From assembly GCA_021234155.1 (NCBI GenBank), contig JAJEKV010000003.1:27571166-27635165 (forward strand): 64,000 nucleotides of DNA, in the 5' to 3' direction. A program made the position numbers and the translations under genes. This stretch comes from Isoetes taiwanensis (lineage: Eukaryota > Streptophyta > Lycopodiopsida > Isoetales > Isoetaceae). The notes under the pieces are model-generated. The model was not told the origin of the DNA, did no database searches, and was given only the letters and a program-made list of their open reading frames with translations. Of the stretch, positions 1 through 64,000 are shown one piece after another. Each line of letters opens with the position of its first letter. The stretch's first letter is position 1.

Positions 1-29
1 TTTTAGCATGTTCCTATGCTGCAAGTTCT

Positions 30-790
30 TGTCGTGCCCTACATTCTAAAAGAATGTCTTGAGAATACTCTAAATTCATAGATTCTCTAAGATTCTACCA
101 AGGTTCTCTTGGAGGTTTCGTGGAGATTCCTCTAAATTTTATAAGATTCCCTCTAGATTCCATTAGATTTCCATAGATTCTCCAAGATTCTATGACGATC
201 CCCTTAGATTCCCTTAGATCCCTTTAGATTTTATGAGATTACCTTAGGTTCCCTTACATTATATGAGATTCAAAGAGATTCTATAAAGATTCCCCTAGAT
301 ACTCTAAGATTTCATCAACATTTTCTTAGATTGCCTTAGATTTTATGAAGATTCCCTTAGATCCCCTAGATTTTAAGAGATTCCCTTAGGCTTGTAAATA
401 TTTTCCTAGATTCTCTCACATTTTATGAGATTTTATTAGATTCCGTTAGATTCTCCTGGATTCCTTTACATTCTAGAACTTTTTAGAACATTCTAAGACT
501 TTCTGGAACATTCTAAGACTTTCTGGAACATTCTGAGACTTTCAAAATATCCTAGAACTTTCTGGAAGTATTTCCCTAGATTCTCTTACCTTCCCATGGA
601 TTCCTACATTCTCAAACATTCTAGAACCTATTAGAACAATTTGAAACTTTCTGGAAGAATTTTCATAGATTCCCCCCAGATTCTCTTATGTTCTAGAATT
701 TTCTAGAATATTTTGGAACTTTCTAGAAGATTCTAGAACTTTCTAGAGCCTTCCAGAACATTTTAGAACTCTTTTGAACTAGTTAGAATG
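30..790. repeat. degenerate AGATTCC-type short tandem repeat
   Basis: The stretch is built almost wholly from diverged copies of a 10-15 bp motif around TAGATTCCCTTAGATT. Toward the right it grades into TTCTAGAAC / TTCTGGAAC motifs. The same motif in reverse complement (GGGAATCTA) fills 22,980-24,060 and 24,740-25,150, so this is one local satellite family in opposite orientations. No coding potential is seen. Confidence 0.85.
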
Positions 791-863
791 TTATACTCCA
801 TTTTATCTTAACTGGATTGTTACCCTTAAGTATATTTGAAACATAAATTATTCATAGAATTAA

Positions 864-930
864 TACTTGGTCTAGTGGTTAGAATGGGGGGCTGAGGGGG
901 TCAATGATCAAGGTTCAAATCCCCCACACA
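864..930 (+). repeat. tRNA-like element (SINE head or decayed tRNA)
   Basis: An A-box-like TGGTCTAGTGGTTAGAATG is followed about 35 bp later by a B-box-like GGTTCAAATCC, closed by CCCC that can pair with the GGGG ahead of the variable part. The spacing fits a tRNA-derived RNA polymerase III promoter. The acceptor stem does not close well, so a functional tRNA is unlikely; a SINE head or a tRNA pseudogene is the better reading. Confidence 0.5.
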
Positions 931-959
931 ACATAAAAATTTTAAAAGCCTTTCTTTAA

Positions 960-1320
960 AGGATGAGCATTCAACGTGGGCCGTAGGATCTTGGACCCGA
1001 TCAAGGGCCGAGATCGTGCCATGTGGCAAAAATCTAAAGCAACATGAGTCGTAGGATTCTAGATCGACGATCAAGATCAAGAACAACCTGGACCGTAGGA
1101 TCGATTACATATAATTCCCAAAGCCATGTGCACCGTAGGATGTGTCCCAAAGCAACGTAAGCCGTAGGATCTTGGACCGACGATCAGGATCAAATCAACT
1201 TGGACCGTAGGATCGCTTACATATATAGTCTATACACAAACTCCCAAGCCATCTGGGCCGTATGATACATCCCAAAGCCACGTGAGCCGTAGGATCTCGG
1301 ATCAACGGTCGGATTTAGGA
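960..1320. repeat. 'GTAGGATC' interspersed tandem repeats
   Basis: About eight copies of a core close to GCCGTAGGATC occur at irregular 40-50 bp spacing. They alternate with GGACCGACGATCA and with 'CCCAAAGCCACGTG'-like segments, giving a higher-order period of roughly 120-160 bp. No open frame follows the repeat. Function is unknown. Confidence 0.7.
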
Positions 1321-1357
1321 GGACAAACATAAGAACATATATATATCAGATATCTTT

Positions 1358-1597
1358 GGTATAAATTTATACCGAGAAAACTCTTGCGGTATAAATTTAT
1401 ACCGCTCGGGTCCTCTTGCGGTATAAATTTATATTTCGAATCCTCTTGTTTGTATAAATTTATACCATTTCGAGTCCTCTTGTTGTATAAATCTATACCG
1501 CATTTCGAGTCCTCTTTGCGGTATAAATTTATACCGTCTGAACTCTCTAGCATACTATGTCCACACATTACTATCTATTGAGGTATAAATTTATACC
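1358..1597. repeat. array of seven 16-bp palindromes GGTATAAATTTATACC
   Basis: Perfect or near-perfect copies begin near 1358, 1388, 1420, 1452, 1484, 1520 and 1582. The spacers carry a second conserved motif, TCGAGTCCTCTTG. The short ORFs overlapping this array on both strands are translations of the palindrome and are not genes. The arrangement is a minisatellite of about 30-36 bp with one longer interval before the last copy. Confidence 0.85.
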
Positions 1598-2573
1598 ATC
1601 TTGAAATTTATTTGGAAGAAACTAAGGACTACAGAGACAAATAAATTACAAAGTCTAAAAAAGTCCAGATTGGATACATACGCCGCCATCAGATACGTAA
1701 GTCTATAGCAAGCTGGAGGAACAAATAAGAGCAAGTGTATAAGGCAAAGCGCAAGCATCTTCGACTTCAACTCGCGTGTGAGGCACACTTTAAGGTGAAA
1801 ATATTTGCTTCATTGAGGCAATATCAAAATGTGTTGCATTTTTGGCAATTTTGTTCATAATTTTGTAGTGAATTCATAAACTTTGAACTAAATACGTTTT
1901 TGGGCACTCTTAGCGCTTGCTGTGTTTTTTCAATGTCTATTTTGTTTTGTCCTTAAAAATATTACTATTTCTCAAACCAAACTAGGGGGCCAAAAAATGG
2001 TACCAAACAAATTTGAATGGAAGCTGAGTTCAAATTTCCCTCCAAAAATGGTGCCTAAAATATTCAAATTGTCACACTTGTCACAAATATACCAAGAAAA
2101 GGGCATTTTTTTGGGAGATTTTAGGGAATCTTTCAAAGATTCCTTTTAAAGTGCGTTTGGAGCAAATTAGTGTGTTTCATTTTAAACTTTGTTGTAGACA
2201 CCGTGCTGGCCAAATTCGAACCTCAAACTGCAGAATGAATATTCGAGAGCATTGATCCTTGTGCACACTCCAGTTCAATGCTTATTTGACATTCTTTTTC
2301 TCCTCAGGCTCTGGTTTGCATCCAATTTCTTACTTCAATTCAATATGCCTGTGCTTCCTATGTTATATACTTATTGGGGTCATTTGAAAAAAGCTGCTTG
2401 GTACATTGTCCAGCTTTAGCAACCAAAATGATGTGCAGTTTTAAAGGCAAAATCCAAGCCTGCTGCCGTGGCACTACATGTTACGGTATCAGCTGCTGTT
2501 AAGAGCAGATCTTTAGAAAACCTTGGTAAATTTCAGTTACTGTTTTGACAATTTCAGTTATTGTTACTTTCAA
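1598..2573. other. unassigned stretch, no gene seen
   Basis: AT-rich sequence with only short, low-complexity ORFs and no recognisable protein similarity, splice-bounded exon or RNA gene. It lies ahead of the invertase exon. It could be part of that gene's upstream intron, but no other invertase exon is visible here. Confidence 0.5.
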
Positions 2574-2652
2574 GTCAAACAATGGCTGAAATTTAGCAAA
2601 GGTTTTAACAAGGTCTTTAGAAAACATTGCTAAATTCCAGCCATTGTTTGAC
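2574..2652. repeat. short inverted repeat (hairpin)
   Basis: The arm GTCAAACAATGGCTGAAATT plus six more bases (from 2574) is repeated in inverted orientation ending at 2652, with about two mismatches over 25-26 bp and a loop near 28 bp. A related diverged arm lies just upstream. It may be a small MITE remnant or a foldback able to form a transcript hairpin. Confidence 0.65.
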
Positions 2653-2800
2653 TCGAAAATCACATATCCATGCATTATTTCTTTAGCCATCCTGGAAATC
2701 TCTTGACCCATTTGATCTCAAGGAGTTCTGACTTAAAACCAATACGAGCTTTTTAGTACTCAAGAAATTCTGAACTTGTCTCACTGTTATGCTGTGGCAG

Positions 2801-3096
2801 TGCTTTTGTGGTTGTTAACGGCTGCATGCATAAAGACGGGAAGGCCACAAATGGCTAGAAGAGCTCTAGAACGGGCAGAGGTGAGGTTGTCCAAAGACGG
2901 TTGGCCGGAGTATTATGATGGAAAGCTAGGCAGGTACGTTGGAAAACAAGCTCGAAAGTATCAAACCTGGTCTGTGGCTGGTTATCTTGTTGCAAAGATG
3001 ATGTTGGAAGACCCTTCACACCTCGGAATGATAGCACTCGAAGAGGATAAGAAACTGAAGCCAACCCTGACAAGATCTTCATCGTGGACGGTTTGA
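2801..3096 (+). CDS. neutral/alkaline invertase, C-terminal exon (GH100), partial
   Basis: The frame encodes the very conserved carboxy end of plant cytosolic/plastid neutral invertases, which split sucrose into glucose and fructose. Recognisable runs are [52 protein letters not shown] and the terminal RSSSWT, followed by a stop at 3094-3096. The exon starts after a CAG acceptor at 2798-2800; the codon completed across the junction gives the usual Val before LLWLL. There is no disabling mutation. No earlier exon is found between 1 and 2800, so either a long intron runs off the window or this is an isolated duplicated exon. Family assignment is very secure; functionality is not. Confidence 0.88.
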
Positions 3097-4069
3097 TTTC
3101 AGCGTGAATAAACTATTGTTCACATGTGTTAAATTCTGTCGCCATGGCGATGATCATTTTAGTACTATTGACCCTCCAAAACAACAAAATATAAATTTCC
3201 CCATTGTTTCCTTACGTGCAATTTCCCCATTGTTTCCTTAGGTGGTTATGCCAAAATGGAACCTAGCTAGCCTGTTTTCTCCAATATTTCGATCTATCCA
3301 AAGGTCTTAAGCAAATGAGAAATTATTATTCAATAGATCCACCTCCGAAAACACTTGAAGCTTTGTTAACACTTCTAGTATTTCTCTATCGGTGCCTTGC
3401 CATGCATTGCTCAAAAACATCATCAATTTTAAATTCTATGGGTTCAAATTCTATAAACAACATTAATAGTCATGATTTCTACAAGTGCTCCAACTCTTGA
3501 TGTATTTCTTGATGTATTTCTGCCGAGAAATAGTTCAGACACATTGCATGTTCTGGTTCCTTTTCATTAATCATGCCAATATGACAGAAAATCGGTTATT
3601 GAGGTGCAGACAGATGTACTACAACCGTTTGTTGGCAGACTTATATGGGAATTTAATACTATTGATGGCAACAACAGACCCCTATATCTTGTTTATTGAC
3701 AATGGTTGGGGTAAGAACTCTCCAAAATCAATCCTTACCTCCACAAAAAAAGAAAGAACATTTTTTGTTTTTTGATCGAGGGACACTTGTGGACGGGCTT
3801 GTCGATGAATCTAGGGGATCTACAAACTCATTGTAAAAATATGGCAGGCGTCTAGTTTAATTTAAATATTGAGTTGGTAGATATAGTGGGGGGCGTGAAA
3901 TTGATATTTTGATTCCATAGGGTTTCATTTAAGCCACGTTACCTTTGGGAAACCGGAGGGCAACCCTCCGTGCGCAGCACCTTGTTTAACGTGTTTCCAT
4001 TCTTCTTTTCTTACTTGCAATTTCATTTTTAGTTGCATTCCATCTGAAAGCATACATTGACATTACAAG
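3097..4069. other. intergenic / invertase 3' flank
   Basis: AT-rich flank with no convincing gene. Near 3955-3980 there is a tight hairpin GGAGGGCAACCCTCC followed by GTGCGCAGCACC. This resembles the subterminal hairpin of a Helitron end, but a clean CTRR terminus is not present. Short ORFs at 3315-3500 and 3485-3775 have no recognisable similarity. Confidence 0.5.
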
Positions 4070-5480
4070 TAGATGATCCACTCCGGCGATCAACTAATAC
4101 AAGTATTTCTATAGTGCTTGGGAGTCACCAGATTCTGTTACAAAAGTTTCATATCAAAGATTTAGTGATTGGCTTTGTAAGGATATATCTAGTGCATCTA
4201 GAAAGGCAAGGGTAGCAGATGCTTTACAAGTGTTGTCTGAAGGGAGTAAGGATGAGTTGTCGGCAATCTTGGACACATTGAAAGCCCGACAGATTTAACT
4301 TCAACAATTGCCTCCAAATGATGTATTTTACCAGTCTGACTGTCAGAATGTAGTTCAAGCTTTTGATATTCCTGTGGTTGAAGTAGATCATCAAGCTCAT
4401 ATTAAGTGTGCTGAGAACTTATCTTCCTGTGCAGTTCTTGGGTATTTTACTGGTGGCTATTTAGATTCCTCACAATTTCGTGTTTGGCTGTCTGGGCTTT
4501 TGAGACGCCTTCAACTTCCTCCTTTTCAATCCATCAAGTTGTTGGCAAAAAACTTTTTTCTTATTATGTTTGAAAGTAGTGATGTAGTGGATTCTTTGGT
4601 ATCACGAGGGATTGACTCGGTGGGGAATATATAATGTACCAGTATTACTCTCCTGGCTTTACACTAGATATGGTTCGTGCATTAAAGATGCCTTACTGGT
4701 TCTCGTTACCTAATCTTCCTCCTGATCTAATGGCTCATCAATTTCTAGTTGCCATTGCAACAAGACTTGGGGTTCATATCTTACATTCCATCATGAATGG
4801 TTTAAAGGTTTGTGTTTCTATGCTAGTGGACTCGTCTTTACCAGATTGTATAGTTGTGAAGAGTGGGCCTTGGTATAAGAAGTTGGATCTTAAGCTTCTG
4901 AATGGTCTAGAATTAGTCCATTTGTTTCCTGATAAGGAGGCTTTTGCTAGCTTTCATCGAGGTAATTGTGCATCTCAGGCATCTGTTCAACATCTTCTCA
5001 GGTTCAAGCTCCCGTTGTTGCTTCTTCATCTATTCATGATCAACCTTTGCCGGTTGCTCTGTATTCCTCAACTATGGAAGATGTTCTACATACAGTTTCA
5101 ATGGTGTCATCCTTAGCACCATCAGTTGCAGCTATAGTTCCTACTACTCTCCACGTTGTTGCTTCTGCTTCTCATGCTTCTGAGATTGTCATGGTTAATA
5201 GTCCTAATCTTCAGTGCGCTAAAGAGTCATGGCAACATCTCAGTTGGAAGAAGGCAGCGAGGAAGAAGCCTGTTATGTCATCTCATGAGCCTATCCTACC
5301 TCATACTATTCAGTGGCATGATAATAAGGAGTATGATTATATACATACTATGTATAGATGGTTTTACTTAGTGGACTATTTTGTCCTCTTGTTTTTTAGT
5401 TCCATATCACAGGTCCCTTGTATGTATCTTGATTTTCCTTGATAATAGATTGTCGTCCTTAAAAAAAAAAAAAACAAAAA
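4070..5480 (+). pseudogene. decayed retroelement ORF with DUF4283-like domain and poly(A) tail
   Basis: A reading frame can be followed from about 4100 through an in-frame stop near 4297. It continues in 4308-4634 and then shifts frame into 4634-5116. The middle part has the order seen in DUF4283/LINE ORF1-type proteins: a 'FFLIMFES' strand, a long spacer, then 'PYWFSLPNLPPDLMAHQFL' and 'RLGVHILH', like the PVWVRLPGLP...LG pattern of that domain. The usual zinc knuckle is not visible. The frame closes near 5442 and a run of about 14 A begins at 5461, as expected for a retrotransposed copy. Stops and a frameshift make it non-functional. Assignment rests on pattern only. Confidence 0.5.
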
Positions 5481-5774
5481 AACCTGCATGTCTGCCAAAA
5501 AACACACAAATATAGTTTGTAAAATACGTGCCGGAACTAGTTAGTGCAAGATAATACCTGCATGTCTTTCAAAAAAGCACACAAATATAATTGTAAAATG
5601 GGTGCCAGAACTGCTTAGAGCAAGATAATACCTGCAAATCAAGGACCGTTGTTACCTCATAATAAAAGAAAGTTACATATTATTTTAATTCCAATTACTT
5701 CTCTGTTTGTTTTTCAAGTGTTAAACGCTTTAGGAGCATTTCAAGAAAATAGCAAGTTTGCAACCTAGTTTTAA

Positions 5775-6308
5775 GGCAGGATTCAGAGGGTGTGATACAA
5801 TCCAATCGCCTTGGATTCAAGCATTTACATGCTGGAGCCTTTCAGACGGGCGTCTGTAAGGGAGAAACCATTCCTATTTTTCATTTCACACAAGCGTCTG
5901 TAAGGTGACAGAATTGCACTAAAGGCTGTGCTTGATTTATGCATTTGAACACTCTCAGACAGGTGTCTGTAAGGTGAAAGAGCCTGCACCTACTTCTTGC
6001 ACTTGGAGGCATCACCTTGGATTCAAACATTTGCATGTTGGAGGCTTTCAAATAGGGGTCTGTAAGGAGGAGATCATTGCCACTATTCATCTGAGACAAG
6101 CATCTATAAGGTGTAGAAGGTTGCACTAGAGGATGGCTTGAATTCTGCATTTGGACACTTTGGACGGGTGTCTGTAAGGTGATGAAGTCTGCGCCTGCTT
6201 CTTATACATGGAAGCTTTCAAACGGGCGTCTGTAAGGGGAAAGAGGTTGTGTGTGATCAAAGTGCTTGGAGGCTTTCAGACAAGCGTCCGTAGGGTGATA
6301 CTCTAATC
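5775..6308 (+). repeat. LINE 5' repeat array with CAGACGGGCGTCTG core
   Basis: About eight diverged copies of GGCTTTCAGACGGGCGTCTG followed by TAAGGTGA are spaced 45-110 bp apart and end directly at the start codon of the LINE ORF1-like frame. The core is an imperfect palindrome. Between copies, phrases such as 'TTGGATTCAAGCATTTGCATG' recur. The position immediately upstream of ORF1 recalls the monomer promoters of some LINEs. That role is inference. Confidence 0.65.
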
Positions 6309-6957
6309 ATGGCAACTCCAGTTATAGAAGAGCCGGATGAGCCATGCATCCCTTCATTCCACCCTACTGATATGCATGTGGATGGTGCTGACGTGCAGTC
6401 CCCTCTACCTAGCACAGACATGACAGCAAAATATTTCCTGGGAGAGTACATAGATGGCCTGCATGGGTTCCTTGTCCACCGCCATTGAAACCATGACACA
6501 GGACATGCAACATGCTGAGCAGGAGACATTGACAACCATCTCTCGCCTTCGGTCAAAGGCTGAGGAGGCTGCTATCGTGATGCAAAAAGTCCAAGTCGCT
6601 TTTGAAGAGAGCCATTCACGATTGAGAGCCCTTCAAACTAGGGTCGAGACACTGGAAGTGGCCTCATCTGTAATGAACCCTATGCTAGACTTTTGCTTAC
6701 AGAAATTGGAGCATAGCTTCGCAGCTCGAGATCGAAAGGTGCAGGAGCTGCGGGCAGCCATCGCTGAACAAGGCAAGGGCCTCCATGCAGAGGCTCATGA
6801 GCAATTGCAGCGGTGCATATACGAATTGGCAAGGCAACAACAATTCCAGCATACGCATGTCTTCAAGCACTTCCAGGTGGGAACAACTAATAGAGATGAA
6901 AAGGTCGACTCAGACCACCTACCACTTTACTTGCAGCTGGGTTGGCAGGTTGTGTGA
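6309..6957 (+). pseudogene. LINE ORF1-like coiled-coil protein, frameshifted and fused to endonuclease remnant
   Basis: Translation starts MATPVIEEPDEP at 6309 and reaches a stop near 6488. The coding sense then continues in another frame (6454-6957) with about 150 residues rich in Glu, Arg, Gln, Leu and Ala in heptad pattern, a likely coiled coil as in LINE ORF1 proteins. The last residues, 'DSDHLPLYLQLGW', match the SDH end motif of AP-type endonucleases, so ORF1 is joined to the very end of the endonuclease. Most of the endonuclease domain is therefore deleted. Not functional. Confidence 0.6.
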
Positions 6958-9340
6958 ACCCCCTGTGCGACAACTCCTCACATGCCTCAACTGAAATTGG
7001 ATTATAAACATACAGGGTCTTATGCCCAGATGCTTGTAGATGACCTGATAGAAATTTTGCAGTACCCTACTCTACAGCAATAGACAGACCAGCTGATTGA
7101 CGTGCTTAGGACTACTGCAGAAAGGTGCTTTGGGATAAGCCATCATCGACGGACCTCCAGGACCACAACCTTCCATGTAATCAATGGTTTGATGCAGAGT
7201 GCAAGGAACACAAATGCTGGCTCCGCCAGGTCACAGATCCTGCTTTACGCCCACACGTAGTCAGACAGTACCGCACCTTCCTTAAAGCTAAGGGAAATAT
7301 TCTACCTCCTGGAACGTCAACCCAGGACCTTCTGGCGAAGGGTTCTCAGAAAGCCAATACATCCCATAGGGAACATCACTCTCGAGTAGTGGAGGCAATA
7401 CTTGAAACAGCTATACGTCCCTCAGGATGGACAAGCAACATTACCCCTGCAAGAAGGCCCAGCACTGAAAATCACAGAGTCAGACATGCATCAAGGCTTA
7501 CAGTGTCTTGCCAATGGGAACGCGCCAGATCTAGATGGTATATAGGCAGAATTACTCAAGTGGGCAGGGTCGTCCATAGTACTGGTGCTTACCATCTTGT
7601 TCAACAAGGAGTTAGAGGAAGGCTTCCCACTGCAATGGATCAATAGCAGAGTTGTTCCCATCTATAAGGCAGGTGACCATCACTGCCCAGCCAATTACCG
7701 AACAATCGTGGTCAGTTAGGTGTTTGCAACTGCTCATTGGGATTCTCGAGCAGTAGTTAACGGGTTGGGTAGAGGTAGCAGAGATGCGGCCCCTCATCCA
7801 GGCAGGATTCAGGCCCTGGCACTTAATCATTGACCACATCTTCACATTGCAGACTCTGATTGAAGACAGCAGGAACCTTGGGCAGGACCTATATTGCTGT
7901 TTCATGGATTTTGCGAAGGCCTTTGACATTGTGCCTCAGGAAAGCTATGGGCAAGATTGCAACAACTGGGAGTTCATGTAGATTTGCAGAATGCAGTGTA
8001 CAGGTTATATGAGAGATGCTCGTGCCGATTTCTGACAAGCCAACCATTTGATAGTAGTATAGGAGTTCACCAGGGGTGCCCTGTCTTCCCAACATTATTC
8101 GGACTTTGCATTGATCAGCTGGAGAGCTGGCTTGCTGATAATGGGGGCGGCAGAGCTCACCTTCTGCACCGGATCATCAGGCAATTAATATTTGCTGATG
8201 ATGTGGACCTTCTGGCTTACACTCCAGCAGATATACAACACCATCTCGATGCCCTGGACATATTCTGCCAAGCAACTGATATGCGTGTCAACCTGGCCAA
8301 GACTAAGGTGGTCCTCATATCATCCTCACATCAGCCGAGGATTTACTCCTTCAGTTCTCGAGGGCAAAATGTGGAAGTGGGACCTATATACAAATATTTG
8401 GAAGTGGAGTTTCCCTCTACTATGCACTGGGACACATCCATACGGCTATGAGTGATGACGGGCTGGAAGGTACTATATGCAATGTAGAACAATAGTCACA
8501 GAGCAGAGCTGCATGATTGGGCTCATCAGTTGCATCTGTTCAAGGTCTTAGTGGAGCCTGTCCTTTTATACGGGATTGAACTATGGGGCTCAACAGCGTC
8601 CCTCGCTACCTAGAATGACTTGGAGCAGGTGCAGAAAGCCTTCTTGGTACGAGCACAAGGGGTGAAGTCCACAATCCCATATCAAATTCTATTGCAGGAG
8701 ACGGGTTTCCTGCCTCTTCAGAGGGCGGCCCTTGCTATTTTCAGAAGATGGTCAATATGGACGATGCTCGTCACCCTAACCTAGCTTATATCATCGCAAT
8801 GGGGCCGCAACGCCTCAAGGCCTACTGGAGGAAAAAGAGAGCTCAATGGTTGGTTAGATGGAATGTGCAGGAGTACAGGTGCATACATGTGCAAACAGAG
8901 GTCGATCGCCACAGCTTCAGGCAATATTTTGACGCTTGATTCCTCAACAAGCGCTGGGATGCCTGTGCCCTTGAACAGGTCAAGACAGCACATTACGAGT
9001 GCCACATAAATCCCATATTGGAACGGGGTCTGCAATGCTACCTGCGTACCCACTTACCTATGAAAAGGCGCATACTCATTGCCTCAATTCACACAAGCGC
9101 ACACCATCTTCGAATTGAGACAGGCAGATGGATTCGTGAGCCACGCTAGAACATGCTTTGTCAATGCTGCCAAATGGGAGTCATTGAGGATGAATCTCAT
9201 ACCCTTTAAAGCTGCCTAGCATATGATCAAATTCGGATGCGCTATGCTGAGTTGGTCATGCCTGGCCAGCCGCTACATGTGACATTGAGCATGGCTTCTG
9301 TACGGATGCTGGGATCATACCTTCAAGAGGTCATGGATAT
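6958..9340 (+). pseudogene. LINE reverse transcriptase and C-terminal zinc knuckle, decayed
   Basis: The RT can be traced through several frames. Landmarks are 'GNAPDLDGI.AELLKW' (about 7515-7565), 'LQWINSRVVPIYKAGDHHCPANYRT' split over the next part, 'QAGFRPWH' (7800), 'CCFMDFAKAFD' (7895), 'GVHQGCPVFPTLFGL' (8070) and the catalytic 'FADD' (about 8190-8205). These are followed by 'VEPVLLYGIELWG' (about 8553-8590). Near 9150 'CQCCQMGVIEDESHTL..C' is a zinc-knuckle-like C-terminus. At least five stops and several frameshifts disable it. Together with ORF1 and the 3' end near 9560 it forms one internally deleted non-LTR element. Two further 3' fragments lie at 25,242-25,950 (minus) and 51,090-51,690 (plus). 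Confidence 0.88.
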
Positions 9341-9562
9341 GCAAGATCAGCTATGTTCTCAGGCACACACTTGACATGTATATACATATATTTCATGATG
9401 ATGTATACATGTACAGTTTGACAGCATTCTTATTACTGCCACAGTTTTTCCTTGGAAACCCTCGGGGGAGGAGGGGTGTCGCGGACAGTAATAAGTTTGC
9501 TGCGCTCCTTCATTGGGTCCCATAGGCCGATTGGTCTTCGTGGACAATAAAATTCTTTATTT
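9341..9562 (+). mobile_element. LINE 3' UTR and terminus
   Basis: The non-coding tail of the LINE ends with GTGGACAATAAAATTC. The same terminal signature is seen at 51,656 (GTGGACGAAAAAATTC) and 21,738 (GTGGACGTAAAAATTT). In the other two cases a pentanucleotide microsatellite follows directly; here the element runs into a TTTCTT-rich tract. This marks the 3' end of the family. Confidence 0.6.
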
Positions 9563-9925
9563 CTTTCTTCCTAATGCCATTATTTCCCTTCCCTTTTTTC
9601 TCTCCCTTTTTCTGTTTCTTTCCCTTTCCTATTTCCTATGCCATTTTTTCTTCCCTTTTTTCCTTTCCTCACCCCTTCTCTCTTCCCCCTTTTTCCATGC
9701 CCTTTTTCCCTCCCCCTTTTTCCATGCTCTTTTCCAATTCCCTTTTCTCCTTTCTTCGCCCTTTCCCTCTTCCCCTTTTTTGCATGGCCTTCTCGTTTCC
9801 CCTTTTTCTCCTAAGTTCCCTTCCCCCCTCCTTTTTATCTTTTTTGTTTCCTTTTCACTTTCCCATGTTTTTTTTTTCCTTCTCTTCTCTCCACCTTTTC
9901 TTCCTTTCTTTTCCCTCTAAGACAA
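9563..9925. repeat. polypyrimidine (CCCTTTTTC-type) low-complexity tract
   Basis: Nearly pure C/T sequence built from TTTCCC and CCTTTT blocks. The long open frames here (for example 9574-9993), rich in Phe, Ser, Pro and Leu, are artefacts of composition. The tract abuts the LINE 3' terminus. Confidence 0.9.
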
Positions 9926-10585
9926 TTGTTTCTTGTATAGTTTTTAAGATTGGTCCAAAATGCACTACAGCAAACGAATTGTCAGATTATTGAAGAATAG
10001 ACAATTAGGAGACTTGAATTCCCCATTCTACCACACATTGCAAAATAGTATGTCCCCATGAGCTTATAAACTATTACATAACTCGAAATAATGTCCACAA
10101 TTAAATATAGAGTCAAAATTGTTTTATGGCTAAACAATGTTGCTTTCATTGTCTTCATCATGTCTTGATCATGCATTGTCAATTGAATGCAAATATAATA
10201 AAACTTGTTGATGATATTCGTGTACTATTCGTTAAATGTTTTCCCACATGACGAAGTTGGAGAAGCAAACAACTTGAAATTGATCAAAATCTTTTATAAT
10301 TCACGTATATGTTGAACAAAGGGATACTGACAAGACATAGCTGTTGATTAACAATACAGAGGCCCAAGAAACAGATCAGGACGAGGTTATAAGTCTCCCA
10401 CACTTTTGCATGGACCAGGGGAACAAAAAGATCCCAACCAAGCTGCCATTCATACCATCAAGCAGTAATAAAGCAAAGACCAAAAACTCATCCATCCAAT
10501 GGTAAGAGCTCGTAACTTTCTAACATCTTATAAGGCCCATTCGAGCCTCACTTTCTTTTCCCGATCTTTTGGGCTGTGAATGCAG
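9926..10585. other. upstream flank of NPF pseudogene
   Basis: No gene is recognised until 10,586. A possible first NPF exon may end at the ATG|GTAAG near 10,500, but its coding content is too short to prove. Confidence 0.4.
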
Positions 10586-12200
10586 GAGGTTGAAGCTCCT
10601 GTGAAGAAGCATTCACATGGCTGGAAGACTCCCAAGTTCATCTATGGCAAGTTTTGTAACCTTATGCTTCTTAATATGAACTTGTTATAGGCCCTTTGTC
10701 CTAAACATTGCCATTTATTGTGCAGGAGCAGTGGTTTTGGAGTCAATTGGACCGATTGCAATCATGCTCATCTCACTACAACTTCATGTATATTGGTGCT
10801 GTTACAGCAGCAAGTTCCTACAACTATTTTCTTGGTACAACATACATGCTTGCATTGCCAACGGGATACATTACAGACAGTTACTTGAGCAAATTTACCA
10901 CCATAATCATTGCAGACCTCCTGGAAATACTAGTATGAAGTCCTGTGATTTTTCTGAGAAGAAGGGGAAAAAGGAAAAGAAAAAACATAAGATAACGCTG
11001 CTTGCTTTATGATATGCTATACTGACCGTCTCAAGCATAGTTTCCAAGCTTCATCCTCCTGCTTGCCCTCTTTATTGTTACCTATGCAAAAAGCCAACCA
11101 TAAGAAAGAAGGCATTCTTTTTTTTTCAGGTCTTTATATCTTTGCAGCTGGAATATGAGGTCTCAGACCAAACCTGCCTACTCTTGGTGCAGATCAATTC
11201 GATGAAAATGACCCTGAGCAAAGAAAGTGTCTTCCTTATTCAACTGGTTCTACTTCTCTGTCTGCTTTGGCGGGATGTTTGGTGCAACTTTGCTTGCGTA
11301 CCTCTTTGAAGAAGTTCCTTGGGCATGGGGTTTTGGTGTTTGCACTGCTGCAATAGCCGTTGGACTGATTATTATCATCAGCGACTACAAGCAAAATCAT
11401 GACATTCACTGTAAGCCCACTCACAAAGATAGCACGTGTGTATTGCATCGTTTCACAACAGAAAGCTATCAAAACCATCATCTGATACATTCTATGGAAA
11501 AGACAAAGAATCATGGGACAAAACTATTTACACTTCTCAATTCAGGTACATCCCACAGGCTAGTTTAGAATACTTTTCAAGGAAATGGAAAGAAATGCCA
11601 ATTTGTGGTTAGACTAAGCTCAAGATAATGGCTGGATATTATGAAATAAAATGCTCACCTGTATGTGCTATTTTGCAGATGTTTGAACAAAGCTGCGATG
11701 GGTCCATCTAAAACATTAGATAAGAATACAGTTTCTGATCCATGGAGGCCGTGTAGAGACAAAAGCCATCTTCAGAGTAATACCAATGTTTGCAGCAACA
11801 ATAATGCAAAGTTGTGTATTTGCTCAATTACAAACATTCATAATGCAGCAGGTAGAAACGCTAGACAGAAGACTACCCAACGGCTTCAAGGCTCCACCAG
11901 CATCAACATCCATAGCCACATCTCTAATCCTACTGCCATTCTATGACTGCTGCTTTGTGCCATTTGTGCGCTGGATCACAGGCCATGAGAGAGGCATAAC
12001 ACATCTACAAAGAATAGGGTCAGGTATTTCTTACAGTAATCTGCACAGCAAGGATATCCATGAGCAACTATTCTGATGAGTGTGTTCTGGCTGGCTCTAC
12101 ATGGGACAATTTTTGGAGTTTCTAAGCTCTTTACAAATGCTAGCTTACTAGATTTCTTCTATGCAGAGTCACCTGCATCGAGACTCAAATCTTCTAACCA
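10586..12200 (+). pseudogene. NPF (NRT1/PTR) family transporter pseudogene
   Basis: Pieces of a plant proton-coupled nitrate/peptide transporter appear in order. 10,586-10,646 encodes EVEAPVKKHSHGWKTPKFIY. 10,726-10,935 encodes AVVLESIGPIAIML, then in a second frame NYFLGTTYMLALP..GYITDSYLSKF and IIIADLLEIL. 11,170-11,390 encodes LPTLGADQFDENDPEQRK (the family signature), then FNWFYFSVCFGGMFGATLLAYLFEE and further membrane segments. 11,680-12,030 encodes NKAAMG, DPWRPC, IPMFAATIMQSCVFAQLQ and CFVPFVRWITG. 12,085-12,190 encodes WLALHGTIFG and LLDFFYAESPAS. Exon borders are partly preserved, including a GC donor at 10,647. Frameshifts within exons and stops make it inactive. The last part is duplicated at 26,620. 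Confidence 0.88.
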
Positions 12201-12815
12201 AACTTTTGTCACTAGCACTAATAAGAATCAAATGTATCTTGCAGTTCCGTAGCATCACGCTAGCTGCAGAATTCGTCAATATAGCCTTTGACAAATTTTC
12301 ACAAAAGAGCATCAGATTTATTCAAGACAATTAGAGCTTCACGAACTCCTGACATATAGGGCCTTCAAATCCTTAAACTGATTGCAGACGATTACAGACG
12401 CCCCAAACTCTGTTACGCCAATAAATGATGCCAGCAGGCTCGCAGTACTCAAAGTAAGGTAAGAAAGACACGCAACATAGCTCGAGAGGCATGTCCTATT
12501 CCATAGAATACAGAACATGGGCATAGCATCTTCGATTTCTTCGATTTCTTGGCAAAGCTTCTTCGGGCCATAGCGCCATAGCGACTGGGAGCAAGAAATA
12601 GGGAACTGGGAACAGGGGGGCCGGAATGCATATGACAACCAGTTAGCCGGTTTCCACAGTGGCTACCCAACAACTGTGGCCACCGCTAGTTTACACTCGA
12701 TAGTAAGTTTGGAGCAGTCATTGGCATATTCCTGGCATATACTGGCATATACCTGGAATATGCCATAAACCCACATGGACGAGGTCTTGCACCGTAGGGG
12801 CAACCCAAAAAACTA
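12095..12815 (+). repeat. duplicated segment A (copy at 26,620-27,320)
   Basis: From the terminal NPF exon to the phrase 'CCCAAAAAACTATG', about 700 bp match 26,620-27,320 at high identity with small indels. The minus-strand ORF at 12,339-12,638 corresponds to a longer ORF at 26,816-27,271 of the second copy. Neither resembles a known protein. The two copies part abruptly: here the foldback element follows, there a GT31 locus copy follows. Confidence 0.8.
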
Positions 12816-12821
12816 TGTATT

Positions 12822-13384
12822 CCCCTACACCATCCTTAAGGCCCCGAAGGGGCCAAATTTTTTTTTTGTTAACACAAACCATTAACACAAAACTACTATT
12901 AACATTATTAACACAAACCATTGCATTTGACACATTTAAATTAAAATCCCCCTTAAACCCCCTTTGGTTTGGGTGCATATTCACACGGGGGGTTACGTAG
13001 GGCAGCGAGAGCCCCAAAAAATTTACAATACATGTACAAAATTAACACCATTATGTACATTCTCTCAAACCTTATAGTATTTTGCAAACCTTAATATATA
13101 GTATACAAAAATTTGTACATGCATACCCCACAAACGAGGATCGCTATGTACGGTCCAGATCTTGGAATAAAGGGCAAATATGCCCATCCGACAGCTCTCG
13201 TTGCCCGGAGTAACCCCCCGTGTGAATATGCACCCAAACCAAAGGGGGTTTAAGGGGGATTTTAATTTAAATGTGTCAAATGCAATGGTTTGTGTTAATA
13301 ATGTTAATAGTAGTTTTGTGTTAATGGTTTGTGTTAACAAAAAAAAATTTTGGCCCCTTCGGGGCCTTAAGGATGGTGTAGGGG
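12822..13384. mobile_element. foldback / long-TIR MITE-like element
   Basis: Two inverted arms of about 190 bp (12,822-13,012 and 13,193-13,384) are nearly identical and enclose a unique spacer of about 180 bp. The outer ends read CCCCTACACCATCCTTAAGG and its reverse complement. The GGCCCCGAAGGGGCC palindrome lies just inside, followed by AACACAAACCATT repeats. ORFs in the arms mirror each other on opposite strands and are not genes. No clear target-site duplication was found (left flank ATGTATT, right flank TGTCGAT), so the superfamily is undetermined. Confidence 0.88.
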
Positions 13385-13840
13385 TGTCGATATAGACATT
13401 ACCTAATACTCTAATTAAATAGCTGAAATGTAGAGACTTACATGCATACTTTTGAAAGTAATTTAGCTTACATGGCAAGCCCAGACCTCTGACTTTTGTG
13501 GAATTCCCCTCCACAAAGGATAGCATTTAGTCGATAGGTTGAATTGTTACATAAATTCTTTGGCTAAACAGCTATCGATTTAAAATATTTATCATACCTT
13601 TTTTTAAAGAAATTGATTACATAGCCTCCTGGCAACCTCATGCCCTGCAGAACGGACTCAAGCAAGCCACTACACACAAAAGATACAAAAGCAGTGCATA
13701 TGAAATGCGGTACACTAACAAAACCATTATTAGGAATCGAAGGATAAAAATTGAACAATTTACCGACCATGGAAATGAGAAAGGGTTGTAATAAAGCATT
13801 TCATTACTTCTCCCAATACAATATATTTTTGGTACCATTG
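13385..13840. other. unassigned flank
   Basis: AT-rich sequence with overlapping short minus-strand ORFs at 13,564-13,838 that lack recognisable similarity. No gene is supported. Confidence 0.4.
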
Positions 13841-13899
13841 ATTTTTTTGCATGCCTTATTTATAGGTCGGACATACTAAAGTCCCAGGTTTAAGTTAGC

Positions 13900-15760
13900 C
13901 ACACCCTTTGTGCCTTGAGGCAAACGCAACTCGTAAGATATGCAAAGTGGCGTGTCTTTCAGATACTTTTGCGGTGAGAAGCATGCCTTAGCAACCGCAT
14001 GCAAGCGGACTCTGACTCGTCGGGCCTTAAATTCTTGTCAAAAGTCAAGTTCCTTAGGCAAAATTTCTTCCCCGACATGAGATTTTAGATCATCAATTTT
14101 CACCTCTTCCATCTTGAATTTTCTCCTATATTTCAAGGCTTCTCCGGCTTCTTCAATGAATTCATATATACTTGCTATATCACTCCGGATAGCATACCAG
14201 CCGATAGCCCATGCTTTCATCTATTGAAAATGGTTCTTTCTCTGGATACACATCTTCTACAATGCAACTTTTATTGTTAGACTTAACATCTATGATGCGA
14301 ATAGGAAGTTCATAGAACTTTCCCCTCCTCTGACCCCTTCTTTTTTTGCATCTCTCGAGGAAGGTGGTCAAGGAAAGACATATATTCATCTCGGACACCA
14401 AGTGAATCATTTGCAAAAATAATTTCAACCTCCATTAAATGAGCAAACCTGAAATTAAATGAGCCATTTGAAATTCCTTCAAGTGTGTCGGTTTGGTCGC
14501 AGACCTCGCGACTCTCATCATCGCATTCACGTTCACCTCATTAAGATAATCTATCCATTGCTCAAAGATGACCGCCATAATCAAGACATAAATTACCCGG
14601 TGTATCCATACCATAACAAGCTACCAATAACAATTGTGCAACCTATGAGTTTAGTTTTTGTGGCAAAGGCATCGCTTTTGCTAATTGTTGTAATGCATCA
14701 AGTTTTTGGACATCGATAATGCGTCTTGAACAATCTGTAAATTCTTTGCACATAATCGTAATGCATTTTTAACTACTATCATCTGTTGCTCAAGATTCAA
14801 GAGAGCTTTCTCCGGAGGAAGCATAGTATCGAGATTGTTGCATAACGATAATCTTCTTTGTCGCCGTGGAAGTGATAGAAAGAACACCGCATGAAAAAAA
14901 ACATGAATATTTAGTCATTATCCTATGAAAACCTGTACTTTGGAAGACGTAAATGCTTACTCGGACAAGAACTGGCTGACAACCGCCTTTAGCGGATAGA
15001 TTCATTGCGTAAAAACCGCAAGCCGCAAAAGATGGAAAGCTATTTGCTTCAAGAAGCGATCATTCTCCCTACCCATCAATGTGGCTCCATGACCGGTGAA
15101 GAGGTTATTAAAGACTGGAACAAATGCATTCCAGAGGTCAATGGTCGATGCACTCTGTAAAACCCGTGAATATTGCAAAGTAACACAATCAAGCTTCACA
15201 TAGTGCGTGGCAAAGTGCATAACCGCAGACCACATGTGTGAACTTCTCGGCAATTTCAAGAACTTGAAGGCTCTTCGCCGCACTCAAGTTTTCCTCCCAT
15301 ACTTCCTACAATATAAAAGACGATGTGATCCGTTATATCCATCACTTTGGATAAACTTAGAAACTAAATGAATAATACTAGAAATAAGAAGCTATACTCA
15401 CCGACTTACGCTTTAGCAAGGGATGTAAGCTCTCTCCGACCGATAGCTTTCGCCTACAAATTAAACTTTAAGCCACTTACATAACTTGCTCACGATTTAT
15501 CCTTGCATAAAAGGCAAAATCAGAAGTTGAGCATGCCTTCAAATAGCAACAAAGATGTACCTGTCGATGTGCACACCTCAAAGCTCAGGGACTGTCTCCT
15601 TTGGCACAAACTTGACACAACGAATAGCAGCCCATGTTGGTGCGGGGATTACATTCTCATTTCGACTCGCTTCAAGCAATCATTTTGAGCAAAGACTGGT
15701 ATCAGATGGTTCTAGAATAGCAAATCCACTTTGTAACATGAGAGCTTGAATGTGTTTGGT
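13900..15760 (-). pseudogene. unidentified minus-strand coding remnants
   Basis: Three minus-strand stretches have protein-like composition. 14,038-14,428 is in two overlapping frames, with 'GKFYELPIRIIDVKSNNKSC' and 'WYAIRSDIASIYEFIEEAGE'. 14,681-14,887 holds a helical Leu/Gln-rich piece. 15,002-15,283 includes 'MWSAVMHFATHYVKLDC' and 'NNLFTGHGATLMGRENDRF'. They could be exons of one gene or of a transposon. Frames are interrupted and I do not recognise the family. The plus strand shows nothing better. Confidence 0.3.
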
Positions 15761-16156
15761 CAGACTTGGACGCTGCTGCATAGATGTGTCTGGTCAGACT
15801 TGGACGCTGTCTGCATAGATGCAGTGCAGGCGGAGGCCAGAATGCCAAAGAACTCGTCTGAAGTGCAGCGCTGCATTTTTCATTCCTTTACTACTCTTCG
15901 ATTAACGCTACCCTAAAGTATCCTTCTTCGATTAACCCTAAAGTATCCTTCATCGAGCCTTGCATGCTTCGATTGGAGATATCCTCAAAAATCATAGGTG
16001 TAACCATTAAAAAATGTCATAAAGATTAATGTGAGCGTATGCGCACTCTAGAAGTACGCATTAGTACGTCTTCAAAATACGGCGATCAAATCTTAGCAAA
16101 ACCATAGGAAAAAATGTACAAAAATACAAAAGTAACCCCCTGTTATTATGCTACAT
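15761..16156. other. short direct repeats, no gene
   Basis: Contains tandem duplications such as GTGTCTGGTCAGACTTGGAC (about 30 bp, twice near 15,755-15,810) and TATCCTTCTTCGATTAACCC repeats near 15,900. No coding potential is recognised. Confidence 0.5.
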
Positions 16157-18276
16157 ATTAAGACGCTCGTACTTGAAGGGGAAGAATGTTCAATTCTATT
16201 GAGAAAAGAAGCAAAATGCAATAAGAACAAGAGATGTCATTGTGAAGGGTATACTATATAATGGACCATTGAATGACTACTAACGAATGCCATGTTAGGT
16301 GTTACAAGGGGCCCTTGTTAGGCGTAGCTCACCAAATTGTATGCCCACATTGTCTACTGTCATCAAACTAAAATCTTATATACCGACCCTCGAAAAGAAA
16401 ACTGGCTTGAGATCCTGCCCCTTAATCCCACGCGCGCGTACTAACGAGCCTCCGACAGTGCGTGCCATGGACGGACGGATGTGCTTGAATCTGTGAAATG
16501 GGATCCATCCGGCCGTCCGATGGCCGGGAAGTCGAGGGGGCTATATTGCTTGAGATGGGCGGCACGAAGATCTGCCCTGCCGGAATGTTACCAAGCTTCA
16601 AATCGATCCAATAAAGACGCCGTATTGAGTAGATTGGCGATGCCTGCAAACTTTAAAATCAATCCTCAGATGATTATTCGGTCTAACCCTTCCCCACGCG
16701 GCAATTAAGGTCATGATACAGAGTTGGGTTTTCTTGGATCAGACGTGGGTCATGCAGAATTTCTTGATAATTCATACTCTCAAAGGGGTTACATCCAGTC
16801 AAAGGGGTTGTGGTGCTATGCTTTGCGAGCTTCTGTGTAGGTCTTTTGTTCACTAACAGGTAAATCTCTAAGACGCATCTTACTGCCAATGTCAAACTAA
16901 TAGCATATTGGTTGCATTAAGTTACCTGCAATGTGGGTATTCATATTGGATTCATAAGTTATCTAAAGACAATGGCTTTCTTACATAGGAATGCCAATCA
17001 CACGCAAAATGCAAATGTGACAATAAAGATTGTGCTTTCTACATAGTTTGAGATCTATGCTTTTGGCCAGAAAAAGGGACCCTGAATATGGAAACTTGAA
17101 ATGTGCTGGGAAAATATTATTTTGGGCGTTTAAACAATTGTAAAAACTATAAAATAGTCAAGGACCAGGCAATTGAGACTCTGAAATATCCGTTTTTCCA
17201 GAATGTGGATAACCGAGGAGAAGGACGTGATTCGATCTTATGTTCACATGAACAATGAACAACAGCAGGTGAAGATAGCAGAAGATCAGTGTGAGAAAAA
17301 GATGGTAGGTGTACGCGTTAGTTGCAGTTTTAGTTGCAGTTTCTGTCTTATACTCATGTTTTTACATGCAGGTGAGAACCTCAAGAAACTTGAGAAGGAA
17401 AAAGGGATTGTGGTACGTTTTGTCATAGGCCACAGGTAGGTTTGGTACTTCTTTTTTATTGAATGCTTCCATCTTTTTATAAATGAATATCATTTATATG
17501 TTTTAGCTTACAATTCTGGCAGTCTTCCATTCTTCGTTTTCAAATATATCTTATCATGAAGTAGACATTGTAGAAAGGAAGTTTGAAAGTCTATTTGCCT
17601 TTGTAGTGCCACGGCAGGCGGTATTTTGGATCGTGCAATTGAAGCAGAAGAAGCACAGCATAATGATTTTCTGAGGCTGGTAACCATTAGCTTTTGATCT
17701 TGCTTCTCAATGCGTGTGCCTATTTTGTGTCAAGTTGCAGTATCTGTTCTTTTGGATCACTATCAAGATTGGAATTTACCAGATGCCAAGCTCAATAATA
17801 TTAAACACACATTAGGATGGAGATAATGTAATGCCAAGCTTAATAAGTATAAAGGGAGAATATAACAGGCACGTTTAGTAGTCATCCATTTAACCATTTA
17901 TACTTAAACAATGTACTACTTGATATATAGTTGTTTTGACCTCACATGCATGCAAAGCTTATGAACTGTCAAGGTGCAAGCACTAAACTCCAGCAATTCA
18001 AACTTCAGCCATACTTAAGGTCAATGTGGGGGTTCTGATATGCGTATTTTAGATAGGCTGAAATGCAGACTAATTTTTTTTGCCTCATTGCTGCTTCTTG
18101 CAAGCTCACTATTTGCGCTCGTCAGTTATTAATAAACTGCCGCTGCTTTATTTGGTTACTTGTGTGGATTACAGAACCATGTTGAGGGTTATCTTGAATT
18201 ATCGGCCAAGATAAAGGTTTATTTTGCCACAGCTGTGGCAAAATGGGATGCGGAATTTTATGTCAAAGTGGATGAC
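16157..18276 (+). pseudogene. GT31 beta-1,3-galactosyltransferase locus, truncated copy 1
   Basis: This copy matches the intact locus at 52.0-55.9 kb. Four coding exons remain: 17,202-17,304 ([15 protein letters not shown]), 17,372-17,435 ([21 protein letters not shown]), 17,607-17,679 ([19 protein letters not shown]) and 18,175-18,276 ([12 protein letters not shown]...EFYVKVDD). The two exons that should follow the first ([10 protein letters not shown] and the [15 protein letters not shown] exon) are deleted with their introns. The copy stops abruptly within the metal-binding DxD motif at 18,276. All later exons are absent. Upstream non-coding sequence from about 16,157 is also shared with the other two copies. 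Confidence 0.93.
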
Positions 18277-18756
18277 TTCATTAAGTTTTCTTAACATATA
18301 TAAACCTCAAGGGCAAGATTCTTTCGGCATATTCGAAGCTGATGCTTGTCTCTAAAGTGGCCACGTATTTCCGGAAGGAAAAAATAGGGAGAGAAAAAAA
18401 AGGCCATAGAAAATGAAATCGAAAAACTGGATTCAAAGATAGCTCCGGCTGGCTATGGCTATGGCGACAGGCTCGGTCTGGCTATGGCGACATGTTCCAG
18501 CTTCTAAGCTGTCAAATGCCCGCCGCCAGGGCAAGTTTCTCCCAGAAACTCCCTGCCCCCGGAAGTTTCCTTCCAATTTTTTTTTTTTGCTTGCCCTGTC
18601 TGCCGGAGCAGCAGACGATCACTTCTGAAGCAGGGCAAGGGTTTTCCTATTTTTGCCGACAACGGCAGTGGGTTTGGAAAAGCGAGCACCGCAATTTGTC
18701 GCCTTGCCTGAAGAGGCAGTGTTAAGCATACCAGCTGCTTTATCTATGTAGAAACA
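18277..18756. other. unassigned stretch after the truncation
   Basis: Unrelated to the GT31 locus. It contains duplicated 'GGCTATGGCGACA' phrases and a T9-10 run near 18,577. No gene is recognised. Confidence 0.5.
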
Positions 18757-18896
18757 TGTGGTATTCTCAAGATTTTTTTGAGAATGTGATTCGTGATGCT
18801 GTCAGATATACAGAGCAGCGTAAAATCGTCACTGCCGTTGATGTTCTCTATTCTTTCAAGAAACAAGGCAGGACTTTATATGGCTTTGGAGGTTAG
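18757..18896 (+). pseudogene. histone H4 C-terminal remnant
   Basis: Translation gives [27 protein letters not shown] followed by [12 protein letters not shown] and a stop at 18,894-18,896. This is the unmistakable tail of histone H4 ([14 protein letters not shown]...[23 protein letters not shown]) with substitutions that true H4 would not tolerate. An upstream 'GILK' lies in another frame across a T7 run. The N-terminal half is missing. No introns are seen, so it may be a retrocopy or a truncated duplicate. Confidence 0.9.
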
Positions 18897-19482
18897 GGTT
18901 CTTCTGTGCATTCTGAAGCATCTGCAGTTTTATCACCGTCTGAAGCAGCTGCAGTTTATCATGGAATGAAGCAGCATCATGGAATGAGATGGCTTAGGAA
19001 GCTTCTTGAAGAGGAGAAAGCAGAAGAGTTGTTTCCAGATGTTTTCACAGAATCCAGGTTAGGTTAAATTTTTGCTGTTGTTCTATCACCATAGCTATGC
19101 TTGGAAGCGAGAATATTTTTAATGACCTTGCATTACTTTTGTGCAGATATGGAATGGGTGTGGTTGTTTCAATGATAGATGATAAGCAGAGCATTTGTTT
19201 CTTGATTCAATCTTTTTGTTAATTGCTCTGTTATGTTAAAGCCCGATCAAGACCTGATTTGGGCATCGAGGATCTGCTCACGCAAAGGATCCTCCGGAAC
19301 AGAGGAAAGTGGAAATGTAGCATGCCAGCTTGCTGTGGAGCAGATGAGGCAATCAAATTGCTAAGTTGCATGCCCACTTATTGTGTGGCAGATCATTACA
19401 TAGGGCAGTTACCCAATTTGACAAAGTTGTAGTTGTTGGTAGGTTGGCTATTCCTTTTTTTGAACTTTGATGCGTCAGATCG
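18897..19482 (+). other. possible exon remnants of unknown gene
   Basis: Two short coding-like stretches, 'GMRWLRKLLEEEKAEELFPDVF' (about 18,980-19,055) and 'RYGMGVVVSMIDDKQS' (about 19,145-19,195), are separated by a GT-AG-compatible interval. No family is recognised. The remainder shows nothing. Confidence 0.3.
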
Positions 19483-20488
19483 TCATTTCGTCATTTTGTT
19501 TGTCTTTACTAAGTTATTGATCTGTTGAGGGTTGATCAGTTGAGGATCAATCTGTTGAGGGTCTTCTAAAAACTTTTTATACCAAAGGGCAGATGCTTTT
19601 GGGTGTCGTGTGAGGCTGTCACGGCGATCCACATGGTAAAGGCCGCTCTGTTGCCGGTAGCCAACTTTCCACATCCAATTATCAAGAAAAGACCATGCAA
19701 AATATCCTACATTTGAACCTTCTCTGCTGATTCAGACAAAATACGGTCATCAAATGTTAATGGAAGCACTAGCATTGTCAAAATATTATCTGATGGCACT
19801 ACTTATTACACGAAGGTAGGTACTCCGTCAAATTCACACGCCACTGATCAATGGTTGAACTCACGCCAGTTGGATCTCTGATACCTAGTTAGAGACAAAC
19901 AAAATTTCAAGGACAACAACATTTAAATGAATAAAAAAATTTCAACTTACCATTTTCATGAACGACCAAAGTTGGATTAGAGTAACGTTGCCTAATATAT
20001 TGGAGCAACATCTTGAAACCCCAAGGGACTCCAAACTGACCATCAACTTGTGGTCCAATAACGTGGCCACTCATGTTCCCTCCAGCTTCAATTCTGGCAT
20101 CTTCAAAGTATCCTACCTGTTTATAGTTGGGAAGTGCCTTCCTTGCAAATGCTGAAGTGTAGTGGTTGATCCCCACAAAGTCTACAGAACCCTTAAGTGC
20201 TTTAGATTCCTCTAGACTGAACTTTGAAAGACGGTCTCCTACTATGTCACGCATTCTTGCAGGATATTCGCCAAAAAATATTGGATCCATGAACCTACAA
20301 ACTCGATTGGAATTCCACCTCCACTAGATCAAGATCTAATCAAAGCATTTATAATATGAATATGCAGTTTACCATCCAAGCTCAAAATCCAAGGCTATTT
20401 TGGCGCTTTCTTTGTCCTCCAATGACTTTGTAAGTGGCACAAACCATCTGCTATCCATTGTAATCCCAATATAACCCTTTTGCTTCTC
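19483..20488 (-). pseudogene. GH1 beta-glucosidase, 5'-truncated gene
   Basis: Three exons with good splice sites are present on the minus strand. 20,373-20,488 encodes KQKGYIGITMDSRWFVP and ALDFELG. 19,951-20,294 encodes FMDPIFFGEYPARMRDIVGDRL, the 'GINHYTS' strand and ends in VVHENG, which holds the catalytic nucleophile Glu of retaining beta-glucosidases. 19,483-19,723 encodes GYFAWSFLDNWMWKVGY, the glycone-binding tryptophan motif, and DSLTRHPKASALWYKKFL. A weak exon near 19,815-19,890 ('GIRDPTGVSST') lies between the last two. The N-terminal half with the acid/base TFNEP exon is not found in the next 2 kb upstream, so the copy is incomplete although its retained exons are well preserved. 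Confidence 0.9.
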
Positions 20489-21600
20489 CTGAAAAGTTCT
20501 AGCTTTAGGACTGATCAAACAGAGTATGTATTTAAGTATGCTAACCTGATAATTCCACTAAATATTTGGACTGCTGCTATATGGCTGTAACTTTAGTTAA
20601 CTTTGATGGGGCTTGATGGGTGTTTTACATATTAAGAGCATTTTCTTTGCTTGGCCTCCAGAGTTGGACGAAGATTGGAGATGCAAATCAAGGGTGTGAA
20701 CACAAGACAATTGCTGAACTCTAAAAACTATCGCCTGTCATGCAAAGAGATAGTTTCCCACGGAATTTTTTCAAGCACATATCTTAACAATCTATGAGGA
20801 CATTTTTTTGAAGTGCATTTCTTTTTGAAAGCGCAATCACTTGGGTAAGCACATTGTAATAGCTATTGGCATGTTCAACATTTGCGCATGTCATGAATAG
20901 TCTTGAACCCACAAGCATCTCATGAATTGTCTATGTGTCTTGCAGATGTAGGTAAAGCCTGAAAACTTTTGTTTGTTGTTAGCATATTGGACCATAAACA
21001 TATTCGTACATGTGGCAGATATATGGAGAAAATCTCTGCTAGCTGCTGCATACATCTACAGAGGTCAAGTGATTGTGTTTTTTGCCCTCACTCTTCAAGG
21101 CTTAGAGGCTTAGAAGGTTGCCTGACCACTTCAAGAAAAGTAAAAGAGACAATTGGTTAAATGAATGGAGATTAGCAGAAAAGGGAAATGAAGAGATCAC
21201 AGAAGGAGATTTGTAGTTGTGGTTAAATTAAAATTCAAGCAAACTAGCAGGAAATCGCAGAAGGAAATTTGATAGAGCCAGGCATCTGAGATTTATTGGG
21301 CATAAAAAAAATGAGATTATCTTTGCTAAATAAGAAATGTGCAAACTACAGGTATAATCTGTTTGAAGGACTGGATTTTGACATTGGCTTCGAAGAGATC
21401 ATTGATAGGCAGGGTCTGCGATGCTCTTTTCCGTTTTGATGCAAGAGCATTTACTTTTCTGACATTGTTTTATTGAAGGAACAAGTTGTTGCCTAGGACA
21501 TTCACAACATGTTGTTGGAGTAAGGCAGTGTTTTTGGTTATGCCAAAGGGAAATAAGACCTAGTTAAAATTAAACCTATAGAGTGCAAAATCGTTTTGTT
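20489..21600. other. unassigned stretch upstream of GH1 remnant
   Basis: AT-rich, no recognisable exon, RNA gene or mobile element. The missing GH1 N-terminal exons would be expected here and are not seen. Confidence 0.5.
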
Positions 21601-21775
21601 CTTATCTTATCTTATCTTATCTTATTCTTGGTAGCCTTTTAAAATTTGGTTATTGTGTTTGGTGATGGGGCCTAGTCTCCAGGTTTTAGATGGGCTGTTG
21701 CCCTTGCATGTGCCGTCCCATAACCCGTTGGGTTCCCGTGGACGTAAAAATTTATCTTATCTTATCTTATCTTGA
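21601..21775 (+). mobile_element. short LINE-tail/SINE-like insertion flanked by (TTATC)n
   Basis: A ~125-bp unit (about 21,628-21,752) ends in GTGGACGTAAAAATTT and is followed by an (ATCTT)n run. The same pentanucleotide repeat lies immediately before it. The terminal signature equals the 3' ends of the LINE copies near 9,540 and 51,660. It may be a strongly 5'-truncated LINE or a SINE that borrowed the LINE tail; either would have used an ATCTT microsatellite as target or generated it as tail. Confidence 0.55.
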
Positions 21776-22229
21776 GGAAATCTAAGATCACGAGAGAATC
21801 ATTTTGGGATATAGTGACGTCATCAAACAAAAGTAAAAAGCAAAAAAGAAGGAAAAAGAAACACATTGTCAAGATAATACAGCCATCCATGGACTCTCAT
21901 GGACTCTAATGAAGGGTAAAGGAAAAAAGGAATAAGAATACTGATTGCAAGGCAGGTTCTACTATGTGAAAATATTGGACTTTTATTTTTACCTCTAAAT
22001 TTGCAAATCAATCATTCAATTTATTTTTAACATTCAAAGTCTATCTGCACAAGGTTTGGCGTACATGAGTTAAGGGGATAATGCAAAAAGCTTAAGCCAA
22101 GAATGATTAGGAGCAAGGTGGTGTTAAGGGGAAGATGTGAAAAGTTTAAGCGAAGAATAATTATGTAATTTGATTACCATCCATGTTCAAGACGTTTTTG
22201 CTACAAAATCTTGAGGACATGAGGTAATT
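21776..22229. other. unassigned stretch with a ~60-bp near-tandem repeat
   Basis: Around 22,070-22,165 the phrase 'TTAAGGGGATAATGCAAAAAG...AAGCCAAGAAT' is repeated in diverged form. No gene is recognised. Confidence 0.4.
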
Positions 22230-22320
22230 TTGGGCACCACATCGTCCTTGATGCAAAACAGATGACAGTAGTGCGGGTTCAACTCCTGCATGTTCTTTTG
22301 CATCTCAAGGATGTCCAGAA
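22230..22320 (+). repeat. tRNA-like SINE fragment (plus copy)
   Basis: The T-arm-like segment TGCGGGTTCAACTCCTGCA is followed by TGTTCTTTTGCATCTCAAGG. This matches the minus-strand element at 57,841-57,960, so both belong to one tRNA-derived SINE family. The A-box half is poorly preserved here. Confidence 0.5.
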
Positions 22321-22479
22321 TTGAGATCTATTCGACTTAGCACAAAACTTCTTTTGCAGCGGGTTAGAGAAGAGAAAACAAGGTCGCCGCGATAAATTTC
22401 TTGTATTTATATAATTATTCTATGTGTCCCAGGGAAATGATGCACCCATGGTTTATATAATGTGCTAAAAATATGTGAC

Positions 22480-24120
22480 ATGCTTCTTTGCCGTCGGATT
22501 GGGGGCACTAGTTGTGTGGCAAAACCTGGGCCATTGGATTATGGATGGGTCATGCATTGGGCATGCATGGCCATGCATGAGGCATGCAACACATCCCTGG
22601 ACCATTGGATCAAAAAGGAGAGGCAAAATCATGGCTCTTGATTTTTACCAGGAAGGTGCAAGGAAGCTTCCTTTCAAAGTGAATTTGGTGTAACCAATCT
22701 CCACCGTTAGATCAAAGCGGGGAGGAGAAATCCTAGCCATCCATTTTTTTATTAAATTAGAGTTTTTTATATTAAAGGAGGTGAGGTGTCACTCTTATTT
22801 AATGAAAAGATAATGAGGTGGCACCCCATTAATTATGAAGCTTTTATGGAAGATTCCTTCTTTTGTGTTGCCTTCAAACGACTTTATCTTGCGATCGAGA
22901 TCTTAGATCAAAGTGAGAACAAGGCCCTTGGATTCCTCTCATCGAATGCTTTTTAATGAGTAGTAGTTTGGCATCATTCCGTGCAACCTCCGATAATCTA
23001 GGGGAATCTTCATAGAACCTAAGGGAATCTAAAAGAACCTATGTAGAAACTTGGGGAACTTAGAGGAATCTTGGGATAATATTTGGGAATCAAGGGAATC
23101 TCAAGAGAATCTTAAGGAATCTATGGGAATCTCAAAAGAATCTAGGGGAATCTAAAAGAATCTTCAAAAAATGCTTAAGAATCTAGGGAAATCTTGATGG
23201 AATCTTTGAGTCTAAGAGAATCTATATAGAATCTTGGGGAATCTAAACGAATCTTCAAATAATATTTGAAAACCTAGGGGAATCTTTATATGGAACCTTA
23301 AGAATCTAGGGGGATCTTAGTGGAATCTTAGGGAATCGAGGGAGAATCCAAGGGTTTTAAGGGAATCTTTGACAATAGGTGTGTTCTATAGGGGAATCTT
23401 CATAGAATCTAAGAGAATCTAGAAGAATCTACATGGAATCTTAGGGAGTCTAGAGGAATCTAGAGGAATCTCAAGAGAATCTTTAGGAACCTAAAGGAAT
23501 CTAAGGGAATTTAAAGGAACCTAAAGGAATCTTGGGATAACCTTTGGAAATCGAGGAAATATAAAGAGAATTTTAAGGAATCTATAGGAATATCAAAAGA
23601 ATATAGGGGAATCTAAGAGAATCTTCAATAAATGTTTGAGAATCTAGCAGAATCTTGATGGAATCTTAGAGAATCTAGTGGAATTATCATGAATCCAAGG
23701 GAATCTAGAAGAATCTACATGGAATCTTGGGGAATCTAAAGGAATCTTTAGATAATCTTTGAAAATCTAGGGGAATCTTTGTAAAAACCTTAAGAATCTG
23801 GGGATCTTTGTGGAATCTTAGGGAATCTAGGGGGAATCCAAGGGGATCTAGGGAAATCTTTGACTCTAGGTGTGTTCTACAGGGGAATCTATAGAGAATC
23901 TAAGGGAATCTAGAATCTCCATGAAATCTTGGGGGAATCAGAGGAATCTTAGAATAATCTTTAAAAATCTAGGGGAATCTCAAAAGAATCCTTAAGAATC
24001 TAAAGGAATCTTAGGGAATCTTCATAAAATCTTTGAGTATCTAGAGAATCTTGATGGGATTTTGGTAGCACTGCATTTTGCTTTTAGTCGAATTTGTACA
24101 ATCCCTCATAGTGCAATTGC
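22480..24120. repeat. composite repeat unit 1 (leader + GGGAATCTA satellite + tail)
   Basis: A ~480-bp leader (GGCATGCATGGCCATGCATG, 'GGACCATTGGATC', 'AAGGAGGTGAGGTG') is followed by about 1.1 kb of degenerate GGGAATCTA satellite. It then reaches a tail with TTTGTACAATCCCTCATAGT. The same order recurs in unit 2 at 24,235-25,195. No open reading frame belongs to the family. Confidence 0.75.
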
Positions 24121-24234
24121 TCATGGTGCACCCCCCTTGTTATGTAGAGATTGATCACAACCGTTGAATGTGAAATCAACGGTCCTAATGCAGCCACCCC
24201 GTCATTATCTAAGCACCCTCCTTATTATGTAGAG

Positions 24235-25195
24235 ATTGATCCTGGCCCCTCCAAGTTTTGAGGTGGCACAAGTATGGCCATCAGATTTGATGGGGGCATG
24301 CATGGCCATGGATGGGGGCATGCACCACATCCCCGGACCGTTAGATCGAAAAGGGAGGATAAATCCCGGCTCTTGATTTTTGTGAGGAAGGTGCAAGGAA
24401 GGTGTTAAAAAGTAAATTTGGTGTAGCAAATCTTAACTGTTAGATCAAAAGTTGAGCATAAACCCTAGCCATTAACTTTTGAATATTAAATTGATTTTTT
24501 TTTAAGGAGGTGAGGTGGCACCCTCACTAATAAAAAAGGTAATGAGGTGGCAAAGCATTTATGAATGGACTTTCTAGGAAGCTTCCTTTTGTTTAATCGG
24601 TTTCAAAGGCATGTAACTTGCGGTAGAGGGGTCGGATGAAGGCGAGACCCACGCCATTGGATTCCTCTCATCGAGAGCTTTCCAATGAGTGTTGCTTTGC
24701 CAGTATTTTGTCGCAACTACAGCCAACGTGATCAAATACTAAGAATCTTCTTGGAATATTTGAATTCCAAAGAATCTATGGTAAGTTGAGGGAATCTTTA
24801 TAGGATCTTTGGGATTCCAGAGAAATATCATGAGAATCTTAGAGAATCTATGGGCTTTGAGAATGTAAGGAAATCTAAGGGAACCTTGATAAAATCTTTA
24901 AGAACCTAGAGGAATCTTGATGGAATCTTGGGGAGTCTATAGAATATATAGGAACTAAAGGAATCTTAAGAGAATCTATAGGAATCTCAAGCGTTTCCTC
25001 GGGAATCTAGGGGGAATCTTCATAAAATCTTTAAGAATCTAGAGGAATCTTAATGAACTCTAGAATCTAGAAGAATCTTGATAGAATCTTGGAGAATCTG
25101 GAGGAATTTTCTAAGTTCTTGAAGAATCTAAAAGAATCTTTATAGAATCTTCACTTGATGGCTCAAAATTTGTACACTCCCTCATAGTACAATCA
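24235..25195. repeat. composite repeat unit 2
   Basis: Leader (24,240-24,740), satellite (24,740-25,150) and the tail TTTGTACACTCCCTCATAGT match unit 1 in order, with a shorter satellite. 'TTATGTAGAGATTGATC' occurs twice between the units (24,138 and 24,225), a possible duplicated junction. Confidence 0.75.
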
Positions 25196-25198
25196 CTT

Positions 25199-25234
<36 letters not shown>

Positions 25235-25241
25235 GCGCGCG
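25199..25241. repeat. (CA)n-(CG)n microsatellite
   Basis: A run of about 16 CA dinucleotides passes directly into a CG run. It sits at the 3' terminus of the adjoining LINE fragment. Confidence 0.95.
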
Positions 25242-25950
25242 CCAGATGTGTCCGAGAAAATAGCTATTCCTGCATATCCATGACCTCCTAAAAGTATCCC
25301 AACATCTGTACGGAAGCCATGCTCAATATCACATGTAGCAGCTGGCCAGGCCTGACCAAATCAGCATAATGTGTGCGGAGTTGATCATACTTTGGACAGC
25401 TCTGAAAGGTATAGCATTTATTTTCAATGGCTTCCATTTGGCAGCATTGACAAAGCCTGTTTAGGCGTGGCTCCCCAATCCATCTGCCCGTCTCAGTTCG
25501 AAGATAGTGTGCACGTGTGTGAATCGAGGCAATGAGTCAGTGCCTTTTCATAGGCAAATGGATATGCAGGTAACATTGCAAGCCTCGATCCAATATGGGA
25601 TTTATATGCACTGGTAGTGTGCTGGCTTGATCTGTTCAAGGCGCTGGCATCTATGAGCTTACAGACTAAACACGCGTTAAGGTATTGCCTCAAGCTATGA
25701 TGATCTACCTTTGTTTGCAATGTATGCACCTATGCTTCTGCACGTTCCATTTTGCCAGCCACTAAGCTCTCTTTTTCCTCCACCAGTCCACTCCAATGCC
25801 ATAGTATAAGCCTGGTTAGGGAGACGACCATCGTCCATATTGACCACCTTCTGAAATTAGACGATGTGACAATCAAAGGCCACCATCTAAAGAGGTAAGA
25901 AACCTGCCTCATGCAATAGGATTTGATATGGAACCATGGAAATGTGTGAC
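25242..25950 (-). mobile_element. LINE 3' fragment, minus strand
   Basis: Homologous to 8,680-9,360 of the LINE copy: 'FRRWSIWTMVV', 'TKVDHHSLRQYLNA', the 'CQCCQME' knuckle on the reverse strand near 25,440 and the VMDMQ tail. Several frames and stops are needed. It is 5'-truncated, as is usual for LINEs, and abuts the CA microsatellite. Confidence 0.8.
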
Positions 25951-26619
25951 AAATTGCGACCATCTAAATTGTATAGATTGCAACATATTAGGATTTGTTT
26001 AAGGGGATGTCTCGCCAAAAAACATCATCTCTTGTGGACAACCACCCCTCATACATGACGCCTATCAATGAAACTAAGTCGGGTAAAAAGAACGACTGGC
26101 ACGTAAAACGAGCTGCAAAAGTGTACAGCCTTAAAATCGAATATAACATGGATGTAAGAGAAATAGATGGATGTAATATAACATGAATATAATATGGATG
26201 TAAGAGAGATAGATGGCCATGCATCTGATGCTGTTGCTGTGGAGGGCTAGCCGGTTCAAACATGTTTTGCCTCTACGTCAATCACACCACAAGCTGTATG
26301 AGGAAAGCCAGAGCGCCCTATGACTGAGGTTGAGATGCAATCAACAAGACACCGACATTAAATGATATGGTTATAGAAAGATCTATTGCAAATATGGAGG
26401 ATTCATACTTCACCACATTAGAAGTTAATGGTATTAAGATGCAGTTATTTTCCACAATAGTTGAACAAATTAGGTGATCAGATGATGTTGCCGCAAACTA
26501 CAGACCGAATGCTTATGGGTTTAGCACACCATATCAAACCGAACTTATTGAAACATTAAATCAAATAACGCCACTTATAATAGCGAGTAGCCCTCCTACA
26601 TGACACCTGAGAATGATAC
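25951..26619. other. unassigned stretch with short protein-like pieces
   Basis: A plus-strand piece near 26,365-26,570 reads 'MVIERSIANMEDSYFTTLEVNGIKMQ' and beyond, but it is interrupted and not recognised. The ~25-bp phrase 'AATATAACATGGATGTAAGAGA' and variants is tandemly repeated at 26,140-26,215. Confidence 0.35.
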
Positions 26620-27320
26620 AGGGGATAATTTTTGGAGTTTCTAAGCTCTTTACAAATGCTGGCTTACTAGATTTCTTCTATGCAGAGTCACCTGCATCGA
26701 GACTCAAATCTTCTAACCAAATTTTTGTCACTAGCTCTAGTAAGAATCAAATGTATCTTGCAGTTCCGTAGCATCACGCTAGCTGCAAAATTCATCAATA
26801 GCCTTTGACAAATTTTCACAAAAGAGCATCAGATTTATTCAAGGCGATTAGAGCTTCACGAATCCTGACATATAGGGCCTTCAAATCCTTAAACCGATTA
26901 CAGACGATTACAGACGCCCCAAACTCTGTTACGCAAATAAATGATGCCAGCGGGCTCACAGTACTCAAAGCAAGGTAAGAAAGACCCGCAACATAGCTCG
27001 AGAGGCATGTCCTATTCCATAGAATACAGAACATGGGCATAGCATCTTCAATTTCTTGGCAAAGCTTCTTCAGGCTATAGCGCCATAGCAACTGGGAACA
27101 AGGAATAGGGAACTGGGAACAGGGGGGCCGGAATGGATATGACAACCGGTTAGCCGGTTTCCACAGTGGCTGCCCCAACAATGGCCACCGCCAGTTTACA
27201 CTCGATAGTAAGTTTGGAGTAGTCATTGGCATATTCCTGGCATATACTGGCATATATCTGGAATATGCCATAAACCCACATGGACGAGGGCTTGCCCCCT
27301 AGGGACAACCCAAAAAACTA
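26620..27320 (+). repeat. duplicated segment A, second copy (NPF terminal exon and flank)
   Basis: Copy of 12,095-12,815. It starts inside the NPF terminal exon (IFGVSKLFTNA.LLDFFYAESPAS) and ends at AACTATG, where it passes directly into GTATTTAAGACGC, the first bases of GT31 locus copy 2. A 151-codon minus-strand ORF (26,816-27,271) is open here but broken in the other copy. It resembles nothing known. Confidence 0.8.
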
Positions 27321-30300
27321 TGGTATTTAAGACGCTTGTACTTGAAGGGGAAGAATGTTCAATTCTACTGAGAAAAGAAGCAAAATGCAATAGGAACAAG
27401 AGATGTCATTGTGAAGGGTATACTTATAATGCACCATTGAATGACTAGCTAAAGCTATGTTAGGTGTTACAAGGGGTCCTTGTTAGGCATAGCTCACCAA
27501 ATTCTATGCCTACATTGTCTATTGTCATCAAACTAAAAGGGGCCCTTGTTTGGCATAGCTCACCAAATTCTATGCCTACATTGTCTATTGTCATCAAACT
27601 AAAATCTTATATACCGACCCTCGAAAAGAAAACTGGCTTGAGATCCTGCCCCTTCATCCCACGCGCGCGTACTACGAGCCTAGGGGGCTATATTGCTTGA
27701 GATGGGCGGCACGAAGATCTGCCCTGCCAGAATGTTACCAAGCTTCAAATCGATCCAATAAAGACGCTGTATTGAGTAGATTGGGCGATGCCTGCAAACT
27801 TTTAAATCCTCAGATGATTATTCGGTCTAGCCCTTCCCCACGCGGCAATTAAGGTCATGATACAGAGTTGGGTTTTCTTGGATCAGACGTGGGTCATGCA
27901 GAATTTCTTGATAATTCATACTCTCAAAGGGGTTGCATCCGATCAGTAATTGCGGAGTTAGGCAAGGGGCTCTCGTAGCCCAATGAATAGGTGGAGCCAT
28001 AATAGTTGCGCAGACGGCGCCATGCATTCTTTGGAGTTTGTGTTGTAAAGGACTTTTAGGAAGAGAAGGAAATGATGGGCAATATACATTGGCGTTGTTG
28101 TTGAAGGTGATTGGCAGCAAGAAACTTGTGTACCACGATTATTAGAAGCGGTTTTTTCAGCTATTGCGCAACCCCGAGAAGCAATGCGAGCCAAGGCATT
28201 TGGGGTTTCGCCCGGCATGGGTTGTGGTGCTATGCTTTGCGAGCTTACGTGTAGGTCTTTTGTTCACTAACGGGTAAATCTCTAAGACGCATCTTACCGC
28301 CAATGTCAAACTAATAGCATATTGGTTGCATTGTTATAAGTTACACCGCAATGTGGGTATTCATATTGGATTCATAAGTTATCTAAAGACAATGGCTTTC
28401 TTACATAGGAATGCCAATCACACGCAAAATGCAGATGTGACAATAAAGATTGTGCTTTCTACATAGTTTGAGATCTACGCTTTTGCCCAGAAAAAAGGGA
28501 CCCTGAATATGGAAACTTGAAATGTGCTGGGAAAATATTATTTTGGGCGTTTAAACAATTGTAAAAACTATAAAATAGACAAGGACCAGGCAATTGAGAC
28601 TCTGAAATATCCGTTTTTCCAGAATGTGGATAACCGAGGAGAAGGACGTGATTCGATCTTATGTTCACATGAACAATGAACAACAGCAGGTGAAGATAGC
28701 AGAAGATCAGTGTGAGAAAAAGATGGTAGGTGTATGCATTAGTTGCAGTTTTTGTACATGTATGTTGTTTAAATGAAAGCCACAATGCAACATTTTCAGA
28801 AAGCAACAAGTGGGGAGGGAACAAGGAACATCTTGGATGAAGTCTCTAAGACGTATCAGGCTCTCAAGTGCGTCCTTGCAAGGGGTTTTGGCATTTAGCA
28901 TGTAACCTATCTGCAATTTTCACTCATAGGTTTCCTTCATGTTGTACGTTTTGTCATAGGCCACAGGTCTTTTTTATTGAATGTTTCCATTTTTTATAAA
29001 TGAATATCATTTAAATGTTTTAGCTTACAATTCTGGCAATCTTCCATTCTTTGTTTTCAAATATATCTTATCATGAAGTAGACATTGTAGAAAGGAAGTT
29101 TGAAAGTCTATTTGCCTTTGTAGTGCCACGGCAGGCAGTATTTTGGATCGTGCATTTGAAGCAGAAGAAGCACAGCGTAATGATTTTCTGAGGCTGGTAA
29201 CCATTAGCTTTTGATCTTGCTCCTCAATGCGTGTGTCTGTTTTGTGTCAAGTTGCAGTATCTGTTCTTTTGGATCACTATCAAGATTGGAATTTTTTTTT
29301 TTTTGAAGTTAAGGCAGATTTTGTATTTCAGATAGGAAATATTACAGCTTCTTGATTGCTCAACGATCAGATAAGAAAATAAGCACATAAAAACCCTGAA
29401 TGATCAGGGAAAACAAAGAACTGCTACAGTAGCAGATGAACAAATAAAAAAGTTTCAAGTGTACATATGCTCCTGTCGCAATCGTTGTTACCGTTGATGG
29501 CCAGATATACAATTGTAGAGCAAAAATGTTATCTCCAATCTTCTTAGCAATCTCTGAACAATCATAATGGAAGAGAAATCCAGAAAATCCAAGAAGAGTG
29601 TACAAATAAAATGTTGTCCAAAAACAGCAAATAACAATGTATTGCCATCATAAAGGCAAATGAGCCTCCTAGCTCGCCATGAATCAAAATGCTCTGTAGA
29701 CCAGGAAGCCCAAACTAGACTTCAGAAAAATTTGAGATCTGAAACTTGGTGCATTGTCGAAGAACACCCTAGGTCATCATACATGTATTATGCTGCTTTG
29801 AACAATCATTTATCCATACAAAGAACCAAGATCTCCCGCTTCTCAGTTCCCTATCTCTCATCCGAAAAAATTGCCCAGAACTACTGAGAATAATGAAGAT
29901 ATCTCACAAATATCTAAAATAGCCAGATGAAGAACAACAATATATCGAATAGACTGCCACTCTATTCATGCAAAGCTGCCACCTCCTTAAGTGCTACACA
30001 AACTGATCAACTTAAACTTCAATTTCTGGAAACTAGCATCATCAAAGCCTCATGAAATTACCATAAATCTGGTTAAGCTTAAGACAAGCCAACCGACCAG
30101 ACTATTCTCTAAAGCCCGGTTTAAAAATATAAATTGTTAAAAGCTTCTAGCTTTGTAATCCAGAACCAAAAAATGGCAACCAAAACTACCAGAAGAATCG
30201 AAACTTCTTGTTGCCTAATCTGCTTATTCCAGATACAACCGCCAGTAGGAAGTGAGAAAAGGATGAAGGAATCTTACCACCAGATATGCAAAAAATGTGA

Positions 30301-30899
30301 CAAAAAGCTCTGAATCAAAGCGGCAGAAATTCCCTCGCCTGGCCACCAGAATCATTGAAGGAGGTCTTTGCTGTTGCGGTAGTGCCATGGAGCGATTTTG
30401 CCGTGAAGGAGGGCTGGACGAGCCCTCCCAAAGCCCTAGCCGCATATTTTTTTTTCCAGTTAGCCCAAGATTCAAGATTGGAATTTACCAGATGCCAAGC
30501 TCAATAATATTAAACACACATTAGGATGGAGATAATGTAATGCCAAGCTTAATAAGTATAAAGGAAGAATATAACAGGCACGTTTAGTAGTCATCCACTT
30601 AACCATTTATACGCAAACAATGTACTACTTGATATGTAGTTGTTTTGACCTCACATGCATGCAAAGCTTATTGACTGTCAAGGTGCAAGCACTAAACTCC
30701 AGCAATTCAAACTTCAGCCATACTTAAGGTCAATGTGGGGGTTCTGATATGCGTATTTTAGATAGGCTGAAATGCAGACTAATTTTTTTTTGCCTCATTG
30801 CTGCTTCTTGCAAGCTCACAATAACTAATTCTATTTGCGTCTCGTCATTTCTTTATATGGGATTAAGATCCATTCTGTTTTCTTTTTACAAACTGGATC
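27320..30899 (+). pseudogene. GT31 beta-1,3-galactosyltransferase locus, truncated copy 2
   Basis: Exons retained are 28,623-28,725 ([15 protein letters not shown]), 28,800-28,867 ([15 protein letters not shown]) and 29,124-29,196 (ATAGSILDRAFEAEEAQRN). The exon with [15 protein letters not shown] and most of the GENLKKLE exon are deleted: sequence jumps from TTTCCTTCATGTTG to TACGTTTTGTCATAGG at about 28,945. An insertion (29,295-30,471) lies in the following intron. Similarity ends near 30,899, before the DxD exon. A 66-bp tandem duplication occurs in the upstream part (27,471-27,603). Non-functional. Confidence 0.92.
29280..30486 (-). mobile_element. retroposed insertion with poly(A) and 15-bp target duplication
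   Basis: The 15-bp sequence TCAAGATTGGAATTT occurs at 29,280-29,294 and 30,472-30,486 and flanks about 1.18 kb absent from the other two GT31 copies. A T-run at the left edge is the poly(A) tail of a minus-strand insert. The opposite end begins with GC-rich 5'UTR-like sequence, then an ATG-started frame (MALPQQQRPPSMILVARRGN, continuing with a hydrophobic stretch) to a stop at 30,224. The source gene is not recognised; a GTAAG near 30,285 suggests that an intron may have been retained. LINE-type target-primed retroposition fits all marks. Confidence 0.85.
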
Positions 30900-31647
30900 A
30901 ACTTTTCTCGCAAGAGATAAGGGCTTATGCTCATCTAAAGAAATGAGTTCTATCTCTACTCATATATATAGTACAACGGCCTTGGGCCCAAAATAGGTGT
31001 GTGGCAAGTCTTGTTACCAACTCCTGGATCAGAGCCAACTCCTGGACTACAGTTTATTAAATGCTTAATGCAGCAAGTTGAATCAGATGATGTACTGAAA
31101 AAATATACTTACACATAAGGATGCTTTTGAAAATGAGATGTAACATCCCGTAAATTAAAAATGTCCCTTAAATGAAAAATGCCCAATGCAATTTGGAAGG
31201 GCTATTTTGAACATGAAATATTTCATTTCTTCTAAAATTTAAAGCATTATTATAGACAATAGCTCATTATTGATCCATCTCTCAAGTCAATTTGATTGCT
31301 AGGCCTTCCTTACATTCATATCATGCTACAGCCTCATGGTACTTTAATATGCTTTAATACCACGAAAGCATTTTTTAAAGTCTATAACATTGTTGTGACA
31401 TATGTTTTTAAATTCTATAGGAAGTAGATTCATACCACATAGTAAGTCTTGCACTTAGGTACTTCATGATGGTACCAACAAGTTGCAGATTTTACCATTG
31501 CCCATCCTCTGCAACCAAATATGTCTATGCATCCTCGAAATAAACATAGTTTTGCATCCATTCCAACATGATGATGTTATTCGACATCTCATGAGGTGGT
31601 TCAACATGTCAACAACCACTTGGCATCACAACAAGATAATGGTCATT

Positions 31648-32090
31648 TTGCGACGTGGGCTTGTGACGTTCCTGCGACGTGACGTCGCAATTGACGTGAC
31701 CATGCGACGTCAATGCGACGTCACGTCGCAGGAACGTCGCATGCGACGTGTACTGCGACGTCTGACACTCGTGACCTGGCGGTGGATTTCGGTGCCAAGT
31801 GGACGACAGTTGCCACATTTGCGACGTCATGTCGCATGCGACGTCGCGTCACTTGGTCTATCTGTCATGCCAGGTGGACTGGGGCGCCGGGTGAACGCAT
31901 GTGTGTCACGCCGGTGGATGTTCGGCGGCGTGACGCCGCGATGCGGCGTGGACGCCGCATGCGCGACGGACGTGACATTACGTAACGATGACACGCCGAT
32001 GCGTATTTGCCGATGTAACGCCAAGTCGTAGGTGACCTGGCAGGTGACCATTGACAATATGTCGCGTGCGACGTATACAACGACGTCAAA
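31648..32090. promoter_or_regulatory. left subterminal palindrome array (GCGACGT)
   Basis: Dense copies of GCGACGT and ACGTCGC, often fused into ACGTCGCATGCGACGT, alternate with related GCGGCGT/ACGCCGC forms toward the interior. In CACTA elements such subterminal repeats are the binding sites of the element's TnpA-like protein. The CpG content is far above the surrounding host DNA. Overlapping ORFs here on both strands are artefacts. Confidence 0.75.
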
Positions 32091-32119
32091 AACTCATTTC
32101 TTAGTTGGGTGAACATGTG

Positions 32120-35100
32120 TGGTCTTCTGGCCACGGAACTTGCTCCCCAGGGCAATGTCGACGTTCTGAGTCCATTGGCAGAGCCAAATCGCGGTTCCAG
32201 AGAGGGGAGGTCGCCCGTCCGTCTCTAGGGCCTTGGGGAGAGGAAATTCGGGGCAAGCAGCTTCCGAGGGGATTTTAGGGTCCTTGCTCTGGCGTCAACA
32301 CCCCACTCCACGTCAAGACACGACGCAAGGTCCCGGCCGAATCTGATAAGGAGAGGGCCTCCGAAACGTAAACCCTGTGGGTTGCCAGGTTCTAGAATGG
32401 TTTGCGTTTTGGGGGCCGAGACTTGGTCTGTTGCACTTGGGGGACGGCCGAGAAGCCGCAGTAGAGAATATGGAGCAAGGGGAACCGACAGAGCGGAGTT
32501 TGGGCTGTCCTCCTCCCGATGTGGCAAGTAGAAGTCTAGGGGGCGCTTTTTGCGGTGGCAAGACATTCATAAATTCGCAATTAATGCATTGTACGAAAAT
32601 AAATTCTGATTTTTTTGCCATTTGGATTCCTAATTCATCTCCAAAGACATGACCCAATTTTCAAAAATTTTCTGAGAAGGTCTAGGTCAAAGGGTTAGCA
32701 TTAGAAGCGGGGGGGCAGCGGCTTGGGTGGCAACCGAAGTTGGCACCCTTCCCCAAGTCAAACGAGGCCGGGACCTTGCATAGATCCCTCACAAGAGGGG
32801 AGAGTCCGGACCCCAAGAGGCGGGATCCAAAAAGTTCCCCGAGGCGACCCTTCCTCGGCGGGGAGCCCGGTTCCCCTATCCGACCGTTGGATCCTCCGAT
32901 TCGGGGGCCCCTCTTCGGGAAGGCCCAAAAGATTCCGTGATCGGTCGGGAGAACTTGTCAAACCGCGGGGCGCCCCGAGGTCGTGGGAGGCTTCGGAATG
33001 GCAAATCGACCCGCCAAATCGTCAGGAATGGCTAAATTACCCTAGGGAGCAAGTTACAAGGTCGGTTTTGCAAAAGAAAGAAACACTCACGCCCTCCACG
33101 ACAGTATCCCGCATCCACATCCTAGGCCAATTGACTACGAGTGTGATGGAAGTGAGGTCGGGTGGTCTTTCGGCCCACGGGAACCGGGGTCCCTGGGGCA
33201 ATGTCGACGTTTCGAGTCCATTGGCGAGCCAAATCTTGATTCGGAGAGGGGACATCGCCCGGATCCATCCCGTGGCATTGGGAGAGGAAATTCGGGGCAA
33301 GCGGCTTAGGGGGATTTTAGGGTCCTTGCTCGGTGTCAAAAACCCCACTCCCACGTCAAGTCGCCCGCAAGGTCTGGCCGAATCGACAGGAGAGGGCCTC
33401 AAACGTAAACCCCGTGGGTTGCGGGTTCTAGAAGGGTTTTGCGTTTTGGGGGCGAGACTTGGTCTGTTGCACTTGGGACCTGGCCGAGAAGCTGCAACCG
33501 AGAATATGGAGCAAGGGAAACTGACGGAGCGGAGTTTGGGCCTGTCCTCCTCCCGATAGTTAATGCATTGTACGAAAATAAATTCTGATTTTTTGCCAGC
33601 TGGATTCCTAATTCATCTCCAGCACACAGCCCAATTTTCGAAATTTTCGGAGAAGGTCTAGGTCAAAGGGTTAGCATTAGAACGGTCGGGGCAGCCCGTT
33701 GCAGGGCAACCGAGCTGGCACCCTTCCCCAAGTCAAACGAGGCCAGGACCTTGCAGGGATCCCTCACAAGAGGGGAGAGTCGGACCCCAAGAGGCGGGAT
33801 CCAAAAAAGTTCCCGAGGCAGCCCTTCCTGGCAGCGCTCCCCACCCTCCCGGAGCCCGGTTCCCCTATCCGACCGTTGGATCCTCCGTTCAGGGGCCCCT
33901 CTTCGGGAAGGCCCAAAAGATTCCAGATCGGTCCGGGAGAACTTGTCAAACCGCGGGGCGTCCTGAGGTCGGCCTTGTATAAACCGCAGTGTTTTGTCGT
34001 TCGGGCACCGGGGAGGCTCCGGAATGGCAAATCGACCCTGCCAAATCGTCCGAAATGGCGAAATTACCCTAGGGAGCAAGTTACAAGGTCGGTTTTGCAA
34101 AAGAAAGAAACACTCACGCCCTCCACGACAGTATCCCGCATCCACATCCTAGGCCAATTGACTACGAGTGTGATGGAAGTGAGCTACTTTGGCGCTTCTT
34201 GGAGGTCGGGTGGTCTTCGCCACGGAACCGGGTCCCTGTGGCAATGTCGACGTTTGAATCCATTGGCGAGCCAAATCGCGGTTCGGAGAGGGACATCGTC
34301 CGGTCCATCCCGTGGCATTGGGAGAGGGAATTCGGGGCAAGCGGCTTAGGGGGATTTTAGGGTCCTTGCTCGGTGTCAAAACCCCCACTCCACGTCAAGT
34401 CACAGCGCCAAGGTCCTGGCCGACCGACAAGGAGAGGGCCCAACGGCGTAAACCCCGTGGGTTGCCGTGTTCTAGAAGGGTTTGCGTTTTGGGGGCGAGA
34501 CTTGCTCTGTTGCACTTGGGACTGGCCGAGAAGCCGCAGCCAGAAGAATACGGAGCAAGGGGACTGACGGAGCCGGAGTTTGGGCCTGTCCTCCTCCCGA
34601 TGTGGCAAGTAGAAGTCGGGGGGCTTTTGCAAATGGTAAGACATTCATAAATTCGCAATTAATGCATTGTACGAAAATAAATTCTGATTTTTTGCCATTT
34701 GGATTCCTAATTCATCTCCGGACACAGCCCAATTTTCGAAATTTTTGGAGAAGATCTAGGTCAAAGGGTTAGCATTAGAACGGTCGGGGCAGCCCGTTGC
34801 GGGGGCAACCGAAGTTGGCACCCTTCCCCAAGTCAAACGAGGCGGGGACCTTGCAGGGGGATCCCTCACAAGAGGGGAGAGTCCAGACCCAAGAGGCGGG
34901 ATCCAAAAAGTTCCCGAGGCAGCCCTTCTGGCGGCGCTCCCGGGGGGCTGGCGCTAACGACCACCCTCCCGAGCCTGGTTCCCCTATCCGACCGTTGGAT
35001 CCTCCGTTCGGGGGCCCCTCTTGGGAAGGCCCAAAAGATTCAGTCGGTCCGGGAGAACTTGTCAAACCAAGGGCGCCCCGAGGTCGGCCTTGTATAAACC

Positions 35101-38100
35101 GCAAGTGTTTTGTCGTTGCTTTGGAGACGCACCGGGAGGCTCGGAATGACAAATCGACCACCGCCAAATCGTCCGAAATGGCGAAATTACCCTAGGGAGC
35201 AATTACAAGGTCGGTTTTGCAAAAGAAAGAAACACTCACGCCCTCCACGACAGTATCCCGCATCCACATCCTAGGCCAATTGACTACGAGTGTGATGGAA
35301 GTGAGCTACTTTGGCGCTTCTTGGAGGTCGGGTGGTCTTCTGGCCACGGAACTGGGTCCCCAGGGCAATGTCGACGTTCTGAATCCATTGGCAGAGCCAA
35401 ATCGCGGTTCCGGAGAGGGGACATCGTCCGTCCATCCCCAGGGCATTGGGAAGAGGAAATTCGGGGCAAGCAGCTTCCGGGGGGATTTTAGGGTCCTTGC
35501 TCTGGTGTCAAAACCCCCACTCCACGTCAAGTCACGGCGCAAGGTCCTGGCCGAATCTGACAAGGAGAGGGCCTCCGAAACGTAAACCCTGTGGGTTGCC
35601 AGGTTCTAGAAGGGTTTGCGTTTTGGGGGCCGAGACTTGCTCTGTTGCACTTGGGACCTGGCCGAGAAGCTGCAGCCGAGAATACGGAGCAAGGGGACCT
35701 GACGGAGCGGAGTTTGGGCCTGTCCTCCTCCCGATGTGGCAAGTAGAAGTCGGGGGGCGCTTTTGCAGTGGTAAGACATTCATAAATTCGCAATTAATGC
35801 ATTGTACGAAAATAAATTCTGATTTTTTGCCAGCTGGATTCCTAATTCATCTCCAGCACACAGCCCAATTTTCGAAATTTTCGGAGAAGATCTAGGTCAA
35901 AGGGTTAGCATTAGAACGGTCGGGGCAGCCCGTTGCAGGGCAACCGAGTTGGCACCCTTCCCCAAGTCAAACGAGGCCAGGACCTTGCAGGGATCCCTCA
36001 CAAGAGGGGAGAGTCCAGACCCCAAGAGGCGGGATCCAAAAAAGTTCCCGAGGCAGCCCTTCCTGGCAGCGCTCCCCCGGGGGGGCTGCGCGCTAATGAC
36101 CACTTTCCCGGAGCCTGGTTCCCCTATCCGACCGTTGGATCCTCCGTTCAGGGGCCCCTCTTCGGGAAGGCCCAAAAGATTCCAGATCGGTCCGGGAGAA
36201 CTTGTCAAACCGCGGGGCGTCCTGAGGTCGGCCTTGTATAAACCGCAGTGTTTTGTCGTTCGGGCACCGGGGAGGCTCCGGAATGGCAAATCGACCCTGC
36301 CAAATCATCCGAAATGGCGAAATTACCCTAGGGAGCAATTACAAGGTCGGTTTTGCAAAAGAAAGAAACACTCACGCCCTCCACGACAGTATCCCGCATC
36401 CACATCCTAGGCCAATTGACTACGAGTGTGATGGAAGTGAGCTACTTTGGCGCTTCTTGGAGGTCAGGTGGTCTTCTGGCCACGGAACTGGGTCCCCAGG
36501 GCAATGTCGTTCTGAGTCCATTGGCAGAGCCAAATCGCGGTTCCGGAGAGGGGACATCGTCCGTCCATCCCCAGGGCATTGGGGAGAGGAAATTCGGGGC
36601 AAGCAGCTTCCGGGGGGATTTTAGGGTCCTTGCTCTGGTGTCAAAACCCCCACTCCACGTCAAGTCACGGCGCAAGGTCCCGGCCGAACCGACAAGGAGA
36701 GGCCTCAAACGTAAACCCCGTGGGTTGCCGTGTTCTAGAAGGGTTTTGCGTTTTGGGGGCGAGACTTGCTCTGTTGCACTTGGGACTGGCGAGAAGCCGC
36801 AGCCGAGAATACGGAGCAAGGGGACCTGACGGAGCGGAGTTTGGGCCTGTCCTCCTCCCGATGTGGCAAGTAGAAGTCGGGGGGCGCTTTTGCAGTGGTA
36901 AGACATTCATAAATTCGCAATTAATGCATTGTACGAAAATAAATTCTGATTTTTTGCCAGCTGGATTCCTAATTCATCTCCAAAGACATGGCCCAATTTT
37001 GAAATTTTGGAGAAGATCTAGGTCAAAGGGTTAGCATTAGAACGGTCGGGGCAGCCCGTTGCAGGGCAACCGAGTTGGCACCCTTCCCCAAGTCAAACGA
37101 GGCCAGGACCTTGCAGGGATCCCTCACAAGAGGGGAGAGTCCAGACCCCAAGAGGCGGGATCTAAAAAAGTTCCCGAGGCAGCCCTTCCTGGCAGCGCTC
37201 CCCCGGGGGGGCTGCGCGCTAATGACCACCCTCCCGGAGCCTGGTTCCCCTATCCGACCGTTGGATCCTCCGTTCAGGGGCCCCTCTTCGGGAAGGCCCA
37301 AAAGATTCCAGATCGGTCCGGGAGAACTTGTCAAACCGCGGGGCGTCCTGAGGTCGGCCTTGTATAAACCGCAGTGTTTTGTCGTTCGGGCACCGGGGAG
37401 GCTCCGGAATGACAAATCGACCCTGCCAAATCGTCCGAAATGGCGAAATTACCCTAGGGAGCAATTACAAGGTCGGTTTTGCAAAAGAAAGAAACACTCA
37501 CGCCCTCCACGACAGTATCCCGCATCCACATCCTAGGCCAATTGACTACGAGTGTGATGGAAGTGAGCTACTTTGGCGCTTCTTGGAGGTCGGGTGGTCT
37601 TCTGGCCACGGAACTGGGTCCCCAGGGCAATGTCGACGTTCTGAATCCATTGGCAGAGCCAAATCGCGGTTCCGGAGAGGGGACATCGTCCGTCCATCCC
37701 CAGGGCATTGGGAAGAGGAAATTCGGGGCAAGCAGCTTCCGGGGGGATTTTAGGGTCCTTGCTCTGGTGTCAAAACCCCCACTCCACGTCAAGTCACGGC
37801 GCAAGGTCCTGGCCGAATCTGACAAGGAGAGGGCCTCCGAAACGTAAACCCTGTGGGTTGCCAGGTTCTAGAAGGGTTTGCGTTTTGGGGGCCGAGACTT
37901 GCTCTGTTGCACTTGGGACCTGGCCGAGAAGCTGCAGCCGAGAATACGGAGCAAGGGGACCTGACGGAGCGGAGTTTGGGCCTGTCCTCCTCCCGATGTG
38001 GCAAGTAGAAGTCGGGGGGCGCTTTTGCAGTGGTAAGACATTCATAAATTCGCAATTAATGCATTGTACGAAAATAAATTCTGATTTTTTGCCAGCTGGA

Positions 38101-40953
38101 TTCCTAATTCATCTCCAGCACACAGCCCAATTTTCGAAATTTTCGGAGAAGATCTAGGTCAAAGGGTTAGCATTAGAACGGTCGGGGCAGCCCGTTGCAG
38201 GGCAACCGAGTTGGCACCCTTCCCCAAGTCAAACGAGGCCAGGACCTTGCAGGGATCCCTCACAAGAGGGGAGAGTCCAGACCCCAAGAGGCGGGATCCA
38301 AAAAAGTTCCCGAGGCAGCCCTTCCTGGCAGCGCTCCCCCGGGGGGCTGCACGCTAATGACCACCCTCCCGGAGCCTGGTTCCCCTATCCGACCGTTGGA
38401 TCCTCCGTTCAGGGGCCCCTCTTCGGGAAGGCCCAAAAGATTCCAGATCGGTCCGGGAGAACTTGTCAAACCGCGGGGCGTCCTGAGGTCGGCCTTGTAT
38501 AAACCGCAGTGTTTTGTCGTTCGGGCACCGGGAGGCTCCGGAATGGCAAATCGACCCTGCCAAATCGTCCGAAATGGCGAAATTACCCTAGGGAGCAAGT
38601 TACAAGGTCGGTTTTGCAAAAGAAAGAAACACTCACGCCCTCCACGACATTATCCCGCATCCACATCCTAGGCCAATTGACTACGAGTGTGATGGAAGTG
38701 AGCTACTTTGGCGCTTCTTGGAGGTCGGGTGGTCTTCGCCCGCGGAACTTGGTCCCCGTGGCAATGTCGACGTTTCGAGTCCATTGGCGAGCCAAATCGC
38801 TTGATTCGGAGAGGGGACATCGTCCGTCCATCCCCTGGGGCATTGGGGAGAGGAAATTCGGGGCAAGCTTAGGGGGGATTTTAGGGTCCCGCTGCGGCGT
38901 CAACACCCCCACTCCACGCCAAGTCACCGCAAGGTCCCGGCCTAGAATCGACAGGGAGAGGGCGTGGGTTGCTGTGTTCTAGAAGGGTTTGCATTTTGGG
39001 GGCCGAGACTTGGTCTGTTGCACTTGGGACCTGGCCGAGAAGCCGCGGTAGAGAATACGAACAAGGGAACCGGCCGAGCCGGAGTTTGGGCCTGTCCCTC
39101 CTTCCGATGTGGCAAATAGAAGTCGGGGGCTTTTAAAGTGGTAAGACATTCATAAATTCGCAATTAATGCATTGTACGAAAATAAATTCTGATTTTTTGC
39201 CAGCTGGATTCCTAATTCATCTCCAGCACACAGCCCAATTTTCGAAATTTTCGGAGAAGGTCTAGGTCAAAGGGTTAGCATTAGAACGGTCGGGGCAGCG
39301 GATTGCGGGGCAACCGAGTTGGCACCCTTCCCCAAGTCAAACGAGGCCGGGGACCTTGCGGGGATCCCTCACAAGGGGGGAGAGTCCGGACCCCAAGAGG
39401 CGGGATCCAAAAGTTCCCGAGGCAGCCCCTTCCTGGCAAAGCCTCCCGGGTCAGACGCTAATGACCACCCTCCCGGAGCCCGGTTCCCCTATCCGACCGT
39501 TGGATCCTCCGTTCAGGGGCCCCTCTTCGGGAAGGCCCAAAAGATTCCAGATCGGTCCGGGAGAACTTGTCAAACCGCGGGGCGTCCTGAGGTCGGCCTT
39601 GTATAAACCGTAGTGTTTTGTCGTTCGGCACCGGGAGGCTCCGGAATGGCAAATCGACCCTTCCAAATCGTCCGGAATGGCGAAATTACCCTAGGGAGCA
39701 AGTTACAAGGTCGGTTTTGCAAAAGAAAGAAACACTCACGCCCTCCACGACAAAGATCCCGCATCCACATCCTAGGCCAATTGACTACGAGTGTGATTGA
39801 AGTGAGCTACTTTGGCTTCTTGGAGGTCGGTGGTCTTCTGGCCCCGCAGAACTTGGTCCCTAGGGCAATGTCGACGTTCGAGTCCATTGGCGAGCCAAAT
39901 CCTTGTTCCGGAGAGGGGAGGTCACCCGTCCGGCCCCTGTGGCCTTAGGGAGAGGAAATTTGGGGCAAGCAAAGGGGGATTTTAGGGTCCGTGCTCAAGG
40001 CCAACACCCCCACTCCAACGGGCGCAAGGTCCGCCCAAATCGACAAGGAGAGGGCCTCCAAACGTAAACCCCGCGGAGTTGCCGTGTTCTAGAAGGGTTT
40101 GCATTTTGGGGGCTGAGTTTTGGTCTTCGGCCACTGAGAACTTGGTCCCTAGGGCAATGTCGACGTTTCGAGTCCATTGGCGAGCCAAATCGTGGTTCCG
40201 GAGAGGGAGGGCGCCCGTCCCGTCCCCATGGCCTTAGGGAGAGGAAATTCGGGGCAAGCAGCTTCCGGGGGGATTTTAGGGTCCGTGCTCGGCGTCAACA
40301 CCCCCATTGCACATCAAGTCCGGCGCAAGGTCCCGGCCAAATCGACAAGGAAAGGGCCTCAAGCGTAAACCATGTGAGTTGTCAGGTTCTAGAAGGGTTT
40401 GCGTTTTGGGGGCCATGTCTTGGTCCATTCTGATTAGGGTTGGGACTGGCCGAAAAACTGCCCCGGAGAACACGGAGCAATAGGAACCCGGCGGAACGGA
40501 GTTTGGGCCTGTCCTCCTCCCGATGTGGCAATTAGAAGTGGGGCTTTTGTAAATGGCAAGACATTCATAAATTCGTAATTAATGCATTGTACGAAAATAA
40601 ATTCTGATTTTTTGCATTTGGATTCCTAATTCATCTCCAAAGATACAGCCCAATTTTGGAATTTTGAGGAGAAGGTCTAGGTCAAAGGGTTAGCATTAGA
40701 GCGGTCGGGGCAGCTGTTGCGGGGCAACCAAAGTGGCACCCTCCCCAAGTCAAGCGAGGCCGGGACCTTGCGGGGGATCCCTCACAAGAGGGGAGAGTCC
40801 AGGACCCGAAAAGGCGGGATCCAAAAAGTTCGAGGCAGCCCTTTCTTTGCGGCGCTCAGGGGGCCGCAGACGCTTAATGACCACCCTCCGGGAGCTCGGT
40901 TCCCCTATCCGACCGTTGGATCCTCCGTTCAGGGGCCCCTCTTCGGGAAGGCC
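32120..40953. repeat. array of eight ~1.13-kb tandem repeats inside the CACTA element
   Basis: The phrase GGTCAAAGGGTTAGCATTAG recurs at 32,685, 33,661, 34,759, 35,895, 37,021, 38,157, 39,265 and 40,680, giving periods of 976, 1098, 1136, 1126, 1136, 1108 and 1415 bp. The last interval includes an internal duplication near 39,820-40,260. Blocks 35,217-35,895 and 37,479-38,157 appear identical at an offset of 2,262 bp, so the middle of the array is a dimeric higher-order repeat. The repeat is GC-rich. Many ORFs occur in several frames on both strands, but they shift between units and resemble nothing known; they are not counted as genes. Confidence 0.93.
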
Positions 40954-41116
40954 TCAGGACTGTCTAAATAAGCCTAGGGACAAACTTTAATGAGCATCAC
41001 ATTTAAAAAAGACGTCAAAAAAAAATATATATATATATATAAAGTCCATAACATCGCTATAACAAAATACGTCGCGTGGACGTCGCATGTGACGTCACGT
41101 CGCATGCGACGTTCTG
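40954..41116. repeat. AT microsatellite and internal GACGTC palindromes
   Basis: After the satellite array comes (AT)n at 41,027-41,040. Then follows another small cluster of GCGACGT/ACGTCGC palindromes at 41,070-41,115, directly ahead of the transposon gene. This third cluster could act as a promoter-proximal site for the element's own DNA-binding protein. Confidence 0.55.
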
Positions 41117-44116
41117 TAATTTTTTGAAACTGCGCGCGGCCAGCTTTCCCGCACCTTTTCTTTTCGCTTCCTCTTCGAGCTTTTTGGGCGATCTGCGGCG
41201 CTACTACCCTGATCGACCTGCAAGCAACTATTCTAAGGTTAGTACATCATATTTTTTAGATTGAATAGGTTTTTTGGATTGAAAGGTGCATGCCTAACCT
41301 AGGTTTTTTGTGTTCTTCATTTTTCTTCTTCACTCATTTCTTCTCTTCTATTCTTTCCCCTTCCTTTCTTCTTTCCTTCTCTTCTTTCCTTCTCTTCTTC
41401 TCTCTTCTTCTCTCATTTCTTCTAAATTCTTCTCTTCTTCTCTCATTTCTCTTCTTTTCTTCTCTTCTTTCCCTTCTCTTCTTTCTTCTTCTCTTCTTCT
41501 CTCATTTCTTCTCTCATTTCTTCTCTTCTTCTCTCATTTCTCTTCATATTTCTCTTCTTTCCTTCTCTTCTTCTCTTCTTCTCTCATTTCTTCTCATTTC
41601 TTCTCTTCTTCTCTCATTTCTCTTCATATTTCGTTTCCTTCCCTTCTCTTATTTCTTCCCTTCTTCCTCCTTCTATTCTTTCTCTTCCCCTGTCGATTCT
41701 ATTCTTCTCTTCTCTTATTCTATTCTTCTCGATTCTATTCTTCTCTTCTCTTATTCTATTCTATTATTCTCTTCTCTTATTCTTATTCTTTTCTCTTATT
41801 CGATTCTATTCTTCTCTTCTCTTCTCTTCGATTCTATTCTTCCTTTCTCTTCTTCCCTTCTTCGATTCTTTCTTCTTCTCTTATTTTTTTTATTTCTTCT
41901 TTCCTTCTCTTATTTTTCTCTTCATATTTCTTTTCCTTCCCTTCTTCCCTTCTTCCTCCTTCTATTCTTTCTCTTCCCCTTCGATTCTATTCTTCTTCCC
42001 CCCCCTCCCCATCATTTCTTCTTCTCTCCTTCGTGCTTTCCCTTCCCATCTTCGACCCTTCCCTTATTTCTTCTCCCCCCCTCTCTTGTTTTTCCCACCC
42101 TTATCTTCTTCTTCGATTATTTTTTTCTTTTCTTGATTTTCTATTTTTTTCCACTTTAATTTTTTTATTTTTTTCGATCTTCTTCTTCTTTTGTTCTTAT
42201 TCTTTTAACTTTTTGTTGCAGGTTTGGCAGCTGTCCTTTTTTATTTGGGCCCGGCAGGATCTTGTCTGCACACGTTCTTCATTTGGTAAGTTCATCACAC
42301 TTGCATTTTTTTTATAGCTTTAAATAGGTTAAAAAAAATTGACGGAGTGGCTTGTTCAAGGGCACGGGTCGGCTCCACCTAGAGTGGAGAGGACCATGTG
42401 TACCCGGGTTTGAAGTCCACTTCCACTATGATCAAATTTTATTTTCCTAGGTTAAGGAGTGGCTTGTTCAAGGGCACGGTCGGCTCCACCTAGAGTGGAG
42501 AGGATCACTTACCCGGGTTCAAGTCGACTTCGACTTGTTATTTGTTAGGTCTAAAATAAAATTGTAGTGGCTTGTTCAAGGGCACGGTCGGCTCCATCTT
42601 GCGTGGAGAGGATCAGATGTCCGGGTCCAAGTCCACTTTTCTTCTCATTCTTAGGTAGAGGTGGCTACGGCAAGGACATGGTCGGCTCCACCGCGAGTGG
42701 AGGGGACCAGGTGTTCGGGCCTTAGTTCACATTCATTGTCAGTTTTAGCCAGAGGTAGCTAGGGCAAGGACATGGTCGGCTCCACCATGAGTGGAGGGGA
42801 CCAGATGTTCGGGCCCTAGTCCCACATTTCTTATTATTTTTGTTAGGTAGAGGTGGCTAGGGAAAGGGCATGGTCGACTCCACCATGAGTGGGGAGGACC
42901 ATGTGTTCGGGTCCTAATCATACTCTAGCCTAATCCAGCCGATCTAATCTAGTCTATCTAGCTTATTCCATCAGTCCAAAGCCTCCTCTATTATCTAGCC
43001 AAATCTAGCTTTTGATCCGAGTAAGGGTCTATTCGCACCCATGGTCTGGTGCAAGGAACTTGGAGGGAGATTTCAACAGGTAAATATATATCCACTACGT
43101 ACCAAACATTTCTTTGGTTGCAGCATGTTAAAGATGCTCATTCTCTTATTACTTCCCAGGTCAAGAAGTAGTGGAGCAACGGACTCACAACGTTCAAGAT
43201 CGCGACGATCATCACATTGTTCGGGATCCCAAGAACATCGTGAATCGCCTGACTTGGAGAGGTCCGGATCCCCGACGTCATGTCACTGAAGAAGAGCGTC
43301 CATTTCGCTTTGTTTTAGACACGTAAGTCTTTGTTTTAGAAAAAGTAAAGAAGTTTAACTGGAAGAAGCTCACTTCGATGATGGGCGAGCTTCTACGAAA
43401 AAGGAGGTACATGACCTAGTCATAGTCTTGTTTTTATTATTTTAATATTGCGTTGATCTATCGATTTATGTCAAAGGCAAAGAGTGGTCAAGGAACTGAA
43501 GAAGACTTGCGAAAAAGTTGGAGGCGATTGGTCAAAAGTCCCTAAACCACTTAATCTCCACAAGGAAGATATCAAGGTATTTTCTTATTCGAACGTGCAA
43601 ATGATCCAGAACAGAAACATAGAGCTCGGACCGACAAAGCAACTGCAAGTGAACGACATCCGTCTCATTTGGGCTCCAGCGGTCGGAAAGGGTTTCGCCA
43701 TAGATTCGTAAGAGCTATATTAGTTCACATTAATTTTAATAAGAACTTTAAATGTCATTAGCTAATACTCGTTATATTGTCATAGACCTGGCTATACGGG
43801 TTTCCCCCTAGCAAGGAGCACGTACAAATAGCCACGGAACGTGGAGCTGTTTATCTGTATCAACAGTTATACGAAGAGGGAACTGTCCCACATCACGGGA
43901 ATGCGGGGGTGCGTTGTAGAAAATTATTATAATTCTATGAACTACATTAATGCCATATTCTTTTGGTTTTTATAGGAAGCAGTGGCGGAGATGAATCAAG
44001 CCCTAGACGAGGACATGGGACGCGGGGTCGGCGAGGGATCTGCAAACTATGGTGGAGGGCCATCCAATCGCAACCCCGAATCGGATGACTACTCCACTGA
44101 ATCTGACAGAGATTAG
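41117..44116 (+). CDS. intron-bearing gene of the CACTA-like element, product unidentified
   Basis: Likely exons, judged by splice signals, are a leader ending 41,237 (AAG|GTTAGT) and 42,222-42,295 (after TTGTTGCAG). A further exon, 43,160-43,322, encodes VEQRTHNVQDRDDHHIVRD and ends HVTEEERPFRFVLDT. 43,340-43,407 encodes KKFNWKKLTSMMGELLRKR. 43,480-43,710 encodes RVVKELKKTCEKVGGDW and WAPAVGKGFAIDS. The terminal part at 43,785-44,116 ends SDDYSTESDRD and a stop. Exon phases do not join perfectly at one junction, so the model is provisional. The acidic C-terminus and downstream sequence recur in the inverted element at 45,062. I do not recognise the domain; a DNA-binding accessory protein of the transposon is a guess. 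Confidence 0.45.
41290..42215. repeat. polypyrimidine (TTCTC)n intronic tract
   Basis: Almost pure TTCTTC/TCTCTT sequence ends at a perfect 3' splice site (TTTTTGTTGCAG). It forms most of the first intron of the transposon gene. The long Ser/Phe/Leu-rich open frames on the plus strand are compositional artefacts. Confidence 0.9.
42345..42925 (+). repeat. six tandem ~100-bp tRNA-like modules
   Basis: Copies start near 42,352, 42,458, 42,568, 42,660, 42,753 and 42,850. Each has GTGGCTTGTTCAAGGGCA or GTGGCTAGGGCAAGGACA (A-box-like). A CTCCACC...GAGTGGAG hairpin and CCGGGTTCAAGTCC or CGGGTCCAAGTCC (B-box-like) follow. The first three keep the better B-box. They lie within an intron of the transposon gene. 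Three inverted copies occur at 46,050-46,360 in the related element. They look like a tandemly amplified tRNA-derived SINE head. Confidence 0.65.
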
Positions 44117-44149
44117 CTCTAGGCTAAAAGGGTGGATACTCCCCTTAAC

Positions 44150-44264
44150 GAGTCTTTTGTGATTATTTAAAAATATAAATATAAAAATACTTTTGTGATT
44201 ATTTAAAAATATAAATATAAAAATACTTTTGTGATTATTTAAAAATATAAATATAAAAATATAA
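44150..44264. repeat. three tandem copies of a 36-bp AT-rich unit
   Basis: The 36-bp unit CTTTTGTGATTATTTAAAAA continued by TATAAATATAAAAATA is repeated three times just after the stop codon of the transposon gene. The inverted relative at 45,062 shows the same unit once at its truncated edge. Confidence 0.9.
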
Positions 44265-44379
44265 ATGCCCTTTTGCTCCTTGTACATCATATTGTGATAA
44301 TTATCTAAGCCAAACATTTTTTTTATTTTTTTTTTATTTTTTTTAAAGACATTTTTTTATTTTTTTTATTTTTTTTCCT

Positions 44380-44720
44380 TCACGTCGCATGCGACGTATC
44401 CACGTGGCTTTTTTATTGCCACGTGGCTTTTACGGCACACGTGGATTTTTTTGATATTCCACGTGTATATTCCACGTGTCACGTCGCATGCGACGTATAC
44501 ACGTGGCTTTTACGCTACAGGTGGATTTTTTTGGTATTCCACGTGTATATTCCACGTGTATATTCCACGTGTATATTCCACGCGTGTCACGCGTCGATGC
44601 GACGCCGTCACGCGTCATCGCCCGTGTCACGTCACGCGGCGCGTCTCGGTCTCCCCGACGCGACGTGTGTCACGCCGCCGACGTCGCGATAGACATGATG
44701 ACCTAGACGTCGCTAAATGA
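44380..44720. promoter_or_regulatory. right subterminal palindrome array
   Basis: ACGTCGCATGCGACGT palindromes alternate with ATTCCACGTGTAT repeats (an E-box/G-box-like CACGTG core repeated about five times) up to the right terminal inverted repeat. The array corresponds to the left array and completes the symmetric ends of the element. Confidence 0.7.
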
Positions 44721-45061
44721 CCTTTCTCCTGTTGTGCATCAAGTCATTAATGTCAAGTATTTATTAGCATATTGCTATATGTATATGTTCACCACTCCTT
44801 CTAGAACAAGTATTTAAACACAACTGCAATATAAGACATTACTATTAAAGCCTAGCTCTGATACCGAAATCTATATACAAATCCACTATAACACACTATT
44901 GCCAAAACTGCACAATATCGAGCAATTGTTACTGTCTCCCTTCTCCTAACTCTCTCTTCATTCCATCTCAAATATAGCTAGGTATTATAAGTTTGTCTAC
45001 AACTTCATGGTTGGTGCACAGAACAATACCTATGCACGGCAACGCCGGGCACCGTTACTAG

Positions 45062-46974
45062 TTATATTTATATTTTTAAATAATCAGAAAAGACTCGTTA
45101 AGGGGAGTATCCACCCTTTTAGCCTAGAGTTAATCTCTGTCAGACTCGTTGGAGTCGTCATCCGAGTAAGTGGTTTGAAAATGCCTCTCAACCTCATCTT
45201 GATGTTCGCGATCAGATGGCTCTCCAAAGTCAAAGTTTGCCAAGTTTTTCAATCGTATTCAGGATCTGCATATGGCATTAATGGAATGTTGGTTCCTCGC
45301 TCCACTTCTATACGCGTGCCGGAGATACGGCCGAATCAAGCTTCTGGACAAATGCGGCTCCGCATAATGATGTATCTTCTTCCCCAATAAGCAAATTCTT
45401 GATCTATAGGGATAGTTAAGTCTACCGACCACAAGCCAAATGTCTTGCGGTCCCTAGCAAAGGGTCGGACTAATCTTTGCAATTCTTCAGGAATTTCAAA
45501 CTTGAGCAGTGAGGCCAAGCGTTCTTGGAAAATTTGCGACACATATAATGTTCTCATGATTGTAGCACTTCATGTTCTTTCATGCAGGGGAACACTCAAC
45601 GTTGAGCGGCATCCATACACATTAGTGATGAATCGGATTACTGCTTCGGTTTCATATGCCTCTATGGACAACATTAAATCAAAATCCACATCTATTTTGG
45701 AGGAGACATCAGCATCATCTACCTACATATTTAGATATCATAAACATCTGAAATATATGCTTGAACTGGGAGAGATACTGTAACAAAAAAAAATAATAAA
45801 ACAAATAATCATTGTATACCAACCTGATATCCATGACGAGCATCAGATCTAGTGGATTGTTCAAATGTATCAAATCTTATCACATGGTCTTCAACAACTG
45901 TTCTAATTCGCCGCTTCAGCCCCATACATCTTTTACAATCGCAAACTATTTTGTCCCTCTGCCAATTACAAAAGGTAAGTACTATATACTGCACAATAGT
46001 TTGAACGGCCGTGATAGATACATATGGTAGTATAAAACGGACAGAATTGGGTCCGGACACCTGGTCCTCTCCACTCAAGGTGGAGCTGACCATGCCCTTT
46101 CTCGAGTACGATCCTTATATGAGTTTCTATTGCAATAAAGAGTTTGGAGACGCGCTTAGACCAGATACATAGAGTCCCCTCCACTCAAGGTGAAGTCGAC
46201 ATATGACCTTGACTATGCGACACCTCAATTTTGTAATCTACATTGTACTCAGAAAGGTATGAAGGTGAGTTTGAGCCCGGCGCACCTGGTCCTCTCCACT
46301 CAAGGTGGAGGCGACCGTGTCCTTTCTTGACTACGCGCATCTGGTCCTCTCCTAGCTTACATATGTCTAGGCTACTAAATACAAGAATCAGTCACTCACA
46401 TGCAACTGTTCCGCAACTGATGCCTTTCCTGGTACCAAGACAGCATTAATCTACCTCCTGGCCATTTCCAGATGTCGATCAAGCCTATGACCATGGCAAT
46501 CCATGTAGGGCAGCAACAAGTGTAAGATTTTGTTAAAAAAAAGAACAACAAAGGTGCTAGCTAGGAAGAGGAGCGAAAAAAAATAACAATGAAGGACAGG
46601 AAAGGGCTACTTATATAAAAATGCCATTACATCACAGGGCACGCGACTTGCATGCGACGCCTCGTCAACGGCCAGATGCTAGGTCACATGCCCGTTGGCA
46701 CCACGTGGCAGCGAAGTACTGACGTGGCATGCGTCCTTTTTTGCGACGTGACGTCGCATGCGATGTGACGTCGCCAACGTGCCACCTGGCGTGACGAACT
46801 CGCCCAGGACAACGCGACGTCGTGGCATACGCGACGTCAGACGTCGCAGTACACGTCGCAGCGACGTGTACGCGACGTGACGTCGTATTGACGTGACTTG
46901 GTCACGTCAAATGTGACGTCGTGTGACCCAGACGTCGCAATCCCACGTCGCTAAATGACCATTCTCTTGTTGTG
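45062..46974 (-). mobile_element. truncated CACTA-like element in inverse orientation
   Basis: The terminal repeat at 46,942-46,974 (reverse complement CACAACAAGAGAATGGTCAT) begins a minus-strand element. Its subterminal ACGTCGC palindromes lie at 46,640-46,965, and it carries three inverted tRNA-like modules and a decayed gene. The sequence 45,080-45,180 is the reverse complement of the 3' end of the gene at 44,060-44,160, including SDDDSNESDRD. It breaks off at 45,062, where the Helitron terminus lies, so the far end is missing. Confidence 0.75.
45130..46100 (-). pseudogene. decayed CACTA-encoded ORF with transposase-associated-like motif
   Basis: A minus-strand exon at about 45,828-45,965 reads RDKIVCDCKRCMGLKRRIRT and then VVEDHVIRFDTF. 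This CxCxxC...VxDHxI pattern is like the N-terminal transposase-associated domain of plant CACTA proteins. The next exon, at 45,590-45,720, reads VDDADVSSKIDVDFDLML and ETEAVIRFITNVYG. 45,336-45,557 gives EELQRLVRPFARDRKTFGLW. The last, near 45,130-45,240, reads FGEPSDREHQDEVERHFQ and ends in an acidic tail. Frames are broken between them. The domain assignment is tentative. Confidence 0.5.
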
Positions 46975-47226
46975 AAGACGTGGAAATTGCTTCTTCTTCT
47001 TCTTGTTTTTGGTTTCTGAAAAATCCATATTCTCCACACATGTTAATAATATTTTATGTTGTAGAAAACTATTACCTATGCTTGAGCAGAGGACTTTAAC
47101 CTACTACAAGTTTTGTTCTATGAGTCTGAATATGCAAGCAATCAATTCTCTTTAACTAGCTCAAGAAAATGCACGTTTACCCTAGTTGCAGGTAATTTCA
47201 TTATTTGACATATTTTCTACCCTAAA
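46856..47226. repeat. duplicated transposon end plus host flank, copy 1
   Basis: About 340-370 bp comprising the CACTA end and roughly 250 bp of adjacent host DNA ('AAGACGTGGAAATTGCTTC', 'GTTTTTGGTTTCTGAAAAATCC') recur at 50,138-50,480 in the same orientation. Differences are few: a 16-bp deletion at 'GAGTCTGAATATGCAAGC' and scattered substitutions. Confidence 0.88.
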
Positions 47227-49330
47227 AAAAAGAAAAAAAAAAACCTTCCAGCCTGTTAAGACCCCGGTTAAGACCGTAAGAAACAACAGACTTTAGGTCT
47301 TATAGTTCCATTTGGAAAAATAAGACCGCCAATTGCAATCCTAGAACTAGACAGGTGCAATCTAATTCTAGGCCCTGATAAGGAGCAAATCAAAATAAAG
47401 AATAAATAAAAAAGAAAAGCACCAAGATATTAAAGACATGGTTTAGAAAAGAATAGCTCAAGTACATAACATTTACAATGTAGACAAAAGAAATATGATA
47501 TTCAAAAAATATAAGAGATTGAAACATAACTCACATAGCATTTGGAGCTTTAAAACAGCAACATAGAATATGGCAATAGTAAAGGAATATTGCAGATCTA
47601 AGAATGATTCATAAGTAGCATATACAAAGCAACTGGTTTGCATAATATAATTTATGACTCAAACATCCACGGTGGTGGAACAATATATAACAACTTAAAA
47701 CCGAGAAAAGTAAATAGATGTCACCAAGAAGCTAACTTCCGAAGTTAAACATTGCAGTTTTGAGCAGTGGTTTTTGCTCATTGAACACCATGGAAAACAC
47801 CACATGCATTGGAGGGATAAGTCCGGTTACCTGCAGTGGAACCAAATGCAAGTTAGCCTAAGAAGGGTAAATGCAAAAGCCACAAACAGGTAAGCAGTGA
47901 ACTCATCCGGCTTAACGCCTTTCACCACAAAAACAAACTATTAAATAAACGGAATAATAGGTTTGGCAGTTAGTAAGCTTTAACAAAACGTTTTACTAAA
48001 ATAGGAAAGGGGCAGTTTAGTTCCTGCAATGGCCTAAATTTCATAGGTCAAATATGAAGCGTTCTAGTGCTGGAAGAAGCAATATTATAACAAAATAAGG
48101 CAAACATCTTTAGGGATCCTGCAACCTTATTTTGGTAACTAGCCAGGCCAGCTATAAATCAGAAATGATACATGATTACGTTTCCATCAGAAGTGGAGCT
48201 TACAGTTAAGGAACGTAACGAAACTATCTAGGGTAGTATTCGTAAAGCTAACTAAGAGAACCTGAACAATTCAGCAGTGAAATATTAATTGCTTAGATGG
48301 GCAGTATAATAGCAAATTAAAGAGTGTAATAAGCTGGAATAAGGCTTAATAGCATTACTTTACAAGAAATGGATAAGAGTCAACAAGCAGCAGTCTAATC
48401 CAGCAGCCTTATCCTTCTGTTACAAGCTATTGAGGTTTACTTTTTCTGAAAATACACATTAAACAGCATATTCCCCCATAAGGGTACCAAACTAAAGTGG
48501 TTGAATTCCTAAAAACACAACATATGCGTTCGCAACTATGTTTATGAGTCTGCACTAGGGTACCAGCAGAACATAAATCTATAAAACACAACGATTTAAG
48601 AGAATCATGCACATAAGTAATATGTATATTTTAACCATAAGCTTCTGCTGGAGTTACAGCTAAACCATGTGTAGGGCAGTTCCATGCATTTTCAATAACT
48701 GGTCACATTCTCCCAAATATAAGCAAATGGCAGAGTCCTGCTATACAAATAGAGGAGCAATACATGAATGCAATGCATGTAGCATAAATAATAGAGATCT
48801 AGAAACTTGATTACAACATTAATCATTTAGAGTAAAGAGAGACTGAAGCAAGAATTAGGCAAGATCCAATGTAGCACAAGGTCACAGTACTATACAACAG
48901 GAACAGAATTTAGTCCCTTAGATTAAATTCACAAACATATAGGCAAGCCTTTGAACACAGCACAACAGTTTAAAAAAGGAATATGATTATAATTATTTTG
49001 AGTAAAGGAAAAGAGCCTGTTAATTCACTCTAATAGATGCAGATCAGAGTTTAGAGAACCTACTAGTTAGCAATATTCTATGGCACATACAAGCATGAGA
49101 AAATCAGTGAACATATTAAGAATATGCTATAAAGATGACTAAAATGCTGGGGATATTATTTAAGTAGAGAATAGACAGTACTGGTATTAAAGAGGTCTGA
49201 TTCTTTGGAAGATGATTAGGTCTAAGGCATAAGAGAAAGGAAACACTATGGGAGACGAATTAATCCATCACATCAGAGACAATTATCCTGAAATTATGAG
49301 AGAAATAAAATCTAAACAAAACTAGAACCT
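47227..49330. other. 2.1-kb stretch with no recognised feature
   Basis: AT-rich (many AATATA, AAGAAA motifs), no ORF above about 60 codons with plausible composition, and no repeat in this window. If the exon at 49,331-49,557 is real, this may be its downstream intron. Confidence 0.5.
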
Positions 49331-49557
49331 GGATCGTCATAATGTCAGCTATTGGGTCGATTTGAGCTTCTCCAGCTGATGCCCATTTGAAAGAATATGC
49401 ATTGGGCAAAGAAACCGGCTCCTCAAGAGTGCCTTGCTTATCAGGAAAATCTAGTTTTGTGCTGATAACACCTTCTCCAACACGGCCATAAACTGAGCCG
49501 CCCAACAGTGCAGCATCGCTCTGGCAGATCATTAGATTAGCCAAATCGGCCCGTCCC
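49331..49557 (-). CDS. conserved-looking exon of unknown gene
   Basis: On the minus strand an open stretch bounded by an AG acceptor (TTTCACAG) and a CAG|GTTCTAG donor encodes GRADLANLMICQSDAALLGG, then 'TKLDFPDKQGTLEEP' and 'YSFKWASAGEAQIDPIADIM'. Composition and low codon degeneracy look like a real, possibly conserved exon, but I cannot name the family. No adjoining exon was identified within 2 kb on either side. Confidence 0.45.
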
Positions 49558-50137
49558 TGTGAAATCTGTATAGCGCTGGCTTGTGCAAATCAGAATGAGA
49601 ATAGATATCCACTGCCATCGTGAACAAATAGGTATTTCAGGAACCCTAAAGGGGAAATGCACTATTTTACGAATATAGGTTGATGGGTTTTTTTGGCCAA
49701 AATGGAAAATATAAGCTCCTTATAGCCAAGATGTTAACCAAAGGAAATTTTTGCACAGTGGCTAGCAGGATGCAACCTGAAATTTCAATGCTTAAAGAAT
49801 ATTATGGGACGCCATTTGTTTACAGCTCTACAGTTCTATGGAATAGGATATGTGACTAAGACAATTAGTTGCTAAAAAGCCCCATAGTGATTAAGCGTTT
49901 ATGAAGATCGAGCAGCATGTTGGACTAGGAGCAATACACTTATCTGGTCTTAACGTTGAACGACAAGGTACTTAACGTTGTAAAACGTTCATATGTCATA
50001 AAGAGGTAGTTGCCATATCCATCTTTCAAGAAGGATATAGGAATAGATCATGTCTTATGTAACAAAGACCATTGGGGGCATGATTTTATGAAGATCGAGC
50101 AGCATGTTGGACTAGGAGCAATACACTTATCTGGACA
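49558..50137. other. flank with a 40-50 bp duplicated phrase
   Basis: TTTATGAAGATCGAGCAGCA plus the following 28 bp occurs at 49,899-49,947 and again at 50,096-50,134. The second copy runs straight into the duplicated CACTA end. This looks like a repair junction. No gene is seen. Confidence 0.7.
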
Positions 50138-50480
50138 TGTCGCAGCGGCGTCGCATTGACGTGACTTGGTCACGTCAAATGTGACGTCGTGTGACCCAGA
50201 CGTCGCAACCCCACGTCGCTAAAGGACCATTCTCTTGTTGTGATGACGTGGAAATTGCTTCTTCTTCTTCTTTCTTGTTTTTGGTTTCTGAAAAATCCAT
50301 ATTCTCCACACATGTTAATAATATTTTATGTTGTAGAAAACTATTACCTATGCTAGAGCAGAGGACTTTAACCTACTACAAGTTTTGTTCTATGAGCAAT
50401 TCTCTTTAACTAGCTCAAGAAAATGCATGTTTACCCTAGTTGCAAGTGTTTCATTATTTGAGATATTTTCTACCCTAATA
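50138..50480. repeat. duplicated transposon end plus host flank, copy 2
   Basis: Second copy of 46,856-47,226. It keeps only about 100 bp of the element's GACGT-rich terminus, ending in the terminal repeat at 50,210-50,242, and continues into the same host flank. The rest of the transposon is absent. Confidence 0.88.
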
Positions 50481-50499
50481 TTTATGTATTTCAAAATGA

Positions 50500-50720
50500 T
50501 TACAAGATAGATAGTATTTTAATGTCACACCACTAGGCAGCATCCAACTGGACATGTGACCACACACCACACTACATTGCTTGGTTGGGCCCTGCCCCCA
50601 ACCACTTTACATTGCGTCTGTGGGTTTTACCACCCAACAGTTCAGAGTGCGATTCTGGGCAGTCTCGAACTCGAGACCTATAGTTGCTAGATCTAGTGTG
50701 TTACCACTAGACTAGTAAAA
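50500..50720 (-). mobile_element. tRNA-derived SINE-like element
   Basis: Read on the minus strand, AGTCTAGTGGTAACACACTAG (A-box-like) is followed by GGTCTCGAGTTCGAGACTGC (B-box with T-arm stem), then by a tRNA-unrelated body of about 150 bp. Spacing of the boxes fits an RNA polymerase III promoter. Target duplications were not identified. Confidence 0.6.
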
Positions 50721-51089
50721 ATACATCCTAGAGGTTCCAACTTTGGAGGGCTCCATGGCCCAAAAAAACACATACATATGTTCAAAACCATGTGAAGACG
50801 TTTTTATATGCGATCAACACTAAACTCTATGCCTTGCAGGTTTTGCCCTACGTCGGTACAAAAAAAGAAAGGAAATGATTGGATTTGGGCCCGATCTTCA
50901 CCATTATTAGCTTCCTTTGAAAATTTTTGTTGTCATCATTTCTATTGACAGAGCTTCTATTGTCTTGATGCAAAGTTTGATTCATCAAACATTGTTTATA
51001 TGAGCAAATCAGGTACCATTATTGGCTACCAAAATTGTGGAGTTATCTAGAGCAAGAAAAACATGTAAGTATTTGATATGATTTCCTTG
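50721..51089. other. unassigned stretch
   Basis: No gene, RNA or repeat recognised between the SINE-like element and the LINE fragment. Confidence 0.4.
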
Positions 51090-51692
51090 GTAAGCTTTGG
51101 GATGCTAGTACTTGAGAGATGGTTGCCATCACACTACAAAAGCCAGAATTACCCAACACTTGCCTATGGTCCACAACAATACCTGTTAGCATATTTGCCC
51201 ATGAAGAGACATAGAATAATTGCATGCATTTGCGCTGTTGCCCACGGTCTCAGAATTGAAACAGGCAGATGGGTCCATGAGGAACGTGAAAATATGATAT
51301 GTCAATGTTGCCAGATGGGAGCGATGAATGCCATATTCTTTAGATTTGTCCAGCATTTGTGGCTATCCGAGCATGCTATGCTTGTTCCACTATGTCTAAT
51401 CAGCCGATATATGTGTTTTGCAGACGTCTACAGCAATGGCACTAACATCCTATATCCTAGAGGTTCTTGACATGCAAGCTCAATTATGTCCTACATCAAC
51501 ACATTGCCATATACATATATACAGTTTATCAGCGAGCTCATTATTGGTAAGGTTTTTCCCTCAAAACGCTTCGGGGCGGGATTTTTTAAATTTTGGAAAA
51601 TAATGGTGTTGTTGCACTCTTTCTTATATTGGGTTTCATAGACCTTTGATCTCGGTGGACGAAAAAATTCAATTCAATTCAATTCAATTCTG
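51090..51692 (+). mobile_element. LINE 3' fragment with (AATTC)n tail
   Basis: Reads PMKRHRIIACICAVAHGLRIETGRW, then the knuckle CQCCQMGAMN and LDMQAQLC. It is homologous to 9,055-9,360 of the LINE copy, with the same order but a separate pattern of decay. The 3' end GTGGACGAAAAAATTC is followed by five AATTC repeats. The microsatellite tail replaces a poly(A) tail. Confidence 0.8.
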
Positions 51693-52039
51693 TAAAATTT
51701 GTGTAGTTTCTTTTGATCTTCTTCCAACTCTTTGATATGCTTTATTGCTAAATAGTTGTCTATTTTTTGCACTACCATTACATGATAGAATAGGATGTTG
51801 TGTTCCTGAATAACTCATTGTTGTTAAGGTAACATACTATCAACTTCACCCTTTTAAACTACAATAACTTCGTACTCATTTGAACATATAATATACGATC
51901 TTTAAATAGCAAGGGACTTGTATAAAATATATGTATAACTTCAGTTTGCCTACTCCTTTCTCCAATTCATTGATTTCCTTTCTTTCATGCACGACTTTGT
52001 CAAGTGGTATTTTCTTTGGTTCAAACATGACAGTGGATG
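51693..52039. other. unassigned stretch
   Basis: AT-rich, no ORF or repeat recognised. It forms the boundary to the GT31 locus copy 3. Confidence 0.4.
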
Positions 52040-53352
52040 GTATTTAAGATGCTCCTACCTGAAGGGGAAGAATGTTCAATTCTACTGAGAAAAGAAGCAA
52101 AATGCAGTAGGAACAAGAGATGTCATTGTCAAGGGTATACTAGATAATGGACCATTGAATGACTAGATAATGCTATGTTAGGTGTTACAAGGGGCCCTTG
52201 TTAGGCATAGCTCACCAAATTCTATGCCTACATTGTCTACTGTCATCAAACTAAAATCTTATATACCGACCCTCAAAAAGAAAACTGGCCTGAGATCCTG
52301 CCCCTTAATCCCACGCGCGCGTACGAGCCTCCGACAATGCGTGCCATGGACGGACGGATGTGCTTGAATCTGTGAAATGGGATCCACCCGGCCGTCCGAT
52401 GGCTGGGAAGTCGAGGGGGCTATATTGCTTGAGATGGGCGGCACGAAGATCTGCCCTGCCGGAATGTTACCAAGCTTCAAATCGATCCAATAAAGACGCC
52501 GTCTTGAGTAGATTGGGCGATGCCTGCAAACTTTTAAATCCTCAGATGATTATTCGGTCTAGCCCTTCCCCACGCGGCAATTAAGGTCATGATACAGAGT
52601 TGGGTTTTCTTGGATCAGACGTGGGTCATGCAGAATTTCTTGATAATTCATACTCTCAAAGGGGTTGCATCCAGTCTGTAATTGCCGGAGTTAGGCAAGG
52701 GGGCTCTGGTAGCCCAATGAATAGGTGGAGCCATAATAGTTGCAGACGACGCCATGCATTGCTGGAGTTTGTGTTGTAAAGGACTTTTAGGAAGAGAAGG
52801 AAATGATGGGCAATATACATTGACGTTGTTGTTGAAGGTGATTGGCAGCAAGAAACTTGCGTACCACGATTATTAGAAGCGGTTTTCAGCTATTGCGCAA
52901 CCCGCAGAAGCAATGCGAGCCAAGGCATCTGCTGGAGTTTCGCCAGCATGGGTTGTGGTGCTATGCTTTGCGAGCTTCTGTGTAGGTCTTTTGTTCACTA
53001 ACAGGTAAATCTCTAAGACGCATCTTACTGCCAATGTCAAACTAATAGCATATTGGTTGCATTGTTATAAGTTACCTGCAATGTGGGTAGTCATATTGGA
53101 TTCATAAGTTATCTAAAGACAATGGCTTTCTTACATAGGAATGCCAATCACACGCAAAATGCAGATGTGACAATAAAGATTGTGCTTTCTACATAGTTTG
53201 AGATCTATGCTTTTGCCCAGAAAAAAGGGACCCTGAATATGGAAACTTGAAATGTGCTGGGAAAATATTATTTTGGGCGTTTAAACAATTGTAAAAACTA
53301 TAAAATAGACAAGGACCAGGCAATTGAGACTCTGAAATATCCGTTTCTCCAG
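52040..53352 (+). other. shared upstream region of the GT31 locus
   Basis: This ~1.3-kb non-coding segment is shared with 16,157-17,201 and 27,320-28,622. It carries an ORF starting MAGKSRGLYCLRWA (52,399-52,584) which is frameshifted in copy 1 and loses its start in copy 2. It lacks the expected membrane anchor, so I do not take it as the first GT31 exon. The true first exon with start codon and signal anchor was not found. Confidence 0.5.
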
Positions 53353-55860
53353 AATGTGGATAACCGAGGAGAAGGACGTGATTCGATCTTATGTTCATAT
53401 GAACAATGAACAACAGCAGGTGAAGATAGCAGAAGATCAGTGTGAGAAAAAGATGGTAGGTGTATGCGTTAGTTGCAGTTTTTGTACATGTATGTTGTTT
53501 AATGAAAGCTACAATGCAACATTTTTAGAAAGCAACAAGTGGGGAGGGAACAAGGAACATCTTGGATGAAGTCTCTAAGACGTATCAGGCTCTCAAGTGC
53601 GTCCTTGCAAGGGGTTTTGGCATTTAGCATGTAGCCTATCTGCAATTTTCACTCATAGGTTTCCTTGTTGTAGGACCCTCGATAAGTCGATTTCATCGCT
53701 TGAAACAGACATAACTGCTAATCGTGTTGCACGAAGCACCAGCTATGCTGTTTCTCCTGTTGCCAACAGATTGACAGAGTCGGAGGACAAACGCGAGAAG
53801 GTCTTTGTCGTTGTAGGAATAAACACTGCCTTTAGTAGTCGCAAAAGGCGTGACTCAGTTCGAGAAACATGGATGCCTAGAGGTCAATTTTTCTCGCAAT
53901 TAAATTGAAACACTAGCATGCAACATCTGTCTTATACTCATGTTTTTACATGCAGGTGAGAACCTCAAGAAACTTGAGAAGGAAAAAGGGATTGTGGTAC
54001 GTTTTGTCATAGGCCACAGGTAGGTTTGGTACTTCTTTTTTATTGAATGCTTCCATCTTTTTATAAATGAATATCATTTATATGTTTTAGCTTACAATTC
54101 TGGCAATCTTCCATTCTTTGTTTTCAAATATATCTTATCATGAAGTAGACATTGTAGAAAGGAAGTTTGAAAGTCTATTTGCCTTTGTAGTGCCACGGCA
54201 GGCGGTATTTTGGATCGTGCAATTGAAGCAGAAGAAGCACAGCATAATGATTTTCTGAGGCTGGTAACCATTAGCTTTTGATCTTGCTCCTCAATGCGTG
54301 TGCCTGTTTTGTGTCAAGTTGCAGTATCTGTTCTTTTGGATCACTATCAAGATTGGAATTTACCAGATGCCAAGCTCAATAATATTAAACACACATTAGG
54401 ATGGAGATAATGTAATGCCAAGCTTAATAAGTATAAAGGAAGAATATAACAGGCACGTTTAGTAGTCATCCACTTAACCATTTATACTTAAACAATGTAC
54501 TACTTGATATATAGTTGTTTTGACCTCACATGCATGCAAAGCTTATTAACTGTCAAGGTGCAAGCACTAAACTCCAGCAATTGAAACTTCAGCCATACTT
54601 AAGGTCAATGTGGGGGTTCTGATATGCGTATTTTAGATAGGCTGAAATGCAGACTAAATTTTTTTTGCCTCATTGCTGCTTCTTGCAAGCTCACAATAAC
54701 TAATTCTATTTGCGCTCGTCAGTTCTTTATATGGGATTAAGATCCATTCTGTTTTCTTTTTACAAACTGGATCATATATTTTGCCACTTGTTGCAAGCCA
54801 GCACAAGGATCATTAGTACTCTTCAATGGTTAATAAACTGCAGCTGCTTTATTTGGTTACTTGTGGGATTACAGAACCATGTTGAGGGTTATCTTGAATT
54901 ATCGGCCAAGACAAAGGTTTATTTTGCCACAGCTGTGGCAAAATGGGATGCGGAATTTTATGTCAAAGTGGATGACGACGTCCATGTTAACTTGGGTATT
55001 GTTTCTCGTTTCAAAGTACACATTCACCTGTTTGATATCTTTATGACTTTATGCGTGATGATAGGGACACTGGCAACGACCCTTGCAAGGCACCGCTCAA
55101 AGTCACGGATATATACTGGATGCATGAAATCAGGACCTGTGCTTGCCCAAAAGTATGTTGATCACTTAAGTTTTTGTTAGTTTTGGAGCATTGTCACATT
55201 TCTTGGTGGATCTTTTGGAAAGTGGTGGCAGGTTTCTAATGGATTGTTCTTGTCTGCACAGAGGAGTCAGATATCATGAACCAGAATATTGGAAGTTTGG
55301 GGAGCAGGGAAATAAATATTTTAGGCATGCTACAGGGCAGCTTTATGTGATTTCTAAAGACCTAGCGACCTATGTTGCCATTAACGAGTAAGGTTCTAGT
55401 GTTAATGTTGTTCGTGCTTTCCTTTTGTCTCTGCCATAAAAGGTGCATCTCCTACAGACCAATTTTACACAAGTATGCAAACGAGGATGTTTCTTTGGGT
55501 GCATGGTTTATTGGCCTGGATGTGGAACACATAGATGACAGGAGTATGTGTTGCGGCACGCCTCCAGGTGAAAACTTGCTCCAATCTTTTTGTACTGTAT
55601 GATCGAAGTAATGAACCCAGTTGATATAAGTATACAAACTGAAACTCTTTGAAGTAAAACATACTAATACTATGTGTGCTAAACATATTTGGGTACTATG
55701 AACAGATTGTGAATGGAAAGCACAGGCAGGAAATGTATGTGTGGCTTCCTTTGACTGGTCCTGCAGCGGAATCTGTAAATCTGCAGAGAGAATGAAAGAA
55801 GTACATCAGAGGTGTGGAGAAGGAGAGGGGGCTGTTTGGAGTGCCAATTTCTGGAACTAG
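53353..55860 (+). CDS. GT31 beta-1,3-galactosyltransferase, ten exons, first exon missing
   Basis: The product would be a Golgi type II membrane enzyme adding beta-1,3-galactose, of the plant B3GALT 1-8 type (DUF4094 + Galactosyl_T). Exons: 53,353-53,455; 53,529-53,596; 53,674-53,882; 53,956-54,019; 54,191-54,263; 54,875-54,995; 55,065-55,152; 55,262-55,387; 55,458-55,567; 55,706-55,860. All have GT-AG introns and phases add up to 371 uninterrupted residues plus stop. Landmarks are [10 protein letters not shown] (stem), [47 protein letters not shown] (metal-binding DDD), [55 protein letters not shown] and a Cys-rich end. Only the short N-terminal exon with the membrane anchor is not located. 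The family usually has about 400 residues, which fits. Frame integrity suggests this is the functional parent of the copies at 16 and 27 kb. Confidence 0.95.
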
Positions 55861-56055
55861 AACCCTCGCGTTATTTTTGTGTAAAGATAAATTCTTGTCA
55901 AGCAAACAGTAGTGTATACTATTCTTTATAGGAAACCTTATACTGTAGTTTAGTCTGTAAATGTACATGCCAAAGCAGCTCAATGTAAGACATTCAGTTT
56001 GGTGGTCCAGTTTCACATGGGCCTTTACGTCATGATACATATTAATGAGATATAC

Positions 56056-56061
56056 AATAAA
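56056..56061 (+). terminator. candidate polyadenylation signal of the GT31 gene
   Basis: AATAAA lies about 195 bp after the stop codon in AT-rich sequence followed by T-rich DNA. Position and context fit a plant 3' end. There is no direct evidence for the cleavage site. Confidence 0.4.
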
Positions 56062-56951
56062 TTTTTCTTCACTTATTGTGAAGCAACAGAAACTGGTGTT
56101 GATGATTCTTCACGCTCTCTCAGATGATGGAGGTATTTTAACACGTTTTTTTCAGGATATTATTATTACATTCCTAAAATGCAGCTGATTCTGATGTGTC
56201 TTCCGACATGCAGAAATGGAGGAGACCATGGACTCTAGGCATTTCTGTAAGAGTGGTGCTCCATATGGGGTTAATTCTTAGTCCCCTTGTTATCACTATG
56301 AGAAAAACATGCACTGGATATACACGGCTGTAAAAGTAAACAGAATTTTTATTGATGCTAGGAGATTTTAAAAGTAATGGGTGACACCTATTTTGTGACA
56401 TCATTTTTCACACTATATATTCATTACATTATCAAACAGAACTTCAGGCTGCTGAATATGGTCACAGAGAAGTATTTTACAACTGACATGAGTATGATAT
56501 CTTCTGTGGCTTTGGTAACTGCATTGTATTGTCTATGGAAACAATCAGCAGAACACAAATTTAGAAGTGCATAATCATTCCTAGACTGCATCCTGACTTG
56601 TACCCCATCATTATTAGCCAATTTATCCAAACCTATCATCTAAGGGGCCCCCAAGATTTTAGTTTCATAACAATAATACTCATCAATCAAAATAGCTAAC
56701 CCAACATGGCTAACCCAACAAAATTGTAAGCAGATAAACACTGCAATGAATTATACGCCAAGGTATAAGTTGTGCCATTGGTTTTTAGTTGTTTCTAGTT
56801 ACATGGCAGCATTATACAAATATCTATATTAATATCTATATTATTTGATTAATCTTGTATTATCTTCTAATAGGATGGTTAAATTATCTTGTATTATCTT
56901 TTGAATAATCATGGGAAAATGTAAAATGTTTGAAGTAATTCTTGCATATTA
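56062..56951. other. 3' flank, no gene seen
   Basis: AT-rich DNA with short ORFs on both strands at 56,174-56,640 that resemble nothing known. A direct repeat GCTAACCCAACA occurs twice near 56,696-56,720. Confidence 0.4.
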
Positions 56952-57093
56952 TATAAAAAGCCTTTGTGGGCTTTTACACAGAGGCAAGGTGTGAAGCGAG
57001 GTGGCGGACGAGCCGTGGAGGCGACAAGTTCACTCCCGAGCCCTCACAAGGAGTCCGTTACACAAGTAAACACCCACAAAAGGCTTTTTATAA
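56952..57093. mobile_element. small MITE with terminal inverted repeats
   Basis: TATAAAAAGCCTTTGTGGGC at the left and its near-perfect reverse complement at 57,073-57,092 enclose a GC-richer core of about 100 bp. Total length is about 140 bp in AT-rich host DNA. The ends overlap TATA motifs, so a TA or TTA target duplication is possible but cannot be separated from the repeat itself. Confidence 0.65.
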
Positions 57094-57840
57094 AATGTAA
57101 ATTGGACTTTTTGTTGAAATTACGCACGTCATTGGCATTATAGTTATGTGATTAAAAAAATGGTGTAATTGCTAAGTAAAAGTCCATTTACATTCAGAGA
57201 TAATGTGCCAGATTGCACAACATTTTCTCTCGTAATTATAGTTTCGTTTTGTATGAGGTGCTTCAGGCAATGGTTGGGATTAAGATTCTTGGCCCATATC
57301 GTATGCCAAACTGTATAATTTGGCATGTTTGAGTAGCTTGTTTCCATTTAGAGATTTAGTTCCTAATTTTTGTTCTTGTTGCCATGGTTAGCAAAATTTT
57401 TCCTTTGTGGCAGTCGTGACCTCTGAGCTAAATTGATCCTATCAGATTCTGCAACATCATTGTCATAGTTTTTTTTACTGCCCTTCAAACCTGAATAGAA
57501 TAATGCTTTTCATAGCCAGCATAATTATGCTTGTTCCTTGCCCTTTAAGTAGATCTCCACTTTGATTATTTGAAATATTATCCTTCCACCTAGCAGTCTC
57601 CCATTAGAAGACTGGGGCTAAAGCATATTTACTTCACATCATGTGATGTTCCCCGAAAATATACGCCATAAATACGTATATTTCTAGGCCTCGTCATCAT
57701 AGAAGCCTATTATTATAGCCTTGTACACCATAGTAAGTGGGAAAGGGAGCATGGCCAAGTTATTTATACAAGAAATTTATCGCGACATTTCTTTTGTCCA
57801 ACCCCCTGCAAAAGAACTTTTGTGATAAGTCGAATAGATC
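57094..57840. other. unassigned AT-rich stretch
   Basis: No gene or repeat recognised. Confidence 0.4.
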
Positions 57841-57859
57841 TCAGTTCTGCACATGCTTG

Positions 57860-57960
57860 AGGTGCGAGAGAACATGCAGGAGTTGAACCTGCATTATTGC
57901 CGTTTGTTTTGTGCCCAGAGGATAGATAGGTGCTATAACTGACTACCATGGGATTCCCAT
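57860..57960 (-). repeat. tRNA-like SINE head (minus copy)
   Basis: On the minus strand, CCATGGTAGTCAGTTATAGC (A-box-like) is followed by GCAGGTTCAACTCCTGC, a perfect T-arm with B-box. The 3' part continues ATGTTCTCTCGCACCTCAAG, homologous to the plus-strand element at 22,265-22,310. An unusually long anticodon-arm region argues for a SINE or tRNA pseudogene. Confidence 0.6.
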
Positions 57961-57986
57961 TATTGTGTGTCCCGTCTCTTCTTTTG

Positions 57987-58315
57987 GCATCCGATGACAG
58001 CCAGTGGGTTTTGGGCCTAGGTGGGGATTGCCCATTACCGACGGCTTGACCACTAGGCTGTTACCGCGATGGACATTTATTTTATTTTATTTTTGCATCC
58101 GATGACAGTCAGCGGGATATGGCTTTTGGATGGGGGTCACCCATTACCAATAGCTTGACCACTAGGCTGTTACCGCGATGGATGTTCTTTTCATTTATTT
58201 TTTTTGCATCTAATGACAGTCAGTGGGTTTTGGGCTTTGGATAGGGGTCACCTATTACCAATAGCTTGACCACTAGGCTGGCATCACGATGGCTATTTAT
58301 TCTATTCATTTGTTG
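57987..58315 (-). repeat. three tandem ~110-bp repeats with A-box-like motif
   Basis: Units start at 57,987, 58,095 and 58,206, each GCATCCGATGACAGTCAGTG through CCACTAGGCTGTTACCGCGA and a TTTATTTT spacer. Read on the minus strand, each contains AGCCTAGTGGTCAAGC, an A-box-like sequence, but no good B-box. They may be tandem partial SINEs. Confidence 0.75.
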
Positions 58316-58587
58316 CCTTTCTTTTCAATTCCTCAAAGAAAATGAATGAGAGGGAATCACATGGTAATCAGATAGCACGTCATCTATCGTATGGGCATAG
58401 AAGGGTTTTTTTTTTTTTGGTCTTTGGCATACCTTATCTGAATAACTTCCGAATAGTGTCATCTATAGAAGAGGACTGAAGAAGTCGTCTATACCTGTCT
58501 AAGTAGTGGTCAGAGAAAACACACGTTAGCACAATTTGTTCCAGACAATTTGTCTGGAGATAAGAGGATCATCACATCACATGGTAC

Positions 58588-58772
58588 CTGTGAAAGGCAA
58601 AGGACATACCTTACTTGAAGTTCAACTTCTTGCAGACGATACACTGCTACATCATCTTTTGTAAACTGTACAATACCATACATATGAAAGGCAGAGGATA
58701 TATCTTACTTGAAGTTTAACTCCTTGCAGACGATACACTGCTACATCATCCTTTGTGAACATTACAAAGAAG
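58588..58772. repeat. two tandem ~94-bp repeats 3' of the Helitron gene
   Basis: TGAAAGGCAAAGGACATACC through CGATACACTGCTACATCATC recurs after 94 bp with few changes. The pair sits just after the stop of the RepHel gene (which reads leftward), where the 3' part of the Helitron should be. No hairpin with a CTRR terminus was found. Confidence 0.75.
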
Positions 58773-58790
58773 AGCTAAAAAAGTACCTTA

Positions 58791-60137
58791 TCAACAGAGG
58801 AGCTCCTTATAGACGATATTTTTGGTACGCCTCGATGTGTTCTCTGGTGAGAGGAGGATGAGTGCATCTTCTCTCTTCCGCATGCGAGTAAGAGCCGTGT
58901 ATAACTGGCCATGTGCAAATACATCGGTACGCAGGTCAATGACAACGCGATCCAATGTCAGCCCCTGGCAGCTATTGAAGGTGGTCGAATAAGATAAACG
59001 GAGTGGCAATTGTCGTCTGTGAATGGTCCATGGCCGGTTCTCTGGTTGATAGAAAAAGTCAGTTCTAGAAATTGGGTATGTACATGCATCGTCCTCGGAT
59101 GCCTCGTCTAGTACTTTCACCATGACAAATTTTGCGTGCATTGACACGACCATAACTCTGGCATTTTTTACCAAACCCTTTTCCATATCCAACCGTTTCA
59201 TAATGCGGCATATGGCCCCTACTTTAAGCTTCAGCTCATGGTTGGGTATTCCGGAATGTGTGAAGTTATTAAGGAAATCAGAGGTTGCATAAGGGTGGTC
59301 GCGTATAATTTCATCTTGCTCGGTGATGTGGTCATGACTATAATACAATTTGTCAGGACTAGGAACTCTACCAAGAATGCGATCATTGAAGCTATCAACA
59401 CTCTTGTTAATTGTCGACAATGTATTTCGTGTCTTACATGAAATTGGATTTCGCAGTATGTCACATGGATATAAAAATTCAATGCTATCTTCTATGCTAG
59501 TAGTTATATTAAATATATCTAGAGAGACTGTCGAGTCCTCCCAATTTTCTCCTATGTGATCGACGAAACGCATTAGTTCAACATCAGCTGCGTTACGGAT
59601 CGGCTCTTCCAATCTCATTACACGAAAAGTTTGCCACAGTGATGAGGATTTTATGGATGCATTATATGTTGCATTTCTCCCCCCTCCCTTTACAACAGGT
59701 GCGACTTGTCTAAAATCTCCAGAAGCAATGAAATGCTTGCCTCCAAAGGGAAGATTGTTCTTGCATAGTCGTTGTAATAGATGATGGGTACTTTCTATGA
59801 CAGCTTTATTGGCCATTGGAAATTCATCCCAGATGATGACCTTAGCTGCAATGAGCAGATCCGCTGCTCCAGAATCATGTTCTATCATTGAATGAAGCCC
59901 TGCGTTATTTTCTTCTACGGGGATTTGGAACAACGAGTGGGCTGTTCGTCCTCCTGGGTATTGGAGACCTGCTAATGCTGTCGTACCGCATGGAAGAACT
60001 ATACCTTGGTTGCCTCGTATCAATAGGCATATGCAATTTAGAAGGAATGTTTTACCTCTGCCGGCCTTTCCATCGATGAACAAAGGTTGGTTGCTTTCTA
60101 GGTTCCCGAACGAAACTATATATCTTCCGTTGGTCAT
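58791..60137 (-). CDS. Helitron Pif1-like helicase domain (frame 2 of RepHel)
   Basis: A SF1B helicase of the Pif1/RRM3 type, fused to Rep in intact Helitrons. Walker A is GKAGRGKT (residues 23-30) and Walker B VIIWDEFPM (DE at 104-105). GDFRQVAPV (140-148) is the motif III-like segment, CQGLTLDRVVIDL (from 390) motif V, and LTRMRKREDALIL (416-428) motif VI. The frame is open for 448 codons. Its nominal start is not real: the region before the Walker A overlaps the end of the Rep frame, so the two ORFs are one gene split by a single-base shift between 60,052 and 60,137. It would unwind the donor strand during rolling-circle transposition. Confidence 0.92.
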   Translation of the reverse strand: MTNGRYIVSFGNLESNQPLFIDGKAGRGKTFLLNCICLLIRGNQGIVLPCGTTALAGLQYPGGRTAHSLFQIPVEENNAGLHSMIEHDSGAADLLIAAKVIIWDEFPMANKAVIESTHHLLQRLCKNNLPFGGKHFIASGDFRQVAPVVKGGGRNATYNASIKSSSLWQTFRVMRLEEPIRNAADVELMRFVDHIGENWEDSTVSLDIFNITTSIEDSIEFLYPCDILRNPISCKTRNTLSTINKSVDSFNDRILGRVPSPDKLYYSHDHITEQDEIIRDHPYATSDFLNNFTHSGIPNHELKLKVGAICRIMKRLDMEKGLVKNARVMVVSMHAKFVMVKVLDEASEDDACTYPISRTDFFYQPENRPWTIHRRQLPLRLSYSTTFNSCQGLTLDRVVIDLRTDVFAHGQLYTALTRMRKREDALILLSPENTSRRTKNIVYKELLC

Positions 60138-61995
60138 TTTTCATTATGCTCGTCATTTGCATTACTTCATCTAAGTACCGTCCATGGTCAGAAAATTTTC
60201 GCAATTCATGCATGACATCTCTTCCAAGACGAGGCTGCAGTTGGAGACCAAATGCCATGATGTTGGTACTATGTTGTGTTAGAATGTTGTTGATTAAATG
60301 AAGGGATTCATTAAAAGCGATTGTTTCATCATTTGGGTACTCGTCTAGCAGGTCAACACTCATTGGTACTTTGAACCTGCTCCATAGCTCAATTGCTGGA
60401 CCTTGGTCCAGCAGTAACATGGCAAAAAGAAACCGTAGCTGTATGGGACTCAATGATAAGGAAGCAGCTTCTTCCATCACTAATATAGCCTCGTTATGTG
60501 CCGCAAGCAACCCTTCTGCCTCGGCAGCTTGCTGGTACGTTTCATATTGTTGCCCATTGACAATTTTCAGCTCATCCCATGTCCTTGCGGGGCGGTGCAG
60601 CAAAATTTGTCTTAAGTAGAAGGCCTCTCCCACTCGAGGCAATAGCAATCGTATTCTACAAACTATTGGCTGCCTCACTCTTTTCTTCACTATATTGGTC
60701 ACGAATCTTTCTCGTTCTTGTTCTACATAGTTCCCAGGTATGTCTACCAAGGCAGAATCGAACGCTATCAATGTGTGTTGTTCGTGATACTGAATGTACG
60801 TGAACGTATCAAACCCAGCATCTAAAGGACGTAAAAAGTATCGATCTAACAATGATCGTGTGCTAGACAGTGGTAGATGTAATGGTAGACATTTAACAGC
60901 AGGACACTTAGTAGTTATATCATAGGACATTGTCCTCCATGCCGCCTCCGTTGCGGATAAATACCGTGCCCTCAAGTAATCCTGTATGTCATCCCTGGGA
61001 GGTCTTTTAGGAACTTGATCAGATGAAATGTTCTCTGATGACCCATTTATGGTACTCTTCATTACTGATGGTTGACACGCGACACGCTCTCCTTCAGTAT
61101 TGTTTCTCGACGAGCTTTCTGCAGGTTCTTCATGCTGATTGCTTAATGACGACGGTATGAATGACGAATGCCTCTCTTGGGTAACTCGAAAGTTACCGCT
61201 GTCGAATCCTTTATATATATATCCATAAAGGTATGAGAATATATGTACTGTAGATGCTATATCCACCATGATGTGGCAATCCAATTCATGGAGCAGAAAT
61301 GCATTATATGGCACCACCCATACATCATCTATAGTTCTTCTCCTATACTGGACATAACCCTTTGAGTCGAGATATGTCGTTGGAGTGATATCCTTCGGAT
61401 ATTTGTAGCAACAGGTTGCGCCATCCGGCGAGCATCTATGAGTATGCTTATGAATCATAAATTTTTGAACTTGCCCTCGAAGGACTGGATCTGCAGGTAA
61501 TTCGGCGGAGATGATCTCATCGATGCACTCAACAGGTATCTCAGGCTCGGTTCGCAGGACGAGGTGAGAATGGGGCAATCCGCGTTTTTGAAATTCTATG
61601 ACAGTTATTACATATGATATCTGCTGAAAAAACTTATGAAGGAGCTCTTTTAACCGCTGTAATCTTCCATGGAAACAACGAACCACAATCATAGGGACAT
61701 CTGATGCATTCTGTCCAGCTCTCAGTGTGTCCTTTATTTCAGGCCAATCAGTATTTGTCGTCATAGTGATAAACAAAGTTGGATGCCCTTTGGCTCTAGA
61801 TAGAGCTAATGCATCAGCAACCTGAACAGAACACCACCGCTGGCTTCCTAAAAAAGATGATGGCAAGACAACGTCAGTTCGGTCGTCATTTTCTCGCTCT
61901 GAATAACCCTCGTCATATTGTATTCTTCTATTGCGAAATGCCGGCGTTCTAAAGTAATTCAATCGAGCATCCTCCACTCTTGAGTAAACCATCAT
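60052..61995 (-). CDS. Helitron Rep (HUH endonuclease) domain (frame 1 of RepHel)
   Basis: Open for 647 codons. It has the Helitron_like_N landmarks: VLPSSFLGSQRW (43-54), LFITMTTNTDWPEI (74-87), the metal-binding HUH motif in GLPHSHLVL (H142 and H144), and the two-tyrosine motif SYLYGYIYKG (Tyr 255 and 259). The usual Lys before the second Tyr is Gly here. The rest forms the long Rep-helicase linker. The N-terminal part is shorter than in full-length RepHel proteins, and the protein ends where the frame shifts into the helicase. Rep nicks and religates DNA at the Helitron ends. No stop codon lies within the 1.9 kb, so inactivation, if any, is recent. Confidence 0.9.
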   Translation of the reverse strand: MMVYSRVEDARLNYFRTPAFRNRRIQYDEGYSERENDDRTDVVLPSSFLGSQRWCSVQVADALALSRAKGHPTLFITMTTNTDWPEIKDTLRAGQNASDVPMIVVRCFHGRLQRLKELLHKFFQQISYVITVIEFQKRGLPHSHLVLRTEPEIPVECIDEIISAELPADPVLRGQVQKFMIHKHTHRCSPDGATCCYKYPKDITPTTYLDSKGYVQYRRRTIDDVWVVPYNAFLLHELDCHIMVDIASTVHIFSYLYGYIYKGFDSGNFRVTQERHSSFIPSSLSNQHEEPAESSSRNNTEGERVACQPSVMKSTINGSSENISSDQVPKRPPRDDIQDYLRARYLSATEAAWRTMSYDITTKCPAVKCLPLHLPLSSTRSLLDRYFLRPLDAGFDTFTYIQYHEQHTLIAFDSALVDIPGNYVEQERERFVTNIVKKRVRQPIVCRIRLLLPRVGEAFYLRQILLHRPARTWDELKIVNGQQYETYQQAAEAEGLLAAHNEAILVMEEAASLSLSPIQLRFLFAMLLLDQGPAIELWSRFKVPMSVDLLDEYPNDETIAFNESLHLINNILTQHSTNIMAFGLQLQPRLGRDVMHELRKFSDHGRYLDEVMQMTSIMKNDQRKIYSFVREPRKQPTFVHRWKGRQR

Positions 61996-62489
61996 CCAAT
62001 TAAATTGGGATTATGTCAACTCCAAAATCACGCCAACCTGCTATTGTCTTCTAGGGGGTTTTTGTTTTTTTTAATCTTTTTTTTTGGACTTCAAAAATAA
62101 CATAAGGTTGCGATTCACGTGTGACTTTTCATATGCGAATTGAAATATGCAGAAATGAAGAGCAAGTTGCTAACATAGATGAGACAAAAATTGCTTGCTC
62201 GATAGATGATAATATTAGGTTTGATAATAACAAATTGCATTATTTTATGAGGCAATTCGGACTTCGAAATTATCGATACATGGCACAAATATCATACAAA
62301 AATATCATATATTCCAATAAAACATTAAGGGATCAATCCATGTTTTTCCACGTATTTAACAAGGTGTGGTTCCATGTCACCGTTCTATCCAGTTAAGGCA
62401 GAATCTAACACTTCACCCACCATCATCCCCATAGCCAAATTATGCATAATAGACACAAACTTCACCGAGAAAATCATCATCGCCAAAGT
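61996..62489. other. flank between Helitron gene and HAD remnant
   Basis: The 5' side of the RepHel gene. A short plus-strand ORF (62,121-62,396) has no recognisable similarity. The Helitron 5' terminus should lie here or further right, but a unique TC end could not be picked out. Confidence 0.4.
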
Positions 62490-62990
62490 TTTTGGATCGT
62501 AAGATGGTGGATTCAGGGGCACTGTGTTTGATTGTAGAAGCATTTGAGAGCATCATCATCCACTATGATTATATCATCCTTATTCTCGATACCAAGTTAG
62601 TCCATCATGTTACTCAAGTGTTTGATGAAGATAGGCTTTCTGTTGGATCCTTGGGATTAGTGAACTTCACACATTTGTTACGATCCCAAAGGGTCAACCA
62701 ATGTCACGCATTTCCCCAGTGCCTCCAAAGTATCCTTGATGTTCCTTAGTTCCATGGATGACCAAATACCAACTCGAAATAACCTGAATGCCTCGTCTAG
62801 CATCTCCTTCAAGTGCGGCCCGCGGATAGATCCACTTGGTGTTTGATTCTACCGGTGTCCGATGAAACCGTTCTCTAGCCACTTTATTTTTTGGGAAAAG
62901 TCTTGCAAAGGACTCCGTTTAGGTCGAACATCACAACCTTCTTAGAAACGCAATGGAAGCTGAAACATCAAACATGTATCCCGGTCAGCA
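62490..62990 (-). pseudogene. FCP1-like HAD phosphatase-type pseudogene
   Basis: On the minus strand, KKVVMFDLNGVLCKTF (about 62,895-62,945) matches HAD motif I of plant FCP1-homology proteins (FDLNGLL). LDEAFRLFRVGIWSSMELRN (about 62,735-62,810) corresponds to the motif II strand 'VGVWSS'. KPIFIKHLSNMMD and DDIIIVDDDALK (about 62,530-62,630) match motif III ('LVDDSPYK'). Order and spacing fit. Stops between blocks and frame changes show it is dead. Some interruptions could be small introns but no good splice pairs are seen. Confidence 0.75.
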
Positions 62991-64000
62991 AGATACGATA
63001 ACACAAACAATACAAACGCGCCAAGCGTGATTTGAAATAGTCATAACCAAATCGCTTCGGGCGGATTTAGTTTGACAACGAAAAATAATCAAAGCACGCT
63101 TGGCGCGATTTAATTCAAAGGTAATACAAATTAAATCACGCGGCGTGGCGCTATTTCGATGGGCAAGGCCATACCTATCATCTTCGGTTTATTTTGCCGT
63201 CATCGGTCATTCTCCCCTTCGCCACCCTTAATCTTCGTCTTCTTCATTTTGTTAGAATTGTTATTTTCTATTAGTTCATTTGCGTCCTTCTGGCGACATT
63301 ATTTTACTATTGATTTGGCAAACCCGTGAATCACTAGAGCCAGCCGTTGCCTTCATTTTTCGGTTTCCACTGTCAATTAGTTCATTGTTAACTTGTGAAT
63401 CTACTCTATTGTTGCTTGCATCACCCGCAATGTGGGCAAAAATATTCCCTAAGTTCGCCGCCATCCGCGATTACTTTGAGCAACCCGGTTTAGCGACTAT
63501 TTGTTCATTCTTTGCTTTCCTTATCGTCGCAGATTACTAGTTCCCACTCCGAAGCAACGTCCACTTTTCGAATTGGACAAGTCTACGAGACTTTTGATTG
63601 CCGATGATTTCAGGGTTGCCATAAGGGCCTTTAGGAGACTTGGCAAGCACATGCATGAGGAATGGTTCAAGAAAGTCTTTGGCTGCTCATCACTCACAAA
63701 GCGGTGACATCTTCTTGCACCCATAAGAGCCCTCGGGCAATATAACCTCCAACATGAAGCTCCAAGCGGGTTGTATCAATTGGAGCAAATGCCTCGACGA
63801 GGTAAGCAGCCATAGGCGGGGAAATCCATTTTTATTTAAGGGACCCTTCTCCTTAGTTTGTAGCTCGACTTGATTTCCCCACTTAGGAGGGGGTCCCGAT
63901 CCTCATCCTCTTCGACTCATCCGATTACGGTGATCCCGATCCGTATGAAAGAATATAGTTCTTAAGTCCGGATCATCTAGAAGAAAACATTCCCATGCAC
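62991..64000 (+). other. unidentified coding-like region at window edge
   Basis: A plus-strand reading beginning after a possible acceptor at about 63,532 gives 'RPLFELDKSTRLLIADDFRVA' and 'RLGKHMHEEWFKKVFGCSSL', a helical, charged segment with plausible composition ending in a stop at 63,705. The overlapping minus-strand ORF is its shadow. Further right lies 'APIRALGQYNLQHEAPSGLYQ' in another frame. No family is recognised. 63,010-63,150 holds GCGCCAAGCGTGATTTGA-like repeats in both orientations. Confidence 0.3.

What the first reader, a model, noticed from the sequence alone, without database searches (positions are those of the whole stretch)
32120..40953. Dimeric higher-order satellite captured inside a transposon
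Eight ~1.13-kb GC-rich units form an array. Units two positions apart (offset 2,262 bp, for example 35,217 vs 37,479) look identical while neighbours differ by small indels, which indicates recent unequal exchange of a dimer. A satellite with higher-order structure inside a DNA transposon could be a seed from which genomic satellites spread.
Basis: seen in the sequence. Interest (0 to 1): 0.75.

Follow-up and report, generated by a model that had tools for sequence, protein, structure and literature searches.

The report
Tandem array inside plant jumping gene
A plant "jumping gene" of the CACTA type carries a built-in row of about eight 1.1-kb repeats, and the same row, with about one to sixteen or more repeats, travels inside its relatives across the genome; that is a neat example of a known kind of thing, and the claimed two-unit higher-order pattern is just one recent local duplication.

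Summary
The array is real: eight GC-rich ~1.13-kb units at 32,119-40,953, inside a complete CACTA-type DNA transposon (31,627-44,736, 13.1 kb, ends CACAACAAGA/TCCTGTTGTG, CAT target duplication). The dimeric higher-order claim fails: units 4 and 6 are 99.6% identical (exact 922-bp match at offset 2,262), but the other complete-unit pairs two apart are 92-95% alike and identity does not rise at lag 2.

The array is not a one-off capture. At up to 3 mismatches its left and right junction motifs occur 274 and 281 times in the genome and a 35-bp unit core 3,378 times (controls 0). All six copies read at both ends have matching 3-bp target duplications; all six lack tnp2. Array length varies from about 1 unit to at least 16. 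In two tnp2-bearing relatives the array follows the transposase gene. First units mostly resemble other elements' first units, so the array probably predates family spread. I saw no long free satellite, but the census is incomplete and one 17-kb array lacked recognisable element flanks. Best reading: a CACTA family with a constitutive internal tandem array that grows and shrinks by unequal exchange. A 171-bp satellite array inside CACTA elements of Chenopodium quinoa is the closest precedent.

The parts
31624..31626 (.). target-site duplication CAT, left copy
   Evidence: sequence
31627..32118 (+). left terminal inverted repeat (CACAACAAGA...) and subterminal region with 14 GCGACG/CGTCGC motifs
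32089..32117 (+). left array junction motif, 274 copies genome-wide at up to 3 mismatches
32119..40953 (+). tandem array of eight ~1.13-kb GC-rich units (boundaries set by me at 32119, 33076, 34103, 35225, 36361, 37487, 38622, 39725); no GCGACG/CGTCGC motif inside
35163..36084 (+). exact 922-bp match to 37425-38346 (offset 2262): recent duplication linking units 4 and 6
37425..38346 (+). second copy of the exact 922-bp match
39725..40953 (+). composite last unit (unit positions 1-419 then 109-948); the same edge structure in 7 of 11 arrays whose right edge was read (not in C1019a, C1072, C31, C312)
40967..40998 (+). right array junction motif, 281 copies genome-wide at up to 3 mismatches
40954..41237 (+). 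promoter-side segment and putative first exon of the second gene; GCGACG/CGTCGC motifs from 41070; splice-donor-like AAG|GTTAGT at 41237/41238
   Evidence: promoter and exon inferred from sequence only
43136..44116 (+). putative coding exons of the second gene (short ORFs with splice-like borders, last ORF to 44113 then stop); no Pfam match
44380..44736 (+). right subterminal region (8 GCGACG/CGTCGC motifs) and terminal inverted repeat ending TCCTGTTGTG
44737..44739 (.). target-site duplication CAT, right copy

Best explanation
The feature is the internal tandem array of a CACTA-type DNA transposon family in a plant genome (plant: inferred from the transposon domains). Shown: the window's element is complete at both ends (13.1 kb, inverted ends, 3-bp target duplication), has no detectable tnp2 transposase, and runs left end, array, putative second gene, right end. 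Shown: in two tnp2-bearing relatives the same array lies about 1 kb after the transposase gene, and in the one read to its right edge (C1072) it ends at a diverged copy of the segment before the second gene. Shown: the array edges are conserved while unit number varies from about 1 to at least 16. Inferred: the transposase acts on the ends and subterminal GCGACG repeats, which the array lacks, so the array is passively carried; unit number changes by unequal exchange or replication slippage, as in the recent u4/u6 duplication; the array existed in the common ancestor of the copies and spread by transposition, not mainly by forming free satellites.
For: Inverted ends and matching 3-bp target duplications in 6 of 6 elements read at both ends: CAT, GTT, TTT, TTC, AAT and GAT. 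None of these six has a tnp2, DUF4218 or DUF4216 match by blastn or tblastn (positive control C979). Left flank running into the first unit at 10 other loci among 40 scored (two of the ten partial); the whole right junction matched at 37 of 40 scored loci including this one. Genome counts at up to 3 mismatches: left junction 274, right 281, unit core 3,378, controls 0. tnp2 beside the array in C1072: PF02992 E=1.3e-28, DUF4218 E=1.9e-20. C979: terminal repeat and tnp2 fragment left of the array. Junction spacing 1.46-28.2 kb in 31 pairs, median 10.6 kb. A minimal element, C1029, has a ~1.4-kb array and TSD GAT. Nearest relative of the first unit is another array's first unit in 8 of 9 arrays, against 5 of 56 other units whose nearest relative is a first unit. 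0 GCGACG/CGTCGC motifs in 8,835 bp of array against 14 in 492 bp of left end.
Against: The TIR starts CACAA, not the canonical CACTA. The second gene has no Pfam match. Most loci scored do not carry this left end: they match only from the array edge or inside it, because other elements have the other left flank or because the match is an inner unit. Nine sampled arrays hold 53 unit cores, about 5.9 each, while 3,378 cores over about 278 junctions is about 12, so up to half of all units lie in longer arrays, in arrays with lost or diverged junctions, or in free arrays. One 17-kb array (C96) has no recognised element flank. Within-array identity is only slightly above between-array identity (0.875 against 0.860), so exchange does not homogenise arrays strongly. 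No tnp2-bearing copy was read at both ends.
Confidence: 0.85

Rival explanations
1. A free satellite with dimeric higher-order structure was captured by one transposon and now spreads as satellite.
For: One near-identical pair at offset 2,262; C1072 recurrently contains a composite unit; one 17-kb array without recognised element flanks; a satellite array inside CACTA elements was read as capture in C. quinoa (PMC8978399 section 15).
Against: No lag-2 excess; same junctions in hundreds of places; first units related by position across elements; no run longer than about 21.6 kb among the first 100 of 756 exact hits, and that run holds two left junctions.
Confidence: 0.08
2. The array is a selected module of the transposon, for example an upstream regulatory array for the second gene or a spacer between the two genes, and copy number matters.
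For: Present in both the tnp2-bearing and the tnp2-less type, before the second-gene segment wherever that right edge was read; junction motifs highly conserved; nearly invariant AT-rich blocks in units.
Against: An element with about one unit has a target duplication too, although it may have lost units after insertion (C1029); conserved blocks are those poor in CG/CHG sites, so mutational context may suffice; no subterminal-motif copies in the array; the three unit ORFs tried have no Pfam match.
Confidence: 0.1
3. Unit number or unit differences at this locus are partly assembly artefacts in a methylated, GC-rich repeat.
For: Differences from the unit consensus (transitions, transversions and deletions alike) are about 1.7 to 3.2 times commoner at CG/CHG sites than at other C/G sites; one LTR pair nested in the C1046 array differs mainly in its 3' ~250 bp, with transversions and indels.
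Against: Array length varies at many loci and the edges are consistent; positional kinship of first units is a signal that random error would not create; the first part of the LTR pair holds CG/CHG sites almost without differences, so gene conversion or real mutation fits too.
Confidence: 0.2

Closest known systems
CACTA-like element Jozin with a 171-bp satellite array in Chenopodium quinoa (PMC8978399: passages, section 15)
   Same: CACTA superfamily element with tnp2 (Transposase_21) and a multi-kb tandem array inside complete or almost complete ends, found in several copies (5,550 bp, 32.5 monomers in the described one).
   Different: There the monomer is 171 bp and the array is near the 3' end; the authors read it as captured satellite and report arrays very often inside or near such elements. 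Here the unit is about 1.13 kb, the array lies after tnp2 and before a second gene, has the same junctions in hundreds of places, and survives in tnp2-less copies.
CficCl-61-40 satellite arising from tnp2 of Jozin (PMC7320549: passages, section 8), and Atenspm satellites of Arabidopsis as cited there
   Same: Tandem arrays linked to the interior of CACTA/En-Spm elements.
   Different: Those monomers are ~40-bp pieces of tnp2 that make up a major satellite; here the unit has no seen coding origin and no large free satellite was found, with an incomplete census.
Tetris foldback transposon of Drosophila virilis (PMC4079207: abstract, section 19)
   Same: Internal tandem repeats of variable copy number inside a DNA transposon, with unequal crossing-over proposed.
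   Different: Tetris repeats are ~220 bp within the TIRs and gave kb-size satellite-like arrays; here the array is inside of the terminal and subterminal repeats, and free arrays are not demonstrated.

Membership tests
CACTA (En/Spm) superfamily | terminal inverted repeats starting CACTA (canonical form recalled) | tested here: inconclusive
   Left ends read CACAACAAGA in own, C1018, C935, C1019b (also C1042, C1046, C979); C1019a has CACAACAAGC and C1029 a 3-bp longer variant; right ends TC(C or T)TGTTGTG. So CACAA rather than CACTA
CACTA (En/Spm) superfamily | 3-bp target-site duplication | tested here: met
   6 of 6 elements read at both ends: CAT, GTT, TTT, TTC, AAT, GAT
CACTA (En/Spm) superfamily | subterminal short repeats in both orientations | tested here: met
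   GCGACG/CGTCGC 14 times in the left 492 bp and 8 times in the right 357 bp
CACTA (En/Spm) superfamily | tnp2-type transposase in autonomous members | tested here: met
   Beside the same array in C1072: PF02992 E=1.3e-28, DUF4218 E=1.9e-20; decayed copy in C979. Not found in the window's element or the five other elements read at both ends
Higher-order (dimeric) satellite | blocks of two monomers repeat, so lag-2 identity exceeds lag-1 identity throughout | tested here: not met
   Only u4/u6 of six lag-2 pairs; lag-1 0.898, lag-2 0.900 for segment A
Satellite DNA | long homogenised arrays independent of a transposon | tested here: inconclusive
   No long free array seen in a partial list (first 100 of 756 exact hits); one flank-less 17-kb array

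The most novel reading that the evidence does not exclude
The array is not freight but an element-encoded, copy-number-tunable control region placed between the transposase gene and the second gene, kept in both tnp2-bearing and tnp2-less forms because it modulates expression or silencing of the element.
Probability: 0.1. Interest if true: 0.6.

Novelty: new member of a known kind. Interest (0 to 1): 0.35.

Why it matters
It gives a clean system, with hundreds of dispersed copies, fixed edges and about one to sixteen or more units, for watching how a tandem array grows, shrinks and diverges when each copy starts from a transposition event. It also suggests that an array embedded in a transposon can reach thousands of units genome-wide without evident conversion into a large free satellite, a possible counter-example to the idea that such arrays readily seed satellites; a full census is needed to say so firmly.

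Tried and rejected
Dimeric higher-order repeat: rejected. Element ending at 46,974, from the longer inverted pair 31,626/46,975: rejected because the bases outside do not match (CAT against AAG), while the end at 44,736 gives CAT/CAT. Coding origin of the unit: three ORFs tried (window 35,383-35,895, 35,823-36,407, 32,705-33,559) had no Pfam match at E up to 1; other ORFs were not tried. RNA genes: Rfam gave eight matches, all below the gathering score, to microRNA families in the inverted ends, none in the array. Second gene: no Pfam match at E up to 0.5; a likeness to plant Transposase_24 proteins is recalled, untested beyond that. Simple methylation-driven C-to-T decay as the cause of unit differences: not sufficient, since transversions and deletions rise too. 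Basecalling error as sole cause: not established. Read depth, copy number across individuals and centromere location could not be tested. The organism was not identified.
Full report
OBSERVATION. The GC-rich block at about 32,119-40,953 is a tandem array. Composition rises to 0.55-0.58 GC per kilobase, against 0.34-0.50 in the rest of the window. Repeated 16-mers peak at spacings 2,262, 1,126, 1,135 and 1,136; repeat coverage runs from 32,119 to 41,113, the last part being terminal-repeat motifs. A 35-bp core occurs eight times. Aligned units give 4 substitutions and 3 indel events between u4 and u6 (99.6%), 97.2-97.3% for u4/u5 and u5/u6, and 85.7-95.0% for the remaining pairs. The offset-2,262 identity includes one exact 922-bp match, 35,163-36,084 versus 37,425-38,346. 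The other lag-2 pairs are u1/u3 87.4%, u2/u4 94.7%, u3/u5 92.4%, u5/u7 92.3% and u6/u8 87.2%. By lag, this array averages 0.898 (lag 1) and 0.900 (lag 2) in segment A, and 0.948 and 0.942 in segment B. The array is therefore not built of dimers; u4-u6 carry a recent duplication, and parts of u2 are also 98.6-99.1% like u4, u6 or the u6/u7 border.

THE ELEMENT. The array lies in an element with left end CACAACAAGA at 31,627 and right end TCCTGTTGTG at 44,736, flanked by CAT on both sides. The longer inverted pair reaching 46,975 belongs to a second, partial relative in reverse orientation; the triplet outside it is AAG and does not match. Among 40 loci scored with the left flank plus first unit, 10 others besides this one carry both (two of them only partly covered); the rest match only from the array edge or inside it. 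The full right junction matched at 37 of 40 scored loci, this one included. I fetched several copies. Target duplications match in 6 of 6 elements read at both ends: CAT, GTT, TTT, TTC, AAT and GAT; two of these six have a slightly altered left end (C1019a, C1029). For C1046, C1042 and C979 only the left end was read, for C1072 neither.

TWO TYPES. In C979 and C1072 the array has a different left flank, shared between them at about 94-97%; C1072 has a further ~6.9 kb inserted in it. That flank holds a tnp2 transposase: in C1072 PF02992 E=1.3e-28, DUF4218 E=1.9e-20 and a weak DUF4216 (1.9e-4, below the curated cut-off); in C979 a decayed copy (PF02992 5.2e-05, below cut-off; tblastn matches to the C1072 pieces). 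C979 has a terminal repeat at position 636, about 10 kb left of its array; that both belong to one element is presumed. In C1072 the array runs 19.9 kb to a diverged (74%) copy of the right-junction segment. So in this type the array lies after tnp2 and before the second gene. The six elements read at both ends have no tnp2, DUF4218 or DUF4216 match: they are tnp2-less. The second gene has splice-like short ORFs but no Pfam match.

NUMBERS. At up to 3 mismatches: unit core 3,378 (1,608 + 1,770), left junction 274, right junction 281, all reversed-pattern controls 0. Exact unit cores: 756. Pairing the first 100 exact left and first 100 exact right junctions listed gave 31 pairs spaced 1.46-28.2 kb, median 10.6 kb; the lists are partial, so unpaired ones mean little, and spacings include any nested insertion. 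One 28.0-kb case (C1046) contains an 11.5-kb insertion with LTR structure, leaving about 16.5 kb. The shortest, C1029, has about 1.4 kb of array and still a target duplication. C1072 has 16 unit segments.

FREE ARRAYS? Nine sampled arrays hold 53 cores, 5.9 each, below the genome ratio of about 12 per junction, so perhaps half of all units are not explained by arrays like those sampled. I therefore took seven arrays (my choice, not all such) from the first 100 exact hits that had no exact right junction in the list. Two (C31, C312) end in a diverged right junction; C379 is cut by an inverted-repeat sequence; C168, C223, C778 and C96 stop inside a unit. Left sides of five of these: C778 has the tnp2-type flank, C223 a 36-bp remnant of it at 94%, C379 only short similarity to the family's intron repeats about 2 kb away, C168's array ran past the stretch fetched, and C96 (about 17 kb) shows no element flank. 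So 4 of 7 are element-derived on at least one side, 2 unresolved, 1 possibly free. Among the first 100 exact hits the longest run is about 21.6 kb (C600) and holds two left junctions (runs read off the lists by eye).

HISTORY OF THE UNITS. In 65 unit segments from ten loci the nearest relative is in the same array for 27 of 63 against 8.5 expected, and mean identity is 0.875 within and 0.860 between arrays; for the other segment (42 units, seven loci) 17 of 42 against 6.0, 0.893 and 0.877. Homogenisation is thus weak. First units are nearest to another array's first unit in 8 of 9 arrays (C979's is not), while 5 of the 56 other units have a first unit as nearest relative. Last units of the window's type are nearest to another array's last unit in 6 of 8, but five of these six point to the same C1046 unit (counted from its listing). 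The edges thus look inherited by position, and the array probably existed before the copies spread.

MECHANISM. The GCGACG/CGTCGC motif of the subterminal regions occurs 14 times in 492 bp on the left, 8 times in 357 bp on the right, 4 times in the 160 bp after the array, and 0 times in 8,835 bp of array. That transposase proteins bind such subterminal repeats is established for En/Spm (recalled), not tested here. I infer that the array is carried passively and that unit number changes by unequal exchange or slippage. Unit differences concentrate at CG and CHG sites: segment A transition, transversion and deletion rates are 0.089, 0.068, 0.045 at CG, 0.094, 0.064, 0.035 at CHG, 0.030, 0.027, 0.021 at other C/G sites, and 0.047, 0.023, 0.024 at A/T. 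Conservation of the AT-rich blocks may therefore be mutational. In the LTR pair nested in C1046 differences crowd in the 3' part, which fits either conversion or consensus error; reads are needed.

KNOWN RELATIVES. A 5,550-bp array of 171-bp monomers inside CACTA-like elements of C. quinoa is the nearest precedent (PMC8978399, passages and section 15). A tnp2-derived 40-bp satellite, and Atenspm satellites cited with it, are further ones (PMC7320549, passages, section 8). Tetris in Drosophila is an analogue (PMC4079207, abstract, section 19). A review lists the Jozin case among TE-derived repeats (PMC9659126, passages). The finding is a new member of that kind, with a longer unit and the same junctions in hundreds of places.

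Noticed in passing
window 45062-46974: A second partial CACTA-like relative in reverse orientation with its own terminal repeat and a putative gene but no array; part of it matches C979 (L014:4239-5823) at 84%.
   Followed up: partly
window 42344-42916 and 46044-46324: Repeated ~94-108-bp motif with GGTCGGCTCCACC...GTGGAGAGGACC inside the putative second gene's intron, with inverted copies in the neighbouring relative.
   Followed up: no
window 22995-25153 and 144-389: Long degenerate tandem arrays of about 10- and 31-bp GAATCT-type units, in opposite orientation to each other.
   Followed up: no
window 16158-18276, 27320-30900, 52037-54976: Three regions sharing pieces 92-98% alike: copies of another repeat family.
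   Followed up: no
L025-L027 (C1046), inside the array: An 11.5-kb insertion with LTR structure nested in the array, AAGAC on both sides; its two LTRs (91.8%) differ mostly in the 3' ~250 bp.
   Followed up: partly
L005 (C1042), oriented 7.54 kb onwards: A second copy of the array starts abruptly inside the second gene of the first element: nested or recombined elements.
   Followed up: no
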